Source: a virus
Length of the DNA stretch: 64,000 bases
Direction: 5' to 3' (one strand)
IMG/VR virus record: IMGVR_UViG_3300043395_002615
Coordinates: 1 to 64,000 of that record
The notes under the pieces: model-generated
What the model was told of the DNA's origin: nothing
Databases searched by the model: none
The model's input: the letters and a program-made list of their open reading frames with translations, nothing else
Part shown: piece after piece, positions 1-64,000 of the stretch
Layout: every line of letters starts with the position of its first letter
How positions within the stretch are numbered: position 1 is the stretch's first letter
Position numbers and translations under genes: made by a program

Positions 1-529
1 AATTATAATAATTAGGTATCACAAAATCAAAATAACGCCCATCCTCTATTCCGCACTTTCCATAAACATAATGCATCCAAGCATAAGATTCAAAAATACA
101 AAAATTAGAAAAGATGCCTTCATATCCAATACCGTACTCAACAGAGGTATGGTTTGGGAAAGCGTCAGCAATTGGCTTCTGGCAAACTCCACCAATTAAA
201 CAAATGAAATCGTTAGGCTGGATGCGTTTACCAATCTCCTCAACCGAACCAATATTCATTATTTGCCAATAAGCTAGTTTAGAATCCCATTCAATAGGAA
301 AAAAAGTTTTAGTATGATCATCCCTAAAATAATAGTTCTGCATTTTCTTTGAGATAATGCTTACATGCTCAGTTACCTCAGCATCATTATCTTCACTTGA
401 ATACAGAAAAACTTCATGACCAAGACTTGTCATCATATTACAAAAACGCACAACCTTAGTTGTGTAAGCACAATGAACAAAGTCTTTAGTTGTTTGTGTA
501 TGTGGAAGAGAAACTACATGAAATCTCAT
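1..529 (-). CDS. Glycosyltransferase-like protein, partial (3' end outside window)
   Basis: Open frame from ATG at 529 runs off the left edge, so about 176 N-terminal residues are visible. The translation begins MRFHVVSLPHTQTTKDF and continues with a region like the N-terminal Rossmann domain of GT-B glycosyltransferases (phrases such as MMTSLGHEVFLYSSE and FICLIGGVCQKP). From memory, closely similar N-termini occur in actinophage glycosyltransferases. The donor-binding C-terminal half is not visible. The start overlaps the upstream stop as TGATG, so it is translationally coupled to the tail-protein operon. A virion-glycosylating role is inferred; donor and acceptor are unknown. Confidence 0.6.
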   Translation of the reverse strand, partial: MRFHVVSLPHTQTTKDFVHCAYTTKVVRFCNMMTSLGHEVFLYSSEDNDAEVTEHVSIISKKMQNYYFRDDHTKTFFPIEWDSKLAYWQIMNIGSVEEIGKRIQPNDFICLIGGVCQKPIADAFPNHTSVEYGIGYEGIFSNFCIFESYAWMHYVYGKCGIEDGRYFDFVIPNYYN

Positions 530-1110
530 CAAACAAGAACCCTACCTACGCTCCAAAGATTTTCTTTTCCAAAAACAAAATCAAGTCTAAGATAAGCATT
601 TGTGTGATACAGTCCATCACCAGTATACATATTAACTCTTAGCAAAGAGTTGCCTTTAAGTTTTTTTATTCTTATAGTTTTTCCACCAGGTATATCGGTA
701 GTATGACCTGGATCAGTTGAGCTTATTATTTGAACAAAATCCGTATTTGGATATATATAATCAAGTTTTGGTGTGTGAGACATAGCACAACCAGCTCCAT
801 CGTTATAAGACCCAGTTCTAAATATCAATGTCTCATTCTGAAACTCAGGCTGCAAATCACACTCTAAAGTTAATTCTATACGTTCAAATTCCGAATTTTG
901 TCTCTCAACCCTACCCCTATAAGTAACATCAATATACCCTGCCCTAACAGAGCCCCTAGCAGTAAAAGACTGTGTATTTGCATTTGTGCCACCACAATTA
1001 TAGCTATCCTCAAAATCTATTTGAGCTCTTGTTGGAGATAAAATATATTCTGGAACACCAACAAAACCATTTGTCTGTTGATCTGCAGGATTCCAGACTA
1101 TTCCAGCCAT
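529..1110 (-). CDS. Hypothetical virion-associated protein (193 aa)
   Basis: 193 residues with beta-rich composition and no signal peptide or membrane segment. No family recognised. It overlaps its upstream neighbour by one base and its downstream neighbour by one base. It is the fifth gene after the tape measure in a run of tail proteins, so a tail-tip or appendage component is the simplest inference. Three cysteines are scattered without a metal-site pattern. Confidence 0.6.
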   Translation of the reverse strand: MAGIVWNPADQQTNGFVGVPEYILSPTRAQIDFEDSYNCGGTNANTQSFTARGSVRAGYIDVTYRGRVERQNSEFERIELTLECDLQPEFQNETLIFRTGSYNDGAGCAMSHTPKLDYIYPNTDFVQIISSTDPGHTTDIPGGKTIRIKKLKGNSLLRVNMYTGDGLYHTNAYLRLDFVFGKENLWSVGRVLV

Positions 1111-1529
1111 TACACCGATCTTCCATAAAGTTGAACAGTTACATTACTATGTCCACCAGCAGCACTACATCTAATCTTAATCCAGTTAGTTGGACTAACA
1201 ACGATATGATCAACATAACCAGAAGTTATATCAGCAGAATTTTTTAAACTTGTAGCAACAAGAGAAATAGTTCTAGCAGTTTCAGTGCTACCAAAAGTGT
1301 TGTCACCTATAATCAAATCAAATGTTGTAGTTGCTGTACCAACGCTTCCAGCTTGGACATACCAGTCAGTAAGCAAAATATTAGCTGACGGCGACCAAGG
1401 TCCAGAGGTAGAAACTTCAACCTCGCCATCTAAATAAAATGGAGGAATATTAATATATGAAGCTCTTAGACCTGCTGTAAAAACATCTGTTGTCTGTGTT
1501 TTAATTATGCGATTTCTTTCATTAGCCAT
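1110..1529 (-). CDS. Hypothetical tail-region protein (139 aa)
   Basis: Small beta-rich protein rich in Ser, Thr and Val, beginning MANERNRIIKTQT. The start is supported by AGGA six bases upstream of the ATG. The composition resembles phage appendage or receptor-binding accessory domains, but I recognise no specific family. It lies between tail genes with short or overlapping junctions, which argues for a virion role. Confidence 0.6.
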   Translation of the reverse strand: MANERNRIIKTQTTDVFTAGLRASYINIPPFYLDGEVEVSTSGPWSPSANILLTDWYVQAGSVGTATTTFDLIIGDNTFGSTETARTISLVATSLKNSADITSGYVDHIVVSPTNWIKIRCSAAGGHSNVTVQLYGRSV

Positions 1530-1537
1530 GATTATTC

Positions 1538-1978
1538 CTAAATTGGATTACCAAAGGCTACACCAGTCAACTGCCACTGGACAATAACCTTTTGAGTTGG
1601 GGCACCAGTGACGACAACAGCAAGTTCGCAGCCTCTGTAAATTCTAGAAAATGGAGGATTCTCAACAGTTATCCATCTGCTTACAATTACAGAAACCGTT
1701 GGGAAAAAACCATCAACAATAACATCGCCCTCTTGAACTTCTGCGCCAAAAGTAATCAAAGGCTTTTCAGAGAAAGCGATAGGGAAATCAATTGGCACAC
1801 GCTTCTCCCCAGAGTTCTTGATAAGAAACTCCCCAGTAAGAGTAGTGGGACCAGCCGCTGCCGAAGACATAGCAGCAGTCATGTCTTTTGCTATCATTGA
1901 GTTTCTAAATTTTTCAACTGCTTGAGCAGGGCTAGGAAAAGGTCTTTTAAAAACTTGTGCTTCATCACGCCAATCCAT
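1538..1978 (-). CDS. Hypothetical tail-region protein (146 aa)
   Basis: ATG at 1978 chosen because GGAGG lies seven bases upstream; a TTG six bases further up would be too close to that site. Alpha-helical N-terminus (about residues 1-40) followed by a beta-rich domain with ISEKPLITFGAEV-type strands. No recognised family. Gene order suggests a tail appendage or tail-tip protein. Confidence 0.6.
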   Translation of the reverse strand: MDWRDEAQVFKRPFPSPAQAVEKFRNSMIAKDMTAAMSSAAAGPTTLTGEFLIKNSGEKRVPIDFPIAFSEKPLITFGAEVQEGDVIVDGFFPTVSVIVSRWITVENPPFSRIYRGCELAVVVTGAPTQKVIVQWQLTGVAFGNPI

Positions 1979-1980
1979 AA

Positions 1981-4692
1981 TCAATCCTCCACGTATTTAG
2001 TATCTGAAATAGTTTTTTCATCAAAGTTATCAGAATCAAACCATACTCTTAAAGTTGCAGAACCAGACTGCAGAGTATCACCATAAATGTTGATAGTGTA
2101 AGTTCCCTCATTTAAGTTACCCAAATTTTTGGTATCGCCAGAAAGTGGAAGATCAAAAGTATTTGAATATGGTGTTGCATCATTCTTGGTTATACTAACG
2201 GCACCATTATAAAGAATATCTTCTGAATAAGTAAACCTGATCTTTGAATTAATAGCCTGATCAGGCACCACTAGTGTCGCTGTATAACTCCAAGTTGCTC
2301 CAGTGAACTCGAAGATATCTAGATTTAGAAAAAGATCACCGTCTACAACTACAATATCAGATGAACCTAGTGTATCTAAAATTGCATTAATTTTATCTGT
2401 TTCAGAATTATGTATTTTAGTAATTGCTAAAGGTAGTGTAGTTAAAGTTTTTACATAGTCAATAACATCTGGCCACTCTGCTGCAGTAAAATTACCTTGA
2501 ATAGCAATAGCGTCAGCAAAAACTGTTGGTGTAGCAGCCTCAATCCCATTGATAAATGTTTCCAATGCTTCAATATCTCTGGAGTCCATTCTTACACCAT
2601 TATAAAAAGCATCAGAACCAGAATATCTAGCCATCAATTTTATATTTGGACCATAAACTTGTATGCCAGGAAAGTTATGGATTTGATCTGCTAAAGCATT
2701 AAACATAGTAATATAAGTATTTATATTATGAGAAGGAGAAGACTGGAATCCCAGAAGATCATTCCAAATAAAAACTTTAGAAGCAGATCCAAAAACTGCA
2801 GCAACGCCTGCTGCTAAAGCAAAATTATCAAGCCTAGAAAAATCTGGAATCAGATTAGCTGTTCTAATCTGATTACCACCAGAATCAAGAATACTATTAG
2901 AGTTAGAAACCAAAGAAGCAAACTCTGTAAGTTCATCGCTTGGATCTGGTATCACAGTTTCTTCACTTTTTTCAGAATAGCTAAAAGCAATGACTTTTGA
3001 TCCATATCCATCTATTTCAGAATTGATACAATAGTTATAAAAAGAATTAAGCCAATCAACAATATCAGAGGATAGAGGTGGTGTTGCAGCAGAGCAATTA
3101 ATGCTAATAGAAATACCAAGTTCCATATATTTATCTAATGCCCATGCTCTTACTGGCTCTAGATATGGAATATAAAACTCTGCATTATCATAAACATCAA
3201 TAGATATGAATACAAGATCCCAATATCTGGCATTATAATTTGCATCATCTATCATTAGATTAATTGGATCATTTCCACCAAAATCACTCAAGGAATGCGT
3301 GCAAATAAATCCAATATTTAGACCAACAGGAGTCGCTTCAGCAATTGCTTCATCAAGTTTGTATTTAAACCTTTCCTGAAGACCCAGCCAACCAAGAATC
3401 GTATATGTAGAGCCATCAATAAAACTTTTTGGATTTGGAGCAATACATACCCAAGCAGGACCAGTTAAAGAATCGATATTGTCAATAATATCTCTAAAGT
3501 CTGAATCATGAACCTGTGGAGAACCCTCACTCCAGTCATTAACAAAAATAATGAAAATAGGAAGAGCATCTTCATCAATAGCATCCTGTCCTAATGTTGG
3601 TATATCAGAAATAACATATGGAACAGAAGGAGTAGCCCCAGGATCTAACTCAATTAAGAAATTTTGAATGCCAACATTTTTAGTGGCAATACTATTAATT
3701 TTAGAAACATTATTTACTATAGAGCTGAAACCAGTTCTTACGGCAAAGTTATTATATGCAATAGAACCGGGAAAATTTCTTTCCAATATAACATCTGGGC
3801 ATTCTTCAATATTTATTGCTGTACCAACATTAGCTTTTACAAAATCATAAGTTGCAGAATAAAAACTCTGCGAAAGATAGTTACCAGTGCTAGAGTATCC
3901 AGAAGTCCAAATATTACTATCAACTGAGAGAACTCCATACGACATTCCCCTATCTATGCCACTTGGAATAATTACATCAACATCATTGACAGTTGGATAG
4001 TCGCCTTTATCAACAATATTGAATCCTTGAGCAGCACCAACATCATAATTAGATACACATTCTCCAGTAACAATTATTCCGGGGATATGTCCAATATCAT
4101 CAGAAAAAATTTGATTCTGAGAATCAGAAACTAGTATTTGATAACTACCCCAAGTTACTTTATATCTATCAGAACCATCAAACTGAAAAATTAGATCTTG
4201 AGTAGCTGCTACAGTTGAAATATCTACAAGTATAGATTTAATTTCTGTAAGAACAGAACCATCTGCAGAAATAGAACCAAAGGTCAAAAGTTTTGTAGAC
4301 TTATTTATAGAACAGTAATAACCATCAGATATGCCAAGTGAATCTGAAATAGTTAGTGTTATAGAAAAATCAATTGAACTTAGATCAATCTCAACTCTTT
4401 GATAAAAACCAGAAGAAGTTATATTTATATCTAAGATTGCAAATCCCATACCATTAGCAGAACCAAATCTACCGTCAGTAACTCCACAAGCATCTAAAGC
4501 TGGATTAAGTATAGAGATGTCAAAAATATCTACAGGATCAAGAGACTTTGAGCCATTTGACTGTGTTAGAATAGGGGTAGCAGAACCCATCTCAGAGAAA
4601 ATAAACTCTGCCTGTGGAAAAATATTCGTCGCCATTGATCTAGAATCAACATAATTGAAACCAACATCAGCGAACTCTGGTCTAATAGCCAC
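1981..4692 (-). CDS. Large minor tail protein (903 aa)
   Basis: GTG start at 4692 with AGGAG five bases upstream. The sequence falls into three parts: an N-terminal beta-rich part, a central alpha/beta part (roughly residues 350-760) with alternating hydrophobic strands such as LPIFIIFVNDW, VGLNIGFICTHS and LGISISINCSAA reminiscent of a glycoside-hydrolase-like barrel, and a C-terminal beta-sandwich of about 100 residues (TYTINIYGDTL, TLRVWFDSDN) like pre-peptidase or carbohydrate-binding domains. No catalytic acid pair can be assigned from sequence alone. The position after the tail-tip protein suggests a receptor- or glycan-interacting tail component. Confidence 0.7.
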   Translation of the reverse strand: MAIRPEFADVGFNYVDSRSMATNIFPQAEFIFSEMGSATPILTQSNGSKSLDPVDIFDISILNPALDACGVTDGRFGSANGMGFAILDINITSSGFYQRVEIDLSSIDFSITLTISDSLGISDGYYCSINKSTKLLTFGSISADGSVLTEIKSILVDISTVAATQDLIFQFDGSDRYKVTWGSYQILVSDSQNQIFSDDIGHIPGIIVTGECVSNYDVGAAQGFNIVDKGDYPTVNDVDVIIPSGIDRGMSYGVLSVDSNIWTSGYSSTGNYLSQSFYSATYDFVKANVGTAINIEECPDVILERNFPGSIAYNNFAVRTGFSSIVNNVSKINSIATKNVGIQNFLIELDPGATPSVPYVISDIPTLGQDAIDEDALPIFIIFVNDWSEGSPQVHDSDFRDIIDNIDSLTGPAWVCIAPNPKSFIDGSTYTILGWLGLQERFKYKLDEAIAEATPVGLNIGFICTHSLSDFGGNDPINLMIDDANYNARYWDLVFISIDVYDNAEFYIPYLEPVRAWALDKYMELGISISINCSAATPPLSSDIVDWLNSFYNYCINSEIDGYGSKVIAFSYSEKSEETVIPDPSDELTEFASLVSNSNSILDSGGNQIRTANLIPDFSRLDNFALAAGVAAVFGSASKVFIWNDLLGFQSSPSHNINTYITMFNALADQIHNFPGIQVYGPNIKLMARYSGSDAFYNGVRMDSRDIEALETFINGIEAATPTVFADAIAIQGNFTAAEWPDVIDYVKTLTTLPLAITKIHNSETDKINAILDTLGSSDIVVVDGDLFLNLDIFEFTGATWSYTATLVVPDQAINSKIRFTYSEDILYNGAVSITKNDATPYSNTFDLPLSGDTKNLGNLNEGTYTINIYGDTLQSGSATLRVWFDSDNFDEKTISDTKYVED

Positions 4693-4700
4693 CTTAACTC

Positions 4701-7700
4701 CTAATTAAATCCACCAGTTAGCGTTATAGGCTCAACACCAAGACCGCTGAACTGCAATTCCCTATTTGTAATCTGCTGCCATCTATCAACTCGCTCAGAG
4801 ATAGATACATGACTTATTGGATTATAAACATTATCGCTAGTAATAACCCAATCATTTTCATCGCCAAGCCAATTGGTTGTAAGACTCATTTCATACTGGC
4901 CTGTATCAAGATCCATAGTAGAAGAAACACCTCTAACATAATGGATATATGTTTCACTTGTATTTCTTTCAATAATACGAATCTGATCATTTATCTCTAT
5001 ATTAGGATTAGCAACGCATGTAAGGCTTCCAGCTCTCTGACTAAACCAAATCTGAAGATTGATGAGTTCGGCCATCAATTTCTGCTCTTCTTTGTCAGTA
5101 AAGGTATTATCGATCCAGATTGCTGGACGAATGATATTCCTTAGAGCGGGAACCCCCGGCCTAATCTCATCATTAGCAGATCCAGGAACGAAACGAACAT
5201 ACGAAGTTGCTCGTGGGTTGTTGGGATCTGGCTGGTCCGAGCCAATAATAATCTCAGACCTAAGAGAATCACCACCAATGGACACCTGATACTGCTTTAA
5301 TGTTGTGGTCTCGTTTATTTCTGGGATAAACGGCTCAGCACCGGGGGTACTAGAGCTTACTCTGGTATAGTTACCTTCTTCATCATATGTAACATAGATT
5401 TTTTGACCATCACCATAGGAATCGAAGTTTCCAGCAGACCACCAGTTAGGACTTTCAAACCTTGCCCCACCCTGTTGGTCTATAAAGAAGTTATATCCAA
5501 CAACCTGCTTAATTTCATTTATACAGTCAATGATAGTTCTCTTATCAAACTTGTCACCAGTAATATCTTTATCAGTAAAAATACCGGTAGATTCTATATT
5601 ACCAAAGATAGAAGGTCTATCATTTGCATCTGGAGAACCGGGATAGCCAACCCAAAGATCAGCACCAGTATCCGTCTGAACACCAAAGAAACCATCATAT
5701 CTTAGAACAAGCCTAGCGTTAGATCTAGTGTATGTCCTTGTATTAAATAATGCAGAACCTGCAGCTGAATACACAACAAAATTACCATCTGACTGCATTA
5801 CAGCATAAGCACCAGAGTTTCCATCAGTCTCGGATTCCCAAACAACATTTTGAAGAGTAGTGGTACCTCCGACAGTAATGAAATTTCCAGTACCTAAAAC
5901 TAGATTTCCATCTGTTTGCATAATAAGAGTATAGTCATCTACCTGCTCATAGCTTCCAGATGCTAAAGTTTTCGTAGCCCAAGATTTAATTGTCTCAATA
6001 TTTGAGTCATAATAAGTAAAGCCAGACCAGCAAAGCATATCTTTAATAATATCAATATATTCTTTAAAATTACCCTGCTTCCAACGGTAACCAGTTTTAC
6101 CCCACCATCCAGGCTGGCCCCAGAATCTGGCATCATAACTAAGAACAGAACCATTAGCAACAAGAACCCAGAAACCCTTACCATCTGGATCTCTAGCCAA
6201 ATCCCAAACCAAATAACGAAAGAATGACCAATCATTAACTTTATCTTCTGGAATCTTAAGATCAATCTGGGGATTATTCTGGTAAACATATGATGTTCCC
6301 TGCTTAACAGCGTCACCAAAAGCAGCAATATGACCATCAGCAAATGCAATCCAATAACCATCACCAGATTTAGTAGAAGTCATGCCATGACACCAGTTGC
6401 CATAATCAACACTAAAAGAATCTGCACTATTTTTATTATAGATTCTATTTACTAAACCGCCATAATTTTGCACATTTCCAAATGCCCAAACTTGACCAGA
6501 TCCATCTGTAACCCAAAATCCCATCTTTTTTGGATGAGCAGCTATAGCAGTTCCCCTTCTAGCCCAATTATATGCAGTAGATGGCTGCTGTCCAACATCA
6601 AAGCCAGCAGGACTTTGACCAAAACCTGTACCATAAGGTTTGCCAAATAGATACTTATAAGTCTTCCCACTATTAATCATTGATGCTGTAACTGAAGTAT
6701 ATGGCGTCTGTGCAAACGATGGAGATGCATCACCAAAACCTCTAACACTTCCATCAGAATAAACAACCCAATAACCATTACCAGTATAGGTAACAGCCAT
6801 ATTCATAGCAGCTACGCCAACGAGAGCAAACTGCTCGCCACGCCAAGGAACAATATAATGTCCATAATGATTTGCTTCACCAAAAGCATAAACCCTACCA
6901 CTTGGATCAAGAACCCAATATCCCTCACCAGATGGATGTGCAGCCATTGAAGTTGCCCCTGGCTTCAAATATGTTCCACCAAGACCGCGAACATAATGAA
7001 TACCATTCACACCACTAGCATACGGTGGGGATACAAAATTTACCGGACCAAAAGCTGTTGAATCAAAATCAGCAGCATCACCAAAACCATGAACATAACC
7101 ATTGGACTCACAAACCCAATAACCACGAACAGGATGGGATTCCATAGCATAAGTCCAAGGAAGTTCCGTGAATGGCACAGAATATTCAGAAGTCTTATTT
7201 CCAACAGCCCTAAATACAATATCTCTAATACCACAACGGTAATTATTTCCAGAACCATCTGCCATACCTGAATAGGTAAGTGGATCTCCAAAAGTAATTC
7301 TAATCTGATCAGCTTTATACCAATAAGAACCAAAATCTCTCAGAACAGATATTTCATTCTCAGCAGGATTTGCAACACCAAAGTCAACAGAAATTTCGCG
7401 CTCATTACCATCAGGTGGCATAAGGGGAATCTGAATCTTCTTAACATAAGGAATAGAGCCGCCATAATCTGGAACAGTTTCTGTACCAAACCAAGAGCCA
7501 TTATACTTAATAGAAATATATGCAGTATATCCACCAGCCCAAGGAGTAAAACTCATACCTTGAATACGACGACCGCTACCACCAGTCTTCTCTACATCAA
7601 ACTCCCACCAAAAATATCCATACCCATTGTTTCCGGTGGGCTGGGCTTTAGCTGGAGAAAGTGCATATGTATTCCTATTGCCATCTGAAGCATGACTACC

Positions 7701-8549
7701 TTTATGACCAAAGATAGAATAATCGTAGGAACCAAAAATATCATCAGTGGCAGAATCTTTATAAATTGCTCTCACTTCACCAAATGAAGCATTGAAAGAA
7801 CCCTTTGGATCTGGACCAAAAGGAGAATCAAAAGCAGAAACACCGGGAGACTTATACTCAATAGGATAAAGACTCTGAGGAACTAGAGGGGGATAGGTGA
7901 TCTGTTCAAGAAGGAGTCTACCAACATCACGGCATTGAATGGTAAGCATTCCATCTGTGCCAGTCGAAATAGAATCAATCAACCAAGCACCCGTTATCAT
8001 GATATTCTCATCATCAATTGCTTGCTGAACAGAAACGTCGTTACCGCCATAGCCTTGATATGTTCTAATTAAAGCATTAGGAACAATAACATTTGTCCAA
8101 TCAAAATCTGGATCATAGGTTCCATCTTTAAGAGTGGCACCCTGTCCCGGCTCTTGATTCCATAAAGCCTGCGCCTCAGCAGACTCACCACGCTTAGGCC
8201 AAAAATATCCAGGTCGGCCAAGCTGATTAGTGAGTTCAGGAACAATCACACCAGTAGCAGCACTATTAGAATAGTGCCACTGGTTATACATTGCAATATT
8301 GCAAGTTGCAATATCCTGAGAAGTCGAACGCTCAATCTGAATTGATTTAATATTAGGAATCTCTACCTCAACCTGATCGTTAGCAGAGTCCTGCCAGTAA
8401 CGAAAAGGTCCACGGACAGAACCATCATAAACCGGGTCTGTGGTTTTTAGCGTCCAGTCAGGCTCAATCGTAACTCTGCCACAAGGCTTAGTATCACCAA
8501 TCATTACACCTGAACGAACAATATTATGTATTGTCTGATTCAGTCTCAT
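4701..8549 (-). CDS. Tail-tip protein with propeller-like repeats and bulb-lectin domain (1282 aa)
   Basis: Large tail protein. The N-terminal part looks like a tail hub/discoidin-like region. Residues about 470-795 carry six repeats of the form G-Y/F-W-V followed by a short G-turn and FGDA-like end (GYWVCESNGYVHGFGD, GYWVLDPSGRVYAFGE, GYWVVYSDGSVRGFGD, GFWVTDGSGQVWAFGN, GYWIAFADGHIAAFGD, GFWVLVANGSVLSYD), spaced as expected for blades of a beta-propeller. Residues about 860-960 have bulb-type mannose-lectin repeats (MQTDGNLVL, MQSDGNFVVY, LRYDGFFGV). The C-terminal 250 residues resemble a baseplate-hub domain. It is likely the cell-wall-glycan binding tip; the target sugar is unknown. Confidence 0.8.
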   Translation of the reverse strand: MRLNQTIHNIVRSGVMIGDTKPCGRVTIEPDWTLKTTDPVYDGSVRGPFRYWQDSANDQVEVEIPNIKSIQIERSTSQDIATCNIAMYNQWHYSNSAATGVIVPELTNQLGRPGYFWPKRGESAEAQALWNQEPGQGATLKDGTYDPDFDWTNVIVPNALIRTYQGYGGNDVSVQQAIDDENIMITGAWLIDSISTGTDGMLTIQCRDVGRLLLEQITYPPLVPQSLYPIEYKSPGVSAFDSPFGPDPKGSFNASFGEVRAIYKDSATDDIFGSYDYSIFGHKGSHASDGNRNTYALSPAKAQPTGNNGYGYFWWEFDVEKTGGSGRRIQGMSFTPWAGGYTAYISIKYNGSWFGTETVPDYGGSIPYVKKIQIPLMPPDGNEREISVDFGVANPAENEISVLRDFGSYWYKADQIRITFGDPLTYSGMADGSGNNYRCGIRDIVFRAVGNKTSEYSVPFTELPWTYAMESHPVRGYWVCESNGYVHGFGDAADFDSTAFGPVNFVSPPYASGVNGIHYVRGLGGTYLKPGATSMAAHPSGEGYWVLDPSGRVYAFGEANHYGHYIVPWRGEQFALVGVAAMNMAVTYTGNGYWVVYSDGSVRGFGDASPSFAQTPYTSVTASMINSGKTYKYLFGKPYGTGFGQSPAGFDVGQQPSTAYNWARRGTAIAAHPKKMGFWVTDGSGQVWAFGNVQNYGGLVNRIYNKNSADSFSVDYGNWCHGMTSTKSGDGYWIAFADGHIAAFGDAVKQGTSYVYQNNPQIDLKIPEDKVNDWSFFRYLVWDLARDPDGKGFWVLVANGSVLSYDARFWGQPGWWGKTGYRWKQGNFKEYIDIIKDMLCWSGFTYYDSNIETIKSWATKTLASGSYEQVDDYTLIMQTDGNLVLGTGNFITVGGTTTLQNVVWESETDGNSGAYAVMQSDGNFVVYSAAGSALFNTRTYTRSNARLVLRYDGFFGVQTDTGADLWVGYPGSPDANDRPSIFGNIESTGIFTDKDITGDKFDKRTIIDCINEIKQVVGYNFFIDQQGGARFESPNWWSAGNFDSYGDGQKIYVTYDEEGNYTRVSSSTPGAEPFIPEINETTTLKQYQVSIGGDSLRSEIIIGSDQPDPNNPRATSYVRFVPGSANDEIRPGVPALRNIIRPAIWIDNTFTDKEEQKLMAELINLQIWFSQRAGSLTCVANPNIEINDQIRIIERNTSETYIHYVRGVSSTMDLDTGQYEMSLTTNWLGDENDWVITSDNVYNPISHVSISERVDRWQQITNRELQFSGLGVEPITLTGGFN

Positions 8550-8551
8550 AA

Positions 8552-8932
8552 TTACCAGTCCAAGACAATAGCTTCAATAGAGTAATTATGACGCCAAGGA
8601 TAGTTAATTGATCTTACCCTCGTTGGGTTGAAACTTTTAATATAAATCCAGAACTCTCTACCGAGATCATCAGTCAAACGAATCTGATTTCTTTTTAGAT
8701 ACCAATCATTAAGAGTATTAAACTGGCTTTCAGTTAAGATTGTACCAGAGAAAGAAAGACTTGCAGGACTCTCTCTGCCCTCAAAAGCAAGAGTCTGGCC
8801 GTTAGGGGCAGCCGTAGCCTCATAAGAAATATTCTTAGATCTACTTGGATACCCGCCATCATTAGGATTAATTTCCCAATTATAAGTCTCATTACCTACT
8901 GGATCATAAAATTCCCACGCAACTCTTGGCAT
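8552..8932 (-). CDS. Minor tail protein, distal-tail-like (126 aa)
   Basis: 126 residues immediately downstream of the tape measure and upstream of the tail-tip protein, the usual place of a distal-tail or tail-hub adaptor gene. The start has AGGAG five bases upstream. Two beta-sheet-like halves are joined by an aromatic-rich segment (LNDWYLKRNQ). The role is inferred from gene order and size; no diagnostic motif was recognised. Confidence 0.65.
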   Translation of the reverse strand: MPRVAWEFYDPVGNETYNWEINPNDGGYPSRSKNISYEATAAPNGQTLAFEGRESPASLSFSGTILTESQFNTLNDWYLKRNQIRLTDDLGREFWIYIKSFNPTRVRSINYPWRHNYSIEAIVLDW

Positions 8933-8940
8933 CTTAACTC

Positions 8941-11900
8941 CTAGTACCTTCTAGATTCCAAACCTGATGTGCCAACATTCATGGCCTTAGCAAGAGAATC
9001 AACAACCTGACCCTCACTCATACCATTGTTAACGACAACCTGAACTTGGATATTACGATTATCCTGATAGCCAACAGATGGACCATTTGCACCACCGCTG
9101 ACATTACCAAACTGGCCGGACTGATTTAACCTACGAACCTCATAGAGAGTAGGAAGCATAAGGCTTGTTGGAAGATTAGCCTGAAGATTGCCACTAATGT
9201 CGTCTTTAAGATTCTTGATAGTAACCTCAAGATCTCTGAACTGCTTAGTGCCAGGGATAAGAGTAGACTTCAAACCCTCAAGATAATTAGCATACTCAGT
9301 CTTAGTGATCTGGTCAGTATCCAATAGATACTTGTATTCATCAAGCTTACCCTGGAAGATAGCGTCACGAGCAGCCTTCTCAGCAGAAATAACACCAGCC
9401 CTTAGATTATTAATTTCTGCAGCACCCTTACCGGCATTAATTGCCTGAGCCAACTGCTCTCTAGCAGCAGCCGCGGCAACCTGAGCAGCACCAATATCAT
9501 CACCAATAGCAGCCAACTCTGCCTGACGAAGGCTGAACTGCGAATTACGAACGTCATTCATTGCGTTCGTCATTGCTCTCTGAGCATCAATTAACTGTCT
9601 TTGTGCAGCAATTCTTTCATCGTTAGTCTTTGCTTCAGCCAGCAACTGCTGTGCAAGGGTAAGGTCATACTGAGCGTCCTGAACAGGATCTTCTGTCTGA
9701 GCCTTAGCAAGATCAAACATCGCCTCCCTTCTTCTCTTAAACGCTTCACGCTGAGCACGCTCTGCTGCAATAAGTTCCATCCAAGCCTGCATACGCTCTT
9801 CTGGGCCAACAGCATTTGCCATATTCATTCTGGCAATATTTACATCATACTGAGCCTGATCAAGACTGTCCTGTGATCCAAGAGCCTTTAGAAGCTGAGC
9901 AAACGTTTTAGCTCTGTTATTTATATTATCCCTAAGAGCAGCGCGTGCTGCAATCTGTGCAGCAACAGCATTAGCAGCGCCCTCCTTGTCGTTTGCAGCA
10001 ACAGCAGCAGCATAATCCTTATTAGCTTGATCAAGATCAAGAACAGCCTGAGCGACAGAATCCTTGTTTGCAGCAGCCTGAGCCTTAGCAATACCACGAA
10101 CAGCATCAGCAACAGCCTTAGCAGCATCAATCACAGCCTGCTTAGCTTCACGACGTTTAGCATCTAACTCATCAAGAGTCTGGGCATCCAAACCATCAGC
10201 AACAGCTTTTTGGTAATCTTTTTCTGCCTGCTGAGCATCCATCATCGCTTTAGCTACAGAATCTTTGTTTGCTTTGGCTTTGTTTAGATTTGTTGCAGCT
10301 TGAGCTCTTTGCTGGTATGCGGAGAACTGTGCTTTCTTATCATTAACCTCATTGCCAGTATCGCCAGGAAGCTTTCCAGTAGTATTAATACTATTAATAA
10401 TGGCATTTGCGCCAGAAATAGCCTGATCATATGCCTGAACTGTTGGATCATTAGCTTTAGCTCCAGTCATCTCCATGAATAGAGCGCGTTGAGTTTCGAG
10501 ATCCTTCTTTCGCTTCTCCATCATTGCTTTAACTTGATCAATTGATAGTGATCCATTACTTAAAGCAGTTGTTATAAATGTTATAAAGTCATCAGCAGTT
10601 TCACCAAAAGCAGTTTCCCAACCCTTAGTAAATGTAGACCAGTTACCAACCAAAGTTCCAAGCTGACCCTTAATAGCAGCAACTCTAGTTTCAATAGGAA
10701 TTTTTATTGGCCTACCAGCAATCTCTGCAGCCTCCTCGGCAGTGGCTGCATTCTGAATCATGGCAATGGCCATCTCTTTTTGAGTCTGAACAAGCTCAAG
10801 TGCAGCTTTGCGAAGATCTTCTCCAGTTAAACCAGAATTAATTGCAGTTTGAATAGCTGCAGCCTTCTGCATAATACCAGCTATTGTTGTTGGATCGCTA
10901 GTAAGATTGATAATATCAAGAGTTGCAGTTAAAGCCTTCTGAGCTTGCTCATTAACAAAACCGTTTATAGTTTTATCAATATTGAATAGCTGTTCATATA
11001 AAAGTTTTTTATTACCAGTAACTTTAGGATCATTAATCTTAGCAAGAATAGATGCTCTTAACTCATTCAAACCAGCAAGATATGATTCTGGAGAAATTCT
11101 ACCAAGATCAAGATCTTTTTGTAGCTGTTCAAGAGACTTCAGAGAAGCAGCGGCAGCGTCATCAAGAAGACCATTAGCCTCAAGTAATGCCTTTACCCTA
11201 GGATCATTCTCCCCAAGTTCAATAATTTTATCAAGAACCTCTTTAGCCTGTTTCTGTTCTGCATCTGTATATTTTCTATCCTTATCCTGTACTATTTCTT
11301 CCAATGCTTTAGTTGGATTAGCTGAACCAAGAGCAGAAGCAATATCTCCATCAAGATTATTTAGATTAAAACCTAGAGCTTCAGAAATTTTTGTGAGTCT
11401 CTCTAAGGCGGCTGCTCTAAGCGCATCACCAGCATCAGCCAAATCTTGGTCAAACTGGAAAGCCCTAGAATCACCAAGTCTACCCTCACCAGCATAAGCA
11501 TTTCTAATATATGCCTCTACGTTAAATTTACCCTTATTAGTGCCAGTTTTAATTCTGGCTTTATCTGCTGCTTGCTTTGATTTTTCTTCAGCCTTCTGCT
11601 GAGCTGGGCCTACTCCGACATTGCCAGCTGGATTGATATCAATTCCCCCAGCAGTAATTCCTTCATCAGCAATTACATTTGGAAGAGCATTAGCACCACT
11701 AAGTCCAGAAATTCTTTCCAAGAAGAAGTTTACAGCAGACTGCTGATTAGCTAAAATATCTAATATTCTCTGCTCATTTTCATCAAATGCAGACTTAGCA
11801 AAAGCAAGAGCCTGAGCATACTCTGCCTCACTTTCATATCTTGCACCAGTAAAGAATCCAGATAAACGTGCACCAATACTTATACCAGCATTAACCTCTC

Positions 11901-14900
11901 TAAGATCTCGAGCCTTAGCTTCAAGATCTGCAATAGAAGTATTCGCATCCTCAGCAAATGCCTTAATCTTATCAAGGTTAGCATTCTGCTTATCAACACC
12001 AGACTGGATAAGAGAATAAGCGACCATAACACCAGTTAAAGCTAGTGTTGTAAAACCGCCAACAGCAGCAGAAGCTTTCTGTGCAGGAGTCTTCAATCCA
12101 GCCTTATTAAGCTTTTCAACATTTTGACTACGCTGATTAAATCCAGCACCTAAAGCAGATAGCCTCCCCTGACCAGCAGCACGGGCATCAATATATGCCT
12201 GTCTTCCTGTTCTACCAAAATTACCACCAAGCATACCTGGTGCTGTCATAGTGCCAGTTCTAGGGTTAATGCCATACTGTCCAGCACCAGAAGTTCCACT
12301 CATAAAATTGAATAAAGCAGCCATTTGGGCACGCTGGCTAGCATTAACTGTGCCCATAACAGCTTGACGCTGCAAAGCATTTGCTCGCATATTTGCAAAC
12401 AAACCATTATTGCCTCTTAACCCACCAAGAGCGCCAGCAATACCACCACCAGGACCAAATCTAGTTGCTGCCTTAAGAAGTTTGAATGCTGCAACTGCAG
12501 CAAGAATCTTTACAGGTAAACCATCAAAAGCACCAAGAACTGGCGAGACAGCCTTAAAAATTAATCCAAATCCCTTAGCTATAATACCAAGAAGACCAGC
12601 AACTTCCTTAAGAAGATCTTCCAAGCCAGACTCAAGAAGTGTCAAGAACAGTTTTCTTACCTGCTCTCTCAAACGCTGGAAGGTATTGGTAAGAGTAGCC
12701 TGAACTTTCTTAAATCGCTCTTCAAGTTTACCAGCACCATTTTCGGCAGCATCAGTAAGACCCTTCAAAGCCTGAGGGTTGGAAAGGGCAGGAAGAATTG
12801 CAGCAGCCTCACGACGACCACCAAGAAGATTAACAATGAAATCTTTAGATTCCTTGTTTAGACTATTAAACGCCTCTCCAATTCCAAAAAGAATTCCTCT
12901 AGTATCAGATTTATTAATAGCGGTAATAAATTCTGGAGTTCCAAGTTTATCATTAGTTATCGCAATATCCAAAAGAGCTTGACGACTCTGATAAATAGCA
13001 GGAATAATACGACCAAACTGCTCAGCAAGAGCAGCGCCACCACGACCAGAACGCTGCTGAGCAAGAGCGGCAAGGGCTGCGAACTCTTCAAGAGAGAAAC
13101 CTGCTTCTGTAGCAACAGGAGCAATATCGCCAATGAAAGAAATTGTCTCCTTAGCAAGTACACCAGACTTTTGCTCAAGAGCAATAGCAACGTCACCAAT
13201 TTTTTTGAACGAAGCTTCGAAAGCAATAGATGCAGCAGTAAGACCATCGGTAATTTCTGCAAGAGGAAGACCTGTAGACTGAGCAATCTTTGCAGCAGAT
13301 TCAATCTGGGCATTTACCAGATCAGTACCACCCATACCCTCAATAGGTCCAACGGTACTAAATGCTCCAATCAACTGAACTGTAAGAAGAGCAAGTTCAT
13401 CTGCAGCAAGACCAGTCTCAAGCGAGATATCCATAATCTGCTTCTTGAACTGCTGGGTAACTACTGCGGCATCCTCACCAAAGGTTGCTTGGATCTGGCT
13501 TTCAATTTTTGCCAAGTTGAACTGAAGCTGCTCAGCTTCTTTGATTGAATCTTTGATTCCACCAAGAGCACCGTAAAGAAGCATTGAAGGAACGGCATAA
13601 CGAACAGTTGAAAGCAAACCAGAGCCAAAGAAGCCGGCAGCGCCACCAAGACCACGAACCCTAGAAACAACATCTCCACGCTGACCGCCGCCGCGGCGAC
13701 CCATTCCACCTGGGACTACCCCACCGCCACCGCCACCGCCACCAGTACCGCCAGTGCCACCAGTGCCGCCAGAAAGAAGAGTAAGCTTTCTACTCTCAAG
13801 AACCTGCAATTCAGTCTGCAAACGGCTAAGCTCTACCTGTGCCTGTGGATCAACAGAAGTATCAATCTTAATAACTTCTGCATTAATAGCCTTAACACGC
13901 GATTCAAGATCGGCAATTTGCTTAGCTCTAAGTGCAGGATCTTTTTCCTTACCAATCTTACCAAGAAGAGTCTGCTCAGCAACAATCTGAGATCTATAAT
14001 TCTTTAGCTTTGAAGAAGCTTTAACAGCATTTGGATTACTAAGTTCAAAGTTTAACTGCTTTTGAGCTCTAGTAACTTTTTGTATAGCAAGATTGAGGGC
14101 ATCATATTCAACTTTTTGCTGCTTGGTTAAATTATTGTAACCACCAGCACCCTTAATAAGATTGTCTCTCTCTTTCTTAAGAGATCTCAGACTTTTTTCT
14201 GACTGACCCAGCGCCTGCCCACTTATAGTTGGATCGCTAATAGAAAGAGAAGCAGCATCTTTAACATTAGAACCAATAAGTTTAGCTCTCTTAGTCAAAT
14301 CTTTAATATCTTTAGAAGTATTATCTTTTGGAGTATCTAAAGCAGTAGAAAGATTCTGTGGAGCATTTTTACCAATCTTTTGTAGATCAGCAATCTTCTT
14401 TTCAAGAACAGCAGCTTCTTTACTAAGATTCTGAAGGACGGCAGTAGCAGAAGCATCATTAATCGTAATGGTTACATCATCTTTAATATCAGTTTGTAAC
14501 TCATCAAGCTGCTTTTTAATATTCTTAAGAGCATTTAAAGCATCCTTAGGATCAAGCTTTACAGCAGCCTGAACACCCTTCTGAACCTGAGCCAACTGTC
14601 GCTTACGTTCGGCAGCAATAGCAGCCTCATCACCTGGAACCAAAACACCAGCAACAGCACCCCTAGCGGCAGTAAGACGTTCTTTCCTAGTAGAAACACG
14701 CGAAGGGTCAACGCCCTTTAATGCTGCCGCCTCAAGAGCAGCACGCCTTCTAGCAGCACGAGTCTGAGCAGCAACAACATCTGCCTCAGCAAGACGAGGG
14801 CCATAAAGAGCCTGAGCAGCAGCACCGGTAGCAGCCTGTCCTTCTGTCTTAAGAACTTGGCCCTCTGCGGCGCCAGCGACAAATGAAGGATTAGCATTCT

Positions 14901-17430
14901 GCAGCGCAGCAACCTGATTAGCAAGTCTCTGATTATATAAAGCAGCCTGAGCTCTTGCTTCAGCAATCTCTTGAACTAGTCCAAGATTTTCTCTTTCAAA
15001 ACCAGCAGCAGCTTGAATAAGAGCATCAACATACTGTCTATATGCCTCTGCAATACCAGAACTTTCAACAAGATCACTGGGATCTCCAGACTGAACGTTC
15101 CCTCCAATATCTTGCATATCAGCAGCTCTTTGAGCAGCAGCTTGAGCTGCAGCCTCATATGCGCTTACATTTTCTTCATCACCAAATGGATCATTGCCAG
15201 CAGCACCGCCACGGCCACCGCCACCGCCCCCGCCAGTACCACCAATTCCGCCAGAAAGTTTTTTGGCTGTACTACCCTTGCTAGTTAATGAAGAAACAAG
15301 TCCACGTTCTGCTTTAGCAAACTCTGCATAAATACCTTTAAGTAGCTGAGTCTGCCTATCAAGAGCCTTAGACTTATCATTTAAAGCTTTAACAAGATTT
15401 TTTTCTGCACTAGAAATATTTGTTGCAGTAGAACCAGTGGCTTTAGCACCAGTAGCTTTAGCGCCGGTAGTTTTAGCTCCGGTAGGGCCAGTAGTTTTTG
15501 GACCAGTAGCGGCAGGACCAGTAGCTTTAGGTCCAGTAGCAGCAGCACCAGTAGTTTTAGCTCCGGTAGCAGCAGGACCAGTGGGACCAGTAGCTTTAGG
15601 TCCAGTAGCAGCAGGTGTCTGACCTTCAGCACCAGTAATTTGTGCAACAGTTTCACGAAGAGCAGCCGCAAGGCTATCAAGCTCTTCGTTTAACTCATCA
15701 ACACTTAAACCGCTTAACTCTTTTAATATTTCAGAAGTTACATCGCCAGCCATAGTAGCTGGAGATCCCTTGCCAAGCGGTATACCTGTTCTTAGCGCTA
15801 CTGATTCAGCAATTGTCTCATAAAGATCTTTAGTACCATACTGACTAGTTCCAGCAGCTAACTTTGATCTTTGTTTTGCAGCATCTTTATAAATAGGATT
15901 ATCTCTTCCAAGATATTCCTGCAAAGTTTGAGCCTTAAGTCTACCCTTAGGTGTTAAACTGAACGGTCCTGTCTTTAAACCAGTAACCTTCATTGCTTCT
16001 GCATTTTGTCTCTGAATAAATTCTTTCAGAGACTTCATATCACTAAGACCTGGATTTAGTTTCTTTACATCAGCAAGAGAAAGTGTTCCAGATTTTGTTC
16101 CGCTAGCAGCAACTCTTAAAGCTTCAGCATTTCTTGAAAGACCAATTACAGACTTAGCCTCTCTCCCACCAGTAATCCCATCTCCAAATATACCTGCACC
16201 ACGCTCTACAAGCTTTCCTCTAACACGCGATCCAATACTTGGATCAACAGATCCCGCCCTAAAATCACCGATATGACCAAGCTCATGGAGCATTACCTGC
16301 ATAGCGTCAGTTGGATTAAGGTCTTTTCTTAGGGCAACACCCATATTTTTTGGACCAGCATAACCCGAAGCCTTACCAGGCTGGACATTATAGTCCAAAA
16401 CTTTTCTTGAAGTCTTAGAAAATGTTTGGAGTTGTTCAGGCGCCAACGTTGGGAACTGCATCAAGGTCTTTTTCAAACCTCTATTAACTACTTTTGCAGT
16501 TCTAGGATCTTCAAATTCAGAAAGGAATTTAGGAGTTAAAAGCTTTTGAAACGTAGGCTCTAACTTTCTTCTAACCTTGCCTCTTTCAATTTGAGCCTGA
16601 AGTCGCTCATCTAAAGAAAGACCCTTAGCACGGGCAGTAGATCTAGTAACAGGTCTACCATATCTATCAAGTCTAGCGTTTTGCTTAGTTACACCACGAT
16701 ATGGCTCGGTATACTGTTTACCACCACCAATTTCAGCCTCTGCACTAACTAAATCTTCTGGGACAAAATCTTCAGTAGATCTCTTTGCCCTTGTTTTTCT
16801 TCTTGTAGTAGAAGGTGCAATATCTCTTGCAGCAGAAGCTCTACGCTCAGCAGCAGAAGGGGCGCGTGGAGTAGGTGCAGCCGTAGCCTCAGCCTGACGA
16901 ACAAGAGTCTTGGCTGGAACAGTTTTAGCCTGCGCGGCCTTAGAACCAACTACAGCCTGAACTTCGCGATTATAAAGATCGCGAACAGCAGTACCAATTC
17001 TAGTCGGTTTAATCTTGCTTAACTGCCTATCAAAGTCAGCAAAAAAAGTATCAAAAGATTTAGTAAATTTTCTAACTACAGCAGTCTGCTGAGACTTAGG
17101 AAGAAGCTCAAATCCCTTAAAAGAAGACTTGAAAGAATCAACAGAAGCAGCTCTAATCTTGCTCAAAGAGGGAGTGTCAAGACCAAGTGCTTTAGCCTGC
17201 TGCATCTGCACCTGAGCATTAGCGGCAGCGATCCTGGCAGAACCAGTAGCAGCAGCGCTACGGTCAGCAGTATTAACTCTACTTAAATTTTGCTGAACAG
17301 GTGGAGCAGAGGCAACCTGCTTAGAAGAACCAGAGGCGACACGCTTTGACTCAGCATCAAGCCTTCTGATGCTTTTCATAACCTCGCTATCATCCACACC
17401 AAGCTTGATATTAAAGTTAAAATCAGCCAT
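8941..17430 (-). CDS. Tape measure protein with embedded HExxH domain (2829 aa)
   Basis: By far the longest gene and immediately downstream of the tail assembly chaperones, as expected for the tape measure that sets tail length. Residues 1-600 contain a zincin-like block with HELGH at 382-386 and a candidate third ligand Glu542 (in YETIAES). A Thr-Gly-Pro/Ala-rich collagen-like stretch lies at about 600-670 and glycine runs near 725-740 and 1220-1240. The central region is of TP901-type tape-measure character with alternating helices and hydrophobic segments (about 1290-1700). The C-terminal 450 residues are tandem Ala/Gln/Asp-rich helical repeats. At about 1.5 angstrom per residue the tail would be near 0.42 micrometre. 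Confidence 0.93.
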   Translation of the reverse strand: MADFNFNIKLGVDDSEVMKSIRRLDAESKRVASGSSKQVASAPPVQQNLSRVNTADRSAAATGSARIAAANAQVQMQQAKALGLDTPSLSKIRAASVDSFKSSFKGFELLPKSQQTAVVRKFTKSFDTFFADFDRQLSKIKPTRIGTAVRDLYNREVQAVVGSKAAQAKTVPAKTLVRQAEATAAPTPRAPSAAERRASAARDIAPSTTRRKTRAKRSTEDFVPEDLVSAEAEIGGGKQYTEPYRGVTKQNARLDRYGRPVTRSTARAKGLSLDERLQAQIERGKVRRKLEPTFQKLLTPKFLSEFEDPRTAKVVNRGLKKTLMQFPTLAPEQLQTFSKTSRKVLDYNVQPGKASGYAGPKNMGVALRKDLNPTDAMQVMLHELGHIGDFRAGSVDPSIGSRVRGKLVERGAGIFGDGITGGREAKSVIGLSRNAEALRVAASGTKSGTLSLADVKKLNPGLSDMKSLKEFIQRQNAEAMKVTGLKTGPFSLTPKGRLKAQTLQEYLGRDNPIYKDAAKQRSKLAAGTSQYGTKDLYETIAESVALRTGIPLGKGSPATMAGDVTSEILKELSGLSVDELNEELDSLAAALRETVAQITGAEGQTPAATGPKATGPTGPAATGAKTTGAAATGPKATGPAATGPKTTGPTGAKTTGAKATGAKATGSTATNISSAEKNLVKALNDKSKALDRQTQLLKGIYAEFAKAERGLVSSLTSKGSTAKKLSGGIGGTGGGGGGGRGGAAGNDPFGDEENVSAYEAAAQAAAQRAADMQDIGGNVQSGDPSDLVESSGIAEAYRQYVDALIQAAAGFERENLGLVQEIAEARAQAALYNQRLANQVAALQNANPSFVAGAAEGQVLKTEGQAATGAAAQALYGPRLAEADVVAAQTRAARRRAALEAAALKGVDPSRVSTRKERLTAARGAVAGVLVPGDEAAIAAERKRQLAQVQKGVQAAVKLDPKDALNALKNIKKQLDELQTDIKDDVTITINDASATAVLQNLSKEAAVLEKKIADLQKIGKNAPQNLSTALDTPKDNTSKDIKDLTKRAKLIGSNVKDAASLSISDPTISGQALGQSEKSLRSLKKERDNLIKGAGGYNNLTKQQKVEYDALNLAIQKVTRAQKQLNFELSNPNAVKASSKLKNYRSQIVAEQTLLGKIGKEKDPALRAKQIADLESRVKAINAEVIKIDTSVDPQAQVELSRLQTELQVLESRKLTLLSGGTGGTGGTGGGGGGGGVVPGGMGRRGGGQRGDVVSRVRGLGGAAGFFGSGLLSTVRYAVPSMLLYGALGGIKDSIKEAEQLQFNLAKIESQIQATFGEDAAVVTQQFKKQIMDISLETGLAADELALLTVQLIGAFSTVGPIEGMGGTDLVNAQIESAAKIAQSTGLPLAEITDGLTAASIAFEASFKKIGDVAIALEQKSGVLAKETISFIGDIAPVATEAGFSLEEFAALAALAQQRSGRGGAALAEQFGRIIPAIYQSRQALLDIAITNDKLGTPEFITAINKSDTRGILFGIGEAFNSLNKESKDFIVNLLGGRREAAAILPALSNPQALKGLTDAAENGAGKLEERFKKVQATLTNTFQRLREQVRKLFLTLLESGLEDLLKEVAGLLGIIAKGFGLIFKAVSPVLGAFDGLPVKILAAVAAFKLLKAATRFGPGGGIAGALGGLRGNNGLFANMRANALQRQAVMGTVNASQRAQMAALFNFMSGTSGAGQYGINPRTGTMTAPGMLGGNFGRTGRQAYIDARAAGQGRLSALGAGFNQRSQNVEKLNKAGLKTPAQKASAAVGGFTTLALTGVMVAYSLIQSGVDKQNANLDKIKAFAEDANTSIADLEAKARDLREVNAGISIGARLSGFFTGARYESEAEYAQALAFAKSAFDENEQRILDILANQQSAVNFFLERISGLSGANALPNVIADEGITAGGIDINPAGNVGVGPAQQKAEEKSKQAADKARIKTGTNKGKFNVEAYIRNAYAGEGRLGDSRAFQFDQDLADAGDALRAAALERLTKISEALGFNLNNLDGDIASALGSANPTKALEEIVQDKDRKYTDAEQKQAKEVLDKIIELGENDPRVKALLEANGLLDDAAAASLKSLEQLQKDLDLGRISPESYLAGLNELRASILAKINDPKVTGNKKLLYEQLFNIDKTINGFVNEQAQKALTATLDIINLTSDPTTIAGIMQKAAAIQTAINSGLTGEDLRKAALELVQTQKEMAIAMIQNAATAEEAAEIAGRPIKIPIETRVAAIKGQLGTLVGNWSTFTKGWETAFGETADDFITFITTALSNGSLSIDQVKAMMEKRKKDLETQRALFMEMTGAKANDPTVQAYDQAISGANAIINSINTTGKLPGDTGNEVNDKKAQFSAYQQRAQAATNLNKAKANKDSVAKAMMDAQQAEKDYQKAVADGLDAQTLDELDAKRREAKQAVIDAAKAVADAVRGIAKAQAAANKDSVAQAVLDLDQANKDYAAAVAANDKEGAANAVAAQIAARAALRDNINNRAKTFAQLLKALGSQDSLDQAQYDVNIARMNMANAVGPEERMQAWMELIAAERAQREAFKRRREAMFDLAKAQTEDPVQDAQYDLTLAQQLLAEAKTNDERIAAQRQLIDAQRAMTNAMNDVRNSQFSLRQAELAAIGDDIGAAQVAAAAAREQLAQAINAGKGAAEINNLRAGVISAEKAARDAIFQGKLDEYKYLLDTDQITKTEYANYLEGLKSTLIPGTKQFRDLEVTIKNLKDDISGNLQANLPTSLMLPTLYEVRRLNQSGQFGNVSGGANGPSVGYQDNRNIQVQVVVNNGMSEGQVVDSLAKAMNVGTSGLESRRY

Positions 17431-17477
17431 CCTGCCACCTAAAAGCCCTAGTAATCTACTATATCAATAACGACTAA

Positions 17478-18598
17478 CTACTCCTTAAATCTAGCCGCAT
17501 AAATATTCTCATCCCAAATAGGCTCAGAACTATCATCTGAGATAGACTGGTCATCGCCTCCATATTTCTTTCTACGTTCAGCATCAACCTTGAGGAAATG
17601 CTCTTCCAATTCCCAATCAAGATTCCACATCCAACGTGGAGGCATTTCATCGCTAGGAAGATTTTCCTGCCAAGCAAGAATTCTGATCGCATGATCAAGA
17701 GCAGCATGAAAATCGTGAGGAACTTCCTGAACAGACTTTACACCTTCAGGGTATAAAGAAACGTCAGAAATAGATTTAGAAGAAGAAACTATCCTTAAAA
17801 AATAAGGGTCAGCTGCTAGTCTTTTCCCTCAACGCCCTCAACAGTCATCTCGCGATAAACAGAAATAATCTCAGCCAAAATACGAGTATCAAGACACTTG
17901 ACCTCATCAATTGACTCAAAATAGCGCTCATCATGATTCTCTGGAAGACGAGTGGCATAAAAAGCCTGATAGAAAGAAAACTCGTTCATCCAAGCGAAAT
18001 CAGCTTCCATTTCAATAATCTTATTAATAACCTTAGTCTTAAGTTCATCTGTTTCAATAAGATCAAATTCTGAATAAACATCTTGCTTATCAACATCAAG
18101 AGCCTTATCTACCTCATCAGTATAACGCTTAAGCTCCTCATAAATACGATTAGCCTCAGCATCATCATCAGTGGTAATCCAAGTATCTCTTACACCATCA
18201 TTCCAAGCCTGCTGAAGAGAGTTTAGATAATCGTCCTTAGCCCACTCATCATCTGCGGCAATGCGCTGCTCAGCAGAAAGACGAAGTTCGTCAATACGGC
18301 TAGAAGCAAGGAAATCAATAAACTCTTCACGAGTATCAAGACCCATATCACCCAACTGATCCTCGTAAAGAACTTTCTCCTCTTCTGGAGCATGCTTCAT
18401 TGAAAGCACTGCGGCTCTGGCCTTAGTACCAAAATCTGCTGCATCACGCTGCTCAATTGGGGAAATCTTCTGAAGATATACCTCAATCGGATCGCCATCA
18501 CTATCATCATTAAGCTCAAGAGCCTTGCCGACCATATAGAGATCGCCAAGCCTACGACGCTTAGGGGCAACGACATTATCAGTCTTCTTATCGGACAT
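17478..18598 (-). CDS. Tail assembly chaperone long form, made by -1 frameshift
   Basis: The short-form frame ends at TAG 17818-17816. The heptamer G GGA AAA lies at 17828-17822, four codons from the end and in the correct X XXY YYZ phase. A -1 slip there reads 114 more codons to TAG at 17480-17478 (ends ENIYAARFKE), filling what would otherwise be a 340-base gap before the tape measure. The extension has normal coding character (for example PPRWMWNLDWELEEHF). This matches the gpG/gpGT arrangement of lambda-like siphoviruses, where both products load the tape measure during tail-tube assembly. Coordinates span both frames. Confidence 0.85.
17816..18598 (-). CDS. Tail assembly chaperone, short form (260 aa)
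   Basis: Start taken at ATG 18598 (MSDKKTDNVV) because AAGGAG sits just upstream; longer in-frame starts lack one. Highly acidic and helical, typical of the gpG-like chaperone located between major tail protein and tape measure. It ends with GVEGKD-stop directly after the slippery heptamer, so most ribosomes would make this form and a minority the long form. A terminator-like hairpin separates it from the major tail gene upstream. Confidence 0.85.
   Translation of the reverse strand: MSDKKTDNVVAPKRRRLGDLYMVGKALELNDDSDGDPIEVYLQKISPIEQRDAADFGTKARAAVLSMKHAPEEEKVLYEDQLGDMGLDTREEFIDFLASSRIDELRLSAEQRIAADDEWAKDDYLNSLQQAWNDGVRDTWITTDDDAEANRIYEELKRYTDEVDKALDVDKQDVYSEFDLIETDELKTKVINKIIEMEADFAWMNEFSFYQAFYATRLPENHDERYFESIDEVKCLDTRILAEIISVYREMTVEGVEGKD
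17822..17828 (-). promoter_or_regulatory. -1 ribosomal frameshift heptamer GGGAAAA
   Basis: Minus-strand reading is GAG GGA AAA GAC TAG, so G-GGA-AAA fits the X XXY YYZ rule with simultaneous P- and A-site slippage. The -1 frame is open for 114 codons. The position just before the zero-frame stop and just upstream of the tape measure is that of the conserved tail-chaperone frameshift. I did not identify a convincing downstream pseudoknot. Confidence 0.85.
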
Positions 18599-18665
18599 GA
18601 TACTCCTTAAATCCAAGAATTTGCACCAGTATAGATGCACCTAAAAACCTGTTAACATAACGGAA

Positions 18666-18690
18666 AAGAGGGCGGTATTTAAACCGCCCC
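18666..18690 (-). terminator. Hairpin with short T-tract between major tail and chaperone genes
   Basis: GGGCGGT (18670-18676) pairs with ACCGCCC (18683-18689) around a 6-base loop. On the minus strand it is followed by TCTTTT. It lies about 25 bases after the major tail stop. It probably lowers transcription into the chaperone and tape-measure genes, or protects the 3' end of the abundant major tail mRNA. Confidence 0.65.
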
Positions 18691-18713
18691 CCAATCCAAG
18701 AAAGTGTTTACTA

Positions 18714-20006
18714 TCAGGCAGTACGAGCGCCGTTGTAAACGTACATAAGACCAGCATCTGAAGTGAATGACAGGGTGGTCTCAAGCTTCTGCTGGATCTG
18801 ACCGGAGTAACCGGGGACCTGGAAACGAGCATCTGGTACGTAAATGGTCTTTACGCGGCTGCCGGTATCTGGGTGGTTGATACGAATCTCCAGAGGAACA
18901 GGAACAGCAGACTTAGGACCAACAACATTGGTTGAAGTAACACCAGTGATCTGAGCAAGCTTGTCCCACATATCTGCAGGATCGAATGGACGAACACCAA
19001 TCGAACCAGAAACCTCAGGAACATCATAGTCAGTAGCAACATAGTGCTCGTTACCGAACTCCTGATCGTTGTCAAGAGTTACTGCCCATGAAACCTCAGC
19101 AGACTGAACTGAGTTGAAGCGGGTGAATACTGGAGTAGCACCAGTGGTACCGATGTAAACATCAATATCCTTGGGGCGTACAGCAGCAGGCTTCACTGAA
19201 GCATTCTGGTGAACAGCGTTACCGTTAGGATTATTGCCAGACTGGGTGTATGAGCCAGTGGTGGTTGAGCTGTAGACGATACGAATTGTCTTGGTTGAAC
19301 CGTCAAGAGCAGCAACACGGGCTGAACCAGTAGCAGTAAGGGTTACAGCGCTTGAAGTATTGGTGTAGTCATCACCGAAGAACAGACGACGGTAATCGCC
19401 AGTATCGGAAACAGCAACAATACAAAGAGCATAAAGATCGTCAGTACCCTCTTCGTAAAGAATGGCGGTATTGTCGAAGCTGTATGGGCCAACACCAGAG
19501 TAGGTCTCTTCCTGATAGTAAGGCTGACCTGGGGTGTAGTAGATTGAATCGCCACGAAGGGTGAATGACTGCGTAGCATTCTGGCCAATACCGTAACGGT
19601 AGGTTGCATTCTCAAGGGTAAGGTAAGGAATTGCTACACCCTTGACAATATTATACTGGTTACGGCGTGACTTGAATGGTGAGATTACGTCGATTGGAAC
19701 GTGATTCTGGAAATCGATCTCGTTGCTACCAACAACGCCAGAAAGCTGATTGCCAGCAGCAGCGGAACCGGGATTAGCGGCGCCAGCCTTGCCAAGCAGT
19801 AGAGCCTCAAACTCGCTGAAAACATCGAACGACTCAAGATCGAATGAAAGATCGGGAATATCACGAACGGTAGCGACTGTCTGCCAGTTACCAAGCTCGT
19901 AAATCTTCTCCTCGGGGATGTTAAGGCTGCCGGGTCCACCAGTCTGGATACGGTCAACCACAAATCCGTTTACATCAGTTAAAATAGCACCGGCCTTAAT
20001 AGCCAT
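18714..20006 (-). CDS. Major tail (tube) protein (430 aa)
   Basis: Begins MAIKAGAILTDVNGFVVDRI with a strong GGAGG site upstream. The length, beta-rich sequence and position directly before the chaperones and tape measure fit a siphovirus tube protein. The codon choice is visibly more GC-rich than in neighbouring genes, as in the capsid gene, consistent with high expression. A segment at about residues 190-260 (TALTATGSARVAALDG-like, TTTGSYTQSG) could be an inserted surface domain. The assignment rests on synteny rather than a signature motif. Confidence 0.8.
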   Translation of the reverse strand: MAIKAGAILTDVNGFVVDRIQTGGPGSLNIPEEKIYELGNWQTVATVRDIPDLSFDLESFDVFSEFEALLLGKAGAANPGSAAAGNQLSGVVGSNEIDFQNHVPIDVISPFKSRRNQYNIVKGVAIPYLTLENATYRYGIGQNATQSFTLRGDSIYYTPGQPYYQEETYSGVGPYSFDNTAILYEEGTDDLYALCIVAVSDTGDYRRLFFGDDYTNTSSAVTLTATGSARVAALDGSTKTIRIVYSSTTTGSYTQSGNNPNGNAVHQNASVKPAAVRPKDIDVYIGTTGATPVFTRFNSVQSAEVSWAVTLDNDQEFGNEHYVATDYDVPEVSGSIGVRPFDPADMWDKLAQITGVTSTNVVGPKSAVPVPLEIRINHPDTGSRVKTIYVPDARFQVPGYSGQIQQKLETTLSFTSDAGLMYVYNGARTA

Positions 20007-20135
20007 GATAAACCTCCAATTAAAAGTTAACTGTATCCAAACCTAGAAACTTATCTAAGGTTCCTGCATAAAAAAAGATGCACAAAGTCCTGTGAATTCT
20101 TAACACTGTAACGGAAATTATTCAAACAATTAAAA

Positions 20136-21098
20136 TTAACGTCTTCTTGTTGAACCTCTAGTTGCAGGAGGCTTAGGCTTTACGGTTGTTTTTCTTGTAC
20201 CATTCCCAGCTTTTTTAGAATTCTTCTGAGAATCTGCAACATATTTGTTAAGAACAGCTGTAAGCTTAACACCATATTCTTTATTCATCTTAGCAATACC
20301 CTTATCCAAGAATCTCCAGCCAAGAATACCCTTAGATTTCTTTGGCTTGAAAGATCTCTGTCCAAGGCCCCTAGTTTTAAAAGGATATACATAAATATAT
20401 GGACCTCTTGGAGTTTGAACAATAGCCCTTGCAGATGGTGTTCTATCATATGGCTTACCAGATCCAACACCAACAGCGCCCCTACCCTTGCGTTTTGAAC
20501 CCTTCTTTTTAGCAATCAAAGGGCTAGAAGGAACAACGAAACCAGATCGTGCACCAAACCTACTAAGATTTGGAGAGTCAGCAAGATTTCTCCTAAAAAT
20601 CTTAACCTTCTCTGTTTCAGCTTTTTTTGAACCACGAGGAGATGCGCCAAAGTTTAGCCTAGCCCACTGTTTAGCATATTTATCAAGCTCAATAAAATTA
20701 AAACCAATACCCCTTGCAGAAGTAACAATAAGCCTATCGCTATTAAGACCCTTCTCCATCTGACCAGCAGAGTATCTTTTCAACTTGCCAGTATCAGCTT
20801 GACGATAAGGCTTTCTACCACGCTTCTTGCCAGCCTTATAAGCCCTAAGCATTTCTTTTCGAGCAACCTCTCCAAGTTCCTCATGCATTACAGCAAGCTG
20901 GTTTCTAAAAGCAGAACTTCTTAAAGAAGTAGAAAAACTAGCTTTAACCCACTTAGCAAGCTGCGTGTTAGCCTCACTTGCAGCCTGATTAACAGCATCC
21001 TTAACTTCGATCTTAGCCATTACAGCAATAAGATCATTCTTACTTGTATTTGCTGTTGGACCTGGCTGAAAAATAAAGTTGCCACTCAACTTAGCCAT
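20136..21098 (-). CDS. Basic tail/neck completion protein (320 aa)
   Basis: Strongly basic protein, with Lys/Arg-rich stretches (KAGKKRGRKP, KKKGSKRKGRG) and a low-complexity basic C-terminus ending TRGSTRRR. The location between the head-tail joining genes and the major tail gene is that of HK97 gp10-like tail-completion proteins; the N-terminal amphipathic helices (AIVMAK-IEVKDAVNQAASEAN) are compatible. The basic tail may contact DNA or the acidic chaperone. AAGGA upstream supports the start. About 130 bases between this gene and the major tail gene hold nothing I recognise. Confidence 0.55.
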   Translation of the reverse strand: MAKLSGNFIFQPGPTANTSKNDLIAVMAKIEVKDAVNQAASEANTQLAKWVKASFSTSLRSSAFRNQLAVMHEELGEVARKEMLRAYKAGKKRGRKPYRQADTGKLKRYSAGQMEKGLNSDRLIVTSARGIGFNFIELDKYAKQWARLNFGASPRGSKKAETEKVKIFRRNLADSPNLSRFGARSGFVVPSSPLIAKKKGSKRKGRGAVGVGSGKPYDRTPSARAIVQTPRGPYIYVYPFKTRGLGQRSFKPKKSKGILGWRFLDKGIAKMNKEYGVKLTAVLNKYVADSQKNSKKAGNGTRKTTVKPKPPATRGSTRRR

Positions 21099-21100
21099 AA

Positions 21101-21349
21101 TTAATCCTTATTCAATATACTATATATATCGTCCAAACGATTCATAAATTCTTCATTCCAAACAACTTCATCTGGCTGAATCAAATCAAAAGCCATGTCG
21201 CAAAGATCATTAATGTCATCAAGAAACTTTTTTCTTAGTTTAGAAGAAACATCTTGAGGAAGAAAAGCATCGCACTCTCTTTCTTTAAATGACAAAAAAG
21301 AAGCAATAACCCTATCTCTACGCTTAGCTAGCAAACTATTATTATCCAT
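21101..21349 (-). CDS. Small hypothetical protein (82 aa)
   Basis: ATG at 21349 (MDNNSLLAKRRDR) overlaps the end of the upstream gene by eight bases; a longer reading from further upstream would lie almost wholly inside that gene. Helical and acidic at the C-terminus (DEVVWNEEFMNRLDDIYSIL). No family recognised. Its place in the head-tail joining block suggests an assembly accessory protein. Confidence 0.55.
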   Translation of the reverse strand: MDNNSLLAKRRDRVIASFLSFKERECDAFLPQDVSSKLRKKFLDDINDLCDMAFDLIQPDEVVWNEEFMNRLDDIYSILNKD

Positions 21350-21626
21350 ATTGTCCACCCAAAGACCATGCCTCTGCCTCAGCAATCAAATGCTGCGGCT
21401 CTTGATGTATAACATTAGCAGCATCTTGCAGCGGAATAACATTAAGAACAACTAAAAGAGTTGCTAAAGCACCAGTTGAATCTAATGGTGGATATGGATT
21501 AACAATAGTTTCTCTAGAAATTTCAATACCATTACTATAATTAATAACAACTACAGATCCATCAGAATTTTCTATAGTTTGTTCTATAAGAACACCATCT
21601 AAAGTAGTAATTTCAGTTAAAATCAT
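21342..21626 (-). CDS. Small hypothetical protein (94 aa)
   Basis: ATG at 21626 overlaps the stop of the collagen-like fibre gene as ATGA, indicating translational coupling. Beta-rich N-terminus (VVVINYSNGIEISRE), then a hydrophobic stretch (ALATLLVVLNVIPL) and AEAEAWSLGGQYG at the end. It may be a fibre-associated or chaperone-type protein because of the coupling; no family recognised. Confidence 0.55.
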   Translation of the reverse strand: MILTEITTLDGVLIEQTIENSDGSVVVINYSNGIEISRETIVNPYPPLDSTGALATLLVVLNVIPLQDAANVIHQEPQHLIAEAEAWSLGGQYG

Positions 21627-23752
21627 GGGGTACTCACTCTCATCCAAACATGAAATACGTTCCCTGTAATAGTACGACCTAAAGAAACTGTGGGATTATC
21701 AGCAAATGCTCCAGAAATTGAAGAACTTGTAAAAAATGTAAACATATTATTACTTGCAGCAGGAGTAGTTTCTCCAGCAATTTGTGCGGCAACAGAGCAA
21801 GCAGCAAATGTTGGATTAGCTCCAGCAGTATCAATATTTTGAGTAGAAATAGCTGCCCAATACCAACCGGGTGAAAGAGTTACTTCTGCAAATGTTTTAG
21901 TTAAAACACCAGTAGCATTTATAGAAGCTGTACCAGCATCTATTTTTACAGTTCCGGGTCTACCTGAATTATCATTATAAATACCAATGCGTACAACTGC
22001 TGAAGCTCCTGCATTTAAAGCAGTGCAATAAACAGAAAGTGCTGTAGTACCAACCTGTTTGCCAATATAGAATGGAACATATCTAACAGCATTATTAGAG
22101 TTTGCAGCACTTGATCCAGTAGACTGTGTAGTATATCCATTTCCATGCTGATGAGATAACAGCATATAGTCATTAGTAGCTAATGGAAGTTCGTTAACGC
22201 CTGGACCAGTTGCGCCAGTGCTTCCCGTAGAACCAGCGGGACCAGTCGCACCTGTGGCTCCTACAGCGCCATTGGTTCCATTGGTTCCTGCTGGACCAGC
22301 AGGCCCGGTAGCGCCAGTAGCACCAGCACCAGTAGCCCCTTGAGGACCAGTAGCGCCAGCAGGTCCAGTGGGTCCAGAAGGGCCAAGTTGGGTATACATG
22401 ACTTGCGTAGCAGTTAAAATAACGCTTGGAATAGCTGGAGAAGGAGCTGATGCTGCTGAATACTCAAGAAACAAGTCAGTATGTGTTGTATTCCAAAAAA
22501 GTTCAATATAGTCACTAGCGGTTAAATTTAAAACAAAATTTACAGTTCCAATATTATGCCCATCAATATTTCCATGATTTTCGTTAACACTCCACTTACT
22601 ATCACTATCATTTATATTAGTTCCATTTTTCTTTAACCAAACATTAACATCTTTAATTTGATTATTAGAATTTGCAAACTGAATAGAGAAAGTAATGCTA
22701 TAAACACCAGAATTAGAAAAAGTAATTTTACTATTATCTACAACAGAAACGCCATTATTGGATAAATCAGAATTGTTATAAGTAATTGGATATTCCGTGT
22801 TTGCGGAAACAGCGGTTTGATCTTGCGTAGACCAAAAAGAACCCCAATATCCTAAAGAGCCACCAGCACCCGCAGGACCAGTCGCACCCGTTGCGCCAGC
22901 ACCAGTTGCGCCCTGTGGTCCAGTAGAACCCGTTGCACCCACAGGACCAGTCCAACCATCACTGCCGGGTAGCCCCTGCGGACCTGTAGCGCCCGTAACA
23001 CCAGTCGGTCCAGTAAAGCCAATATCACCACTTGCAGACAAAAGAGTCCAAAATGTTCCCTCTACCGGAGTATCGCCAGTATTCCCACCATTAGCATTTA
23101 TACGATACCAAGTTTGTCCACCATAAGTAGCAACATCACCAACCGCATACGATGCCCCTACGTTATAGGCACCAGTAAAATTCCAAAGAGCATTCGCACC
23201 TGTTGGACCAGTAGGACCTTCGGGACCAGTAGGACCGGTAGCACCTGTAGCGCCTGCCGAACCAGCAGATCCCGTAGCCCCAACAGCGCCAGTAAAACCC
23301 TGAACACCCTGAATTCCCTGTGGCCCCGTTGCTCCAGAAGCACCGACCAAACCTTCATTTCCTTGGATTCCCTGCGGACCAGTTGCGCCAGTAGAGCCCA
23401 CACCACCAGTCAAACCAGTCGAACCAGTTGCACCAGTAAAACCTTGCGAGCCAACGGCGCCAGAAGCGCCTGTAGCGCCAGAATCACCAATAGGGCCAGT
23501 AGGCCCCTGTGGACCAGTAGAACCTGTTGCGCCAGCACCAGTTGCACCAGCGGGGCCAGTAGAACCAGTAGCACCCACACTACCAGTTGGACCAGCAGGC
23601 CCACTTGGACCAGTAGAACCCTGAACACCCTGTGGACCCTGAACGCCATCAACAACAATAGAAGGAACTGCCTCTTCTATCACTTCGATATAAGTGGCAT
23701 CCTCAGAATCAACTATGATTATTGTTTCATCTTCCTCTTGAAAGGATGCCAT
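21623..23752 (-). CDS. Collagen-like fibre protein with C1q/TNF-like and carbohydrate-binding-like domains (709 aa)
   Basis: Long Gly-X-Y tracts (GPTGPTGA, GATGPQG) at about residues 36-190, 245-298 and 455-517 would form a collagen triple helix. Between the first two is a 55-residue module (SYAVGDVATYGGQTWY ... FWTLL) with the spacing of CBM5/12-type chitin/cell-wall binding modules. Residues about 300-455 look like a C1q/TNF-type beta jelly roll. The 190-residue C-terminus is a further beta domain. The gene sits among neck/joining genes rather than after the tape measure, so it may form neck whiskers or head fibres. The repeated DNA is prone to copy-number slippage. Confidence 0.85.
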   Translation of the reverse strand: MASFQEEDETIIIVDSEDATYIEVIEEAVPSIVVDGVQGPQGVQGSTGPSGPAGPTGSVGATGSTGPAGATGAGATGSTGPQGPTGPIGDSGATGASGAVGSQGFTGATGSTGLTGGVGSTGATGPQGIQGNEGLVGASGATGPQGIQGVQGFTGAVGATGSAGSAGATGATGPTGPEGPTGPTGANALWNFTGAYNVGASYAVGDVATYGGQTWYRINANGGNTGDTPVEGTFWTLLSASGDIGFTGPTGVTGATGPQGLPGSDGWTGPVGATGSTGPQGATGAGATGATGPAGAGGSLGYWGSFWSTQDQTAVSANTEYPITYNNSDLSNNGVSVVDNSKITFSNSGVYSITFSIQFANSNNQIKDVNVWLKKNGTNINDSDSKWSVNENHGNIDGHNIGTVNFVLNLTASDYIELFWNTTHTDLFLEYSAASAPSPAIPSVILTATQVMYTQLGPSGPTGPAGATGPQGATGAGATGATGPAGPAGTNGTNGAVGATGATGPAGSTGSTGATGPGVNELPLATNDYMLLSHQHGNGYTTQSTGSSAANSNNAVRYVPFYIGKQVGTTALSVYCTALNAGASAVVRIGIYNDNSGRPGTVKIDAGTASINATGVLTKTFAEVTLSPGWYWAAISTQNIDTAGANPTFAACSVAAQIAGETTPAASNNMFTFFTSSSISGAFADNPTVSLGRTITGNVFHVWMRVSTP

Positions 23753-23754
23753 TT

Positions 23755-24102
23755 TTACCTCGTTACTTCATCAGTTACTTTAAAAGATCCAAAGAACGGG
23801 CAGGAAACATCGCCATTCGAACCAGAGATAATTTCAATATCATACTTGTAAGAACCTGGATCGAACAAAGAAGAAGTATCAGAATCAGAAATAAATAGTT
23901 CAATATAATTATCGGCAATAACAATACCACTATTTTCAGTAGTTAATTCAATTATTGCGTCAGAATCAAAATCAACTTTGATTTGCATTCTTCCTGTATA
24001 AGTAGAAAGATCTAAAGGCTTTTTATCTTTGTCAAAAAGATACCACTTTTTTCTAAAAGTAGTTCCCTTCTTGCAAGAAAGAGGATACTTTATAGGAGTC
24101 AT
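23755..24102 (-). CDS. BppU-like N-terminal domain protein (115 aa)
   Basis: ATG at 24102 (MTPIKYPLSCKKG) chosen because GGGAG lies eight bases upstream; a TTG five codons earlier is possible. The segment YTGRMQIKVDFDSDAIIELTT and FDPGSYKYDIEII resembles the immunoglobulin-like N-terminal domain of baseplate upper proteins, which anchors fibres to the virion. It is directly upstream of the collagen-like fibre gene, so it may be the fibre attachment protein. Confidence 0.6.
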   Translation of the reverse strand: MTPIKYPLSCKKGTTFRKKWYLFDKDKKPLDLSTYTGRMQIKVDFDSDAIIELTTENSGIVIADNYIELFISDSDTSSLFDPGSYKYDIEIISGSNGDVSCPFFGSFKVTDEVTR

Positions 24103-24104
24103 AA

Positions 24105-24458
24105 TTACGACTCCCAAGCAGGCTTAGCAGTAAGAATATCTCCAACCCAATAAGTAGGTGTTGCACTAGAAGTTACAGAAATATAATACGTCTGCTTAGT
24201 AGCATCAGTAAAAGTCTCAACAATCTTATAAACAGAACCAGAAGGCTGAATAAGATCGTTCTCAACGACATCATTAAGAGACCACTCACCATCAGCATTA
24301 GCTGAAGTAGTCCTAGCGCCAGAAATAACGGTATCTGTAGAAGGAACTCTAGCAATGGGGGAAACATCAGTGTCCCAAGACAGGGTTACAGAAACCTGAG
24401 CAAAGCTCTGAGGTGACGAAGTTCCCGACCTGTTAATTTTATTCTCAATAGTAGCCAT
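24105..24458 (-). CDS. Hypothetical structural protein (117 aa)
   Basis: Small beta-rich protein (MATIENKINRSGTSS) with repeated Thr/Ser strands and TYYISVTSSATPTYWVGD. The start has a GAGG/AGGA site. It lies between the tail-terminator-like gene and the BppU-like gene, with a single base overlapping its upstream neighbour. It is probably another fibre-anchor or neck protein; no family assigned. Confidence 0.55.
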   Translation of the reverse strand: MATIENKINRSGTSSPQSFAQVSVTLSWDTDVSPIARVPSTDTVISGARTTSANADGEWSLNDVVENDLIQPSGSVYKIVETFTDATKQTYYISVTSSATPTYWVGDILTAKPAWES

Positions 24459-24988
24459 TATCCTACCTCGTCATCCATATAATTATCCATAATTTCAACG
24501 GCAATGGTCCACCAAAACTTATTGTATCTTAGATCCCAATCCCTATTTCTAGTAATTTCAGGATTTTCAAACTCGCAATAAAAAATTTGTGGCTGACTTG
24601 ACTGAGTTAGGTCATAAACCCTAAGTCCACCATCAGCAATACCAGCATCTCTAAGAGCAGAAAACTTGCCCCTAATTATGTCATATACATCACCGGAAAG
24701 CTGAGTACCTATAGGATCATCCTGAGCAAAGATATCTACATAAGCAAAATGCTGTGTCTGCTCCAACATAGAACCCATCTCAAGTTCAGTAGAAAAAGAA
24801 TCCTCTATAGAAACAGCAACAACATTTGGTTTAATTTCCTCAGAAGGATCATAAGGAGTTGACTTGACTGAAACAGGGAGATGTTTTCTATTCTCGCCAA
24901 ACCAACCAAGTTCAGTAAGACCATCTTCGATCATCTTACGAAAACTATCCCTAACAAGTCTAGTTCTTATACCACCAACATAACTCAT
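24458..24988 (-). CDS. Tail terminator-like protein (176 aa)
   Basis: MSYVGGIRTRLVRDSFRKMI begins an alpha/beta protein of the size of siphovirus tail terminators (gpU-like), with a central TQHFAYVDIFAQDD strand and a C-terminal FWWTIAVEIMDNY strand. It is third after the connector genes in the usual head-completion order. The stop and start with the upstream gene overlap as ATGA. The role comes from order and size. Confidence 0.6.
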   Translation of the reverse strand: MSYVGGIRTRLVRDSFRKMIEDGLTELGWFGENRKHLPVSVKSTPYDPSEEIKPNVVAVSIEDSFSTELEMGSMLEQTQHFAYVDIFAQDDPIGTQLSGDVYDIIRGKFSALRDAGIADGGLRVYDLTQSSQPQIFYCEFENPEITRNRDWDLRYNKFWWTIAVEIMDNYMDDEVG

Positions 24989-25440
24989 GACTCATCCACC
25001 GACATTAGATACATATTATAAACAGTAACTTCAAAAAGTCCAGTTGGTGGAGCAGTATAATCAATTACATAAGTATTGCCACCAAGCAAAACTTCATCAG
25101 CATCCTTAACCTGATCATAGTGAATATCAAGAATAGTCAATATAACTCTATTGTTATCAAACTCACCCATGGCAGTGCCATTGCCATCAGAACCAGAGAA
25201 CTGAACGGAGACAGGAACCTGAACATCAGGTTTAGAAACTGTAGTAGCAGGCTCTCCAGTAAAGTCGTAAGGATTACCTTCAGGATCTGCTACATCATAA
25301 GTATAGTGTGTATTCCAGCGAAAAGTAGCCCTATCAGAAACATTCTCTGGAAGACCCATCTCCATAGCAGAAGTAATAGCAGACCTGAAAAGAGCAGCAT
25401 CAAACCCAGCGCCAAAATTAGGATCGGTAACTTTAGCCAT
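24985..25440 (-). CDS. Head closure/stopper-like protein (151 aa)
   Basis: ATG at 25440 overlaps the upstream stop as TGATG. The beta-rich sequence with VSVQFSGSDGNG and NNRVILTILDIHYDQVKDADEVLLGG strands is compatible with small-barrel head-tail stopper proteins (gp16/FII-like). Gene order connector, stopper, terminator supports this. No diagnostic motif. Confidence 0.55.
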   Translation of the reverse strand: MAKVTDPNFGAGFDAALFRSAITSAMEMGLPENVSDRATFRWNTHYTYDVADPEGNPYDFTGEPATTVSKPDVQVPVSVQFSGSDGNGTAMGEFDNNRVILTILDIHYDQVKDADEVLLGGNTYVIDYTAPPTGLFEVTVYNMYLMSVDES

Positions 25441-25937
25441 CAGCCGTTCCAATCAATAAGACTACCACGCAGGGATTCGTCACGGCTCCTAACAGCATCA
25501 ATATAGAAAGAATCAGTAAATCCACCATCAGAAAGACGCTGAAGAATCGTCGCCCTCTGAGCCAAAAGAGAATCAAGCAAAGACTTAATAACCTGAGCAG
25601 ACTGCTGAGTTTCATACTCAACATCGCCAGCCCTAGCCCTGAACAAAGTCTTCAACTGCATAATCTGATTCTGATAAATATTGATCGCAGCATACATAAT
25701 AACGATCTGCTGAAGATCCCTACCAAAAGTAGCATCGCCAGAAGCCGGTGAAACAATCCCGTCCTCGTCACAAACAAAGCCAGAGATAATGCCATCGTTA
25801 TAGGCACTCCAAAAAGCATTGCGAAGACGGGTTAACCACTCCGTATCAGACGCAGTAATAAACGGAGAAGTCGCACCAGGAACAGTCACAGCACCCTCAA
25901 GATCGCCAATGAGTTCACTTAAATCCACTGACGCCAT
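25440..25937 (-). CDS. Head-tail connector (adaptor) protein (165 aa)
   Basis: Mostly helical (IVIMYAAINIYQNQIMQLK and QVIKSLLDSLLAQRATILQRL), first gene of the joining block after the capsid region, as for gp15/gp6-type adaptors that bind the portal. A GGAGG site upstream supports the start. Assigned by order and helical character. Confidence 0.6.
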   Translation of the reverse strand: MASVDLSELIGDLEGAVTVPGATSPFITASDTEWLTRLRNAFWSAYNDGIISGFVCDEDGIVSPASGDATFGRDLQQIVIMYAAINIYQNQIMQLKTLFRARAGDVEYETQQSAQVIKSLLDSLLAQRATILQRLSDGGFTDSFYIDAVRSRDESLRGSLIDWNG

Positions 25938-25995
25938 GAGAACCTCCTGTTGACCTACACTTGATAAACGTCAACGTTATATGAAAATTTAGGTA

Positions 25996-26472
25996 CTATG
26001 GCTTGATAACCTCAACCTCAGAGACCTCAGCAACATCGCCACGAACCTCAGCAAGACGGCTCTCCAAAGCCCTGAACTGAGCCATAGAAACATTCAGAGA
26101 CTCATCGCTTGCAAGCTCATGCATACGCTCCAAAGCAATAACATTAGTAATGTCATCAAGTTTCTGAGAAAACGTCTTACCCTTAGTCTTAAGGATATCA
26201 AGCATATCAGTCTCAGTCAGATGATTAGGATTGCTAGCAATCTCCTCATAATCATCAGCACTATCAACAAGACGCATAGGAGCAAGACGACCATTACTAA
26301 AAATGTCCATATCTGCAGAAGCAGCACGATCCTGATTCAACTGACGCTCCTCAACAGAAATAGTCAACGACTGACCAGCCCTAATCGGAACAGAACGCAA
26401 AGCGCCCTTGTGATCATAGGTGAGAATAAAAACATCACCCTTGCCAATATTCGACCAAGTTTCCTTGTCCAT
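25996..26472 (-). CDS. Hypothetical head-region protein (158 aa)
   Basis: MDKETWSNIGKGDVFILTYDHKG: short beta-rich N-terminus and a helical C-terminal half (MAQFRALESRLAEVRGDVAEVSEV). GGAGG is placed seven to eight bases upstream of ATG. It follows the capsid gene after a terminator, so it is probably expressed at a lower level than the capsid. Family not recognised. Confidence 0.6.
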   Translation of the reverse strand: MDKETWSNIGKGDVFILTYDHKGALRSVPIRAGQSLTISVEERQLNQDRAASADMDIFSNGRLAPMRLVDSADDYEEIASNPNHLTETDMLDILKTKGKTFSQKLDDITNVIALERMHELASDESLNVSMAQFRALESRLAEVRGDVAEVSEVEVIKP

Positions 26473-26530
26473 AACTAACCTCCTAAATCCATAATATAAT
26501 AAACCAAGTCACACTAAAAATAAAAACAAA

Positions 26531-26562
26531 AAGGAAAAAGGGGAGGGTTTTACCCCTCCCCC
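26531..26562 (-). terminator. Rho-independent terminator after the major capsid gene
   Basis: GGGGAGGG (26540-26547) pairs with CCCTCCCC (26554-26561), six-base loop. On the minus strand the stem is followed by TTTTTCC and further T's. It lies 23 bases after the capsid stop and would give a discrete, abundant capsid transcript with partial readthrough to the joining genes. Confidence 0.85.
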
Positions 26563-26584
26563 AAATCCGACTAGATCAGAAAGA

Positions 26585-27535
26585 TCAAGCAGAGATGCTG
26601 GTATCCACGAATCGACGGACACGATCTGGGCGGTGAACAACACCACCAAAGTCCTTCTTGCCGATGTAGTGCCAGTACCAGTTATCATCCTCCATGTACT
26701 CCTTCGACTTCATGCCACCCCAGAAGGCGAACTTAGAAGCGTCAGTTGAGATGACGTACATCTCGTTACCGGGGATGAAGGGCTCCTCATTCTCATCAAG
26801 GTAATTGGTGAGAGAGATGATGCTGGCGCCACGGTATGTGCCAAGAAGGCCACGGCTAACCATTTCCTCGTTGGTAGCAGGCAGGAAGCCAGAACCATTG
26901 TAGGAAGCACCAAGAAGCTCATCCATGATCTGCTCAGTCATCGTAGGACGACCAACAATCACAACCTCACGGGTACGTGAGGCATCACGGACTGCAGTAA
27001 GAGCAGAGTTAAGAGCAGCAAGGCTCACGCTAGTACCCGAAACATAGTAGGGGCTAGATGAGGGGATTGCAGCCTGGAAGAGTGAGAAGACACGCTGGTT
27101 AACAGCAGCATCCATACGACGAACAGCAAGGTCCACAAGGGTAGCGGAGGTCTCAGCGAAGTTGGTCTCCATCTTCTCCTCAAACTCTGTTACGTGGAAA
27201 CCAACCGTGTCACGGGTAATCTCCATTACGTCAGCGTTTAGAGTAGAAGCCTCAATGTGACCGCCACGGGCGACCCAGAAAGCCTTAAGACCACGAACTT
27301 CCTTTACGAAAGAACGGCCATCGAACGGGAGATTCTCAACCTCAGCCATAAGGCTAAGAAGATTCTCATGCTCGAAACCCTCATAAATGGTCTCAGTCAT
27401 TTCCTGAGCACGCTCACGACGCCACTGTGGATCATCAAAGTTCTCACGAGCCTCTGCGTTCAACTGGGCGACCTTCTGACGAAGGGCATCTAGTTCTGGA
27501 TTTGATTCCTTACCGAAAAGCTTAAAGCTAGACAT
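26585..27535 (-). CDS. Major capsid protein (316 aa)
   Basis: Start at ATG 27535 (MSSFKLFGKESNPEL) with GAAAGGAGGG upstream; the longer reading starts in poorer context. Sequence and size fit an HK97-fold capsid of the lambda gpE type: helical N-arm, then IYEGFEHENLLSLMAEVENLPFD-like region, a spine helix (LVDLAVRRMDAAVNQRVFSLF) and a C-terminal A-domain with MYVISTDASKFAFWGGM. It lies downstream of portal, protease, scaffold and decoration genes and is closed by a strong terminator. Codon use is more GC-rich than average here, as in the major tail gene. Confidence 0.85.
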   Translation of the reverse strand: MSSFKLFGKESNPELDALRQKVAQLNAEARENFDDPQWRRERAQEMTETIYEGFEHENLLSLMAEVENLPFDGRSFVKEVRGLKAFWVARGGHIEASTLNADVMEITRDTVGFHVTEFEEKMETNFAETSATLVDLAVRRMDAAVNQRVFSLFQAAIPSSSPYYVSGTSVSLAALNSALTAVRDASRTREVVIVGRPTMTEQIMDELLGASYNGSGFLPATNEEMVSRGLLGTYRGASIISLTNYLDENEEPFIPGNEMYVISTDASKFAFWGGMKSKEYMEDDNWYWHYIGKKDFGGVVHRPDRVRRFVDTSISA

Positions 27536-27548
27536 TTTAACCCTCCTT

Positions 27549-28112
27549 TCAGAAGTTAATACGGGCCTCAACCTCACCGGTTGAAGCATTGACGGCGGTT
27601 ACAACAAGCCAACCATTAGCGGCAGTGGCAGTCTCAGCCCAGTAACCGGCAGAATCATTGCCAGTGCCGGGGGTGAGGTAGTCACCAACAGCGACAGTTG
27701 GAGTGGCACCAAGGCCAGCAACCATCACGCGAGCGGTTGGGTAATTCTGACGGGTGAGGAATGAAGTAGCAGTGGTATTCTTGAATGCCACCTTTACGTC
27801 CTCGCCATTTACAACCTGCACGGGCTCACCAGCGGGAACCGTGTCGAAGTCAGAGTAGGTTGAGAGATATGGGTCCTGACCAATGTGCTGAATGTGCTCA
27901 TAAACTAGAACACCGCCAGTACCTGGCTTGGGCTTGGCCTGAGCGCCAGTGGCAAGCTCTACACCAAGACGACCAGTAGCTGAATCGGCCTCACCGCTAA
28001 GTACCACAGGGGCACCAATGGGAAGGTCGGTTGAGCCATCTAGGTAGTATCGGCCAGCGCGATTGCCGCCCTTAGGAGTTACTCTAAAAGAAAAATTACG
28101 ACCGTAAGACAT
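27549..28112 (-). CDS. Capsid decoration-like protein (187 aa)
   Basis: MSYGRNFSFRVTPKGGNRAGRYYLDG; Gly/Ala/Val-rich beta protein with PIGAPVVLSGEA and VAVGDYLTPG turns, like the head-decoration proteins often encoded beside the capsid gene. It has a strong AAAGGAGGG site 6-8 bases from ATG, implying high expression. Function inferred from location and composition. Confidence 0.65.
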   Translation of the reverse strand: MSYGRNFSFRVTPKGGNRAGRYYLDGSTDLPIGAPVVLSGEADSATGRLGVELATGAQAKPKPGTGGVLVYEHIQHIGQDPYLSTYSDFDTVPAGEPVQVVNGEDVKVAFKNTTATSFLTRQNYPTARVMVAGLGATPTVAVGDYLTPGTGNDSAGYWAETATAANGWLVVTAVNASTGEVEARINF

Positions 28113-28135
28113 TGCTAAACCCTCCTTTCAAAAAT

Positions 28136-28855
28136 TTATAGGTAACGAACGTCAACACCACGGTTACGAGCGCCGAAAACATCAGCGGCAACAGAACCAG
28201 TTGTGGTGTGGTCATCATTGCGGACATTGGACATTGCAGTCTCGGGGATTACGTCAGCCTCAGCCTCACCATTCTCGTCCTCATCGGCGCGAGCGGTGGA
28301 AGCAACAGCCTTCCAATCCTCAATAACTGCCTCAAATGCGTCGTCCTCCATCGCTACCCAGCGATCAAGGTTGGCATCAATGTAATCATCTGCGAACGGA
28401 GCCGCAGTCTTTACTGCCTCGCGGCGAGCCTCACGACGGGCCTGAACCAGTGCAGCCTGCTCAATAGCAGCAGCCTCAGCATCTAGATAAGCAACAAGCT
28501 CATCATACTTTGCCTCAGCAGCAGCAACACGGATTTCAGCCTTATCAAGGTCTGCCTGTAGCTCGGCAATCTGACCATCCAATTCAGTACGAGCCTGAGA
28601 AGTACGAAGCTCCTCAATCTCTGACTGCAGCTCAGCGACCTTAGTCTCGGCAGCAGCCTGAAGAGGGGCGACAGCCTCGGTTACAGCAGCAGTAAACTCA
28701 TCTTCGGTATAAGTCTTCATGTCACCCCCTCCAATGGAGTAATCATTATTGTTAATGGAAATATCCTCATTGCAGAAGGGACAATCCTCTGCAATGTGAT
28801 CGGCGGTTTCCGGCTTCTCTTTTAAGAGTAGATCATGAAAATCTTTAAGAATCAT
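28136..28855 (-). CDS. Scaffold-like head protein with N-terminal Cys pair (239 aa)
   Basis: ATG 28855 (MILKDFHDLL) chosen for AAAGG seven bases upstream; a GTG five codons earlier is an alternative. A CPFC motif lies near residue 25. Residues about 45-150 form a long Ala/Glu-rich coiled coil (AELQSEIEELRTSQART), the hallmark of capsid scaffolds. The C-terminal half is acidic, ending with VFGARNRGVDVRYL. It is located between protease and decoration/capsid genes. The N-terminal Cys pair is unusual for a scaffold and may bind metal. Confidence 0.7.
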   Translation of the reverse strand: MILKDFHDLLLKEKPETADHIAEDCPFCNEDISINNNDYSIGGGDMKTYTEDEFTAAVTEAVAPLQAAAETKVAELQSEIEELRTSQARTELDGQIAELQADLDKAEIRVAAAEAKYDELVAYLDAEAAAIEQAALVQARREARREAVKTAAPFADDYIDANLDRWVAMEDDAFEAVIEDWKAVASTARADEDENGEAEADVIPETAMSNVRNDDHTTTGSVAADVFGARNRGVDVRYL

Positions 28856-28913
28856 AACTTTACCTTTCACGCCTGAAACAATAACGACTATGCGTAATTA
28901 AATTAAACTAAAA

Positions 28914-29738
28914 TTAAAGAATTGTCCTAAAATTAAGGACGGTTTTTTCTGCGAGATGAAGTGCAGAAGGAGCATTGTCGTTATCTGAAGCAACTTCTTT
29001 TGCATTAGTTAGGCTAAGAATCTCAAACATTAGAGACTCCCACTTAGCTGGATCTAGGTGAGGAACACTACTAGCAACCTCATCATAAACTCGCTGTTTT
29101 TCCTCGTCAGACGCAACCTCATCAATAGAAGCGTTCTTCCAACCTGGACGATCAGGTGGAAGAATTAAACCACCTGCTAAGAAAGTCGGATTATTCAACT
29201 GACGATAAGAAGCACGGCTCTTAATGTGGTCACAATAATTTTCTGACATTGGGCCGGCATAATCAAAAGTTTGCCCACAGCCCATTGGGCCAGCACAAGT
29301 TACAGACTCAGAAACGCACTCCATTGACTGGTGAAGAGCGCCCATATCATAAGCCTTCTCAACCATTCCAAGCTCCTCTGGGAAGTAATACTTCCAGAAA
29401 ACTGAGGCTGTTTCGATATAAGCATTCATCTCCTGATCTTTAGGATAGATCATTTCCGAACCAACATATGCACCAACGATATAGTTCTGCCTATGACCCA
29501 TATTCATTGGTGAATAGTCAATGCTTGGCTTGGAAACACGAAGATCTTCAAGAGACCAATACTGACCATTGCTATTAGCATTGTCAGCCTCAACATACTT
29601 GCCAATAATATATCTAAACATTGGGTTTGTCTTTATGACACTTGAAGCCCAATGGGAAGCCATATCACGATCATGATTAATAAGTTCAGCCGATGATGTG
29701 AAATAAAATGAGTTTGAGTTCTCTGTTAAAATCGTCAT
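28914..29738 (-). CDS. Capsid maturation protease-like protein (274 aa)
   Basis: Placed directly after the portal and before the scaffold, the normal protease slot. ATG 29738 (MTILTENSNSF) is preferred; a TTG at 29771 overlapping the portal stop is possible. The segment MNMGHRQNYIVGAYVGSEMI followed by ALHQSMECVSESV resembles the His and Ser regions of phage prohead serine proteases. A cysteine-rich stretch (TCAGPMGCGQTF ... ENYCDHI) after the putative Ser region may be a metal knuckle. The protease assignment is by synteny plus these partial motifs. Confidence 0.7.
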   Translation of the reverse strand: MTILTENSNSFYFTSSAELINHDRDMASHWASSVIKTNPMFRYIIGKYVEADNANSNGQYWSLEDLRVSKPSIDYSPMNMGHRQNYIVGAYVGSEMIYPKDQEMNAYIETASVFWKYYFPEELGMVEKAYDMGALHQSMECVSESVTCAGPMGCGQTFDYAGPMSENYCDHIKSRASYRQLNNPTFLAGGLILPPDRPGWKNASIDEVASDEEKQRVYDEVASSVPHLDPAKWESLMFEILSLTNAKEVASDNDNAPSALHLAEKTVLNFRTIL

Positions 29739-29767
29739 AATTGTTGAACGTCCTTTAAAACTACAAA

Positions 29768-31420
29768 TCAACTAGGCTTTACAACTGGGGTTGTAAACGA
29801 TTCTGGATTAGTGCCACCAGTAGAACCACTACCATTTGGAGTGACAACACTACGTCCTTCTGGGTTTGCTGGGTTAACCGGATTTGGCGAAGAGAATGGA
29901 ACATTAACTGGTGAGAAAATCTCATCCATAGTCTCTGCCTCACGCTGGCGCTTAATTGCCTCATCTTGTTCAAGAATGTCAAGTTCAGCAAGAATTGTTT
30001 CACGAGAAATATCGCCACGATCACGAAGCTGCTGCATGTAATTAGCAATATTTGGATCAAAGTCCAGAGCAATTCTTCTTGGATAGAAAGCCATCTTCGG
30101 CTCAGTCAAAAGCTGATCGTTCTTCATCCACATTGGGCGGAAAACGTTTCGCATGAACGAGTCACGAATATGGTCACGACGAGCCTCCATTGAAGAAGCA
30201 ATAACCTTTAGAAGCTTCATTGAATCATCGGTTGCAGTACCAGCAGCATAGTTGCCAGTTGATAGAATCTGATACATTCTTGCAGTAATACGTGAATCAA
30301 TACCATTGTATCGCTCTGGAGCAAGAGTTTTATCAGTCTTTGGAGTAATGATTTCAATATTCAGACGATGGTCACCAACAATAATTGGAACACGAGAAGT
30401 TGTCTGAACCTGAGCACTTAATTGCTCCAACTCTTGCGGTCGGGCAGGATGGTCTTTGTCGCCTTTCTTAATCAAGATAATAGCATTAGTGCTTCCGAGG
30501 ATTGCTGAACGGTCCATCTCGCGAAGCTGCTGCTTGAGATCAAGAAGCTCGAACACCGACTCCATACGCACAGAAGCGAAACGCTGATAATGGGGGCGTG
30601 TTGATGTGATGCGCCAAACATTCTCTGGTCTTAGTAGATACATTCTGCTTTCTATCGCAGTCTGGCCAGTAAGCTCCATAAGATATCTAAGCTCATCTCT
30701 ACCAGCATCCCTAATAGCGGGATTAGTTGAATTCCAAGGCTCATATTTTCTTTCAATCAACTGATTTACAATCAGATCAGAAGTATTATAACCAGCAAGA
30801 GTATCAAACTCCTGCGACTCTGACTTATCAGCAAGATAAACCAATCTTTCCTGATTGAACATGAAGTTTCCAACAGGAATAACCTTCATAGGATCAAGAT
30901 AGGTAATACCCTGAGGAACAAGAAGATCTTTATACTCCTTCTTCCTTCCCTTACCCTTAACCTTATAAGATTTTCTAGTATAAAGAACTGCGGGATAGCA
31001 CTGAGAAATAGTGAACAGCTCTCTCCATCCTTCACGAAGACGTTCTGGAAGATCGATCTCATCAACAATCTGATTCCAGATATTCTGCTCGTTCTCGTCA
31101 TCACATTCCATAGCAATGCGCTTGAAAGCTAACTGCTCAGTAGTCTCAACTACGTTAGAAACAGCATCATCTCTTTCAACTGCCTGCTGAGCAATCTGGA
31201 ACTTGTCAAAAATGCTAGAAGGATTCACATACCTATCACGATCAAAGATCGTCCTTCTACGAGAAGCGCCCTGAGAATTAACAGCCCAACGGCGAATAGC
31301 AGCAACCTCAGGATGGCTCATAATTTCACTCCTGATTTCAGGTGTCATAGATACACCATCTTCAGCAATAAAAGAAATACCAAACTCTGGATCAAACTCA
31401 ATTTCTGAACCTTCAGGCAT
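29768..31420 (-). CDS. Portal protein (550 aa)
   Basis: Follows the terminase block and has the size and helical/beta pattern of siphovirus portals: MECDDENEQNIWNQIVDEIDLPERLREGW (quoted here only by its ends, near residues 105-135), then the clip/stem region with KVIPVGNFMF, a long helix (SVRMESVFELLDLKQQLR), and a C-terminal tail rich in Pro, Asn and Ser. GGGG/TAAAA upstream of ATG. The portal is the dodecameric DNA channel at the head vertex. Confidence 0.85.
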   Translation of the reverse strand: MPEGSEIEFDPEFGISFIAEDGVSMTPEIRSEIMSHPEVAAIRRWAVNSQGASRRRTIFDRDRYVNPSSIFDKFQIAQQAVERDDAVSNVVETTEQLAFKRIAMECDDENEQNIWNQIVDEIDLPERLREGWRELFTISQCYPAVLYTRKSYKVKGKGRKKEYKDLLVPQGITYLDPMKVIPVGNFMFNQERLVYLADKSESQEFDTLAGYNTSDLIVNQLIERKYEPWNSTNPAIRDAGRDELRYLMELTGQTAIESRMYLLRPENVWRITSTRPHYQRFASVRMESVFELLDLKQQLREMDRSAILGSTNAIILIKKGDKDHPARPQELEQLSAQVQTTSRVPIIVGDHRLNIEIITPKTDKTLAPERYNGIDSRITARMYQILSTGNYAAGTATDDSMKLLKVIASSMEARRDHIRDSFMRNVFRPMWMKNDQLLTEPKMAFYPRRIALDFDPNIANYMQQLRDRGDISRETILAELDILEQDEAIKRQREAETMDEIFSPVNVPFSSPNPVNPANPEGRSVVTPNGSGSTGGTNPESFTTPVVKPS

Positions 31421-31422
31421 TT

Positions 31423-31725
31423 TTACCCCTTACTCATTTCCCACTCGGAAGTATTAATTGATGCTACTCTTGACCAAATTTTAAACTGAAAATCAGTCTC
31501 TTTCAGAAATGGAACAATCTCCTCAAACTTAAAATCATTTAAAAGACGATTCTTAGATGAACCTATCAGATTGTTCATATAAGTTGCTCTAGCTGAAAAT
31601 CCAGAAAGTTTCTTAAGAATTCTTGAAGGATCATCCAAGTTTCCAAATTCACCCATTTCCCTCAAATAACCCAAAAGTTCCTCTCGCCAACCCTTAACTA
31701 CCTCTTCTGAAGAGTTTTTTTCCAT
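31423..31725 (-). CDS. Hypothetical protein between terminase and portal (100 aa)
   Basis: MEKNSSEEVVKGWREELLGYL; helical, with a GGAGG site six bases upstream of the ATG. No family recognised. It ends three bases before the portal start. Its location in the packaging block suggests a role in portal or terminase assembly, but nothing in the sequence proves it. Confidence 0.6.
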   Translation of the reverse strand: MEKNSSEEVVKGWREELLGYLREMGEFGNLDDPSRILKKLSGFSARATYMNNLIGSSKNRLLNDFKFEEIVPFLKETDFQFKIWSRVASINTSEWEMSKG

Positions 31726-31974
31726 TTTCTACCTCCATTTACGTCATTCAACCCGTTGAAATCAATTGCAGACTTTACAGCATCAGCAAGTGTTGGTGAT
31801 CGCAAAATAAAACATTCGAACGGATATACCAGTTCTATATAGAAAGTATTTTTTATAGAACTATTTACAACAATGAACCAGTCAGAAAAGCATTCATCGC
31901 ATACCCAAAACTTTATAGAACCCTCTAATCCTCTAAGCTTTGGATAATCTGATCCGCACTGAATACAGGCGATG
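31698..31974 (-). CDS. Zinc-ribbon-like small protein lacking a standard start codon (about 90 aa)
   Basis: Right after the terminase stop, the +1 frame is open to 31698 and encodes CIQCGSD followed about 18 residues later by CDEC, a classic two-knuckle zinc ribbon, then IELVYPFECFILR and a basic C-terminus. There is no ATG, GTG or TTG in this frame between the terminase stop and the first Cys pair. Either a rare start (ATC or ATT near 31960) is used or ribosomes slip +1 at the terminase end. Upstream in-frame ATGs exist only deep inside terminase. Left end is the stop; the right end is approximate. Confidence 0.5.
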
Positions 31975-33597
31975 CTAGAGAAATAGCATTGGAGGTGGCT
32001 CCCACTGCCTGTCGTTGCTGTTGATGAAGTCTTCGATAACTTGCTGCTGGAACGCAAGAACTGCCATACGACACGCATCAAGTGTGTGAAAGTTTCCATT
32101 GCTAAAGATCCTTTTCCTACCATAAGAGTCCATAGCCGCCTTAGCAAAACTCCAAGTCTGCCCCTGAAACTCAGCAATAATAGACTTATCGTAAGGAAGT
32201 ATAAGCGTCTGTTCATCTACCATACCCCTAAGAATATCGGTACTCCACTCAAGAACATTCCTATGAATTGCAGCCTCTTTATAACCATCTGGAGAATTCT
32301 CATCAATAGTAATTGAATCATCAAATTCTGCAATAATCTTTTCAGAAAAGTTATAGCCCTTGATTCTTGATGTTAGATTTTTAAGATTAGGATCTTCCCT
32401 AGTTGCTTTCTGAACATAATCAAACAAAGGCAAACCAGCTCCAGTTGAGTCCATTGCAAAAGCGACTGGCCTATAGAGATCAAGAAGATGAAGAATCGCA
32501 GCAGCCTGATCTGGAGCAGCAACCTTCTTTAGAAGAATTCTTGCAAGAAGTTTAAGACAAGTCTTACCTTTTCTAGTTTTGTTATCTTCAGCAAAGATTA
32601 CAATAGAACTAGGAGCAATAGTCCAACCAAGGTCCATGCCAATCCAAAAACGCTTATAAGATCTATGATTTCCTGGAAGATCTAGAAGAGGAATAATTGA
32701 ACCATACTCACGTACAGCAGCCTCATCAATCTCTAAAGATGTGTATTCAAATTCGTTATAATTGCTTCCAACATCAACATCAGTAGCAGCCATAAGACGG
32801 TAAAGTACAAAGATTGGTGAGTTCTGGTCACCGGGCAAACCAAGAATATTACGTCGATAATCAACAGAATCTACGTGACCACCATACTCTTGAATCTTTT
32901 GCTCACGCTCTTCTGTAGTCCAGTTTGGGCGAAACATTGCCGGTAAAGCATGAACTTTCCAACCACTATCTGGCTGACAACGCTCATCGAAACCACCACC
33001 AACACCACGGGTTACCCCATGAGCACGCCAACGAGCACGGGGATTCTGGATCTTTACAGTCTCAATAATTTCTGCCCAAGCCTGTTCAGGGAAATCCGAA
33101 GCCTCGTCCTGTTCAAGCCAAAGAGGGTGAGTACCCTTCAAACCCTTACCATCACGCTGAGGAATACGGCCAATAATTCGACCTCCGTTGACAAAGTTAA
33201 TCATGAAAGGTCTGTGCTTAATGCCACCACGACCCTTAGCAATCATCTCTCTTGCAAGCCTATTGTTAGTATATAGAGATTCAATGTTGTCGGTAACAGC
33301 ATCAAGATGGATACCCTCTGGCGCTGTGATGACCATTTCTTCACCAGGGCAAACAAATGGGAAAGCGTAGGCCCTGAACTTGATTGACAACGATTTGCCA
33401 ACTGAACGACTGCCTCTGTCAATCTGCTTCTGATCTTTACATCTCCACCAGAACCACTGCACAGGCCAAGCCCTAAAAACGCTGTCATCCTGCGTTTCGT
33501 CAAGAAAAGAAAATTCTGCTAGATCAAGGCCAGACTCATCTTGAAGTATAGAAAATAGGTAGCATTCCTCTTCTGAGAGATTCTCATAAACACTCAT
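31975..33597 (-). CDS. Large terminase subunit (540 aa)
   Basis: DNA-packaging motor with ATPase and nuclease. Walker A variant GSRSVGKS at residues 62-69, Walker B LWLEQDE with Asp164-Glu165, and a C-terminal RNase H-like nuclease with Asp322 (IGMDLGW) and Asp383 (FAMDSTGAG). The protein ends PPPMLFL. It lies upstream of the portal and downstream of two small genes that may supply the small subunit. The length fits the family. Confidence 0.93.
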   Translation of the reverse strand: MSVYENLSEEECYLFSILQDESGLDLAEFSFLDETQDDSVFRAWPVQWFWWRCKDQKQIDRGSRSVGKSLSIKFRAYAFPFVCPGEEMVITAPEGIHLDAVTDNIESLYTNNRLAREMIAKGRGGIKHRPFMINFVNGGRIIGRIPQRDGKGLKGTHPLWLEQDEASDFPEQAWAEIIETVKIQNPRARWRAHGVTRGVGGGFDERCQPDSGWKVHALPAMFRPNWTTEEREQKIQEYGGHVDSVDYRRNILGLPGDQNSPIFVLYRLMAATDVDVGSNYNEFEYTSLEIDEAAVREYGSIIPLLDLPGNHRSYKRFWIGMDLGWTIAPSSIVIFAEDNKTRKGKTCLKLLARILLKKVAAPDQAAAILHLLDLYRPVAFAMDSTGAGLPLFDYVQKATREDPNLKNLTSRIKGYNFSEKIIAEFDDSITIDENSPDGYKEAAIHRNVLEWSTDILRGMVDEQTLILPYDKSIIAEFQGQTWSFAKAAMDSYGRKRIFSNGNFHTLDACRMAVLAFQQQVIEDFINSNDRQWEPPPMLFL

Positions 33598-34110
33598 CTA
33601 GCCACCAATCATTTTTTTATACCAAGAGGTTGCAGTCTCTGGATTCTTAATCAAAAGTGAATTAAAAGCATTTAAAACTATATAAATTCTATACTCAAGA
33701 AAATAAGATGGATGCTTGTTAAATGCAACAGCAATTTTTTCAATTACCTCTATAGAAGGAGAATCTTGTCCAGTTAAAAGTCTCTGTATATGAGACTTGC
33801 TTAAACCAGTCTTCACATTCAAAGAACGAACAGATCTTCCACCAGCCAAAACTTTAAAAGCCTTATCAAACTCTGCTGAAGAGTAGTCCCTGTCAAGTAT
33901 CTTATTAAGTCTTTCTAAGCCATCTGTCTTAGTGAGACTCGGTCTCTTCCCAGGGGTAGAAACTTTTCGCTCAGACTTCAGAACATCGCCAAGCATCTTG
34001 ATGAATACATCGTCATGTTCTATTGCATCAGACCAATCGACGCCATCAATGCTTGGATACATTGACTTAATTTTTTCGTATCTCTTGTCCCAAGAAGTTT
34101 TCTTTGACAT
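33598..34110 (-). CDS. Helix-turn-helix protein, candidate small terminase (170 aa)
   Basis: Residues about 90-130 form an XRE/Cro-type helix-turn-helix (SLNVKTGLSKSHIQRLLTGQ then SIEVIEKIAVAFN). Directly upstream of and abutting large terminase. It could be the DNA-recognising small terminase or a regulator; synteny favours the former. The start overlaps the stop of the preceding gene. Confidence 0.65.
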   Translation of the reverse strand: MSKKTSWDKRYEKIKSMYPSIDGVDWSDAIEHDDVFIKMLGDVLKSERKVSTPGKRPSLTKTDGLERLNKILDRDYSSAEFDKAFKVLAGGRSVRSLNVKTGLSKSHIQRLLTGQDSPSIEVIEKIAVAFNKHPSYFLEYRIYIVLNAFNSLLIKNPETATSWYKKMIGG

Positions 34111-34763
34111 TATAGATCACGAATCCAAGTTGCTTGATTTTTTCTAAGTGCCTTATCAATTTCTTCAAACTCTTCAAATCTGCCCTTAAACCAATCAACT
34201 AGATTTTGCAGATTTGCACCAAACTCTTTTCTTTCAGAATCAGAAGAATTCTCATAAAGAGTTATCAGTGCTCTTGCTTCCATTAGCAATTCGATTGCTT
34301 TTGCAGCTTGCTCATTCCTTGAAATACCAAACTCTTTTGCCCTGATTCCAAGCATCTGAATATATTCAGCTATAGAATCGCCCTTATCCTTATCACGAGT
34401 TGACTTATCGATACCAAGATCCTTTTTAATTCCTCGGATCTCTCTTGAATATGTCTCAATAGACTTCTGAACTTCAGTTGGATTAATCTTACGACCATAA
34501 TAGTCTTCTTCTGCAAGAATCCATATACCCCAACGATAACACATAAGTTCCATAACAAGAATTCTGTCAAGCTCCAAAATATCTGAAACGTTTTTAAACT
34601 TGTTATCAGTCAAGTACCTCTTATGAACTTGATCATAGTAATCAGCTTCAGACTGATTCATTACTTTGATCGTAGCCCCAGATGGAGTAGTAACATCTAC
34701 GCCAAGAACTAGACCCTCGTCATCATCATCAATTATCTGGCTAATATCGAAATCGTCAGTCAT
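34110..34763 (-). CDS. Terminase-associated helical protein (217 aa)
   Basis: ATG 34763 (MTDDFDISQIIDDDD) is preferred over ATG 34775 because AGG lies five bases upstream. Acidic N-terminus, long helical middle (EAFEADYYDQVHKRYL-like; DILELDRILVMELMCYRWG), and a C-terminal helical pair. It resembles, from memory, proteins placed before the HTH/terminase genes in actinophages and may be the small terminase itself. No firm motif. Confidence 0.55.
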   Translation of the reverse strand: MTDDFDISQIIDDDDEGLVLGVDVTTPSGATIKVMNQSEADYYDQVHKRYLTDNKFKNVSDILELDRILVMELMCYRWGIWILAEEDYYGRKINPTEVQKSIETYSREIRGIKKDLGIDKSTRDKDKGDSIAEYIQMLGIRAKEFGISRNEQAAKAIELLMEARALITLYENSSDSERKEFGANLQNLVDWFKGRFEEFEEIDKALRKNQATWIRDL

Positions 34764-34787
34764 GATACCTATCATTTACGAACTAAA

Positions 34788-34807
34788 TGTCCCAGTATTT
34801 AGGGACA
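34788..34807 (-). terminator. Weak hairpin between sugar cluster and packaging genes
   Basis: TGTCCC (34788-34793) pairs with GGGACA (34802-34807) around an 8-base loop. On the minus strand it is followed by TTTAGTT rather than a full T-tract. It sits in the only gap (about 45 bases) between the epimerase gene and the terminase block and could attenuate transcription. Confidence 0.4.
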
Positions 34808-35779
34808 CTAAATCATATCATTCATGACCTGATCATAAACCCATGAATAAGTCTTCTCAAGGCCGGCCTTCAATGACTCACTCGGCTTCCACCCTAAAAC
34901 CTCTTCAATCAAAGTGTTATCACTATTTCTACCTCGAACACCTTGAGGAGCTTCCAAATTGTAGACCCTCTGAAGATTGACGCCACCAATCTCCTCAACA
35001 ATCGAAACAAGCTGATTAATTGAAACAAGTTCGCTGCTTCCAAGATTTAAAGGATCGTGATAAGAGCGGCTCATCATTCTTGATATACCATCAAGACATT
35101 CATCAACATAAAGGAAAGATCTGGTCTGATTGCCATCTCCCCAAATTTCAATAATTTTATCACCAGTAATTGCAGCAACTGCAACCTTTCGACAAATTGC
35201 TGCTGGAGCCTTTTCTCTCCCACCCTTGTAAGTGCCATATGGACCAAAGATATTATGGAATCTAGCAATAACTGTTTCTAGGCCAGTCTCTAACCTATAA
35301 AACATAGCTATCTCTTCACCAAACAACTTCTCCATCCCATAGCCAGGCTCTGGATCTGCTGGCCAAGCATCTGTTTCTTTGAGAGAAACTTGCTCAATTT
35401 GCTGAATCTTGTCATTGTAAACACACGCAGATGAAGCATAGAAAAACTGCGAAACCTCGTTCAGTTCTGATGCTCTCAGCATATTGATGGTCACAAGAGC
35501 TGACTGCATACAGTCAACCCTATGAGTTGCAATGAAACCCATACCACCCATATCTGCTGCTAGATTATAGACAACATCTGCACCAATCGTCTTATCGCAA
35601 CAATTATCAAAATCTCTAAGATCGCAATCAGGTCTATTCTTAGCGTTACGATGAACCTGATACCACTCTTCAAGTGGCTTAATATCTACAGCGGTAACAG
35701 AATTACCTTTTGCCAAAAGTTTTTTAACAAGATGACCACCGATGAAACCACCAGCACCAGCAACAACTACATTATTCAT
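34808..35779 (-). CDS. GDP-mannose 3,5-epimerase-like NAD-dependent epimerase (323 aa)
   Basis: Extended short-chain dehydrogenase. Nucleotide-binding glycines at 8-14 (GAGGFIG), catalytic Tyr147/Lys151 (YGMEK), DMGGMGFI near residue 77 and RFHNIFGPYGTYKGGREKAP at 173-192. The last two segments closely match plant and bacterial GDP-mannose 3,5-epimerase, which converts GDP-D-mannose to GDP-L-galactose (and GDP-L-gulose). It is the last gene of the glycan cluster, overlapping the preceding gene. Expected cytosolic; NAD+ is the tightly bound cofactor. Confidence 0.85.
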   Translation of the reverse strand: MNNVVVAGAGGFIGGHLVKKLLAKGNSVTAVDIKPLEEWYQVHRNAKNRPDCDLRDFDNCCDKTIGADVVYNLAADMGGMGFIATHRVDCMQSALVTINMLRASELNEVSQFFYASSACVYNDKIQQIEQVSLKETDAWPADPEPGYGMEKLFGEEIAMFYRLETGLETVIARFHNIFGPYGTYKGGREKAPAAICRKVAVAAITGDKIIEIWGDGNQTRSFLYVDECLDGISRMMSRSYHDPLNLGSSELVSINQLVSIVEEIGGVNLQRVYNLEAPQGVRGRNSDNTLIEEVLGWKPSESLKAGLEKTYSWVYDQVMNDMI

Positions 35780-36291
35780 GATTTACTCGCAATAAAAAGA
35801 TCCATAGAACGATTAAGTTCAATATCAAAATTATATAATCTTGACAAATTGTGAATATCTGCCATAGACGGATATCCCTCTTCTGAGCCAAACAGTCTTA
35901 AATCATCAACGATGACAATATGTGACTGATAAGACTTAAAAATAGTTATCAGTTCTCTTACTATAGGGGTTTCGGAAGGAGGCATAAGACCATCAGATCG
36001 ATTCACATTATGTGCATCAAGAAACCATACAGCAGGCTCATGGATATGAAACTCAAATAAATCAATCCAATCACTAGAATCACCATGAATTAATTTAATA
36101 TTATTAGTGTTCCAAAATCTTTCAATACAAGAACGATAAAGATCTTCCATAAATTCAATAGAAATTACCTGCTTAAAATTTTGAGAAGCCCAAAAAGTTG
36201 TCTCACCAACAGCAGTCCCAGTCTCAACAAAAACATCTCTACCATCTTTGACAGATAATACTATATCATAAAATTCTTCTGGATTATTCAT
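35776..36291 (-). CDS. SAM-dependent methyltransferase-like protein (171 aa)
   Basis: Rossmann pattern: VFVETGTAVGETT (motif I-like, residues about 20-32), VISIEFMEDLY (acidic residue binding the ribose), IKLIHGDSSDW (motif II/III) and VWFLDAHN. It resembles the small class I methyltransferases found in sugar clusters. The fused stop/start overlaps on both sides show one operon. Substrate unknown, likely a sugar hydroxyl. Confidence 0.65.
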   Translation of the reverse strand: MNNPEEFYDIVLSVKDGRDVFVETGTAVGETTFWASQNFKQVISIEFMEDLYRSCIERFWNTNNIKLIHGDSSDWIDLFEFHIHEPAVWFLDAHNVNRSDGLMPPSETPIVRELITIFKSYQSHIVIVDDLRLFGSEEGYPSMADIHNLSRLYNFDIELNRSMDLFIASKS

Positions 36292-37034
36292 AGCGGATCT
36301 TTCGCTTTCAAAGTTTTCAAAATGTAAGAATGAGTTCTATCAATCTCTGGAGATTGCTTTCTCCAATCTGAAACAGGGTTGACTGTGTTATATACATATA
36401 AAGGAATATCTATATATTTGTATCTTCCACCAGCAAGTTCAAGACAAGGAATCATTACAGCAGTATCACCAGCACACTTAAACCAAGAACCATCTGGCCA
36501 AGTAAAATCAGACTCATCTAAATTTTTGAAAAGCAAATACTTAACTGTTCTAAGATGATTAAAAAGAATCCCATGTTTATAAGCAGACTTTCTATAGGAG
36601 TTCGCCAAAACAACTTCTCTTGGATAAGGAGCTGGTTGAGGGCAGGTTTTTGAATATGGCTCTGTTACATAATTTCCATAAGTCATCAAGTAATTACCAG
36701 AACTATAAACCGCTTCCAGCCTTTTTAGAACATTTCTATTTATAAGCCAATCGTCACCATCAACCCAAACAATAACATCATCATCTTCGGGCTCTAGCTT
36801 TGAGATTGCTTCTACTTGAGAATATAAAGCCCCTTTATTATTTTTATGAAGGATGCTTAACCAGCCATGCTCTTCACAAAAAGACCTTATAAAAGGCCAC
36901 TGGTTTCTATCAGTAGAAGCATCATCAACAACACATACATTATAATTCGTATATGACTGATCAGCGATAGAAGCCAGCGTCTTAGGAAGCCAATCCATAG
37001 AATTATAACTTGCTACAACTATCTGAAACTTCAT
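36288..37034 (-). CDS. GT2-family glycosyltransferase (248 aa)
   Basis: Classical GT-A N-terminus: FQIVVASYNSMDWLPKTLAS, CVVDDASTD (nucleotide-sugar binding Asp pair), and VWVDGDDWLI (DXD-like metal site near residue 95). The C-terminal half has the usual aromatic acceptor region. Cytoplasmic, no membrane segments. Donor not determinable from sequence. Confidence 0.8.
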   Translation of the reverse strand: MKFQIVVASYNSMDWLPKTLASIADQSYTNYNVCVVDDASTDRNQWPFIRSFCEEHGWLSILHKNNKGALYSQVEAISKLEPEDDDVIVWVDGDDWLINRNVLKRLEAVYSSGNYLMTYGNYVTEPYSKTCPQPAPYPREVVLANSYRKSAYKHGILFNHLRTVKYLLFKNLDESDFTWPDGSWFKCAGDTAVMIPCLELAGGRYKYIDIPLYVYNTVNPVSDWRKQSPEIDRTHSYILKTLKAKDPL

Positions 37035-37675
37035 TAGTCAATTCTCTTTTTTCCATGAAAAATTCCGCCATAAATATGATTAGGATATTTATGTGGAATA
37101 ATTGTAACTTCAAAAAAGGCTCCAAGATATCTAACCCAATCACCCCATCTTGGATCTGGACCATGAAACTCTCCAGTAATTCTTTCAACTTTCATCAAAG
37201 ACTCTGGAGAAGCATTCAAAATAATATCTACCTCAGCGCCTTCAACATCAATCTTTAGAATATCGATAACTGAAAAAGATTCCGTAAGTTCATCAAAAGA
37301 AATTGACTCTACAGCAATAGAGTTTTCCCCTGACTGCACAGCAGTTCCACCGCAATCAGCAACGATACTCACTCCATTAGAGTCAGACCAAACTGCCTTA
37401 TTTATCAAGTTGATATTAGAAATATGTCCACAGTTTTTTTCTAAGACAGAAAAGTTGTCTGGCTCAGGCTCAACAGAAGTAACAGAACAGTTAGGAAACT
37501 TTCTAACAATTCTCGAAGAGAACGCACCAATATTTGCACCAATATCTAAAACAATAGAAACATCATTCATAGTTTCAATTTCATAAACATCATGCAAAAA
37601 GATTTCATTTAAAACAAATTCATCTGAAGTTTCTGGCCTATAATAAAGATCGCTTCTCTCATCAAGTTCTAACAT
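37034..37675 (-). CDS. FkbM-family methyltransferase (213 aa)
   Basis: Start ATG 37675 (MLELDERSDL) has GGGGAG nine bases upstream; it overlaps the end of the upstream FkbM gene. FkbM hallmarks: VLDIGANIGAFSSRI (SAM-binding loop), VTSVEPEPDNF, then LKIDVEGAEVDIIL. FkbM enzymes O-methylate sugars or polyketides. The place between glycosyltransferases suggests methyl capping of a virion glycan. Confidence 0.8.
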   Translation of the reverse strand: MLELDERSDLYYRPETSDEFVLNEIFLHDVYEIETMNDVSIVLDIGANIGAFSSRIVRKFPNCSVTSVEPEPDNFSVLEKNCGHISNINLINKAVWSDSNGVSIVADCGGTAVQSGENSIAVESISFDELTESFSVIDILKIDVEGAEVDIILNASPESLMKVERITGEFHGPDPRWGDWVRYLGAFFEVTIIPHKYPNHIYGGIFHGKKRID

Positions 37676-38261
37676 AAAAAGCATCTCCCCATCCAAACGG
37701 AGTCATTTCTGTAAGAACACGATCAAAATCTTTTAAGAAGTCATCCAGATCAGAAATCAAACAACAACCCTCATAGAGTTCATTCTCATTAACTTCTGTG
37801 TAAATGTAATCAACATTATCAAGCAAAGAACCCATACCCTTTAGTGCAAGAAGTTCTGCCCCCTGAATATCTAGGTTCAGAAAGTTGAACTCTTTTTCGA
37901 TTCCAAGGTTTTCAATCTTATACATAGTTACAGTTCTAGAAGAAACATATTCAACTTCTGGGTGAACCTCAGCGTGAGTTCCCAATTCAAGAATAGAACT
38001 TGACTGTCCATTATTGGCTTCGTGGAATGTAACCTCTTTACCAGTCTCGTCCCCGACGACAGCACAAATAACAGTATGAGAAGTTGGTACGATTTTTCTG
38101 ATCTTGTCAGCCCTTCTTGGATCTGCCTCAACCCAAACCACATCACTGACCTTATTGTGCTGGTAAATATCTACTTCTTCAGCAAGGTGACCTCCAACAT
38201 GGAGAACGCCAGTGACTGGAGTATCAAAGAATCTTGACAAATCCTGCCAATCAATCAACAT
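37662..38261 (-). CDS. FkbM-family methyltransferase (199 aa)
   Basis: LHVGGHLAEEVDIY (SAM loop), VVWVEADPRRADK, and FLNLDIQGAELLALKG, the FkbM counterpart of D-V/I-E/Q-G-A-E. Tandem with another FkbM gene but clearly diverged, so the two probably methylate different positions. The C-terminus ends GWGDAFYVRT, common in phage and cyanobacterial members. Confidence 0.8.
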   Translation of the reverse strand: MLIDWQDLSRFFDTPVTGVLHVGGHLAEEVDIYQHNKVSDVVWVEADPRRADKIRKIVPTSHTVICAVVGDETGKEVTFHEANNGQSSSILELGTHAEVHPEVEYVSSRTVTMYKIENLGIEKEFNFLNLDIQGAELLALKGMGSLLDNVDYIYTEVNENELYEGCCLISDLDDFLKDFDRVLTEMTPFGWGDAFYVRT

Positions 38262-39057
38262 TTTTTTCAGTCCAATCTGAAGGAATCATCCTTCTCCAAG
38301 GGATATGCCTAACTGCAGGATCTGTGCCAAACCAGCGGGATGGGTAGAAACCTTTTTTGCTTTCAGAAAGAAATGCTCCCCACCAAGAAAAAGTTGAGTT
38401 AGCAATTATGTGCTGCTTACACATAGCCATGCTGAATAGATCAAGATAGTCAGAGGGTTCGCCCAATCTATCCGCAACCTCAACTGGTCTTGGAGTTCCT
38501 TTAAAGAAAATAACTTTACCAGAATCAACTAGATTCGAAGTAAACTCATCTGTCTTATAATTAAATATTACTTGCTTTATTGAATCAGAAAAAACATAAA
38601 ATACTGTTTCTGGATCGGACGAAAGAGCATCCTGCATTGCAGATGAATAATATTGCATTGTTGGAATTGGAAAATGGTTTGGATGATTTAGATAATCTCC
38701 AAGACGATGATGAATAGAACAACCGTGAGACTTCATTGACTCAGCGTTGTCTCCAACATATTCAAGCGTATCATTGAGTGCCCTATCCGAAGGTTGGAAA
38801 ATTGACCAGATGTAAGAATTAATCTGCTGCCAATAGTGTAGTTCTTGGTAATACTCAAATCCACCATCAATAGAATCATCTGAAGCAGTTGCAAAAAGAG
38901 AATCTGGAACTGAGAAGAACGGTCGATATTCCCAACTTGGAACAACAACACCATTACCACCGTTGCGATCAGCCTCTCCCAATGTCCAAGCAATCTGCCA
39001 CAACTGATTACCAAGTCTTCCAGCTAAACCAAGATTTTTGAAACTAAATTCTCTCAT
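38251..39057 (-). CDS. GT11 alpha-1,2-fucosyltransferase-like enzyme (268 aa)
   Basis: GT11 motifs: GRLGNQLWQIAW near the N-terminus, HHRLGDYL (motif I, GDP-fucose binding), YVFSDS, and CKQHIIANSTFSWWGAF (motif II/III). ATG 39057 (MREFSFKNLGLAGR) gives the usual family start; ATG 39069 is an alternative overlapping the upstream gene. GT11 enzymes use GDP-L-fucose. Because the cluster encodes a GDP-mannose 3,5-epimerase but no fucose synthesis gene is visible, GDP-L-galactose is a plausible alternative donor (inference). Confidence 0.85.
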   Translation of the reverse strand: MREFSFKNLGLAGRLGNQLWQIAWTLGEADRNGGNGVVVPSWEYRPFFSVPDSLFATASDDSIDGGFEYYQELHYWQQINSYIWSIFQPSDRALNDTLEYVGDNAESMKSHGCSIHHRLGDYLNHPNHFPIPTMQYYSSAMQDALSSDPETVFYVFSDSIKQVIFNYKTDEFTSNLVDSGKVIFFKGTPRPVEVADRLGEPSDYLDLFSMAMCKQHIIANSTFSWWGAFLSESKKGFYPSRWFGTDPAVRHIPWRRMIPSDWTEKNVD

Positions 39058-39706
39058 CAGACCAACCATATCTTAATGCATAATCTTTATTAAAAAGATT
39101 CCTATTTCTTATCTCATCTGCAGTATTAAAATCTGAATCACCTCTGGGATGCCATAAGTGGCATACGTGCGATCCACATCTCAAATGCTTACCAATTGTA
39201 TTATCTAGTTTTAATCTGAAGGCTACGTCTTCCCAGCCCCAACCCCTAAATCTTTCATCATAAAAACCAGCATCATTATACATATCTCTAGTTAATACTA
39301 ACGCACCAGCCCAAGAAAGTATTTTAAAATCAAACTCTAAATTGTCTTCATCTTCACAAATTGACAAATCTTTTGATATAAATATTTTCTCAGTAAAGTC
39401 TTTTGTTAAATTATAATAATTCTGGTATGGTATTACCCAAGTGTTTTTATCTTTTACAAGCTGTATAGCATCGAGAATTGCGTCCATGCTCACCCAAGTA
39501 TCAGCATCAAGAATAACAAGAAACTCTCCTTTGGCCTGAAGGAAGGCGTTGTTGCGGGCTCTTGATCTGTTCATGGACTGCTCATAGTCGTAACCAACGA
39601 CTAACTCGCAATCATTAGATGATTTAACATAATCTTTGATTAGGTTAAAAGACTGCAGTCGATATTTATCTTTTGTGTCATTCCATGGAATTATAAAAGA
39701 AATCAT
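39044..39706 (-). CDS. GT-A glycosyltransferase, galactosyltransferase-like (220 aa)
   Basis: SFIIPWNDTKDKYRLQSF start, NRSRARNNAFLQAKGEFLVILDADTW (the LDADTW part is the DXD site), and a C-terminal ERFRGWGWEDVAFRLKLD stretch typical of the beta-1,4-galactosyltransferase C-terminal domain. Ends by overlapping the GT11 gene. Acts in the cytosol on an unknown acceptor. Confidence 0.8.
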   Translation of the reverse strand: MISFIIPWNDTKDKYRLQSFNLIKDYVKSSNDCELVVGYDYEQSMNRSRARNNAFLQAKGEFLVILDADTWVSMDAILDAIQLVKDKNTWVIPYQNYYNLTKDFTEKIFISKDLSICEDEDNLEFDFKILSWAGALVLTRDMYNDAGFYDERFRGWGWEDVAFRLKLDNTIGKHLRCGSHVCHLWHPRGDSDFNTADEIRNRNLFNKDYALRYGWSDERI

Positions 39707-39709
39707 GTT

Positions 39710-40336
39710 TTAATCCAAATAAACGTTTTTTATAGTTCTTGAAAAAGGCTTATATTCTGAAACTATCTGTGAATATACCTTTGAATGTAAAGAATGATCT
39801 GTATTTCTACTACCTTCACGAACACCAATGCAATAAATAGCTTTTTCAACTACTTTAATATTTGAATTAGCATTACATATAAGATTAAGAAAAAGTTCCC
39901 AATCTTCTAAAATTGGATACTCTTTGAAACCACCGACTTTTATAAAGTCATATCTAGAAACCATCGATCCAATAACACAACTATTAGAAGTGAAAATGTC
40001 TCTGTTCGGAATAACAGATGGAGCTGGATCAGCTTCTCCAGATTCGTAGAAACCCATAGTCATTGGCTTAAAAATTATTGGACCATGAGAAACGTCTAAT
40101 GCGTTATGCATTGCAATCAAATAATCTTCATGCAAAAAATCATCAGCATCTAAGAAAACAATAAAGTCAGCATTAGACATTTTTGCTCCACGATTCCTTG
40201 CCTTAGCTAAAGAATCTGAGTGGACAGAAATGACATTATTAAGACCTTCAAGAGTTGACATCGAATGACAAAGATCTGAGTTCTTGTCCTCCCAGTCTTT
40301 CGAACCAAATGTTCCAACAACAATATCAATCAACAT
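39710..40336 (-). CDS. GT2-family glycosyltransferase (208 aa)
   Basis: VVGTFGSKDWEDKNSD N-terminus, SLAKARNRGAKMSNADFIVFLDADD with a DXD-like LDADD, and FKEYPILEDWELFLNL in the C-terminal catalytic region (ED-W motif). Short for the family but with the core intact. The 3' end is followed by a three-base gap to the next glycosyltransferase. Confidence 0.8.
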   Translation of the reverse strand: MLIDIVVGTFGSKDWEDKNSDLCHSMSTLEGLNNVISVHSDSLAKARNRGAKMSNADFIVFLDADDFLHEDYLIAMHNALDVSHGPIIFKPMTMGFYESGEADPAPSVIPNRDIFTSNSCVIGSMVSRYDFIKVGGFKEYPILEDWELFLNLICNANSNIKVVEKAIYCIGVREGSRNTDHSLHSKVYSQIVSEYKPFSRTIKNVYLD

Positions 40337-41036
40337 TTAAACCAACAACATTCGGATACTTTTCATACTTGCCATCAGAAAGTATGGATTTTATATGTGA
40401 AATGCTATGACCAGGTCTAGAAATATATCTGTTATATTTCTCTAAACGATCAGACTCTTTAGCATACCCAAAATGCAACATCTTAATATCATACTGATTT
40501 GCTGGATTGCCCCTAGCATAAAGAGGCTCAGAACCGCAGCCCATAGAAGCAGCCGGCCAAGAAGCGTTTCCCTGGAACCTAAAAAATCTAGGAGAACAGA
40601 TGCTATCCCAATAAGGATCTACCCTTACTGATAGCGAGTCGCCATCGACACCAAAAACCTCAAGAAAATGAATCTTCACAGAATCACTACCCAGTTCAGT
40701 GCACTTAAGAAGTGAATCGTGCAGCGGGAGACCAGAGTATAAAAACTCGTCTGCATCAAATGCGAGAACCCAGTCCTCTTCAGAAGGACTCAGCAAATCT
40801 TCAAAGTATGTCCATGCCTGCGATCTAAACATGCTTTCGTTTTCAAGAAAGGATGGAGATGAATCAGGTCTGACCGCAACGGTTGCAAAGTCAGAAGCAA
40901 TATTCACAGAATCATCAGTAGATCTATCATCAAAAATAAAAATTTCATCAAGAAAAGAAGAAGACCATTCAAGACATTCTTTCAGATATCTATCCGACTC
41001 ATTCTTCATAACCATGAGTCCATAAATTTTAGTCAT
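40326..41036 (-). CDS. GT2-family glycosyltransferase, beta-glucosyltransferase-like (236 aa)
   Basis: Begins GLMVMKNESDRYLKECLEW then IFIFDDRSTDDS and VLAFDADEFLY, the pattern of SunS/WaaE-like GT2 transferases. The MVMKNE box and the DADEF metal site are clear. The C-terminal MLHFGYAKESDRLEKYNRY box also occurs in this subgroup. Overlaps the next and previous genes by a few bases. Confidence 0.82.
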   Translation of the reverse strand: MTKIYGLMVMKNESDRYLKECLEWSSSFLDEIFIFDDRSTDDSVNIASDFATVAVRPDSSPSFLENESMFRSQAWTYFEDLLSPSEEDWVLAFDADEFLYSGLPLHDSLLKCTELGSDSVKIHFLEVFGVDGDSLSVRVDPYWDSICSPRFFRFQGNASWPAASMGCGSEPLYARGNPANQYDIKMLHFGYAKESDRLEKYNRYISRPGHSISHIKSILSDGKYEKYPNVVGLNVD

Positions 41037-41802
41037 GATCTATACCATGGGCTTCACAAAATTCAACAAAAATCTTCTTTGCCTCACCCATCCTTGAATC
41101 AACTTCACCGCCAACAGGGGACGACTTATGCCATTCATGAATCATCTCAGCATTACCAAGGTACCAAACCTCTTTACCATGAGCCTGTGCGTGATAGGCG
41201 CAACCGGTTTCCTCATAGTAATGCTGCGTTGGAAGAAAGGCCCCAATTACATCTGGAAACATTGATGCATAAATGCTACAATTTGTTAATTCAGACCAAA
41301 GATCTCTTTTGATAAAAAATGCTGACCCAGAAACTGTAACAGCCTTACGATCAAAGCGTAGCTCTTGGAGTCTTGGTGATCTCCAACCATTATGCTGTGG
41401 CTTTTCTAGCGTTCCAAAGATACCACCATGAGTTGCTCTAAAAGTTGAGTCGTACTGCAATGGGCCAACAATACCAACATCTGGATTTGAGTCCAAAAAA
41501 TCTACACAGTAGTCAACACATTCATTATCAACAAATCTTGTGTCAGAATTAAAGAAGGCTAGAACATCTGCATCAGAGTTAAATCCAGCATAGTTGCAAG
41601 CCAAAGCATATCCAAGATTCCAGTCTGATCTAACCGACCAAGCATCTGACGGAATTTTTAAGTCATCAAAACCATCTTCAGAATCTACATCAATAATAGT
41701 TAGATGGCTTTCTGTTTTTGGTTTAAACTGCTCATAAGAATCAATGAAAGCCTGAAGTAGATCATAAGTTCTATAATTTATGACAGAAATTTCTACTTTC
41801 AA
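41029..41802 (-). CDS. GT2-family glycosyltransferase, rhamnosyltransferase-like (257 aa)
   Basis: TTG at 41802 overlaps the preceding stop as TTGA and has AAAGG eight bases upstream; a GTG three codons earlier is an alternative. Contains ISVINYRTYDLLQAFI, a NLGYALACNYAG loop, and VLAFFNSDTRF with the NSD-type metal site, then ETGCAYHAQAHGKEVWYLG. These match dTDP-rhamnosyl/GT2 enzymes of O-antigen clusters. Donor unknown. Confidence 0.8.
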   Translation of the reverse strand: MKVEISVINYRTYDLLQAFIDSYEQFKPKTESHLTIIDVDSEDGFDDLKIPSDAWSVRSDWNLGYALACNYAGFNSDADVLAFFNSDTRFVDNECVDYCVDFLDSNPDVGIVGPLQYDSTFRATHGGIFGTLEKPQHNGWRSPRLQELRFDRKAVTVSGSAFFIKRDLWSELTNCSIYASMFPDVIGAFLPTQHYYEETGCAYHAQAHGKEVWYLGNAEMIHEWHKSSPVGGEVDSRMGEAKKIFVEFCEAHGIDHD

Positions 41803-42506
41803 AATCCACACCTTTTATCAATCACAGTAATCATATTTTTACTCATAACATGCTTATTGCTAACTTTTCCGTCCCAAATGAGTTTTCCACCAGCGGCCTT
41901 AACGTTTGCGGACCATCCAAGATCTTCACCGTTCTTGTGCCAAGAATAGTCAATATTATAAGCAAATGGTTTCATCAATTTTGCAGCCATAATAATATCA
42001 ACAGTTGCGATATCGTCAGTATCTCTTCTATAAAATCTTACCATGTCGCCATCTGACCAATACCCCATGCTTGGATGAACCCTTGTTGTTTCTGACATAT
42101 AGCACTTCATTCCAACAGCACAAGCATCGGTATGCACACTTAAAGCAGACAATGCAGATGTGATTGCAGTTTCAGCCAAGAGGATATCTGAATCTAGACT
42201 CAAGAAAAGATCTGGAGCATACTCACGAACACCAGCAAGAAGTTCGTTTCTTAGATATGTCATATGAGAATATCTAGAGTCATTCCATCTTCTTTTATCT
42301 TCTCTTAGGTCTTCATCAATAACTCTTACTATAGAGTTTTCTAGAGAAGATAGATCGTTTAGATCCTTCTTGTTCTTATTTCCTGCAACAAAAATAAACT
42401 GAAAATCGGAGATTCCAGCATTAAAGCAGGCAAGATTTACATGATCAATCCACTTGTCAAGAATCCAACCCCTATCACTATATGGGCATCCAATTAAAAG
42501 TCTCAA
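41799..42506 (-). CDS. GT-A-like glycosyltransferase (235 aa)
   Basis: TTG at 42506 overlaps the upstream stop as TTGA; a TTG nine codons upstream (42533) is also open. LFLSLDSDILL supplies a DSD metal site; MTYLRNELLAGVREYAPD precedes it as in Anp1/GT-A enzymes, and YSWHKNGEDLGWSANVK follows as a catalytic ED-type region. First glycosyltransferase of the cluster in transcription order. Confidence 0.7.
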   Translation of the reverse strand: MRLLIGCPYSDRGWILDKWIDHVNLACFNAGISDFQFIFVAGNKNKKDLNDLSSLENSIVRVIDEDLREDKRRWNDSRYSHMTYLRNELLAGVREYAPDLFLSLDSDILLAETAITSALSALSVHTDACAVGMKCYMSETTRVHPSMGYWSDGDMVRFYRRDTDDIATVDIIMAAKLMKPFAYNIDYSWHKNGEDLGWSANVKAAGGKLIWDGKVSNKHVMSKNMITVIDKRCGF

Positions 42507-42727
42507 ATCTTTACCAATCTGTGAGAAGGGCAAACACGCTTTTCGTCCCCTGACTTTGGGACATATTCTTCACCGTATACAAGTGAAACTTTCTCAACCT
42601 GAACTGTCGCAAACTTTCCAGTAAAATTAACTATTTTACCAAGATAAAAAGTTTGAGATGTATTAGTATTCGCAATTGCAATAACTTTAGAACCAAGATC
42701 AAGAATATTACCAAAAGCATCAAGCAT
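42503..42727 (-). CDS. Small SH3-like hypothetical protein (74 aa)
   Basis: MLDAFGNILDLGSKVIAIANT; five predicted beta strands with a KIVNFTGKFATVQVE centre, like a KOW/SH3-type barrel. It overlaps the RuvC-like gene upstream and the glycosyltransferase downstream. It may bind nucleic acid; no specific family recognised. Confidence 0.6.
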   Translation of the reverse strand: MLDAFGNILDLGSKVIAIANTNTSQTFYLGKIVNFTGKFATVQVEKVSLVYGEEYVPKSGDEKRVCPSHRLVKI

Positions 42728-43166
42728 TCTCTTGGCCCCACTTAGCCATCAAACAAGCTTCAGCCCTACCATGATCCTTTTTTCTTTTAAAAAGATCGCA
42801 TGAAGATGGCCAAGTATCTATAGCCCTAGCTCTAGCCATCTCCTTGTCAGAAGAAAGTCCCATAGATGCCTTCCATTTTCTAGGAGTAACATGCATTATT
42901 GGCAACTTCAACGCACCAAAAACTCCGAGTAAAGTTCCATAAGACTGACCAAACTTGAAAGTTGATGCAACACCCTGACCTGGCATTGATCCAACTTTTT
43001 CAACAATGACAATATCTGGAGTGCCGTGCTTAATAACTAAATCAGATAGAGCAGCAGCATCAACCCTACCATCCATTACAGGCATATCTACTGCATCTAA
43101 GATATTGCCATCCATTACCCATGCAATGGCTCCAGAAAGGCCAGGGTCAACACCAACAACAAGCAT
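42720..43166 (-). CDS. ruvC: RuvC-like Holliday-junction resolvase (148 aa)
   Basis: RNase H fold with catalytic acids Asp7 (VVGVDPGLSGA), Glu56 (VIVEKV), and the C-terminal Asp131/Glu136 region (KKDHGRAEACLMA). The 148 residues fit the phage RuvC group. It likely resolves branched DNA before packaging. It lies directly upstream of the sugar cluster, with overlaps on both sides. The start overlaps the preceding stop. Confidence 0.85.
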   Translation of the reverse strand: MLVVGVDPGLSGAIAWVMDGNILDAVDMPVMDGRVDAAALSDLVIKHGTPDIVIVEKVGSMPGQGVASTFKFGQSYGTLLGVFGALKLPIMHVTPRKWKASMGLSSDKEMARARAIDTWPSSCDLFKRKKDHGRAEACLMAKWGQENA

Positions 43167-43543
43167 CAGTCATCTTCCTCAAGAAGACTTTGAATCTCCT
43201 TCTTTACTTCCATAATCTTAAAAGTAGTTGCTCTATTTTTATTTTCAACATCAATATCAATTTTTGCAAGAACCATATTAAACTCTATCTTAATACAAGT
43301 ACCATCATCTGAAAGGCTGATAGCATCAGGTAGCCAATCATCTACAGTGTCATACATGACAGCAGTAGCTCTCTTAATTCTTTCAGTGATTGCTTCACGG
43401 TACTCTGGATTCATTTCAGAATATATCCTTTGAGAATTTATTGTTCTTTCAAATTCAGTAAATCTTGACTCCCAAAGAAGTGCAGGAGTGATCGCATCAA
43501 CAAAAATTTTTATATCAAAATCTTCTATTTCGAACTGTTCCAC
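43166..43543 (-). CDS. Hypothetical protein (125 aa)
   Basis: MEQFEIEDFDIKIFVDAIT; mixed helical protein with ISLSDDGTCIKIEFNMVLAKIDIDVENK strands (about residues 75-100). It is the first gene after the terminator at 43578-43602 and overlaps the RuvC-like gene. No family recognised; a DNA-metabolism accessory role is possible from the neighbour only. Confidence 0.6.
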   Translation of the reverse strand: MEQFEIEDFDIKIFVDAITPALLWESRFTEFERTINSQRIYSEMNPEYREAITERIKRATAVMYDTVDDWLPDAISLSDDGTCIKIEFNMVLAKIDIDVENKNRATTFKIMEVKKEIQSLLEEDD

Positions 43544-43577
43544 TCAGCAATCATATTCGGAAAAATAGTCGTATAAA

Positions 43578-43602
43578 CCCAAAAAGCCCGCCGAAGCGGG
43601 CT
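43578..43602 (-). terminator. Rho-independent terminator
   Basis: AGCCCGC (43585-43591) pairs with GCGGGCT (43596-43602) around a four-base loop that reads TTCG on the minus strand, followed there by TTTTTGGG. It ends the transcript coming from the sigma factor/RNR/holin genes about 28 bases after the 43630 gene stop. Confidence 0.9.
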
Positions 43603-43629
43603 AATCGGAGCTATTGCTAGTTTTAGCTT

Positions 43630-43986
43630 TTAATCTTCATCATCCCAATTATCAACAATATCCTTTAGAGACTCAAGTTCAACCTCAAACTCAGTTGGGG
43701 CAGCACGCTTAAACTCTTTTTGGATTTCGTATGACTCTGGATTAAGAACCCTATCTGACCATGCAGAGTCTGATACAGTAAACATGGTACTCATGTATAT
43801 CTTAACCTTACCCTCTTTAACCAGATTTGGAACTTCATCATCATTGAAGTCCTCGTCCTCACCCTCGTCTGGGAAAACTGCAGCATCTACAGCGGTCATA
43901 TGAATGCCGATACTTGACATAGCAGCTTCAACATCTTCAATAACTGGTATAAGAAACTCGTGATCCATGCCACAACAATACACCAT
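43630..43986 (-). CDS. Acidic hypothetical protein (118 aa)
   Basis: ATG at 43986 (MVYCCGMDHEF) or at 43968 (MDHEFLIPV); neither has a clear ribosome site. Very acidic (FPDEGEDEDFNDDEVP and a C-terminal DNWDDED). Located after the holin gene and before a terminator. No family recognised; such proteins are sometimes DNA mimics, but that is speculation. Confidence 0.55.
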   Translation of the reverse strand: MVYCCGMDHEFLIPVIEDVEAAMSSIGIHMTAVDAAVFPDEGEDEDFNDDEVPNLVKEGKVKIYMSTMFTVSDSAWSDRVLNPESYEIQKEFKRAAPTEFEVELESLKDIVDNWDDED

Positions 43987-44033
43987 GGGCGGCGGCGTGT
44001 CAAGCAGCGCTCGGACCTCAAATGAGCATTTGG

Positions 44034-44285
44034 CTAGACTTCGCCCTCATCAGCGAGTTCACTACCACCATCATATGATGAATCTAAACTAGATGGAAGC
44101 GTTGAAGCAGAACCCTTAACACCAACCTGCGTTGCGGCAATAGACTTCAAAGCAGCAAGACCAATTGCTACAACTGGAATCCATACCTTAGGTAGATCAA
44201 ACATATCTACAGTAACAACAGCAAGCCCAGCCTGAATAGCTGTCCAGAAGGTTCTTTCAATAATATCTGCAGTAGTCTTATTCAT
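44034..44285 (-). CDS. r1t-type holin (83 aa)
   Basis: ERTFWTAIQAGLAVVTV, a second hydrophobic stretch VWIPVVAIGLAALKSIAAT and a GSAS-containing tail are the signature of the phage r1t holin family common in Gram-positive phages. Two transmembrane segments (about residues 11-29 and 33-50). It would form membrane lesions to release the endolysin; the endolysin is 11 kb away at 55457-56281, an uncoupled arrangement. Overlaps the preceding HTH gene by four bases. Confidence 0.85.
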   Translation of the reverse strand: MNKTTADIIERTFWTAIQAGLAVVTVDMFDLPKVWIPVVAIGLAALKSIAATQVGVKGSASTLPSSLDSSYDGGSELADEGEV

Positions 44286-44563
44286 TTTTTCTCCTGATTT
44301 TTGTGAGATATATAAGATGCTCTAAATTTATCAAACTCATCTCCCCAAGGTATCTTATCTGGATCATACCTCAGAAGAAACTGATGCTTATACTTTGAAA
44401 CCAAACCAATATCTTGAAATTCTCTCATAACTATTGAAAGCCTCTGATAGGAGATTCCAAATCTTTTAGCAACTTCTCCCTGCGGGATAGCTACGATATT
44501 TTTTTGATCTCTATTTTCCCAAAGAAACCTATATAGGGCTTCTCTGCTGTGCATAGATTTCAT
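44282..44563 (-). CDS. Winged-helix DNA-binding protein (93 aa)
   Basis: REALYRFLWENRDQKNIVAIPQGEVAKRFGISYQRLSIVMREFQDIGLVSKY is shown here by its parts only: helix-turn-helix at about residues 28-50 (GEVAKRFGISYQRLSIVM) with a following wing. It overlaps RNR upstream and holin downstream by four bases each. It could regulate the RNR/lysis genes. Confidence 0.7.
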   Translation of the reverse strand: MKSMHSREALYRFLWENRDQKNIVAIPQGEVAKRFGISYQRLSIVMREFQDIGLVSKYKHQFLLRYDPDKIPWGDEFDKFRASYISHKNQEKK

Positions 44564-46590
44564 CCCAAATCAATCTCACAGACGTCAGTGGTGCAGAACT
44601 TCTCGCCAGCACCCTCATTGGCCTTGGTGTAGAGAGCCTCAAGATCAAGTGGCTTAATCTTCTTCATCATCTTGATTGCCTCTTCCTCAGAGATTGGCTC
44701 ATATGGAGCCTGAGCATAAGTAGTACCCTCATCACTGATTGGAAGGAAAGAAAGGCTCTTGACCTGACCCTGAAGTGAACGAAGTAGAGGAGAAATTTCC
44801 TTCTGCTCATCAGGCTTAAATGAAACAGTTACAGAAACCATATTATCTGCCCAGTAACGCTGAGCCATTGCAGCAAGAGAAGCCTTCTCCCAAATAGAAA
44901 CCTCAAGTTCTGATCGAACCTCAAGACCCTTAGTTGGGAATGAAGCAACAGCAGTAGTCTTGGAATCCATCACATCGTCCTCAATATGATAGCCAGCCTT
45001 CTTAAGAATTGGAAGAAGTGGATCTGTCTTGTGGAAACGGATACGACGAATGTAATAACCAGAAGTTGTAGGCCAATGAACGCCGGAAGTGGTACCAGCA
45101 ATAATAGATGTTGTACCTGCAGGCTTAACGGTTGTCAGCTTAACAGAGTTTCTTACACCAAGCCACTCACTGTATTTAGTATCAACGTTCTCAAGATACT
45201 GATAACCTTCATCCATCCAATACTGCATGTCTGACCATGAGCGATTCTCAATGAAGTCAACGATGCCGGTCATCGAAATACCGATACGACGGTTTCGGGT
45301 GATAACCTCATTTGTCTCAGCCCAAGTTGAAGGCATAAGAGTTACAGCCTTAGCATACATATATGCATGCTTGACAGACTTCTTAAAGTCAGCAAATGTC
45401 TCATGCTTAGAAGGATAAAGTTCAACAAGGCAGCAGAACTCGCTTGACTCAAGAGAAATCTCTGCACATGGATTACAACCAGAAACACGATAGTCGCGAT
45501 TATTCTCTGGATCTGCCATCCTACCAAAACGACGCATCATATCTAGCCAGATAACACCGGGCTCACCATTGATGGCAATCTTGTCAACGAGATGATCAAG
45601 ACTATCGCCAGAGTTAATAAGAACAGAATTATTTGAGGTCCAAGCCCAACCATCAGGACCAGTACGCTCTGCGTTCTCTGGAAGATTCCAGTTCTTTAGA
45701 TTTACGTAGTCATCATCTTCAGCTTCACCAAGAGCAATTAGTGCAGAGCGTCGTGCGCCACCAGCAACTACAGCCTTACCAAGTTTATTCATAATATCTA
45801 CGATATCTCTGCTAGTAATCTTTTCACCGTGACGACCAGCAAACTGCTTATTAATCGATTCATGAACATCCATCAATGGGCCTGGGCCAGAAGCAGTGCC
45901 ACCAAATGACTTAAGTGGAGCACCTGCTGGGCGCACCTCTGAGTAATCAAACTCAATTGGCTGACGATTCTTAAAGAAGAAAGACTCAAGTTGGGCAGCG
46001 ATTGACTCGCTCCAACCCTCACGAGTGTCAGGGACAACGAACTTAACTGGATCGCCAGTTGGCTCCCAGATTGTTAGTTTGCCAGCACCATTTGTATCGA
46101 AACCAACACCAACACCATTCATGGACATTTCCATAAGGCGTGAGAATGGCATTGTTGCCTCATAGGCTGAATGGGTGCTGAGCTTCTCAGTTGAGATGAA
46201 TGCACAGTTATTTAGACTTGAGTTTGACTGATTTAGGTGGACGTACTCTGTACCCATTGCCCACATGCCACGACCGGGTGGTGTCCACTTGAAGTGAAAC
46301 ATGCGATCAAATGCATCTTGTGCAGCCTTTTGAGCCTTGAACTCATTCCATGGGGTACGCTGGTGGGCACAGTGATCTTTCAGAATTGAATACATGCCTT
46401 CAATACAACGACGGCAAACCTCGTACCACTTCTCCTTAGTACCATCAGCCTTCTTACGGCTATACTTGGTTAGGAAAGTTAGCTCGCTTAGAGAGTTTCC
46501 ACCACCAATGTCAAATCCCCAATCGACTTCTTTATTCTCGTACTCCTCAATAAATGAGTCTGAAAGATGGAAGGAAAGAAAGTCTGACAT
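44560..46590 (-). CDS. nrdJ: Class II ribonucleoside-triphosphate reductase, B12-dependent (676 aa)
   Basis: Makes dNTPs from NTPs using adenosylcobalamin, independent of oxygen. The active-site box NPCAEISLES places Cys375 and Glu377; two more redox Cys at the C-terminus (CTTDVCEI, Cys666/Cys671) are re-reduced by thioredoxin. SNSSLNNCAFIS supplies the other active-site Cys (about residue 128). Length and domain order match the monomeric Lactobacillus-type enzyme. AGGAGG is placed five bases from ATG. With dCMP deaminase and ThyX it supplies precursors for phage DNA. Confidence 0.92.
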   Translation of the reverse strand: MSDFLSFHLSDSFIEEYENKEVDWGFDIGGGNSLSELTFLTKYSRKKADGTKEKWYEVCRRCIEGMYSILKDHCAHQRTPWNEFKAQKAAQDAFDRMFHFKWTPPGRGMWAMGTEYVHLNQSNSSLNNCAFISTEKLSTHSAYEATMPFSRLMEMSMNGVGVGFDTNGAGKLTIWEPTGDPVKFVVPDTREGWSESIAAQLESFFFKNRQPIEFDYSEVRPAGAPLKSFGGTASGPGPLMDVHESINKQFAGRHGEKITSRDIVDIMNKLGKAVVAGGARRSALIALGEAEDDDYVNLKNWNLPENAERTGPDGWAWTSNNSVLINSGDSLDHLVDKIAINGEPGVIWLDMMRRFGRMADPENNRDYRVSGCNPCAEISLESSEFCCLVELYPSKHETFADFKKSVKHAYMYAKAVTLMPSTWAETNEVITRNRRIGISMTGIVDFIENRSWSDMQYWMDEGYQYLENVDTKYSEWLGVRNSVKLTTVKPAGTTSIIAGTTSGVHWPTTSGYYIRRIRFHKTDPLLPILKKAGYHIEDDVMDSKTTAVASFPTKGLEVRSELEVSIWEKASLAAMAQRYWADNMVSVTVSFKPDEQKEISPLLRSLQGQVKSLSFLPISDEGTTYAQAPYEPISEEEAIKMMKKIKPLDLEALYTKANEGAGEKFCTTDVCEIDLG

Positions 46591-46641
46591 TGGGGCCTCC
46601 TAGAAGATTTACAGATTATTTACGACAAATGTTGTAGAAAT

Positions 46642-46677
46642 AAAAGAGAGGTGTGGAAAGCGGGTGACCTCTCTTTT
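46642..46677 (-). terminator. Strong terminator between sigma factor and RNR genes
   Basis: AAAAGAGAGGT (46642-46652) pairs perfectly over 11 bp with ACCTCTCTTTT (46667-46677), 14-base loop, and on the minus strand ends in TTTTATTTC. It lies 24 bases after the sigma stop. Because it also has T's on the plus strand, it might work in both directions. Confidence 0.85.
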
Positions 46678-46700
46678 GGGACAATAATAACTGAGGCAAA

Positions 46701-47441
46701 TCAGTCAGGAACACAAGATTTCCAAATGAAATCTAGAGCCCCCGTGTGGATCTGACAAACCCTTGACTCAGTTACCTCAAGCATCTCACCAATCTCTTTA
46801 AGAGAAAGACCCTCAATATAATGCAAGAAGAACACAGTCTTTTGCTGACTGCTAAGATCCTTAAACGAATCAAAAATCTTTTCTCTCAAAACTAAAAGAT
46901 CTTCTTCATCTAAAACCTGATAGTTATTTGACTCATCAGGAATAATATCTGAAAGTTTAAAAGAATCTCCATCAGAATTAATAACTTCATCAATATTAAA
47001 AACTGAAGCGGTACTACCAGCACCCTTAATTCTTGATATATCTTTTATATTCCAACCTAGTGCTTCAGCAACTTCTTCATCACTTGGCTCTCGTCCCAGA
47101 TCATTGGACAATTTCTCTGAAACAAAATCAATCTCACGATTCTTAGACCTTAAAGAACGTGGAGCCCAATCAAACTGACGAAGCCTATCAAGAATTTCTC
47201 CACGAATTCTAAAACTGGCATAGGTTTCAAACTTATAACCATACGATGAATCATATTTTGTAATAGCATCCATCAGTCCAATAAAACCATCTGAAACAAG
47301 ATCATCATAGTCTACGTGATTAGGTAGACCTCTGGCGATGGAAGCAGCAGTGCTCTTAACAAGATATTCATAGGCAATAACTAAATCTTGAAAAGTAGAA
47401 CCATCAATTAAATATTGATTCCATAATTTTTCTGTATCCAT
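46701..47441 (-). CDS. FliA/WhiG-type RNA polymerase sigma factor (246 aa)
   Basis: ATG 47441 (MDTEKLWNQYL) or 47450 are both possible. Region 2 is clear: NHVDYDDLVSDGFIGLMDAI, FETYASFRIRGEILDRLR and a FDWAPRSLR box characteristic of sigma-28. Region 3 follows with GREPSDEEVAEALG, and region 4 ends with LSLKEIGEMLEVTESRVCQIH. It would redirect host RNA polymerase to a phage-specific promoter set, presumably the late virion operon. First gene of the minus-strand block, next to the structured intergenic region. Confidence 0.9.
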   Translation of the reverse strand: MDTEKLWNQYLIDGSTFQDLVIAYEYLVKSTAASIARGLPNHVDYDDLVSDGFIGLMDAITKYDSSYGYKFETYASFRIRGEILDRLRQFDWAPRSLRSKNREIDFVSEKLSNDLGREPSDEEVAEALGWNIKDISRIKGAGSTASVFNIDEVINSDGDSFKLSDIIPDESNNYQVLDEEDLLVLREKIFDSFKDLSSQQKTVFFLHYIEGLSLKEIGEMLEVTESRVCQIHTGALDFIWKSCVPD

Positions 47442-47450
47442 AAAAAGCAT

Positions 47451-48041
47451 CTTAATGGTAAGAATACTTATTTAAACACAAAATCAAAAGAACTTATTTC
47501 TCAGTCGAAACAGACTTCACCCCACCCCACAGGGAAAAACAGCAAAACTGTAACGGTCGGTGTCTTCACCTAAATGATATCTCAATCACTGGATCAGATT
47601 ACTACTCAGCAAGTTGCTTAGATGAAACTGCCCAGACGTTCCTTTACCAGTTTCCCTGCTTTTCGCTTGGGACGGCACTGATGACGGATTGCCCACCGGA
47701 AGAGTCAAGGCCACCTTCAGTCCTGCGGCGCTGTATGGGGCGCATCCCACAATCTTCATTCAGTTTTCTAAGCAAGCCGAGTGTAGGTCACGCTCAGCGA
47801 TTGTAATAACGCGAGCACAGAAACCAGGCTCTTCGAGGAGAATTTGTCTTAATGTAGATAAGGAACAGAGCTCTCGAGTCGTCCGGGTGCGACCGTCCAG
47901 TTATCTAGATAATATCATATTCCCTGACATCTTCCTGGGAATCACACGAGCATTGTTTTCATTTGCGACCGATCCGGTCCATTATGTTAACAAAACTGTC
48001 GTTATAGATACTGTAGCGACAGTCGCCTGAAAGGTTTCCCA
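47451..48041 (+). ncRNA. Structured 590-base gene-free region, candidate large noncoding RNA or leader
   Basis: No convincing gene in a genome that otherwise leaves almost no gaps. A long-range helix pairs 47614-47622 with 47767-47775 (9 bp, TTGCTTAGA) continued by 47625-47630 with 47761-47766 (6 bp, AAACTG) across a 2-base bulge. Local hairpins: 47539-47551 (ACAG/CTGT), 47559-47570 (GGTG/CACC), 47919-47942 (ATTCCC/GGGAAT), 47967-47979 (GACCG/CGGTC), 47996-48022 (CTGTCG/CGACAG). Base composition is more GC-rich than neighbours. Strand is uncertain; plus is given because it leads into the gene at 48042. It may also carry divergent promoters. Confidence 0.5.
47996..48026 (+). promoter_or_regulatory. 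Two mutually exclusive hairpins before the metallophosphoesterase ribosome site
   Basis: CTGTCG (47996-48001) can pair with CGACAG (48017-48022), or GCGA (48016-48019) with TCGC (48023-48026) around CAG. The two share bases and cannot form together. They stand immediately before GAAAGG, the ribosome site for the 48042 gene, so switching would change its accessibility. Functional role is inference. Confidence 0.35.
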
Positions 48042-49385
48042 ATGGCACAAAAGCCCAAGGGGGTTGCCGACCACCCAGCAAAAGATCTGATGGAACAGAT
48101 CTGGAAGTCTGGTGGTCGTGCCAAAGATATCGTTGCTTTCTTGGAGGAGAACTCCCTACCTCTTGTAAAAGAAGCAACTATTGCTCGTTATGGTCAGAGA
48201 TTCTGGAATGAGCAGATCAAGATCACTACAGAGTCTGAATCTCCTGAAGATATTGCTACCACTATAAAAAAGATTGAAGATAGTGGTGTAGCTCGTGTAG
48301 TAAAGCTTTCTCATTCAAAAAAGAAGTATCCTGGATGGGAAAAAATTAATGGTGAAAATATTCAGGTAGAAAAAGAGTCTAACTCTTGGAATATTGATCT
48401 TGTTCCATCTCTACCTGCTCCAGATAAAGCATCTATTGGATCTTTTAAGATTAATGTTAAGGGTGTTAAGAAGCAGTCGAAGCCACATGGCTGGAATGTT
48501 GGGCTTGTTGTGCCTGACCCACAGATCGGATATTTCCGTGATGTGGATGGAAATTTGACGACAACCCACGACGAGGCAGCCCTGAACGTGGTTCATCAAA
48601 TTGGTGTATATCTTAATAACACCTATGGTCTTGACCTTACGGTTATCCTCGGGGACAACCACGACTTCAGTGCTTTCTCTACACATAGAAGCGCACCTGG
48701 CTATACGACCAATACCCAGTTAGAGATTGATCGCTTTGGAACTGAAGTTGCGTTGCAGCGTGAGATTGCTCCTAATGCGGAAATTGTAGTGTTGAGCGGA
48801 AATCACGACGACCGCCTTAACAAGGCTATCGTAGATAAGCTTCCTGCTCTTGCTGGAATATCTAAAGCAAATAGCAGAGATCCAATCCTTTCAATTGCAA
48901 ATCTTTGTAGATTTGATGAATATGATATTACTTCAATAGAGGCATATCCTGATGGAGAATACTGGGCAAATGAATACCTAAGATTTGAACACGGATCAAA
49001 GGTTTCATCTGCTCCAGGCAGCACTGCTGCAAAATATCTATCAGATCTTAAAGTGTCCACAATCTATGGACACACGCACCGTCAAGAACTGGTATACTCA
49101 AGAATCCGTGGCAGAGGTTGGACAAGACCCATCTTTGCTGGGACACCGGGGACAACAGCAAGAATTGATGGCGTCCTTCCTTCAGGGCAGACCGGAATCA
49201 CATCGAAGGGTAAGCAGGCTGGAAACTTCACAGAGAAGTGGCAGCAGGGTATCTTTGTGGTCTGGTATCAGCCAGAAGGTGATCAAAAAGCAGTAGTCGA
49301 ACCCGTTCTTATAGAAGAAGGATCTGCCTTCTACAGTGGTCAGATATTTGAGTCCACTGTAAATAAGAACGGGGATGAGTTATGA
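48042..49385 (+). CDS. Calcineurin-like metallophosphoesterase with N-terminal helical domain (447 aa)
   Basis: Metal-binding motifs in order: VVPDPQIGYF (D-x-Q variant of D-x-H), VILGDNHDF (GDNHD), VLSGNHDDR (GNHD/E) and IYGHTHR (GHxH). Residues 1-60 (HPAKDLMEQIWKSGGRAKDIVAFL) look like a helix-turn-helix module. This combination resembles phage DNA-binding phosphoesterases that may act as nucleases or nucleotide phosphatases. AAAGG lies seven bases from ATG. First gene of the plus-strand block; the substrate is not known. Confidence 0.82.
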   Translation: MAQKPKGVADHPAKDLMEQIWKSGGRAKDIVAFLEENSLPLVKEATIARYGQRFWNEQIKITTESESPEDIATTIKKIEDSGVARVVKLSHSKKKYPGWEKINGENIQVEKESNSWNIDLVPSLPAPDKASIGSFKINVKGVKKQSKPHGWNVGLVVPDPQIGYFRDVDGNLTTTHDEAALNVVHQIGVYLNNTYGLDLTVILGDNHDFSAFSTHRSAPGYTTNTQLEIDRFGTEVALQREIAPNAEIVVLSGNHDDRLNKAIVDKLPALAGISKANSRDPILSIANLCRFDEYDITSIEAYPDGEYWANEYLRFEHGSKVSSAPGSTAAKYLSDLKVSTIYGHTHRQELVYSRIRGRGWTRPIFAGTPGTTARIDGVLPSGQTGITSKGKQAGNFTEKWQQGIFVVWYQPEGDQKAVVEPVLIEEGSAFYSGQIFESTVNKNGDEL

Positions 49386-49666
49386 GTTCAGAAGAGAACG
49401 AAGAAAGCCCCGAAATAATTGATGTAGAAAAGCTTTCAGACCTCGGAACTGGTCTTCATGTAATCACTATTACATTTGATAGTGATCCAGATGTTTTCCC
49501 TGAAGTTCATTTAGGGGATTGCTCACCATGGGTTGCGCTTACAATTCTTAAGCTTGCAATGGAAAGCATAGAAATACTATTACCACCAATTAATGTTTCT
49601 TATAAAGGCGATACGATTCTTCAGCATTCAAATTTTGAAGATGAACAAGACCAAGAAGATCTATAA
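49382..49666 (+). CDS. Acidic hypothetical protein (94 aa)
   Basis: ATGA overlap with the phosphoesterase stop, so co-translated. Acidic ends (SSEENEESPEIIDVE ... FEDEQDQEDL) around a beta/alpha core (HVITITFDSDPDVFPEVHLGD, WVALTILKLAMESIEIL). No family recognised. Confidence 0.65.
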   Translation: MSSEENEESPEIIDVEKLSDLGTGLHVITITFDSDPDVFPEVHLGDCSPWVALTILKLAMESIEILLPPINVSYKGDTILQHSNFEDEQDQEDL

Positions 49667-49826
49667 TTCCATACGAGAGAGCCTATTAAACTAATTATAA
49701 GATTGTGGAAACTAACCAAGGATCACCACTTGACTTAGATCTTGTGGACTCTGATGGTGAAAGTGGAAGCTATCGTAAAATATACTGAAATATATTTTAT
49801 TAAAAATCTTCAATAGAAGAGGGATA
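49667..49826. other. Short intergenic stretch before a terminator
   Basis: Contains a 27-codon open frame from GTG 49705 to TGA 49788 without a clear ribosome site, which I do not call as a gene. The remainder is AT-rich. Its 3' part runs into the terminator stem at 49816-49850. Confidence 0.4.
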
Positions 49827-49856
49827 CTAACTATGTTGGTATCCCTCTTCTTTATT
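49816..49856 (+). terminator. Rho-independent terminator ending the phosphoesterase transcript
   Basis: GAAGAGGGATAC (49816-49827) pairs perfectly over 12 bp with GTATCCCTCTTC (49839-49850), 11-base loop, followed by TTTATTT. Its right part overlaps the 3' end of a convergent minus-strand gene (49827-49994), an economical arrangement. Confidence 0.88.
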
Positions 49857-49994
49857 TGTAAGATCATAGTAGTCTTTTGGATGATTATAACAATCCTGAC
49901 AAAGTCCCATTATCTTAGACGGCTTATAATCTATTTCTCCACAATTAAGACAACACTCATCTTCATCAAGAAACTCTTCAAATTGCCTAGACAT
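49827..49994 (-). CDS. Small zinc-ribbon protein (55 aa)
   Basis: ATG 49994, AAAGG six bases upstream, stop TAG 49829-49827. Encodes ECCLNCGEID and GLCQDCYNH, two C-x2-C knuckles about 14 residues apart, as in a rubredoxin-like zinc ribbon. It overlaps the stop of the DUF192-like gene by eight bases. Third zinc-ribbon-type protein in this short operon. Role unknown. Confidence 0.7.
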   Translation of the reverse strand: MSRQFEEFLDEDECCLNCGEIDYKPSKIMGLCQDCYNHPKDYYDLTNKEEGYQHS

Positions 49995-50388
49995 TAAATA
50001 CCTTTAAATTGCTTTTTGGCAGATTACCTGCCAGTGTTTCAACTACATATGTATATGGCTTTGGAGAAAACAGCGGTGCGTTGCTTCCAGCCTTATAAGT
50101 ACCTGACTTGATTAGAACTCCGCTTGAATCAAACCAAGCGATATCAAGATCAAAGCCCATATCCGCAACTGTAAATGGTGTGAATGATGGCTTATCATAA
50201 AAGAACATCATTCCATCAAGATCAAGATATGGAATTGTTGCAAGACCAATAGCTTTCTCTTCTTTATTCATTGCAACATAAACTTCAAGAACCTCTCCGT
50301 TATCAAAAGAAATATCGATAACATTAAAGTTCTCTAACAACCTTGCTGTCGCAACAGCTGCTTGCATTTTATCTGTCCAATTATTCAT
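49987..50388 (-). CDS. DUF192-like protein (133 aa)
   Basis: The central part KAIGLATIPYLDLDGMMFFYDKP followed by FTVADMGFDLDIAWFDSSGVLI keeps the DUF192 pattern: an atGLm segment, a GMlF box, an F-M/D-fDLDi segment. DUF192 proteins are small extracytoplasmic beta-barrels of unknown function; this copy lacks a signal peptide. In the zinc-ribbon operon. Confidence 0.7.
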   Translation of the reverse strand: MNNWTDKMQAAVATARLLENFNVIDISFDNGEVLEVYVAMNKEEKAIGLATIPYLDLDGMMFFYDKPSFTPFTVADMGFDLDIAWFDSSGVLIKSGTYKAGSNAPLFSPKPYTYVVETLAGNLPKSNLKVFNV

Positions 50389-50411
50389 AACAATTGATCG
50401 GCATTCAAAAT

Positions 50412-50675
50412 TTATAATTCATAAAATACAGAAATTTTATGAGAACAAAAAAGTGCAGAATCTTCGCCAACCATTAAATAGTTCCTTGCTTGAAAATGGT
50501 GGAATATTGCAGAGTTAGAGCTAATCCAAGCGAAAGTTTCTTTCTTGGAATCCGGAGCGCATCTACACGCCTGCTCAGCAGAGCCAGAACGAATAAAGTC
50601 AAGATCAATATCGCAACCACAGTTTTGGCAAAAAAGATCTATATTTGGGATTCCTGCTGGTTTAGACATCATCAA
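50412..50675 (-). CDS. Small zinc-ribbon-like protein (87 aa)
   Basis: Near the N-terminus FCQNCGCDID then ACRCAPDSKKE, a C-x2-C-x-C plus C-x-C pattern that may bind one zinc. The ATG at 50675 is followed by two further Mets; the real start may be 50669 (MSKPAGIP). Overlaps the preceding gene by 14 bases. No family recognised. Confidence 0.6.
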   Translation of the reverse strand: MMMSKPAGIPNIDLFCQNCGCDIDLDFIRSGSAEQACRCAPDSKKETFAWISSNSAIFHHFQARNYLMVGEDSALFCSHKISVFYEL

Positions 50676-50985
50676 AACCTAGCTGAATAGATATATCAGT
50701 GATTGGATCTGTAACTGTTTTGTTTTCAAAATCAAAAGAAAGAGTTGGAACTATAGCATAGTTTTTTCTTAGACTATAAATATATGTAGCATTACCTACA
50801 AACTCTGTCCAAACAAGGTTTTCATCAAGCAAAGCAACAAATCCTATTTGATGAACATCATCAATAGATGCTTCATATATATCTTGAATTTTTATAGATA
50901 GTTTTGTTGAACCACAATCTGGACATATACTCATAAAGCTATGGCTAGAGAAATGCTGTCCGCATGTGTGACAAAAAGTAAACAT
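50662..50985 (-). CDS. Zinc-ribbon protein (107 aa)
   Basis: MFTFCHTCGQHFSSHSF then SICPDCGSTK: two C-x2-C knuckles 15-16 residues apart at residues 5-25. Followed by a beta-rich domain (YIYSLRKNYAIVPTLSFDF). First gene of a four-gene minus-strand operon that is divergent from the ParB-like gene at 51026. Confidence 0.7.
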   Translation of the reverse strand: MFTFCHTCGQHFSSHSFMSICPDCGSTKLSIKIQDIYEASIDDVHQIGFVALLDENLVWTEFVGNATYIYSLRKNYAIVPTLSFDFENKTVTDPITDISIQLGFDDV

Positions 50986-51025
50986 TGTGTGCTAAATTTA
51001 TCTCAAGCACAACAATTTTTATCTT

Positions 51026-51427
51026 ATGAAGAATCAAGATTTCTGGGGATCAGAATTTATAGATGATGGAAACTTCGGGGCAATCAAAGAAGTATTTTCA
51101 TCACTGAAGTATTTGCCATTGGATTTAGTTCTTTATGTTGCTGACCAATCATATCTTGGCCAAATTTGGCTTAGAGATAAAGAGCATATAGAAAATCTTA
51201 TTTTATCTATACAAGCAAATGGGTTTGAAAACCCTGGGCTCATTGACTTCGACAACACTTCTGTAAGGCTCACAGACGGAAACCACAGATTAGTTGCGGC
51301 GCAACACTTGGGTCTGCAATACTTCCCCATCGAACTTCGACAAGTCGATGAAATTAAAGTAAGATCAGTAAGACTATATAACTTCTTCCAAAAAATATTG
51401 GAGTCACAATGGCAGGACCAAAACTAA
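51026..51427 (+). CDS. ParB-like nuclease-domain protein (133 aa)
   Basis: The core RDKEHIENLILSIQANGFENP then VRLTDGNHRLVAAQHLG matches the ParB/sulfiredoxin fold; DGNHR is the DGxHR signature of the ParB/DndB-type CTPase/nuclease domain. Stand-alone domain with no HTH, unlike the fusion at 62289. No ribosome site lies before the ATG, so it may be leaderless. Function unknown; related domains act in DNA modification, nicking or partition. Confidence 0.75.
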   Translation: MKNQDFWGSEFIDDGNFGAIKEVFSSLKYLPLDLVLYVADQSYLGQIWLRDKEHIENLILSIQANGFENPGLIDFDNTSVRLTDGNHRLVAAQHLGLQYFPIELRQVDEIKVRSVRLYNFFQKILESQWQDQN

Positions 51428-51699
51428 AAAAGAATGTTCCATTCCAGCCTTCAGGGGATACCACAAGAATAATTTCTCTTGGTGGTGGAACTTGGGCCTA
51501 CCTATTTGATCATCTTGGTAAGACTCAGCATCTTCCACGCAACTCAGAAGAGTTTGCTGCAAAGTGCAAAGAGACTGATGATATTATGAATGGTAAAATT
51601 ACAGCAGAGCTTGAGGCTCTTGGCTGGACTGATGTTATTGAGAGGATGAACGCAGATGTTGAATCACCTGAAGAGTCTGTGGCAGAAGACGCAAACTGA
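51409..51699 (+). CDS. Hypothetical protein (96 aa)
   Basis: MAGPKLKKNVPFQPSGD; beta N-terminus (RIISLGGGTWAYLFD) and an acidic helical C-terminus (ESPEESVAEDAN). Overlaps the ParB-like gene and the next coiled-coil gene by 19 and 44 bases. Family not recognised. Confidence 0.6.
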   Translation: MAGPKLKKNVPFQPSGDTTRIISLGGGTWAYLFDHLGKTQHLPRNSEEFAAKCKETDDIMNGKITAELEALGWTDVIERMNADVESPEESVAEDAN

Positions 51700-51955
51700 A
51701 TCAGAGCGAATCGCCAATGCGGAACTCCGTCAACGTCGTCGTGAAATCGTTGAGGTAATGCAGGAAAACGCCAAACTGCGTAAACGTATTGACGAACTTG
51801 AGTCTGCAATTCGTGAGCATCGCGACTTTGACCCGATTGAGTCTGCTAAGGTTCAACCTGACCTAGACCGTAAACTTTGGTCTGTGCTAGATTCAGGTCA
51901 TAAGTCTTGGGAAGAATATAAAGCTGAACATAATAATTTTAGAGTAGATCTTTAA
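51656..51955 (+). CDS. Coiled-coil hypothetical protein (99 aa)
   Basis: Charged heptad pattern at about residues 12-58 (RQRRREIVEVMQENAKLRKR, then IDELESAIREH) strongly predicts a coiled coil. C-terminal LDSGHKSWEEYKAEHNNF. The start may lie further in than 51656 because of the 44-base overlap; the coiled-coil part is secure. Confidence 0.65.
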   Translation: MLNHLKSLWQKTQTESERIANAELRQRRREIVEVMQENAKLRKRIDELESAIREHRDFDPIESAKVQPDLDRKLWSVLDSGHKSWEEYKAEHNNFRVDL

Positions 51956-51964
51956 GGGGAATCA

Positions 51965-52072
51965 GTGAATACAACACTTCTATTTTTTATTATTGGTTTC
52001 ACATCATCTTTGGTAGGTTTTGCAGCGGGATACTTTGCTGGTGATAAGGCTGCTGAGATAAATGAGCGATGA
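51965..52072 (+). CDS. Small single-pass membrane protein (35 aa)
   Basis: GTG at 51965 with AAGGGGA upstream encodes MNTTLLFFIIGFTSSLVGFA followed by AGYFAGDKAAEINER and TGA at 52070-52072. One hydrophobic helix (residues 4-25) and a short charged tail. The next gene starts within its end. Such small proteins occur in phage early operons; role unknown (membrane-targeting, exclusion or lysis timing possible). Confidence 0.6.
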   Translation: MNTTLLFFIIGFTSSLVGFAAGYFAGDKAAEINER

Positions 52073-52373
52073 TAATATGTATCCCATGTATCCAGTTAGC
52101 GATAATGAGCGTGGGCAATTAGCTAATATGCTTCGTAGTTATGGTGAGGCATCACGGAATATCAGTCCGTTAGTTGGCTTAAAGTTACCACCTTATGTAG
52201 CAGAAAAATTTTTTCGTGCTGCTGACCTATTAGATATTGATAATGGTGTGGATATAGTTTCCGATGCTCTACGCCACTTTGCAGAACGTGCACTTTCCTG
52301 CTGGGAAGGTTCCGATGCTGATGAAGCAATCGAAGTAATGAATCAGGCTGCTAGCATACTTGATAAAAATTAG
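52062..52373 (+). CDS. Hypothetical protein (103 aa)
   Basis: MSDDNMYPMYPVSDNERGQL; helical protein with KLPPYVAEKFFRAADLLDIDNG and ALRHFAERALSCWEG. Overlaps the small membrane protein. No family recognised. Confidence 0.6.
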   Translation: MSDDNMYPMYPVSDNERGQLANMLRSYGEASRNISPLVGLKLPPYVAEKFFRAADLLDIDNGVDIVSDALRHFAERALSCWEGSDADEAIEVMNQAASILDKN

Positions 52374-52378
52374 ATCGT

Positions 52379-52454
52379 GTGATGGTGGTGTAAGGAAAAC
52401 ACAGTCTATTTCCGATAGAAAACTGCTGGGATCGGCACTCAGCCCATCACTCCA
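52379..52454 (+). tRNA. Degenerate tRNA-like element, tRNA-Gly(TCC) if functional
   Basis: 76 bases ending TCCA. Acceptor GTGATGG (52379-52385) pairs fully with CCATCAC (52444-52450); U73 then CCA. D-arm GTGT/ACAC (52388-52391 / 52399-52402) with GG in the loop. Anticodon arm has a mismatch at its first pair and a 7-base loop TTTCCGA giving anticodon TCC (52411-52413). T-arm is abnormal: six pairs GCTGGG/CTCAGC and loop ATCGGCA instead of TTCRANY. U73 fits glycine. It is either a divergent tRNA, a tRNA-like decoy or a decaying gene. Confidence 0.5.
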
Positions 52455-52462
52455 AGGTTGAT

Positions 52463-53089
52463 ATGAGAAAAGTAAGATTAGGTTTAGAAAAAGATATTGA
52501 TGAAATCCAAAATATCTATAATCATAAAGATAATAGAGAATTTTTGGGTGGATTTACAATGAGAGATCCGATCTCAGCAAAAGTTGCTCTTGGCTCTGAA
52601 ATCGTTGTCGAAGAAGACGGCAAAATAGTTGGCGCCGATCAGTGCGGGTTTGACCATAGCCATAGATGGAGACACCAGTTAGTTGGGGTATATCCAGAAT
52701 TTAAGCGCCAAAGAATTGCAACATCTATGTATGTCTTCTCTATGCTTAAAGCAATGCTTAGTGGAAGATTTATAATGCACGATTATATTGTTTCAGACAA
52801 TTGCATAATGCCAATACTTCTTCCAACAATTGGATACAAATTAGAAGCAACGCAAAGATCTAAAGTCAGAAGACATAAAGATATTAGTCACTGGGTTAAA
52901 GAAATGACTGAAGAATCTTTTTTAGAATCTTTGCAAAGAGTTCCATCTAATTATGAATTTATTTTATCTGATAATGATAAATATCTTGCAAATTTTAAAA
53001 AACTAATTAATGAACTTGAAAATCAAGATTTGATAAATCAGGTTACTGAAAATCGAAAATTTGCTTTAAAGTTTTTGGATATAAAATGA
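52463..53089 (+). CDS. GNAT-family acetyltransferase (208 aa)
   Basis: The acetyl-CoA pyrophosphate loop is in LVGVYPEFKRQRIATSMYVF (residues about 73-92, R-x-x-G/A variant RQRIAT). AAGG five bases upstream of ATG. The C-terminal third is a helical extension. The next gene looks like a second, degenerate GNAT. Substrate unknown; it could modify protein or a small molecule. Confidence 0.75.
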   Translation: MRKVRLGLEKDIDEIQNIYNHKDNREFLGGFTMRDPISAKVALGSEIVVEEDGKIVGADQCGFDHSHRWRHQLVGVYPEFKRQRIATSMYVFSMLKAMLSGRFIMHDYIVSDNCIMPILLPTIGYKLEATQRSKVRRHKDISHWVKEMTEESFLESLQRVPSNYEFILSDNDKYLANFKKLINELENQDLINQVTENRKFALKFLDIK

Positions 53090-53772
53090 TTGCTATATTT
53101 CCATTGCAAACAAATTATTTTTCTGATTTTGTGGATACTTCTTTCATTAAAAGCGCTAGATCGCTTATAAAAAAGAATCTACCGAGCATCCTGACTGCAG
53201 TTGATACTGAAACAAAAGAATATGCAACTATGGGTTGGAGAAGTAGAAGAACTAGCCATGCTTGCGAAATTACATACTTCGGCCATCAAAGAGATGATCT
53301 ACTAATAGAAGTATCTAAAAGTCTAATTCTATGCTCTATTCTTGAGGGAAGAAAAAGAATAGAAATATATAATGAGTTTGAAGATATAAATGAAATATTT
53401 GAAAAAGCTGGATTTGTAAATGAGGGATTTCATCCAAAGTTTACAAAAGATTTTTTAGATGTTACTGTCTTTGGATTCGTTCCATCTATAGATGGGCTAC
53501 CTTCTTTGGGCTCTGAAACTTTTGCAAATTTTGTAATATCTAATGATGTTCTTATTTATAGAAATAAAAATTTTGATCTTTATAAAAAAGATAAAGATTG
53601 GGATAGATTATCTAACTCTAAATTAACTTTTGGAGAAGAGTTAAGTAGAGAAATTTCTGAAATTGAATCAACTGCAAATATTAATATACTTAATATTCCA
53701 AAATGGTCTGGTGATTCTAATAAATCTGATATAGCTTACAAACCAGAAGATTTTTATGTCAATAACAAGTAA
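53086..53772 (+). CDS. GNAT-like protein, divergent (228 aa)
   Basis: Overlaps the GNAT gene by four bases (ATGA). IFEKAGFVNEGFHPKFTKDF, then DVTVFGFVPS, resembles the C-terminal beta strands of GNAT enzymes (yeklGF ... D..), but the acetyl-CoA loop is not clear, so activity is doubtful. The C-terminal 90 residues are unusual and rich in Asn, Asp and Ser. Family call tentative. Confidence 0.5.
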   Translation: MIAIFPLQTNYFSDFVDTSFIKSARSLIKKNLPSILTAVDTETKEYATMGWRSRRTSHACEITYFGHQRDDLLIEVSKSLILCSILEGRKRIEIYNEFEDINEIFEKAGFVNEGFHPKFTKDFLDVTVFGFVPSIDGLPSLGSETFANFVISNDVLIYRNKNFDLYKKDKDWDRLSNSKLTFGEELSREISEIESTANINILNIPKWSGDSNKSDIAYKPEDFYVNNK

Positions 53773-54235
53773 AGATATTAAATGGCTTAAAGCTTGTATA
53801 TCCTGTGCTGAAATCTTTGCTACTTGTGCTAAGGCCCAATTCTGGTGCTTCATCGTAGAAGAGAATGGTTATGGCCGCATAATCGGTCAAGGCTACAATG
53901 GTGTCCCAGCAGGAATGAAGCACTGCGTAGATGGTGGCTGTCCACGCTGGATCAACAAAGTCCCACATGGAACACCATACGATTATGGCGATGGTCTTTG
54001 CTACAGTTCACACGCTGAAGTTTCAGCCCTTGCCCACGGTGATGGCTCTCGCTACAAAGGTTCTACGCTTTATGTCAACGGGCCACCCTGCCTAACTTGC
54101 GCCAAGTCTGTGGCTGCTGCAGGAATCCGTAGGATTGTATGCCTATCCGAATCAGATAGATTGCATACCGATGTGACCGAGGCGTTTCTAGCCGCTGCTG
54201 GCGTAGAACTGGAGTATGTAAGTGATCTCAGCTAA
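53756..54235 (+). CDS. Deoxycytidylate deaminase (159 aa)
   Basis: Zinc deaminase motifs SSHAEVSAL (His86, Glu88) and PPCLTCAK (Cys112, Cys115) and an upstream CVDGGCPRW segment typical of dCMP deaminase. It makes dUMP for ThyX, whose gene overlaps by 14 bases. Its start overlaps the preceding gene by 17 bases. Codons are more GC-rich than in the two preceding genes. Confidence 0.9.
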   Translation: MSITSKDIKWLKACISCAEIFATCAKAQFWCFIVEENGYGRIIGQGYNGVPAGMKHCVDGGCPRWINKVPHGTPYDYGDGLCYSSHAEVSALAHGDGSRYKGSTLYVNGPPCLTCAKSVAAAGIRRIVCLSESDRLHTDVTEAFLAAAGVELEYVSDLS

Positions 54236-55022
54236 AGTAATTGCTGACTCAATCTCTCCGCAAGGAAATAGATTGACAACTATGGAATGTACCTTTCATA
54301 GGTTCATTCTTCCAGAAGTAAACACATATCGAATGTGGTCACGCAATGCTGCTAGCAGTCGTGCAATTCCACTAAAGCGTCGTATTGAAGAAGTTCGATC
54401 AAATCCCGCTATACCCGTCCATTGGGGCAAGAATCAGCGTGGTATGGTTGCAGAGACTACTCTAGATCCAGATAGTGAAACAATGGCACACTATCAATGG
54501 ATTAAGGCTGCAAATAATGCAGCAGATGTTGCTGAAGAACTTGATAATCTCAATCTTCATAAGCAGGTGGCTGCAAGAATTCTTGAGCCATTCCTTTGGC
54601 ATACATCTGTTATAGCATCAACAGATTTCGAGAACTGCTTCTCTCAGCGAATCCATCCTGATGCACAGCCAGAGTTTCAACTTCTAGCAATTGAAATGAA
54701 AAAAGCGTTAGACTCTTCTAAGCCCGAACAACTTGGTTACAACGAATGGCATCTACCGTATGTCAGTCGTGCAGAGCAGATCTTGACACTTGAAACCAAA
54801 AAGAAAATCTCTGTTGCCCGTGTCGCCAGATCATCTTATTTAAATCAAAATAAGTCTGATATTGATGCAGATATTTCGCTTTACGAAAGACTCATTAGCG
54901 CAGAGCCGCCACACCTTTCACCTTTTGAAATGGTTGCAACTCCAGCAATTGGTAGTGCGCCAATTCCAGGAAATTATAATGGCTGGCATCAGCTTCGTCA
55001 TTCAATATCAATAAATCGATAA
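54222..55022 (+). CDS. thyX: FAD-dependent thymidylate synthase ThyX (266 aa)
   Basis: ThyX makes dTMP from dUMP with FAD, NADPH and methylene-THF. The motif segment TYRMWSRNAASSRAIP at 35-50 corresponds to the ThyX RHRxxSxNxxSxR box (R37, R41, S45, R47). The C-terminal VARVARSSYL and GWHQLRH segments fit the dUMP/FAD site region. Distant from bacterial ThyX but typical for phages. Directly after dCMP deaminase, a functional pair. Confidence 0.85.
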   Translation: MISAKVIADSISPQGNRLTTMECTFHRFILPEVNTYRMWSRNAASSRAIPLKRRIEEVRSNPAIPVHWGKNQRGMVAETTLDPDSETMAHYQWIKAANNAADVAEELDNLNLHKQVAARILEPFLWHTSVIASTDFENCFSQRIHPDAQPEFQLLAIEMKKALDSSKPEQLGYNEWHLPYVSRAEQILTLETKKKISVARVARSSYLNQNKSDIDADISLYERLISAEPPHLSPFEMVATPAIGSAPIPGNYNGWHQLRHSISINR

Positions 55023-55049
55023 CGTTATTCTCCTAACAAGGAGACTACA

Positions 55050-55460
55050 ATGGCCGTAACTGGTATTTCTTATGATTTAATTATTTCTACAGATCTTAGA
55101 GATTCTGCTGGACATAAAACAAAAATAGTTAAGTTAAATTCTTTTGATGGAACATACAATACTGGTGGTATTGTTTTAGACCCATCTTGGTTTGATTTTA
55201 CTGAAATAATAGCCATAGTTACGCAGCCAACAAGTGCATACCCTCTTTCTGGAGCTGGTGAGCCTTGGACATTAATTGGCTTTAATCATATAATTAAAGT
55301 TGATCAAGGTATAGCTAATGGTGGTTCTGCAAATGGTGTATCAGAGTGGAGAATTCTTCCATTCATTACCGATGGTACAACATTTAACGAACTTGCAGAC
55401 GGACAATCCCTTTCATTCCCTGCTGGTATTGAGCCTGTGGTAATAATTATAGGTTCTTAA
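55050..55460 (+). CDS. Hypothetical protein (136 aa)
   Basis: AAGGAG five bases before ATG. Beta-rich protein (YDLIISTDLRDSAGHKTKIV, EPVVIIIGS) reminiscent of small virion beta-sandwich proteins, with a strong ribosome site. It is the last plus-strand gene before the convergent endolysin, overlapping its stop by four bases. Family not recognised. Confidence 0.6.
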   Translation: MAVTGISYDLIISTDLRDSAGHKTKIVKLNSFDGTYNTGGIVLDPSWFDFTEIIAIVTQPTSAYPLSGAGEPWTLIGFNHIIKVDQGIANGGSANGVSEWRILPFITDGTTFNELADGQSLSFPAGIEPVVIIIGS

Positions 55461-56281
55461 AATCTACTAGCAAGTATCTGAACCCAAGTATTGTAGCCGA
55501 CAACTCCGTCTGCAGTTAAGCCTCTATCCTTCTGGAACTGCTTGACCCAACGCTCAGTTGATGCACCAAAATCTCCATCAACTACAAGAACATTTTTCTT
55601 AACTATAGCGTTAATATTTGATTGCAGATCTTTTACTGCATTACCCTTCATTCCACGTTTAAGTGTCGGCTTCTTTTTTGCTGCTTCTGAAATAGCTTTC
55701 AAAAAGTCATTTGTATTTGGTTTAGGTGGAGCAGGTGGTGGAGTTGGATTTGGTTTTCCTAAAAATACCCTGACCATAGATCGCATCTGATCACCGTCAA
55801 CACCATAAGCGTCTATCTTACGTCTTGGTGCCCATTCCTTATGCTCACAAACTAGTTCAGGATTAGCACCATGAACTGAGATAAGGGCAGCATGTACCTT
55901 CGCAGCGGTTTCTGTCTGATCTGGACGCCAAGGCTCGGCACCAGTACCAACATTCTCACGCTCCACGCCAAACACACTAGAATTACCTACAAGGCCCCTC
56001 CAGCCACCTAGACCAGCATGGTTAGCTTTACCTGCTGCTACCACGTAACAAGTGTTGTCACGGCCTACAAGGACGTTACAGAGCGGTCCAGGGAGACCAG
56101 TTCGACCATTGACGCAAATGTTCAAACTCGGAGCATTACCATTTCGAGGCCCAGCGGTATGGTGGTCAACAGAACCACGGGGATTAAAAGAATCAGAGCC
56201 ACGGGTCTGCCAACCAGCAACCTCAACAACATTCAAACCAGCAGCACGAAGCCTATCTGCAATACCAAGATCACGACCCAT
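55457..56281 (-). CDS. Endolysin: N-acetylmuramoyl-L-alanine amidase with peptidoglycan-binding domain (274 aa)
   Basis: PGRP/Amidase_2 fold: VDHHTAG (His40/His41), zinc ligand His147 (CEHKEW), and catalytic region near Lys154/Asp157. A Pro-rich linker (about 185-195) leads to a PG_binding_1 domain at 205-274 (VKDLQSNINAI, DGDFGASTERWVKQFQKDRGL, DGVVGYNTW). Cleaves the bond between MurNAc and L-Ala at the end of infection. No signal peptide, so it depends on the holin for export. Confidence 0.92.
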   Translation of the reverse strand: MGRDLGIADRLRAAGLNVVEVAGWQTRGSDSFNPRGSVDHHTAGPRNGNAPSLNICVNGRTGLPGPLCNVLVGRDNTCYVVAAGKANHAGLGGWRGLVGNSSVFGVERENVGTGAEPWRPDQTETAAKVHAALISVHGANPELVCEHKEWAPRRKIDAYGVDGDQMRSMVRVFLGKPNPTPPPAPPKPNTNDFLKAISEAAKKKPTLKRGMKGNAVKDLQSNINAIVKKNVLVVDGDFGASTERWVKQFQKDRGLTADGVVGYNTWVQILASRF

Positions 56282-56429
56282 TGCTCAAAACCTTCCAATC
56301 ATAAACACGCTTCTCAACTGATTCAATGTCAGTTGGTGCAATATCAGCAAACAAAACGAAGCCATCTATATCCTCGTCAGCAAGAGGATCTTCCGTAAAA
56401 TCTAAATCACAACCATCAATATCGTCCAT
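56271..56429 (-). CDS. Small acidic protein before the endolysin (52 aa)
   Basis: The second of two adjacent ATGs (56429-56427) has AAGGAG five bases upstream. MDDIDGCDLDFTEDPLADED begins a very acidic 52-residue protein ending VYDWKVLSNGS, with TGA at 56273-56271 overlapping the endolysin start by 11 bases. Too short to assign; coupling suggests a lysis accessory role. Confidence 0.65.
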   Translation of the reverse strand: MDDIDGCDLDFTEDPLADEDIDGFVLFADIAPTDIESVEKRVYDWKVLSNGS

Positions 56430-56716
56430 CATTTCTCCTTAGCAATCTTTCTAGCCAAAAAACCAATAGGATCTAACTTCTTTATAAAATCAAGTTTAGA
56501 AGGAATTAAAACGCCAAAAAGGTGAACTGTAAGAACACCCCATATAGCAATAATTGGCCAACGCTTTTTTGGATGCCTTAACGCATCGCCAAAAGCTTCA
56601 CTCATAGAGCAATAAGGTTGGCCAACTACTTGCTTTTTCTTTAAAAGAAAAATATCAACTATAAATACATAAATTACTAATCCAAACCAAGCAACTCCGC
56701 TTGGACGAACTTTCAT
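56429..56716 (-). CDS. Small membrane protein of lysis region (95 aa)
   Basis: ATG 56716 (MKVRPSGVAWFGLV); a TTG at 56725 overlapping the preceding stop is possible. Two hydrophobic segments (about 8-24 and 54-72) with a basic C-terminus (FLARKIAKEK). The pattern and place beside the endolysin resemble small actinophage lysis-cassette membrane proteins; it may act as a second holin or antiholin alongside the r1t holin at 44034. Confidence 0.65.
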   Translation of the reverse strand: MKVRPSGVAWFGLVIYVFIVDIFLLKKKQVVGQPYCSMSEAFGDALRHPKKRWPIIAIWGVLTVHLFGVLIPSKLDFIKKLDPIGFLARKIAKEK

Positions 56717-56721
56717 TTTGA

Positions 56722-58467
56722 TCAATCCATCCAGTTGTCTGGAAGCATATCCTGTGCGTCAAGTGCCTTAGCACGCTTGATAATATGCTTCTTAGCTGCA
56801 GGCTTATCCTTGGCTCTACCAAAAGCCTGAATAGCATTCTTAAGATCACCAATAGTTACAATCGGGTAAGAGCCATCTGGAAGAGCAAGACCTTCCTTTG
56901 CAAGTTTCTCACGCTCTTCGGGAGTAAAATCTCTAGCAGATTCTCTCTCACGCTTCTGCTGAGCCTCATAACTGCGAACAATTCTGTTAGTCCAAGACCA
57001 AGCAGCATCGCCACCCCAGAGCAGCCAAGCAATCCAACCATTACTAGTCTTATCATTCAGATTGTCACCAGCATGACGGGGGAAGTAGCGATTGATATGT
57101 CGAACCTTCTCAATGCCAATGGTCCCACCAGCAGCAAGCGTTCGTGCAGTATTTTCGCCAACATCAGTACCACCACGGCCAAACTTCTTACGAAGATCAA
57201 GGCCGCGCTGAGCATTCTTCTTTACACGGTCTGGAATTGGATAGGTTGCAGCCTCATCCTTCTTTTTGTCATCTTCGTTATTGTCATAGCTGCTATAGGT
57301 GTCATCTTCGATATCGTCAGGAGAATTTTCCTGATTATCAAGTTCACCAATTTTGGTAACCTCATCAGACATGCGACCAGTCATAAATTCAGTCTCTTGG
57401 TCGTCAATCCAAATTCTAATAAGAACAGCAGGATTCTCCATAGAAGCAGGAGAATAAAATTTTGATCCAGGAACACCGAAGTACCCATCATACATAACAT
57501 GCTCAACTGAACCAACATGCTCATGCGTGCCCTGTGGTGGCATATCGTTATGGAACATGGAGTCATTCTCCATCATAAACTTTACAATATCGCCTTCTTT
57601 AAAAGAATCCATTTGAGCTACTCCTGCTTTCTTTTCACGTTCACGACGCTTTTCATGTTGAGTTGGTGTTTCAAGATTTTTTACATCTTCTTTACCTGGC
57701 TTATATCCGCTCTTTGGATCAGTTGCAGCATAAAGACTTTTAAGTTGATCATTAGCAGATTTCTGAGTTGCATGACAACCATGGACAATCCCAGACTTCT
57801 CGCCAATTACTCCATAGGGTTTGCTAACTGGACAGGATGGATGCTCTTTAACTACCCTAAAGTAAAGTCTTTTTTCTTGTGCCTCTTCGCTAGCTTTGCT
57901 TGAAAGAGGGTGATCTCTTGGAAGAAGATCCTGATCGAACGGTTTTCTTGGAGCCTTACCATTTTTAAGCATCTTAAGAAATGCTCTAACCCTTCCATAG
58001 CCCCACTGCTCTGCGCTAACCACATTTGGTCGAACGCTAGAAGGATTGGTCTTATAAGCTCCAACGCCCCTGTTAAAAACTTTAGTAAGAGTAGTCATAG
58101 TAACTTTCCTGCCCTCTGGAGCAGTCTTGTTATACTCTGACATTATACCTCTAAGCGTGGAATTTCTATCAGCAGACTCTGGCTCAATAGGTGTCTTGGA
58201 TACACGAAGATCCGAAACAGGCTTAGCAACAACCCTGTCGGTCTTTGACTTAGGGTTGCCATCCTCATCAACAGCCCAAACCTCTATAGTTGCAACAGGA
58301 TTATCCTTAGTTGCCTCAAAAGATTCATTAGTACCATCAATCTTTACCATGCCAGAAGTTTTGATACTCTTAACAACCCCATGGGCATAGGTAGTGGCCT
58401 GAGGTGGCTTAGGCACCGCATACATCACATGATCGCCAACAGATACGTTTTTTGCTGAAAATTCCAT
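56722..58467 (-). CDS. DUF5824/DUF6582-like multidomain protein (581 aa)
   Basis: Modular: an N-terminal SH3-like part (about 1-90), a segment STLRGIMSEYNKTAPEGRK ... GYGRVRAFLKMLKNG (about 100-175) like DUF5824, a cysteine-containing CPVSKPYGVIGEK ... GCHATQ segment (about 205-235), an acidic linker, and a C-terminal LPDGSYPIVTIGDLKNAIQA segment like DUF6582. Similar modules are found in actinophage structural or prohead-associated proteins. No catalytic residues assigned. Probably a virion or DNA-processing protein. Confidence 0.65.
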   Translation of the reverse strand: MEFSAKNVSVGDHVMYAVPKPPQATTYAHGVVKSIKTSGMVKIDGTNESFEATKDNPVATIEVWAVDEDGNPKSKTDRVVAKPVSDLRVSKTPIEPESADRNSTLRGIMSEYNKTAPEGRKVTMTTLTKVFNRGVGAYKTNPSSVRPNVVSAEQWGYGRVRAFLKMLKNGKAPRKPFDQDLLPRDHPLSSKASEEAQEKRLYFRVVKEHPSCPVSKPYGVIGEKSGIVHGCHATQKSANDQLKSLYAATDPKSGYKPGKEDVKNLETPTQHEKRREREKKAGVAQMDSFKEGDIVKFMMENDSMFHNDMPPQGTHEHVGSVEHVMYDGYFGVPGSKFYSPASMENPAVLIRIWIDDQETEFMTGRMSDEVTKIGELDNQENSPDDIEDDTYSSYDNNEDDKKKDEAATYPIPDRVKKNAQRGLDLRKKFGRGGTDVGENTARTLAAGGTIGIEKVRHINRYFPRHAGDNLNDKTSNGWIAWLLWGGDAAWSWTNRIVRSYEAQQKRERESARDFTPEEREKLAKEGLALPDGSYPIVTIGDLKNAIQAFGRAKDKPAAKKHIIKRAKALDAQDMLPDNWMD

Positions 58468-58484
58468 AAAGACTTATCGGGAAA

Positions 58485-59735
58485 TCAGGTTTCTATTAAA
58501 TGGGACACTAATTCAGCAATCTGGCTTCTTTCAGATTTTTCAAGATTGATATGAGCAAAGATATCTTCGTTTTTAAGAGAAGATATTACTGACATAACAC
58601 CATCATATTTTCCAACTCTTAAATTATCTCGCTGAGCAACATCATGAGTCATCACCACTTTGCTGTTCTTACCCATCCTAGAAAGAGCAGTCAATAGAAC
58701 CATCTTCTCAAGATTCTGCGCTTCATCGATAATGACAAACGAATCGCTAAGCGTTCTACCTCTGATATGTGTAAGGGGAAGAACTTCAAGAAGTTCCTCT
58801 TCGATAATTTCTTCAATAACGTTAGGTCCACAGAAAACTTCCAAAGCATCAAATACGGCTGCTGCCCAAGGGGACATTTTTTCTTCGGCAGTTCCAGGAA
58901 GAAAACCAAGATCCTGTCCGCCAACAGCATAAAGCGGTCTGAAAATAATTACTTTCTTGTGAACTCTTTTTTCTACAACAGACTCAAGACCTGCAGCGAT
59001 AGCAAGAAGAGATTTGCCAGTGCCGGCGTTTCCGCCAATAGAAACAATCTGAACTGAGTCATCAGTTAAGAAATCCAAGGCAATGCGCTGTTCTGCGCTT
59101 CGACCACGAACATCGAAAACATTTCGATCTTTAACATGGACAAGATGACCATTCTTGTATCTTGCCAAAGCAGAACTAGTACCGCTTGTTGCAATAACAC
59201 CAGTATTTGTGGGAAGTTTTAGTTCGAAAGAAGTTTTACCAGTAGAATATAAATTCTCAATTGAGTCTTGATCAACTTCAATCTTTTCGATACCAGACCA
59301 GACTTCGCTAAACTGATCAGAGAAGTAGTCATCCGCATTAAGACCAATCACTGAAGCCTTGAGTCGAAGCGGCAAATCTTTCGTAAGAATAGTTACATCT
59401 TCTTTTTTAGAAAGATTATATGCAACAGCAAGAATTTTATTGTCGTTCAAATTTTCTTTGAAAGCATTTGGTAGATCCGTGTTATCGATATTGTTAATTT
59501 CGATTCTTACACTTCCACCATTTTCATTTACAATCGGATCAATAAGGGAATCATTTTTTCTGATTAACTCAAGTTCTCTCAAACACTGTCTGGCAGAAAA
59601 GCCAAGTTCTGGGTGGTTACGCTTTTCCTCAAGTTCGGTAAGAACTATCAGCGGAATAACTATGTGCTTATCTTGAAGCCTTTCCATAGCTTTGGGATCG
59701 GACAGAAAAACTGATGTGTCAATAACATAGATCAT
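58485..59735 (-). CDS. phoH: PIN-domain PhoH-like ATPase (416 aa)
   Basis: N-terminal PIN nuclease domain with acids at Asp6 (VIDTSVFL) and Glu34 (LTELEEKR). C-terminal PhoH ATPase with Walker A GNAGTGKS (Lys241) and Walker B VIIDEAQ (Asp337, Glu338). This is the PhoH2 (PIN-PhoH) arrangement, known in actinobacteria as RNA helicase/RNase. Phage-encoded PhoH is common but its role is unsettled. Divergent from the tRNA-Tyr/QueF block. Confidence 0.9.
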   Translation of the reverse strand: MIYVIDTSVFLSDPKAMERLQDKHIVIPLIVLTELEEKRNHPELGFSARQCLRELELIRKNDSLIDPIVNENGGSVRIEINNIDNTDLPNAFKENLNDNKILAVAYNLSKKEDVTILTKDLPLRLKASVIGLNADDYFSDQFSEVWSGIEKIEVDQDSIENLYSTGKTSFELKLPTNTGVIATSGTSSALARYKNGHLVHVKDRNVFDVRGRSAEQRIALDFLTDDSVQIVSIGGNAGTGKSLLAIAAGLESVVEKRVHKKVIIFRPLYAVGGQDLGFLPGTAEEKMSPWAAAVFDALEVFCGPNVIEEIIEEELLEVLPLTHIRGRTLSDSFVIIDEAQNLEKMVLLTALSRMGKNSKVVMTHDVAQRDNLRVGKYDGVMSVISSLKNEDIFAHINLEKSERSQIAELVSHLIET

Positions 59736-59882
59736 TGAATCCCCAGATTAAATTGTAAATTTAAAATTCTAACGGAGACAATCTGTGATTTTGAATCAAG
59801 TCGATGTGCTAATGTGTCGGCACGGAGGCCGATGCGCTACGAGGTAGCGGCAAACATCAAATTTCTTGGGAAGCTGATGTTC
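59736..59882. other. Intergenic leader of tRNA-Tyr with three consecutive hairpins
   Basis: Hairpins: TCGGC/GCCGA (59817-59821 / 59828-59832), CGCTAC/GTAGCG (59835-59840 / 59844-59849, three-base loop) and ACATCA/TGATGT (59854-59859 / 59875-59880). GATGT at 59803-59807 can alternatively pair with ACATC at 59854-59858. An unusually dense structure for 75 bases; may be a processing leader or small RNA. AT-rich 5' part could hold divergent promoters, but I cannot fix a -10/-35 pair. Confidence 0.4.
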
Positions 59883-59965
59883 GGGAGTGCTGCAGAGATG
59901 GCGATCTGCACCAGACTGTAAATCTGGCGTCGTTGACTTAGGGGGTTCGAATCCCTCCACTCCCA
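59883..59965 (+). tRNA. tRNA-Tyr(GTA)
   Basis: 83 bases, type II tRNA. Acceptor GGGAGTG/CACTCCC (59883-59889 / 59958-59964), discriminator A, no encoded CCA. Anticodon stem CCAGA/TCTGG, loop CTGTAAA, anticodon GTA at 59918-59920. Long variable arm as for bacterial Tyr. TTCGAAT T-loop. U33-G34-U35 makes it a standard substrate for queuosine-type transglycosylases. Confidence 0.93.
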
Positions 59966-59967
59966 CT

Positions 59968-60105
59968 ATGATAGTATTATTTTCTATTATTTTTGCTATT
60001 GGAGCTTGGATAGCTCTTTGGGCTTCAGATGAATCAAAAGATGGCCTAATGATACTTGGCATAAGCATCTGTTGTATTACTATTTTTTTCGCATCATTAA
60101 TTTAG
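59968..60105 (+). CDS. Possible small membrane protein (45 aa)
   Basis: Open frame MIVLFSIIFAIGAWIALWA then DESKDG and MILGISICCITIFFASLI, two hydrophobic helices joined by a polar turn. It begins three bases after the tRNA-Tyr 3' end with no ribosome site; it could be translated from the processed tRNA transcript. Spacing to QueF (seven bases) favours it being real, but this is weak. Confidence 0.4.
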   Translation: MIVLFSIIFAIGAWIALWASDESKDGLMILGISICCITIFFASLI

Positions 60106-60112
60106 GATTCCA

Positions 60113-60568
60113 ATGGACGAATTAACGCTTCTTGGCTCAGAAGTTGAATATAACTTTGATGAACCAAATAAGATTCACTTAGAAAAATTTGAGTATAGCC
60201 AGTATAAATTTCATCAATTAATTTCTTTTAAGACAGATGAATTTACTTCACTATGTCCAATGACTGGACAGCCAGATTTTGCGTCACTAGATATATGCTA
60301 TATTGCAGATAAGTTTGCCATAGAAAGCAAATCTTTAAAGTTATACATATTTAGATATAGAAATCATGGAGCCTTCCATGAGGATTGCATTAATAAAATA
60401 ACTCAAGATATTATAGATGTAATTGATCCTAAATATATTAGAGTTATAGGTGATTTTTCTAAGCGTGGTGGAATTTCTATAAAACCTATAAGCGAATACT
60501 GTAGAGATGGCTTTAAAAAGCCGGTTGACCTAATAAATCAATACGATAATTTTAATTTCAAAAATTAA
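60113..60568 (+). CDS. queF: NADPH-dependent preQ0 reductase QueF (151 aa)
   Basis: QueF reduces the nitrile 7-cyano-7-deazaguanine (preQ0) to the amine preQ1. Motifs: FTSLCPMTGQPDF with catalytic Cys48 and Asp55, the QueF signature ESKSLKLY at 71-78, RNHGAFHED (His89, Glu90) and RGGISIKP. These match the short Bacillus-type enzyme, including the catalytic Cys and Asp, so it should be a true reductase rather than the archaeal amidinotransferase form. AGGA is five bases upstream of ATG. It lies between tRNA-Tyr and tRNA-Asn and upstream of a preQ0 transporter. Confidence 0.95.
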   Translation: MDELTLLGSEVEYNFDEPNKIHLEKFEYSQYKFHQLISFKTDEFTSLCPMTGQPDFASLDICYIADKFAIESKSLKLYIFRYRNHGAFHEDCINKITQDIIDVIDPKYIRVIGDFSKRGGISIKPISEYCRDGFKKPVDLINQYDNFNFKN

Positions 60569-60576
60569 AAAGTTAT

Positions 60577-60649
60577 TCCCAGATAGCTCAATTGGCAGAG
60601 CAGTTGACTGTTAATCAGCGGGTTGTAGGTTCGAGTCCTACTCTGGGAG
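60577..60649 (+). tRNA. tRNA-Asn(GTT)
   Basis: 73 bases. Acceptor TCCCAGA/TCTGGGA (60577-60583 / 60642-60648), discriminator G, no encoded CCA. Anticodon stem GTTGA/TCAGC, loop CTGTTAA, anticodon GTT at 60610-60612. T-loop TTCGAGT. Like the tRNA-Tyr, it carries U33-G34-U35. Eight bases after the QueF stop and likely cotranscribed. Confidence 0.93.
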
Positions 60650-61228
60650 CTATTGGTTGGCTTCAAAAAAATCTTTGGCAAAGCCGGCAGGCGTCATGGA
60701 TCTAAACTCTTTGGTCTGCTCAGATGCGCCACCAACCTTCCAAATAACACGACCTTGAGTGTTTTCTACTTCGTGGCGTTCTGGGGTATTGAAGTCTCCC
60801 CATAGCCAAGTCATCTTTTGCCATGGATCGCCATGATGATACGGATGAAACTTGTATTGCACTGGTCCAAGTTCGGGGATAAGTTTATGAATCCTGCTCA
60901 TAGGATTTTCTACTACCCAAAATTTTAGTGTATCTACAGATTTGTAGAAATTTACTATTTCCATAACTTTCAATACCAAATCAACTGCCTCTGCAGTCCT
61001 ACCGTCAGCGTCTTTCTCCTTAAAGAAACGTGAACCTGAAAGAGAGAAGTGGGTGCATGGTGGTGCGGCAAGAATGCCGTAGACTTCTGGAAACTCTTGA
61101 TAGTCAAAATCAAAAATATCAGAACCAAGTTTGATATCGATTTGATGAACTTCATAGCCTGAATCTTTATATGGTTTACTCCAATTTCCAGAGTAATCAA
61201 ATAAAGATAATATAACTTTATTAGACAT
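60650..61228 (-). CDS. Short cytosine-C5-methyltransferase-like protein (192 aa)
   Basis: ATG 61228 (MSNKVILSLFDYSG) chosen; an upstream extension of 66 codons is low in coding character. Motif I LFDYSGNWSKP, motif IV APPCTHFS with Cys58, motif VI VVENP (Glu107-Asn108), and RSMTPAGFAKDF like motif X. There is no room for a normal target-recognition domain, so it is either a minimal phage enzyme or acts on a small substrate or modified base. It sits in the 7-deazaguanine block but on the opposite strand; its stop abuts tRNA-Asn. Confidence 0.8.
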   Translation of the reverse strand: MSNKVILSLFDYSGNWSKPYKDSGYEVHQIDIKLGSDIFDFDYQEFPEVYGILAAPPCTHFSLSGSRFFKEKDADGRTAEAVDLVLKVMEIVNFYKSVDTLKFWVVENPMSRIHKLIPELGPVQYKFHPYHHGDPWQKMTWLWGDFNTPERHEVENTQGRVIWKVGGASEQTKEFRSMTPAGFAKDFFEANQ

Positions 61229-61285
61229 AATATATACCAAATTATAGTTAATATAAGTTGTTTTAACTTTATATTGCAACCCGAT

Positions 61286-61314
61286 TTGACACCGGCTAAA
61301 ACCAATGATACAGT
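61286..61314 (+). promoter_or_regulatory. Sigma-70-type promoter giving a leaderless mRNA
   Basis: TTGACA (61286-61291), 17-base spacer, TACAGT (61309-61314). The expected start of transcription, seven bases on, is at the A of the ATG at 61321. No ribosome site is present before that ATG. Leaderless transcripts are frequent in Actinobacteria. Drives the gene at 61321 and probably the transporter at 61578. Confidence 0.75.
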
Positions 61315-61320
61315 CGTTAG

Positions 61321-61530
61321 ATGGACAATTTATTATACTTAGATTATTTTGGCGTTGCTGACGAAATAGAAGGCTTTGGAATTCCAGAAGATGAACTTCT
61401 AACACTTGAAGATTTTGAAAAACCATTTATTGAAAAAGTTTTAGTATGGGCAAAAAGAAATAATGCACCATGGCCTCCAAGTTTTCAGTGGGCCGAAGAC
61501 CACTGGGACGTTCGTGACAAAATGTTATAA
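61321..61530 (+). CDS. Small acidic hypothetical protein (69 aa)
   Basis: ATG coincides with the predicted transcription start. MDNLLYLDYFGVADEIEGFG, then EDELLTLEDFEKPFIEKVLVWAK and NNAPWPPSFQWAEDHWDV. Acidic and helical with several Trp. No family recognised. It may be a regulator or partner of the following preQ0 transporter. Confidence 0.6.
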   Translation: MDNLLYLDYFGVADEIEGFGIPEDELLTLEDFEKPFIEKVLVWAKRNNAPWPPSFQWAEDHWDVRDKML

Positions 61531-61577
61531 ACGGAAAAGACCGCTGATAGAATTTCGACTCTAACGAAAGGCTAATA

Positions 61578-62237
61578 ATGCTAACTAAAGTTAAACCAAC
61601 TGCAGCGATTATTGTTGTAGCAGTATATACCGCACTTCAGTTGATCTCTAATATTGCAAGTACCAAAATTGGTATGATAGGAACTTTTGCAATCGATATG
61701 GGAACGTTCCTATATCCTCTAACATTTACCATGAGAGATGTTGCACATAAGATTCTTGGCAAGGCGCATGTTAGAATCATGATTCTAGTTGCTGCACTTC
61801 TAAATCTTGCTATGGTTCTTTACCTATGGTTCTGCACACTTTTCCCTGCAGATCCTTCATGGCCACTAAACGAAGAGTTCAGTGCAGTTCTAGGACCTGT
61901 ATCAAGAATTGTAGTTGCTTCGATCCTAGCCCAGTTAATTGCAGAACTTGCTGACACTGAAGCATACCATTGGTTTGTGACAAAGATCACTAAAAGATTC
62001 CAGTGGGCACGAGTTTTGGTATCAAACGCAATTTCGGTTCCACTAGACAGCGTGGTGTTTGTTCTGATTGCTTTTGCCCCGATCACACTGTTCGGTTCGC
62101 AGGGTTTGGAATGGTCAATCGTCTGGTCAATTTTCTGGACCAACATCATTTTCAAGGGAATTGTAACACTAGCAAGTATGCCAATGATTTATGTAACACC
62201 AGACAGGGACTGGGATAGCGATAAATCTGATGCCTAA
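61578..62237 (+). CDS. yhhQ: YhhQ/VUT-family preQ0 (7-deazaguanine precursor) transporter (219 aa)
   Basis: Six hydrophobic segments and the YhhQ pattern: LQLISNIASTKIG, then GTFLYPLTFTMRDVAHKILG at about 46-65 (the gtilfPltfilsDv box) and SVPLDSVVFVLIAF. The acidic ELADTEAY in the fourth segment is also conserved. Family members import preQ0 and sometimes preQ1 or queuine. Placing this gene in a phage lets the infected cell scavenge the precursor rather than make it from GTP; I see no FolE, QueD, QueE or QueC here. Confidence 0.9.
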   Translation: MLTKVKPTAAIIVVAVYTALQLISNIASTKIGMIGTFAIDMGTFLYPLTFTMRDVAHKILGKAHVRIMILVAALLNLAMVLYLWFCTLFPADPSWPLNEEFSAVLGPVSRIVVASILAQLIAELADTEAYHWFVTKITKRFQWARVLVSNAISVPLDSVVFVLIAFAPITLFGSQGLEWSIVWSIFWTNIIFKGIVTLASMPMIYVTPDRDWDSDKSDA

Positions 62238-62257
62238 AAATTAGGAACCACGTATCT

Positions 62258-62288
62258 GGCCGGGGCGTAAAAACCCCGGCCTTTTACG
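62258..62288 (+). terminator. Rho-independent terminator after the transporter gene
   Basis: GGCCGGGG (62258-62265) pairs with CCCCGGCC (62274-62281), eight-base loop, followed by TTTTACG. It lies 20 bases after the transporter stop and just before the 3' end of the convergent ParB-TGT gene. Confidence 0.9.
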
Positions 62289-63611
62289 TTAGTGCCTCTT
62301 TAATCCTCTGAAATAATTTCTTTGAACATCCCTATCAAGATTTTCATAACCATTCATTCTTGCAATATCAAACATAATATTTCCGAAAGAAATTGCACCA
62401 CATATGAACCTAACATTTTCTGCAACGATTCCCTCATCAGTTGATCTGCAGTCAAAACCTTCAAATCTATAATCTAAATTATAGAAAGAAGTTCTGATGC
62501 CATCACTGGTATAGAAACTTCCAACTGCAGCAATCCTGTTCATTGAATTGTTATCAAGTGAAACAACATCGCTACCCATCATCTGCAGATATCTACGCTG
62601 AACACCCCATGGTCCACCTAGTAGGTGAACTTTTCTTCCTTTAAATTTTTCTGGATCAACCTGTGTCATACCATAACTGGATGGGCAGCTATATCCTAGA
62701 ACGTATTGATCTGGTATGTCAGCGATACAGTCATACTTTGGAATTACGATCACATTTTCAGCGTATTTATTTAACTGTTCTGCCTGTTCCATTACTTCAT
62801 CAAAAGTATGGTATTTGGTATCGTATCCTGCTGTTTCTTCTTCTGTCATTAAATCTATGACCGTACAGTATTTTGGCCTGAATGTTTTAACATTCTTTAA
62901 ATGGTTTTCAAAACTATATTTTTTAAAATCTATATCAATAAATATTTCATCGTACATAGATTCTTTATATACGCCATCTGTCTGGAATCCCATTTTCCAT
63001 CCAGCATCATGTGCTGCGTGACGTAATCTATCTGAAATACTTGAACAGTATATGATGTCAATATCAACTGCTAGTTTAGCTTTCAATACTTCACCATTAT
63101 ATTTTTTGTTTAGAATTTGATCATAGACATATCTAGAAGTTTTAACATCCTTGTCTTCTATGATATATACTTTGCCATCATCACCAATTCTTTTTCTTGA
63201 ATCGATATTCAGTTCTTTTCTGACACTAGCAACTGTCATATCTGATACGCCTAATTCTTTTGCAATAGAATTATTTGATCGTTCAGGGTTATCTGATAGT
63301 ACGTCAGAAATAATGGCACGTTTCTGTGCAGAATTTAGGTGGCGTCTGGCTACGTTCATAGAACGTGCATAGTTTCTTTTTTCTTCTTCGGTCATTCCTT
63401 TTCTGATGATAGTCGGGCATTCTATTCCCAGGTCCTGTGCAATTGACCATCTATGGTGACCATCTAGGATATTACCATCTTCATCAATTTCTACAGGATG
63501 AATAATACCATGTTCTTTAATAGAATCATACAATACTTCATATTCATGTTTATTTAATGATGGAAGTAACTGATACTTATATTCTGACCTATGAAAAACA
63601 GGAACTTTCAT
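62289..63611 (-). CDS. ParB domain fused to TGT/DpdA-like 7-deazaguanine transglycosylase (440 aa)
   Basis: ATG 63611 (MKVPVFHRSEY); a TTG three codons earlier is open. Residues 1-75: ParB-like domain with DGHHRW at 50-55. Residues 112-133: helix-turn-helix (NNSIAKELGVSDMTVASVRK). Residues about 185-375: TGT-like barrel with FIDIDF (224-229), YCTVIDLMTEEE (248-259), VIVIPKYDCI and YVLGYSCPSSYG (287-314), HLLGGPWG (329-336) and SDVVSLDNNS (347-356). Asp353 is the candidate nucleophile, by analogy with the FDS/DC Asp of TGT. Such DpdA-like enzymes exchange guanine in DNA for preQ0 or preQ1; the ParB/HTH half would supply DNA binding. Confidence 0.8.
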   Translation of the reverse strand: MKVPVFHRSEYKYQLLPSLNKHEYEVLYDSIKEHGIIHPVEIDEDGNILDGHHRWSIAQDLGIECPTIIRKGMTEEEKRNYARSMNVARRHLNSAQKRAIISDVLSDNPERSNNSIAKELGVSDMTVASVRKELNIDSRKRIGDDGKVYIIEDKDVKTSRYVYDQILNKKYNGEVLKAKLAVDIDIIYCSSISDRLRHAAHDAGWKMGFQTDGVYKESMYDEIFIDIDFKKYSFENHLKNVKTFRPKYCTVIDLMTEEETAGYDTKYHTFDEVMEQAEQLNKYAENVIVIPKYDCIADIPDQYVLGYSCPSSYGMTQVDPEKFKGRKVHLLGGPWGVQRRYLQMMGSDVVSLDNNSMNRIAAVGSFYTSDGIRTSFYNLDYRFEGFDCRSTDEGIVAENVRFICGAISFGNIMFDIARMNGYENLDRDVQRNYFRGLKRH

Positions 63612-63807
63612 AACCAACAACTTTCACACGCGAAAAACTAAACACAATCTTACACTAATAATATTTTTTTAAACCCAAATACGTCAAATATAGAAAACGT
63701 CATAAACAGCCCTAGAATGCGATCTAACAGCATCCAAACAAAACATATACAACTATACCACAACACATCTAGAAACCCGTTAAAACGCATTACAGCGCCC
63801 TACAGGA
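63612..63807. other. Intergenic region upstream of the ParB-TGT gene
   Basis: Gene-free. Contains the minus-strand promoter at 63658-63687 and two copies of TGACGT about 16 bases apart on that strand (near 63682 and 63698), which could be an operator. The plus strand is strikingly poor in G and rich in A and C. Confidence 0.45.
63658..63687 (-). promoter_or_regulatory. Sigma-70-type promoter for the ParB-TGT gene
   Basis: On the minus strand TTGACG (63687-63682), 18-base spacer, TATTAT (63663-63658). Transcription would begin about 40 bases before the ATG at 63611. A second -10-like TAAGAT lies slightly downstream. A TGACGT repeat overlaps and precedes the -35. Confidence 0.6.
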
Positions 63808-64000
63808 CTATTTCTGTTTCAAACGTACCATATCAATAACATTAACCAACGGAATATTAATTCCATTAGCCACAGAACCATCACCATCATCACTAGTAAC
63901 CAACGTCAAATACCCAGCAATAGGATTAGGTTTAACCAAAAACCCAACAGACTGAACACTAGTCCCAGCAACATCCAAACATTTCAAATCAACCCAATCA
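63808..64000 (-). CDS. Unknown protein, partial (N-terminus outside window)
   Basis: Open frame from the right edge to TAG at 63810-63808 encodes about 63 C-terminal residues including LVKPNPIAGYLTLVTSDDG and NIPLVNVIDMVRLKQK. Leu codons are almost all TTG and Gly mostly GGG/GGT, unlike the CTT/CTA-rich ParB-TGT gene beside it. Function not recognisable. The codon shift may mark a separately acquired gene. Confidence 0.5.
   Translation of the reverse strand, partial: DWVDLKCLDVAGTSVQSVGFLVKPNPIAGYLTLVTSDDGDGSVANGINIPLVNVIDMVRLKQK

Follow-up and report, generated by a model that had tools for sequence, protein, structure and literature searches.

Genes of the locus

The window, a stretch of 64,000 nucleotides of viral DNA (positions 1 to 64,000 of the 67.5-kb IMG/VR record IMGVR_UViG_3300043395_002615), carries near its end three genes related to 7-deazaguanine metabolism, together with two tRNA genes and a hairpin:

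59883..59966, + strand: tRNA-Tyr (GUA), upstream of queF (ARAGORN; Rfam RF00005, 43 bits)
60113..60568, + strand: queF, unimodular QueF-II, NADPH-dependent preQ0 reductase (PF14489, TIGR03139, 4f8b)
60577..60650, + strand: tRNA-Asn (GUU), directly downstream of queF (ARAGORN; Rfam RF00005, 67.8 bits)
61578..62237, + strand: predicted yhhQ-type queuosine-precursor (preQ0) transporter, 219 aa (PF02592, TIGR00697)
62258..62281, + strand: hairpin separating yhhQ from the convergent ParB-DUF6610 gene, an 8-pair G+C stem followed by a T run
62289..63620, - strand: ParB_N-HTH-DUF6610 fusion, predicted DNA-guanine transglycosylase (PF20314, PF02195, AF2 models)

Apart from the two tRNAs, Rfam gives no credible match near these genes, nor a preQ1 riboswitch. 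A C5-methylase-like gene separates queF from yhhQ; neither this gene nor the tRNA genes flanking queF figured in the original prediction. The terminase of the phage has a sole match, in one uncultured record from mangrove soil.

The original prediction had named a QueF, a YhhQ-type transporter and a ParB fusion protein at this place, and both coordinates and families of the three genes were borne out. QueF matches PF14489 in a profile search (5.5e-30), passes the QueF-II cut-off of the curated NCBIfam equivalog TIGR03139 (140.3 bits versus 86.9) and has 4f8b as its best solved relative (2.5e-38). When the protein is aligned to 4f8b and a further seven QueF sequences, Cys48, Asp55 and the ESKSLKLY motif prove intact, as had been read from the letters alone. 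These sequence features favour a nitrile reductase over an amidinotransferase (QueF-L). A queF match in a Helicobacter phage was set aside, lying at the edge of its record beside genes for a ribosomal silencing factor and an IPP transferase. The transporter matches PF02592 (2.4e-36) and passes the queuosine-precursor-transporter cut-off of the curated NCBIfam model TIGR00697 (87.5 bits versus 50.95), in line with the family first proposed; it stays below the cut-off of NF008406, the more specific model for E. coli YhhQ (23 versus 252). It is 54% identical to a YhhQ encoded next to DUF6610 in another locus, L020.

The fusion protein may start with TTG at 63620, ATG at 63611 being likelier. Its residues 203-378 match DUF6610 (PF20314), a Pfam family without assigned function, at 2.1e-41 (142.2 bits versus a gathering cut-off of 27), and its ParB_N part matches PF02195 at 9.7e-5. 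The MT-A70 methylase proteins of the phages vB_MseS-P1 and Rivra carry modules that share 54% and 52% identity with this ParB module, and in Mufasa8 a separate ParB gene adjoins dpdA.

Predicted fold of the DUF6610 domain

Three parts of the fusion protein can be delimited:

63192..63620, - strand: ParB_N plus helix-turn-helix module, residues 1-143 (PDB ParB/Noc matches by sequence and fold)
62292..63071, - strand: predicted TGT-fold catalytic domain, residues 184-443 (AF2, PDB fold matches)
62934-62936, 62853-62855 and 62553-62555, - strand: candidate catalytic residues Asp229, Asp256 and Asp356, invariant in alignments

The DUF6610 barrel is confident in the AlphaFold2 model (pLDDT 84, pTM 0.83), and 46 of its 48 Foldseek matches in the PDB at E<=0.001 are TGTs, with moderate TM-scores of 0.4-0.5. 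Comparison by VIA with the archaeosine TGT 1iq8 gives a Z of 13.8 across 223 residues; PdxJ barrels score almost equally, over fewer residues. Annotated phage queuine transglycosylases are likewise among the fold matches, and the Vibrio phage nt-1 protein R9TGF0 matches weakly (E 2e-3). Asp229, Asp256 and Asp356 are invariant in all 20 aligned DUF6610 homologues, in agreement with a second alignment. Asp356 pairs with the aspartate of the bacterial TGT FDC motif in short, non-significant profile alignments only.

At the level of sequence profiles the picture is different. The Pfam TGT profile (PF01702) has no match anywhere in the record at E<=10, the DUF6610 profile has no relevant match among PDB sequences, and hhalign aligns DUF6610 significantly neither with bacterial TGTs nor with three phage DpdAs. 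DpdA1 of the 9g/Dp-1 type (phrog_887), which is matched in Dp-1 and Funsized, has no match in the record of this phage at E<=0.01. The profile comparison of the C-terminal domain with TGT and DpdA families, suggested along with the original prediction, gave no significant match, whereas the structure prediction, named there as a possible refutation, did return a TGT barrel. Since the profile alignments are not significant, the assignment is based on fold: DUF6610 is predicted, from the model, to be a barrel of the TGT superfamily. The early call of a TGT-like enzyme therefore stands as to its predicted fold and lacks a family-profile match; the DpdA-like label calls for caution: what is recognised by sequence is not DpdA1 (phrog_887) but a member of DUF6610, a family present in the clusters of HVTV-1 and HCTV-1.

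Supply genes beside DUF6610

Genes for QueC, QueD, FolE and a radical-SAM protein (QueE) are absent from the 67.5-kb record and from an overlapping record of 79.2 kb, so that the early observation of missing synthesis genes now extends to both records. Among viruses, 7-deazaguanine supply genes adjoin DUF6610 in nearly every untruncated locus found, the HF2-type haloviruses being loci with DUF6610 in which no supply gene was found. The supply takes several forms: full synthesis (Mycobacterium phage Funsized, HVTV-1), YhhQ with QueF and QueC, YhhQ with QueF (this phage, its relative L004 and a Peptococcaceae prophage operon) and YhhQ alone. DUF6610 directly adjoins queF, queC or queD in five loci of our set as well as in Funsized and the HVTV-1/HCTV-1 clusters, and it adjoins yhhQ in seven further loci and in HCTV-1. 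A presumed phage record with yhhQ-queC-queF (L008, MT836020.1) was dropped, its gene content being like that of a bacterial chromosome fragment.

In L041, an unrelated prophage, YhhQ, QueF and ParB-DUF6610 form an operon of three overlapping genes, and overlapping genes of this set also occur in L027 and L004. These repeated neighbourhoods and the L041 operon uphold the functional link between the three genes that had been proposed. L004 keeps yhhQ and DUF6610, and its queF differs from that of the window in lineage and place, being of the Funsized type (48%); this is expected if QueF activity is needed. The site of the hairpin at 62258..62281 corresponds to the position of queF in L004.

Several viruses with characterised or annotated systems can be compared. 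HVTV-1, with about 30% of G as dPreQ1 in its DNA, and Streptococcus phage Dp-1, with dPreQ1 DNA, are the QueF precedents, and in both dPreQ1 is the outcome; in HVTV-1 no DpdA was found in 2019 (PMC6884629). In our analysis, DUF6610 lies inside the 7-deazaguanine cluster of HVTV-1, next to folE. Like this phage, HVTV-1 and HCTV-1 (Druskaviridae) encode a DUF6610 protein and QueF, and HCTV-1 also YhhQ; in contrast, they are archaeal viruses with full FolE-QueD-QueE-QueC synthesis and a DUF6610 protein without recognised ParB domain. A subfamily DpdA4, specific to viruses of archaea, was reportedly named by Cui et al. in 2023, and HVTV-1 gp69 is probably that protein. The Mycobacterium phages Funsized, Rinkes and Knocker share ParB-DUF6610, there directly followed by QueF. 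Unlike this phage, Funsized has full synthesis and a canonical DpdA and lacks a YhhQ match; owing to this pairing with DpdA, DUF6610 may be auxiliary or of different specificity there. Dp-1 resembles this phage in that a single cluster encodes QueF (48.9% identical), a transporter for a precursor (QueT) and a transglycosylase, and differs in its full synthesis, its DpdA1-type enzyme and the family to which QueT belongs. Phages with DpdA only, among them Salmonella phage 7-11, would depend on preQ0 that is not phage-made, and YhhQ has been noted in some phages with no correlation to any group (PMC6884629). Phages of the 7-11 type have a DpdA1/2 enzyme and, unlike this phage, no QueF.

A probable salvage pathway and its alternatives

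Gene families, predicted fold, conserved residues, linkage and the absent synthesis genes make it probable that the locus encodes a salvage-type 7-deazaguanine DNA modification. In this scheme, for which we infer the substrates, DNA as the target, the protection and whether reduction precedes insertion, the phage YhhQ would import preQ0 made by other bacteria or the host, and QueF would reduce it to preQ1. The ParB/HTH module would hold the TGT-fold DUF6610 enzyme on DNA, where the fusion protein would exchange guanine for preQ1; alternatively, preQ0 may be inserted and reduced afterwards. The modified phage DNA would resist restriction enzymes of the host. Also in favour are the exchanged queF of L004, the presence of DUF6610 in the HVTV-1 cluster and the joining of a similar ParB module to MT-A70 methylases; against it speak the non-significant profile alignments, the moderate TM-scores, the canonical DpdA of Funsized, the HF2-type loci and the place of queF, which here shares no operon with the other two genes and lies between two queuosine-type tRNA genes. 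Judged by sequence, predicted fold and gene neighbourhood, the forecast of a preQ1-type base survives. A bolder version is possible, in our view with the odds against it: none of the base would be made by the phage, all deriving from imported preQ0, and the ParB/HTH module would load the transglycosylase onto DNA, perhaps acting as a clamp that slides or seeks out sites, for processive or targeted replacement.

The main rival concerns tRNA. The phage might import preQ0 and make preQ1 for the host TGT and later enzymes, placing queuosine in its own tRNA-Tyr and tRNA-Asn to aid its many NAU codons, with ParB-DUF6610 unrelated. Indeed, queF is flanked by these two tRNA genes, both with GUN anticodons, L004 keeps both, and T-ending codons make up 73-81% for Tyr, Asn, His and Asp; moreover, a queuosine boost was proposed for phages with pathway genes and without DpdA (Hutinet 2019, PMC6884629). 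However, the Pfam TGT profile reveals no tRNA-type TGT in the record, and in L004 queF accompanies yhhQ and DUF6610, apart from the two tRNA genes, whose slot is taken by a gene that looks nuclease-like on inspection. ARAGORN detects no tRNA in the Funsized and halovirus stretches examined. This explanation accounts poorly for DUF6610, leaving its linkage to YhhQ, QueF and QueC over many loci unexplained, and we consider it improbable.

Somewhat less credible still is the reading that ParB-DUF6610 is no transglycosylase and, like ParB, binds DNA or serves in partition, its barrel binding a 7-deazaguanine base as a sensor or as a helper for another enzyme, e.g. a DpdA of the host. Such a role would suit Funsized, where ParB-DUF6610 stands beside canonical DpdA, L027, which has a decayed paralogue, and HVTV-1, whose host H. 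vallismortis has its own DpdA (PMC6884629). It fits less well with the three invariant aspartates and with the searched DUF6610 virus records other than Funsized, HVTV-1 included, in which no phrog_887 DpdA is found; archaeal DUF6610 proteins, too, remain within the 7-deazaguanine cluster without a recognised ParB part. That transporter and QueF are accidental passengers, their nearness to DUF6610 meaningless, is very unlikely: the window has no single operon, the ParB gene being convergent with yhhQ and queF lying 1 kb off, past the methylase-like gene, but the adjacency recurs in many divergent loci, three of which have genes that overlap.

The salvage reading hints at what DUF6610 does and offers a phage-encoded protein that may be the transglycosylase not found in HVTV-1 in 2019. 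On this reading, enzymes of this type would extend beyond archaeal viruses to bacteriophages, there fused to ParB; if the clamp-loaded version were true, DUF6610 would gain a function across both groups. The supply genes form a series from full synthesis through transporter with QueC and QueF and transporter with QueF to the transporter alone, so that the anti-restriction armour of a phage might rely on a metabolite which other bacteria release.

Identity of the three genes

The three genes on which the original prediction had based a salvage-type 7-deazaguanine DNA modification lie where it had placed them, with family matches and, for QueF and the transporter, scores above curated cut-offs.

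Genes under study, with family matches
60113-60568: queF, PF14489 5.5e-30
61578-62237: queuosine precursor transporter (YhhQ) gene, PF02592 2.4e-36
62289-63620, minus strand: ParB_N and HTH followed by DUF6610, DUF6610 2.1e-41

QueF scores 140.3 against the curated cut-off of 86.9 for TIGR03139, preQ(1) synthase, its nearest solved structure is 4f8b (2.5e-38), and Cys48, Asp55 and ESKSLKLY are intact, as had been read. With 87.5 versus 50.95, the transporter likewise scores above the threshold set for TIGR00697, queuosine precursor transporter. The third protein had been described as a tRNA-guanine transglycosylase (TGT)-like enzyme fused to ParB/HTH. ParB_N and HTH signals were found, and the fold described below agrees; the TGT profile matched nothing in the whole window record, so the TGT claim required a different test.

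A small C5-cytosine-methylase-like gene (60650-61426, minus strand; phrog_757 1.2e-40) lies between tRNA-Asn and yhhQ. The related phage L004 has a homologue of this gene, which is a possible second DNA-modification gene.

Predicted fold of DUF6610

The structure predicted for the window's DUF6610 domain (mean pLDDT 84.2, pTM 0.83) resembles the TGT barrel expected of the C-terminal domain: 46 of the 48 PDB chains matched at E<=0.001 are TGTs, the other two being an aldolase and an epimerase. In VIA-align the top match is archaeosine TGT 1iq8 (Z 13.8, 3.8 A, 223 residues). Z by itself cannot tell TGTs from pyridoxine-phosphate synthase barrels, which reach 13.3-13.5 over about 180 residues; TGT coverage is greater by about 40 residues. 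Beyond DUF6610 itself, the viral model that matches best comes from Arthrobacter phage Mufasa8, a queuine tRNA-ribosyltransferase (5.5e-7). In the full-length model (mean pLDDT 76, pTM 0.56) a ParB/Noc-like N-terminal half and a TGT half form two separate domains.

Asp229, Asp256 and Asp356 are invariant among 20 DUF6610 domains from the fetched loci. Asp356 stands in VVSLDNNS...RIA, which pairs with MFDCVLPTRIARNG of bacterial TGT only in a short, non-significant profile alignment. We take the three residues to be a putative TGT-type catalytic set, the mapping of residues being an inference.

Precursor supply and gene neighbourhoods

Scans yielded 26 viral DUF6610 loci, duplicate or near-identical viruses among them, and 3 bacterial contigs. 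By family searches over whole records, the virus records fall into four supply types; most are fragments, in which single gene absences carry little weight.

Supply types of DUF6610 virus records
Full synthesis (QueF, QueC, QueD, radical SAM, FolE): G003, G006, G010, G012, G015, Mycobacterium phage Funsized, haloviruses HVTV-1 and HCTV-1
Transporter, QueF and QueC, without QueD, FolE or radical SAM: G013, G014
Transporter and QueF only: G000 (window record), G001 (overlapping record), G002 (L004)
Transporter without QueF, QueC, QueD or FolE: G007, G008, G009, G011

Supply genes adjoin DUF6610 in every record of these types; the exceptions are G004, a fragment ending right after DUF6610, and the HF2-type haloviruses. 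The lack of synthesis genes noted earlier extends beyond the window: none occurs in the about 83 kb covered jointly by G000 and G001, which overlap and are 99.99% identical over 11.6 kb. G+C rises from about 0.36 to 0.55-0.70 at L002 3000-5000 (record about 64.0-66.0 kb, at and past the window end); this may be a chimeric join or a foreign insert, since G001 stops at window position 63901.

An unrelated prophage on a Peptococcaceae MAG contig, L041, has the same three genes closely packed as one operon (YhhQ 6278-7045, QueF 7046-7477, ParB-DUF6610 7443-8639), followed by terminase- and portal-like genes assigned by inspection. In L004, whose DUF6610 is 81% identical to that of the window, ParB-DUF6610, yhhQ and a different queF are contiguous. 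The L004 QueF shares 48% identity with the Funsized protein, the window QueF being closer to bacterial and Streptococcus phage Dp-1 QueF. At the site of the L004 queF, the window phage has 51 bases. The window queF sits between tRNA-Tyr(GUA) and tRNA-Asn(GUU) (59883-60650); L004 keeps the tRNA pair, with a nuclease-like gene (by inspection) instead of queF. The simplest reading is loss of one queF and gain of another, and predicted QueF activity is kept in both phages, whichever state came first. The space between the two tRNA genes resembles a cargo slot.

Two loci, L026 (8783-11117) and L027 (9925-12096), carry YhhQ, QueF and QueC; with QueD, FolE and radical SAM absent, the imported compound may be CDG, the substrate of QueC, rather than preQ0. 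Directly following ParB-DUF6610 in L027, a second ParB-type protein (8729-9850; 31% identical to it over most of its length) has a decayed barrel half and a marginal DUF6610 profile match, and is possibly a non-catalytic partner subunit. A GNAT acetyltransferase gene (10937-11371) overlaps queF and queC within the DUF6610 operon of L027; acylation of preQ1 or dPreQ1 by its product is conceivable and would give one more modified base.

Proposed pathway and alternatives

Taken together, the 7-deazaguanine DNA-modification reading of the window genes is supported. YhhQ would bring in preQ0, QueF would reduce it and DUF6610 would exchange guanine in DNA; reduction may precede or follow insertion, the same two orders being possible in Dp-1 and HVTV-1. 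Loci with YhhQ and without QueF predict dPreQ0, unless the reductase comes from the host. The ParB/HTH module probably supplies DNA binding, because similar modules (54% and 52%) are part of MT-A70 methylase proteins in two other phages and Mufasa8 has a stand-alone ParB gene placed between dpdA and queF (L059 4391-6366). The Mufasa8 arrangement suggests an association of ParB with canonical DpdA as well.

Less probably, DUF6610 is a non-catalytic sensor, as Funsized carries it beside a canonical DpdA. A role of QueF and the transporter in tRNA queuosine is suggested by the GUN tRNAs flanking queF and by codon usage rich in NAU, and such a role has been proposed in print for phages without DpdA (PMC6884629), but it leaves DUF6610 and its linkage unexplained.

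The DNA-modification reading touches on measured chemistry in HVTV-1, where dPreQ1 amounts to about 30% of G, no viral DpdA was found and a host enzyme was suggested (Hutinet et al. 2019, PMC6884629). HVTV-1 gp69 is a DUF6610 protein (PF20314 2.7e-56) adjoining folE in the 7-deazaguanine cluster. The viral enzyme that was missing may therefore be DUF6610. A DpdA4 subfamily of archaeal viruses was reportedly named by Cui et al. in 2023, and gp69 is probably its HVTV-1 member. If so, the novelty here would lie in the occurrence of DUF6610 in bacteriophages, its fusion to ParB and its salvage-only supply.

Follow-up and report, generated by a model that had tools for sequence, protein, structure and literature searches.

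Near the end of the 64,000-nucleotide stretch analyzed here (the window; positions 1 to 64,000 of IMG/VR virus record IMGVR_UViG_3300043395_002615), one gene encodes a protein with a ParB-like N-terminus and a C-terminus resembling tRNA-guanine transglycosylase (TGT), which raises the question of what reaction this protein carries out and on which nucleic acid. We consider its product likely to be a DNA-guanine transglycosylase of the phage, equipped with a ParB-helix-turn-helix (HTH) docking module and probably placing preQ1. From the evidence set out below we infer the chemistry, the identity of the base, DNA as the substrate, the docking role of the ParB-HTH module, and a protective effect.

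A ParB-HTH module joined to a predicted TGT-like barrel

The open reading frame begins with an ATG at 63611 and ends with a stop codon closing at 62289 (Table 1); an alternative TTG start at 63620, 9 bases upstream of the ATG, would give a product of 443 residues. The plus strand over 62289-63611 was crowded with stops. Comparison with the homologue in relative L008 (82% identical) gave a dN/dS of 0.068 over 440 codons, which identifies this as a real gene and rules out a chance or artefactual reading frame. Both halves were constrained, with values of 0.054 for the ParB and HTH part and 0.073 for the TGT-like part. The source record comprises 67,534 bases and holds no other DUF6610 gene. An earlier reading made from the sequence alone had given the correct coordinates and the correct residue numbering (D50-G-H52-H-R54 and SLD(353)NN) but had overlooked that the gene lies on the minus strand.

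Table 1 Features of the ParB-HTH-DUF6610 locus in the window
Feature	Position	Strand	Basis
ParB-HTH-DUF6610 (TGT-like) gene	62289..63611	minus	ORF and translation, 440 aa; dN/dS 0.068 vs L008
ParB-like domain, residues ~12-83, D50-G-H-H-R54	63363..63578	minus	PF02195, TIGR00180, PHROG ParB families, Foldseek Spo0J/ParB/Noc
Helix-turn-helix, residues ~113-134	63210..63275	minus	Weak HTH_24/AsnC/GerE matches; model helices; 54% identical module in vB_MseS-P1
TGT-like TIM barrel, residues ~180-423 (DUF6610 at 200-375)	62343..63074	minus	PF20314 E 2e-41; model pLDDT 86.2, pTM 0.85; Foldseek TGT
Asp226 codon (FIDID), candidate second active-site acid	62934..62936	minus	22/22 invariant; role inferred
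Asp353 codon (SLDNN), proposed nucleophile	62553..62555	minus	23/23 invariant; end of barrel strand 8; role inferred
Queuosine-precursor (preQ0/preQ1) transporter, Vut_1/YhhQ/COG1738 type, convergent with main gene	61578..62237	plus	PF02592 E 2.4e-36; TIGR00697 E 1e-24, above cut-off
C5-cytosine-methyltransferase-like gene between QueF and transporter, true start probably internal	60650..61426	minus	PHROG 757 DNA methyltransferase E 1.2e-40; PF00145 under cut-off
tRNA-Asn (GTT), queuosine-family, beside QueF	60577..60650	plus	ARAGORN; Rfam tRNA 67.8 bits
QueF-type preQ0 nitrile reductase (preQ0 to preQ1)	60113..60568	plus	PF14489 E 5.5e-30; PHROG 5949 E 1.2e-39
tRNA-Tyr (GTA), queuosine-family	59883..59966	plus	ARAGORN; Rfam tRNA 43 bits

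The analysis confirmed that a ParB-HTH module and a predicted TGT-like barrel are joined in one protein of 440 residues. At the N-terminus, residues 12-77 matched Pfam ParB_N (E 1.3e-4; 22.4 bits, under the cut-off of 26.3), residues 18-133 matched NCBIfam parB_part (E 2e-9, under its cut-off), and many PHROG ParB families were also matched. The full-length model (pLDDT 76.6) resembled the crystal structures of Spo0J, Noc, and ParB in Foldseek, with Spo0J/ParB/Noc and TGT entries appearing in one match list. The NCBIfam, PHROG, and PDB matches place this region in the ParB/Srx superfamily fold with its GxxR box. Weak Pfam matches to HTH domains fell at about residues 103-134, where the model has helices at 94-107, 113-120, and 124-133, and a low-confidence linker separates the HTH from the barrel. 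The profile matches and the model thus bear out the proposal of a ParB-type DGHHR domain followed by an HTH, whereas the accompanying idea of CTP-dependent clamping found no support. The GERR and ENxQR motifs of ParB have catalytic roles. When the main protein was aligned with Noc, the Noc motifs GERR and ENLQR corresponded to GHHR and MNVAR, so that the canonical CTPase motifs are not present; Arg54 was retained in eight of 16 ParB-bearing relatives, in which the position of His52 is either His or Asn. The CTP clamp reading was rejected on these grounds.

The ParB-HTH module shares 54% identity with the one that Mesorhizobium phage vB_MseS-P1 carries on an MT-A70-like protein and 52% with a methyltransferase-fused module in Agrobacterium phage Rivra. 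These two proteins carry the same N-terminal module but end in a methyltransferase-like domain (annotated as IME4 or methyltransferase) instead of a TGT-like barrel. The ParB regions of the other ParB-DUF6610 proteins were weakly similar to this module, and because it is closer to the MT-A70-like fusions than to these, we conclude that it has been exchanged. A second, short ORF consisting of a ParB domain by itself (133 aa, plus strand, 51026-51427, with a TDGNHR motif; PF02195 E 2.7e-4, under the cut-off) was also seen in the window.

The C-terminal barrel and its candidate active site

Pfam assigns residues 200-375 to DUF6610, a family of unknown function. The C-terminal domain (residues 176-440) was modeled separately, and the best 50 Foldseek PDB matches of this model were all TGTs (E 5e-5 to 4e-4). 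In VIA-align, the listed TGT rows had Z scores of 12.8-13.8 over 220-237 residues with rmsd values of 3.4-5.0; the barrel enzyme PdxJ tied with TGT at Z 13.5, over about 180 residues, and pyruvate kinase barrels also fell within the Z range of TGT. Given the uniform Foldseek result and the PdxJ tie, the predicted domain is a TIM barrel that is best read as TGT-like. This agrees with the fold that the sequence-only reading had proposed. In a viral structure library, the full-length model matched a phage "ParB/Sulfiredoxin" protein across its whole length (E 2.7e-27), the DUF6610 protein of HCTV-1 (E 6.3e-13), and a phage "queuine tRNA-ribosyltransferase" (E 6.8e-6).

The relationship to characterized families is distant. 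PF01702, the TGT profile, matched neither the main protein nor any other part of the 67,534-base record, and going by the model the protein is of TGT fold but outside PF01702. Bacterial TGTs typically have a C-terminal CxCxxC...H zinc motif, which was absent from the C-terminal domain when inspected by eye. The barrel fold is shared with Zymomonas mobilis TGT and the archaeal ArcTGT of P. horikoshii (1iq8); however, identity in structural alignments was about 7-15%, and the ParB-HTH module stands where TGT has its tRNA-binding parts. The solved DpdA structure (7ui4) was not among the best 50 rows listed in the searches with either model, although it could still match lower. Searching the DUF6610 profile against solved structures gave nothing useful, the matches being two designed TPR proteins (E 0.2). 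Comparison of the DUF6610 and DpdA1 profiles with hhalign gave a weak match (probability 1.4%; 5 of 300 column shuffles scored as high), in which VHLLGG...SLD is paired with KLHAFG...SCD, the HxxG and SxD motifs being in register. This was too weak to serve as proof of DpdA1 homology from sequence.

A TIM-barrel enzyme that binds DNA but performs a different chemistry, for example on another nucleobase, a sugar, or a phosphate, and that hitch-hikes in preQ0 clusters, would be compatible with the Z scores of the PdxJ and pyruvate kinase barrels, with the weak sequence link to DpdA1, and with the missing PF01702 match. We regard this as very unlikely, since the best 50 Foldseek rows contained TGT only and a queuosine-pathway gene accompanies DUF6610 in 21 of 25 virus records (see below).

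In TGT, strand 8 of the barrel ends with the nucleophilic Asp. Ser351, Asp353, Asn355, His329, and Gly332-333 were invariant in all 23 aligned sequences, and Asp185, Asp226, and Asp253 in all 22 sequences that cover them. Asp353 ends strand 8 in both the full-length and the C-terminal domain model; with its invariance, this favors the earlier suggestion that Asp353 is the putative nucleophile. That the barrel residues are invariant while the ParB motifs drift suggests, at the level of sequence conservation, that catalysis would reside in the barrel and docking in the ParB domain.

Queuosine-precursor genes and tRNAs around DUF6610

Both the transporter and QueF lie within 3.5 kb of the main gene. 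Profile searches found neither QueC nor FolE in the virus record, which fits import of preQ0 followed by its reduction to preQ1. The C5-cytosine-methyltransferase-like gene lies in the same cluster. In relative L008, two C5-cytosine-methyltransferase-like genes were seen by eye (2726-3634, plus; 3628-4218, minus), suggesting a possible double modification of the DNA. PADLOC matched only a methyltransferase model and no DpdB model, and no preQ1 riboswitch was found among the Rfam matches in window positions 58000-64000 (E ≤5) or in 10 loci (gathering threshold). Between the convergent transporter and main gene, a GC-rich hairpin with a stretch of T behind it (62258-62285) looks by eye like a terminator.

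The association was examined across 25 DUF6610 virus records, namely the window's own record, 23 further IMG/VR records, and Mycobacterium phage Funsized; many of these are related and therefore not independent. QueF was found in 16, Vut_1 in 11, and QueC in 12, and at least one of the three in 21 of the 25, so DUF6610 is associated with genes for preQ0/preQ1 synthesis or uptake. None of the three profiles matched in G005, G013, G019, and G023. Of these, G005 and G023 are fragments below 10 kb, and in G013 the gene adjoining DUF6610 is for a QueT transporter, making this the 22nd record with a pathway gene. Among 50,697 phage records, the window's QueF matched 75 and its transporter five, although this background was obtained by tblastn, which is less sensitive than the profiles applied to the 25 records, so the contrast is somewhat overstated.

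A ParB region was present in 16 of the 23 aligned DUF6610 relatives; those without it are haloviruses and a few others, and L029 is truncated. The fusion described in the sequence-only reading is therefore real, but ParB-DUF6610 is a broad family and not a one-off, and the reading had missed the transporter and QueF. The exact ParB-HTH-DUF6610 form was confined to the window lineage (window, L007, and L008). No ParB-transglycosylase fusion was found described in a literature search that covered few subscription papers. As a cellular gene DUF6610 was rejected: it occurred in one of 398 genomes of one phylum, with a phage portal gene nearby. Haloferax volcanii, used as a whole-genome control, also had one DUF6610 match. 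Other arrangements were observed among the relatives. In L021 (5572-7998), a stand-alone DUF6610 overlaps the end of an 808-aa helicase and N6/N4-methyltransferase gene (PF00271, PF01555), which again places DUF6610 together with an enzyme that modifies DNA, and in L026 (7575-8654) the N-terminal region resembles a GNAT acetyltransferase by eye. A Skipping-rope RNA (Rfam RF02924, 60.7 bits) lies beyond the portal gene of the Peptococcaceae-binned phage L031 (13188-13266).

Cui et al. in 2023 reportedly named DpdA4 as a DpdA subfamily specific to archaeal viruses such as HVTV-1. Gp69 of HVTV-1 is a DUF6610-type protein without ParB (tblastn match and alignment), and the DUF6610 proteins of HVTV-1 and HCTV-1 are homologous to the C-terminal domain of the main protein. 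In both, the gene belongs to a preQ0 cluster that contains QueF and, in HCTV-1, also YhhQ (PMC8651126); no annotated preQ0 gene was present within 5 kb of DUF6610 in HJTV-3. DpdA4 is probably the same family as DUF6610, with the main protein as a likely member. The halovirus proteins lack the ParB region, however, and DUF6610 is found here in bacterial phages, in contrast to the reported restriction to archaeal viruses. According to the HVTV-1 report, about 30% of G in the viral DNA is present as dPreQ1, a QueF-like protein is described, and the authors, who did not find a DpdA, proposed that of the host as the inserting enzyme (PMC6884629).

The DpdA1 profile matched one of the 25 DUF6610 records (Funsized), and none of eight DpdA1 phages matched DUF6610, which leaves DUF6610 as the sole candidate found for the insertion enzyme in most records. 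In Funsized, Rinkes, and Knocker, ParB-DUF6610 is accompanied by a separate DpdA-like gene, leaving room for an accessory role or for two enzymes with different sites. DUF6610 might thus be a TGT-fold accessory, a helper of the DpdB kind with no base exchange of its own, which would deliver DNA to a transglycosylase of phage or host or regulate that enzyme. That it neighbors QueF as well as a separate DpdA in these three phages agrees with such a role, as does the host DpdA proposed for HVTV-1. In bacterial Dpd systems, the ATPase activity of the ParB-superfamily protein DpdB is used with DpdA for insertion, though certain clusters may do without DpdB (PMC12839542). We nevertheless judge an accessory to be unlikely, because 24 of the 25 records had no DpdA1 profile match, the window record had no match to PF01702, the acids needed by a TGT active site are invariant, and several relatives are stand-alone DUF6610 proteins without ParB.

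An ordinary TGT placing preQ1 into G34 of the phage tRNA-Tyr and tRNA-Asn, and of host GUN tRNAs, with the ParB-HTH module in a regulatory role, has to be weighed against the tRNA genes. ARAGORN detected just two tRNAs in the window, Tyr-GTA and Asn-GTT, and they flank QueF. Scans of other loci (21 and 20 loci) found in bacterial-type phages only Asn and Tyr (L008, with L006 and L007 repeating those of the window) and Asp-GTC (L014); a tRNA in a halovirus locus was Gln. By eye, all tRNAs of the bacterial-type loci retain U33-G34-U35. These tRNAs, together with TGT being the closest solved fold, speak for action on tRNA. Against it stand the ParB-HTH module, a DNA-side module common to MT-A70-like phage proteins, the dPreQ1 in HVTV-1 DNA, the small number of relatives with a tRNA gene in the loci scanned, and the missing zinc motif of bacterial TGT. 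For these reasons we hold an ordinary tRNA TGT to be quite unlikely, and DNA, which the sequence-only reading had put ahead of tRNA as the putative target, is the better reading, given the module shared with MT-A70-like proteins, the preQ0 neighbors, and HVTV-1. The five tRNAs of the bacterial-type phage loci (window; L008 5843-6345; L014 6426-6497) all have GUN anticodons and lie close to preQ0 genes. They may possibly compensate for drained queuosine, although the tRNA numbers are too small to decide this.

Proposed reaction and related systems

In the DNA-guanine transglycosylase reading that we favor, the barrel would excise guanines at selected positions of the phage DNA by way of a covalent Asp353-deoxyribose intermediate, and a 7-deazaguanine base would be put in their place. 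This base would most likely be preQ1, because the neighboring transporter is predicted to import preQ0/preQ1, QueF to reduce preQ0 to preQ1, and the virus itself lacks QueC and FolE. The ParB-HTH module would anchor the enzyme to DNA and may influence where it acts, and the modified base would probably shield the phage from host restriction enzymes.

The closest parallels combine the same elements differently. Gp1 of Mycobacterium phages Funsized, Rinkes, and Knocker, annotated as a "ParB-like nuclease domain protein" with no recognition of a DUF6610 function, has an annotated ParB-like N-terminus and a DUF6610 C-terminus and is followed by QueF; these phages differ in having QueC, QueD, QueE, and FolE downstream along with the separate DpdA-like gene, and gp1 lacks an HTH of the window type. 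The bacterial Dpd system likewise pairs a TGT homologue with a ParB-superfamily protein to put a 7-deazaguanine into DNA, as described in PMC12839542 and PMC6392294, but does so with two proteins instead of one and with a different TGT-like family, and no restriction genes were seen here. DpdB is a ParB-superfamily ATPase, and no DpdB model in PADLOC matched the main ParB domain. The CRB2 paper suggests that a ParB-like gene near phage DpdA may be a DpdB homologue (PMC6392294). In the DpdA1 phages Bipper (Mycobacterium) and Nicole72 (Microbacterium), a ParB-like gene adjoins DpdA1 and the preQ0 pathway or is separated from them by a single small gene, but the genes are separate and the enzyme belongs to DpdA1 instead of DUF6610.

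A more elaborate form of the DNA reading would make the protein a one-chain, self-targeting enzyme in which the ParB-HTH module does the docking job of DpdB for a DpdA4-like barrel and preQ1 is placed preferentially in regions recognized by the HTH. Exchange of ParB modules with DNA methyltransferase-like proteins would have given rise to such enzymes again and again among bacterial phages, and some phages would bring their own GUN tRNAs (Tyr, Asn, Asp) because the enzyme drains the preQ1 of the cell, offsetting the loss of queuosine from host tRNA. We consider this extended scheme conceivable but rather doubtful.

If the favored DNA-guanine transglycosylase reading is true, DUF6610 would gain a likely role as a DNA base exchanger, one that would reach many phages, mycobacteriophages included, whose proteins are annotated merely as "ParB-like nuclease" or "hypothetical". 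It would also explain heavy dPreQ1 modification of the HVTV-1 type without a DpdA1 gene and would provide a compact system in which one protein writes 7-deazaguanines into DNA. The ParB-HTH module would then serve phage enzymes that modify DNA, the methyltransferase-like ones included, as an exchangeable docking unit, and the queuosine-family tRNAs beside the cluster point to a possible connection, open to testing, of DNA modification in phages with queuosine in host tRNA.

Two further features of the record were observed outside the cluster. A run of glycosyltransferase-like and methyltransferase-like ORFs was seen by eye on the minus strand of the window at 34808-42533. Just past the window, at L006 17001-18000 (about 64535-65534 of the record), the G+C content rises to 0.63 compared with 0.33-0.48 in the flanks, which may mark a foreign segment or a chimeric contig end.
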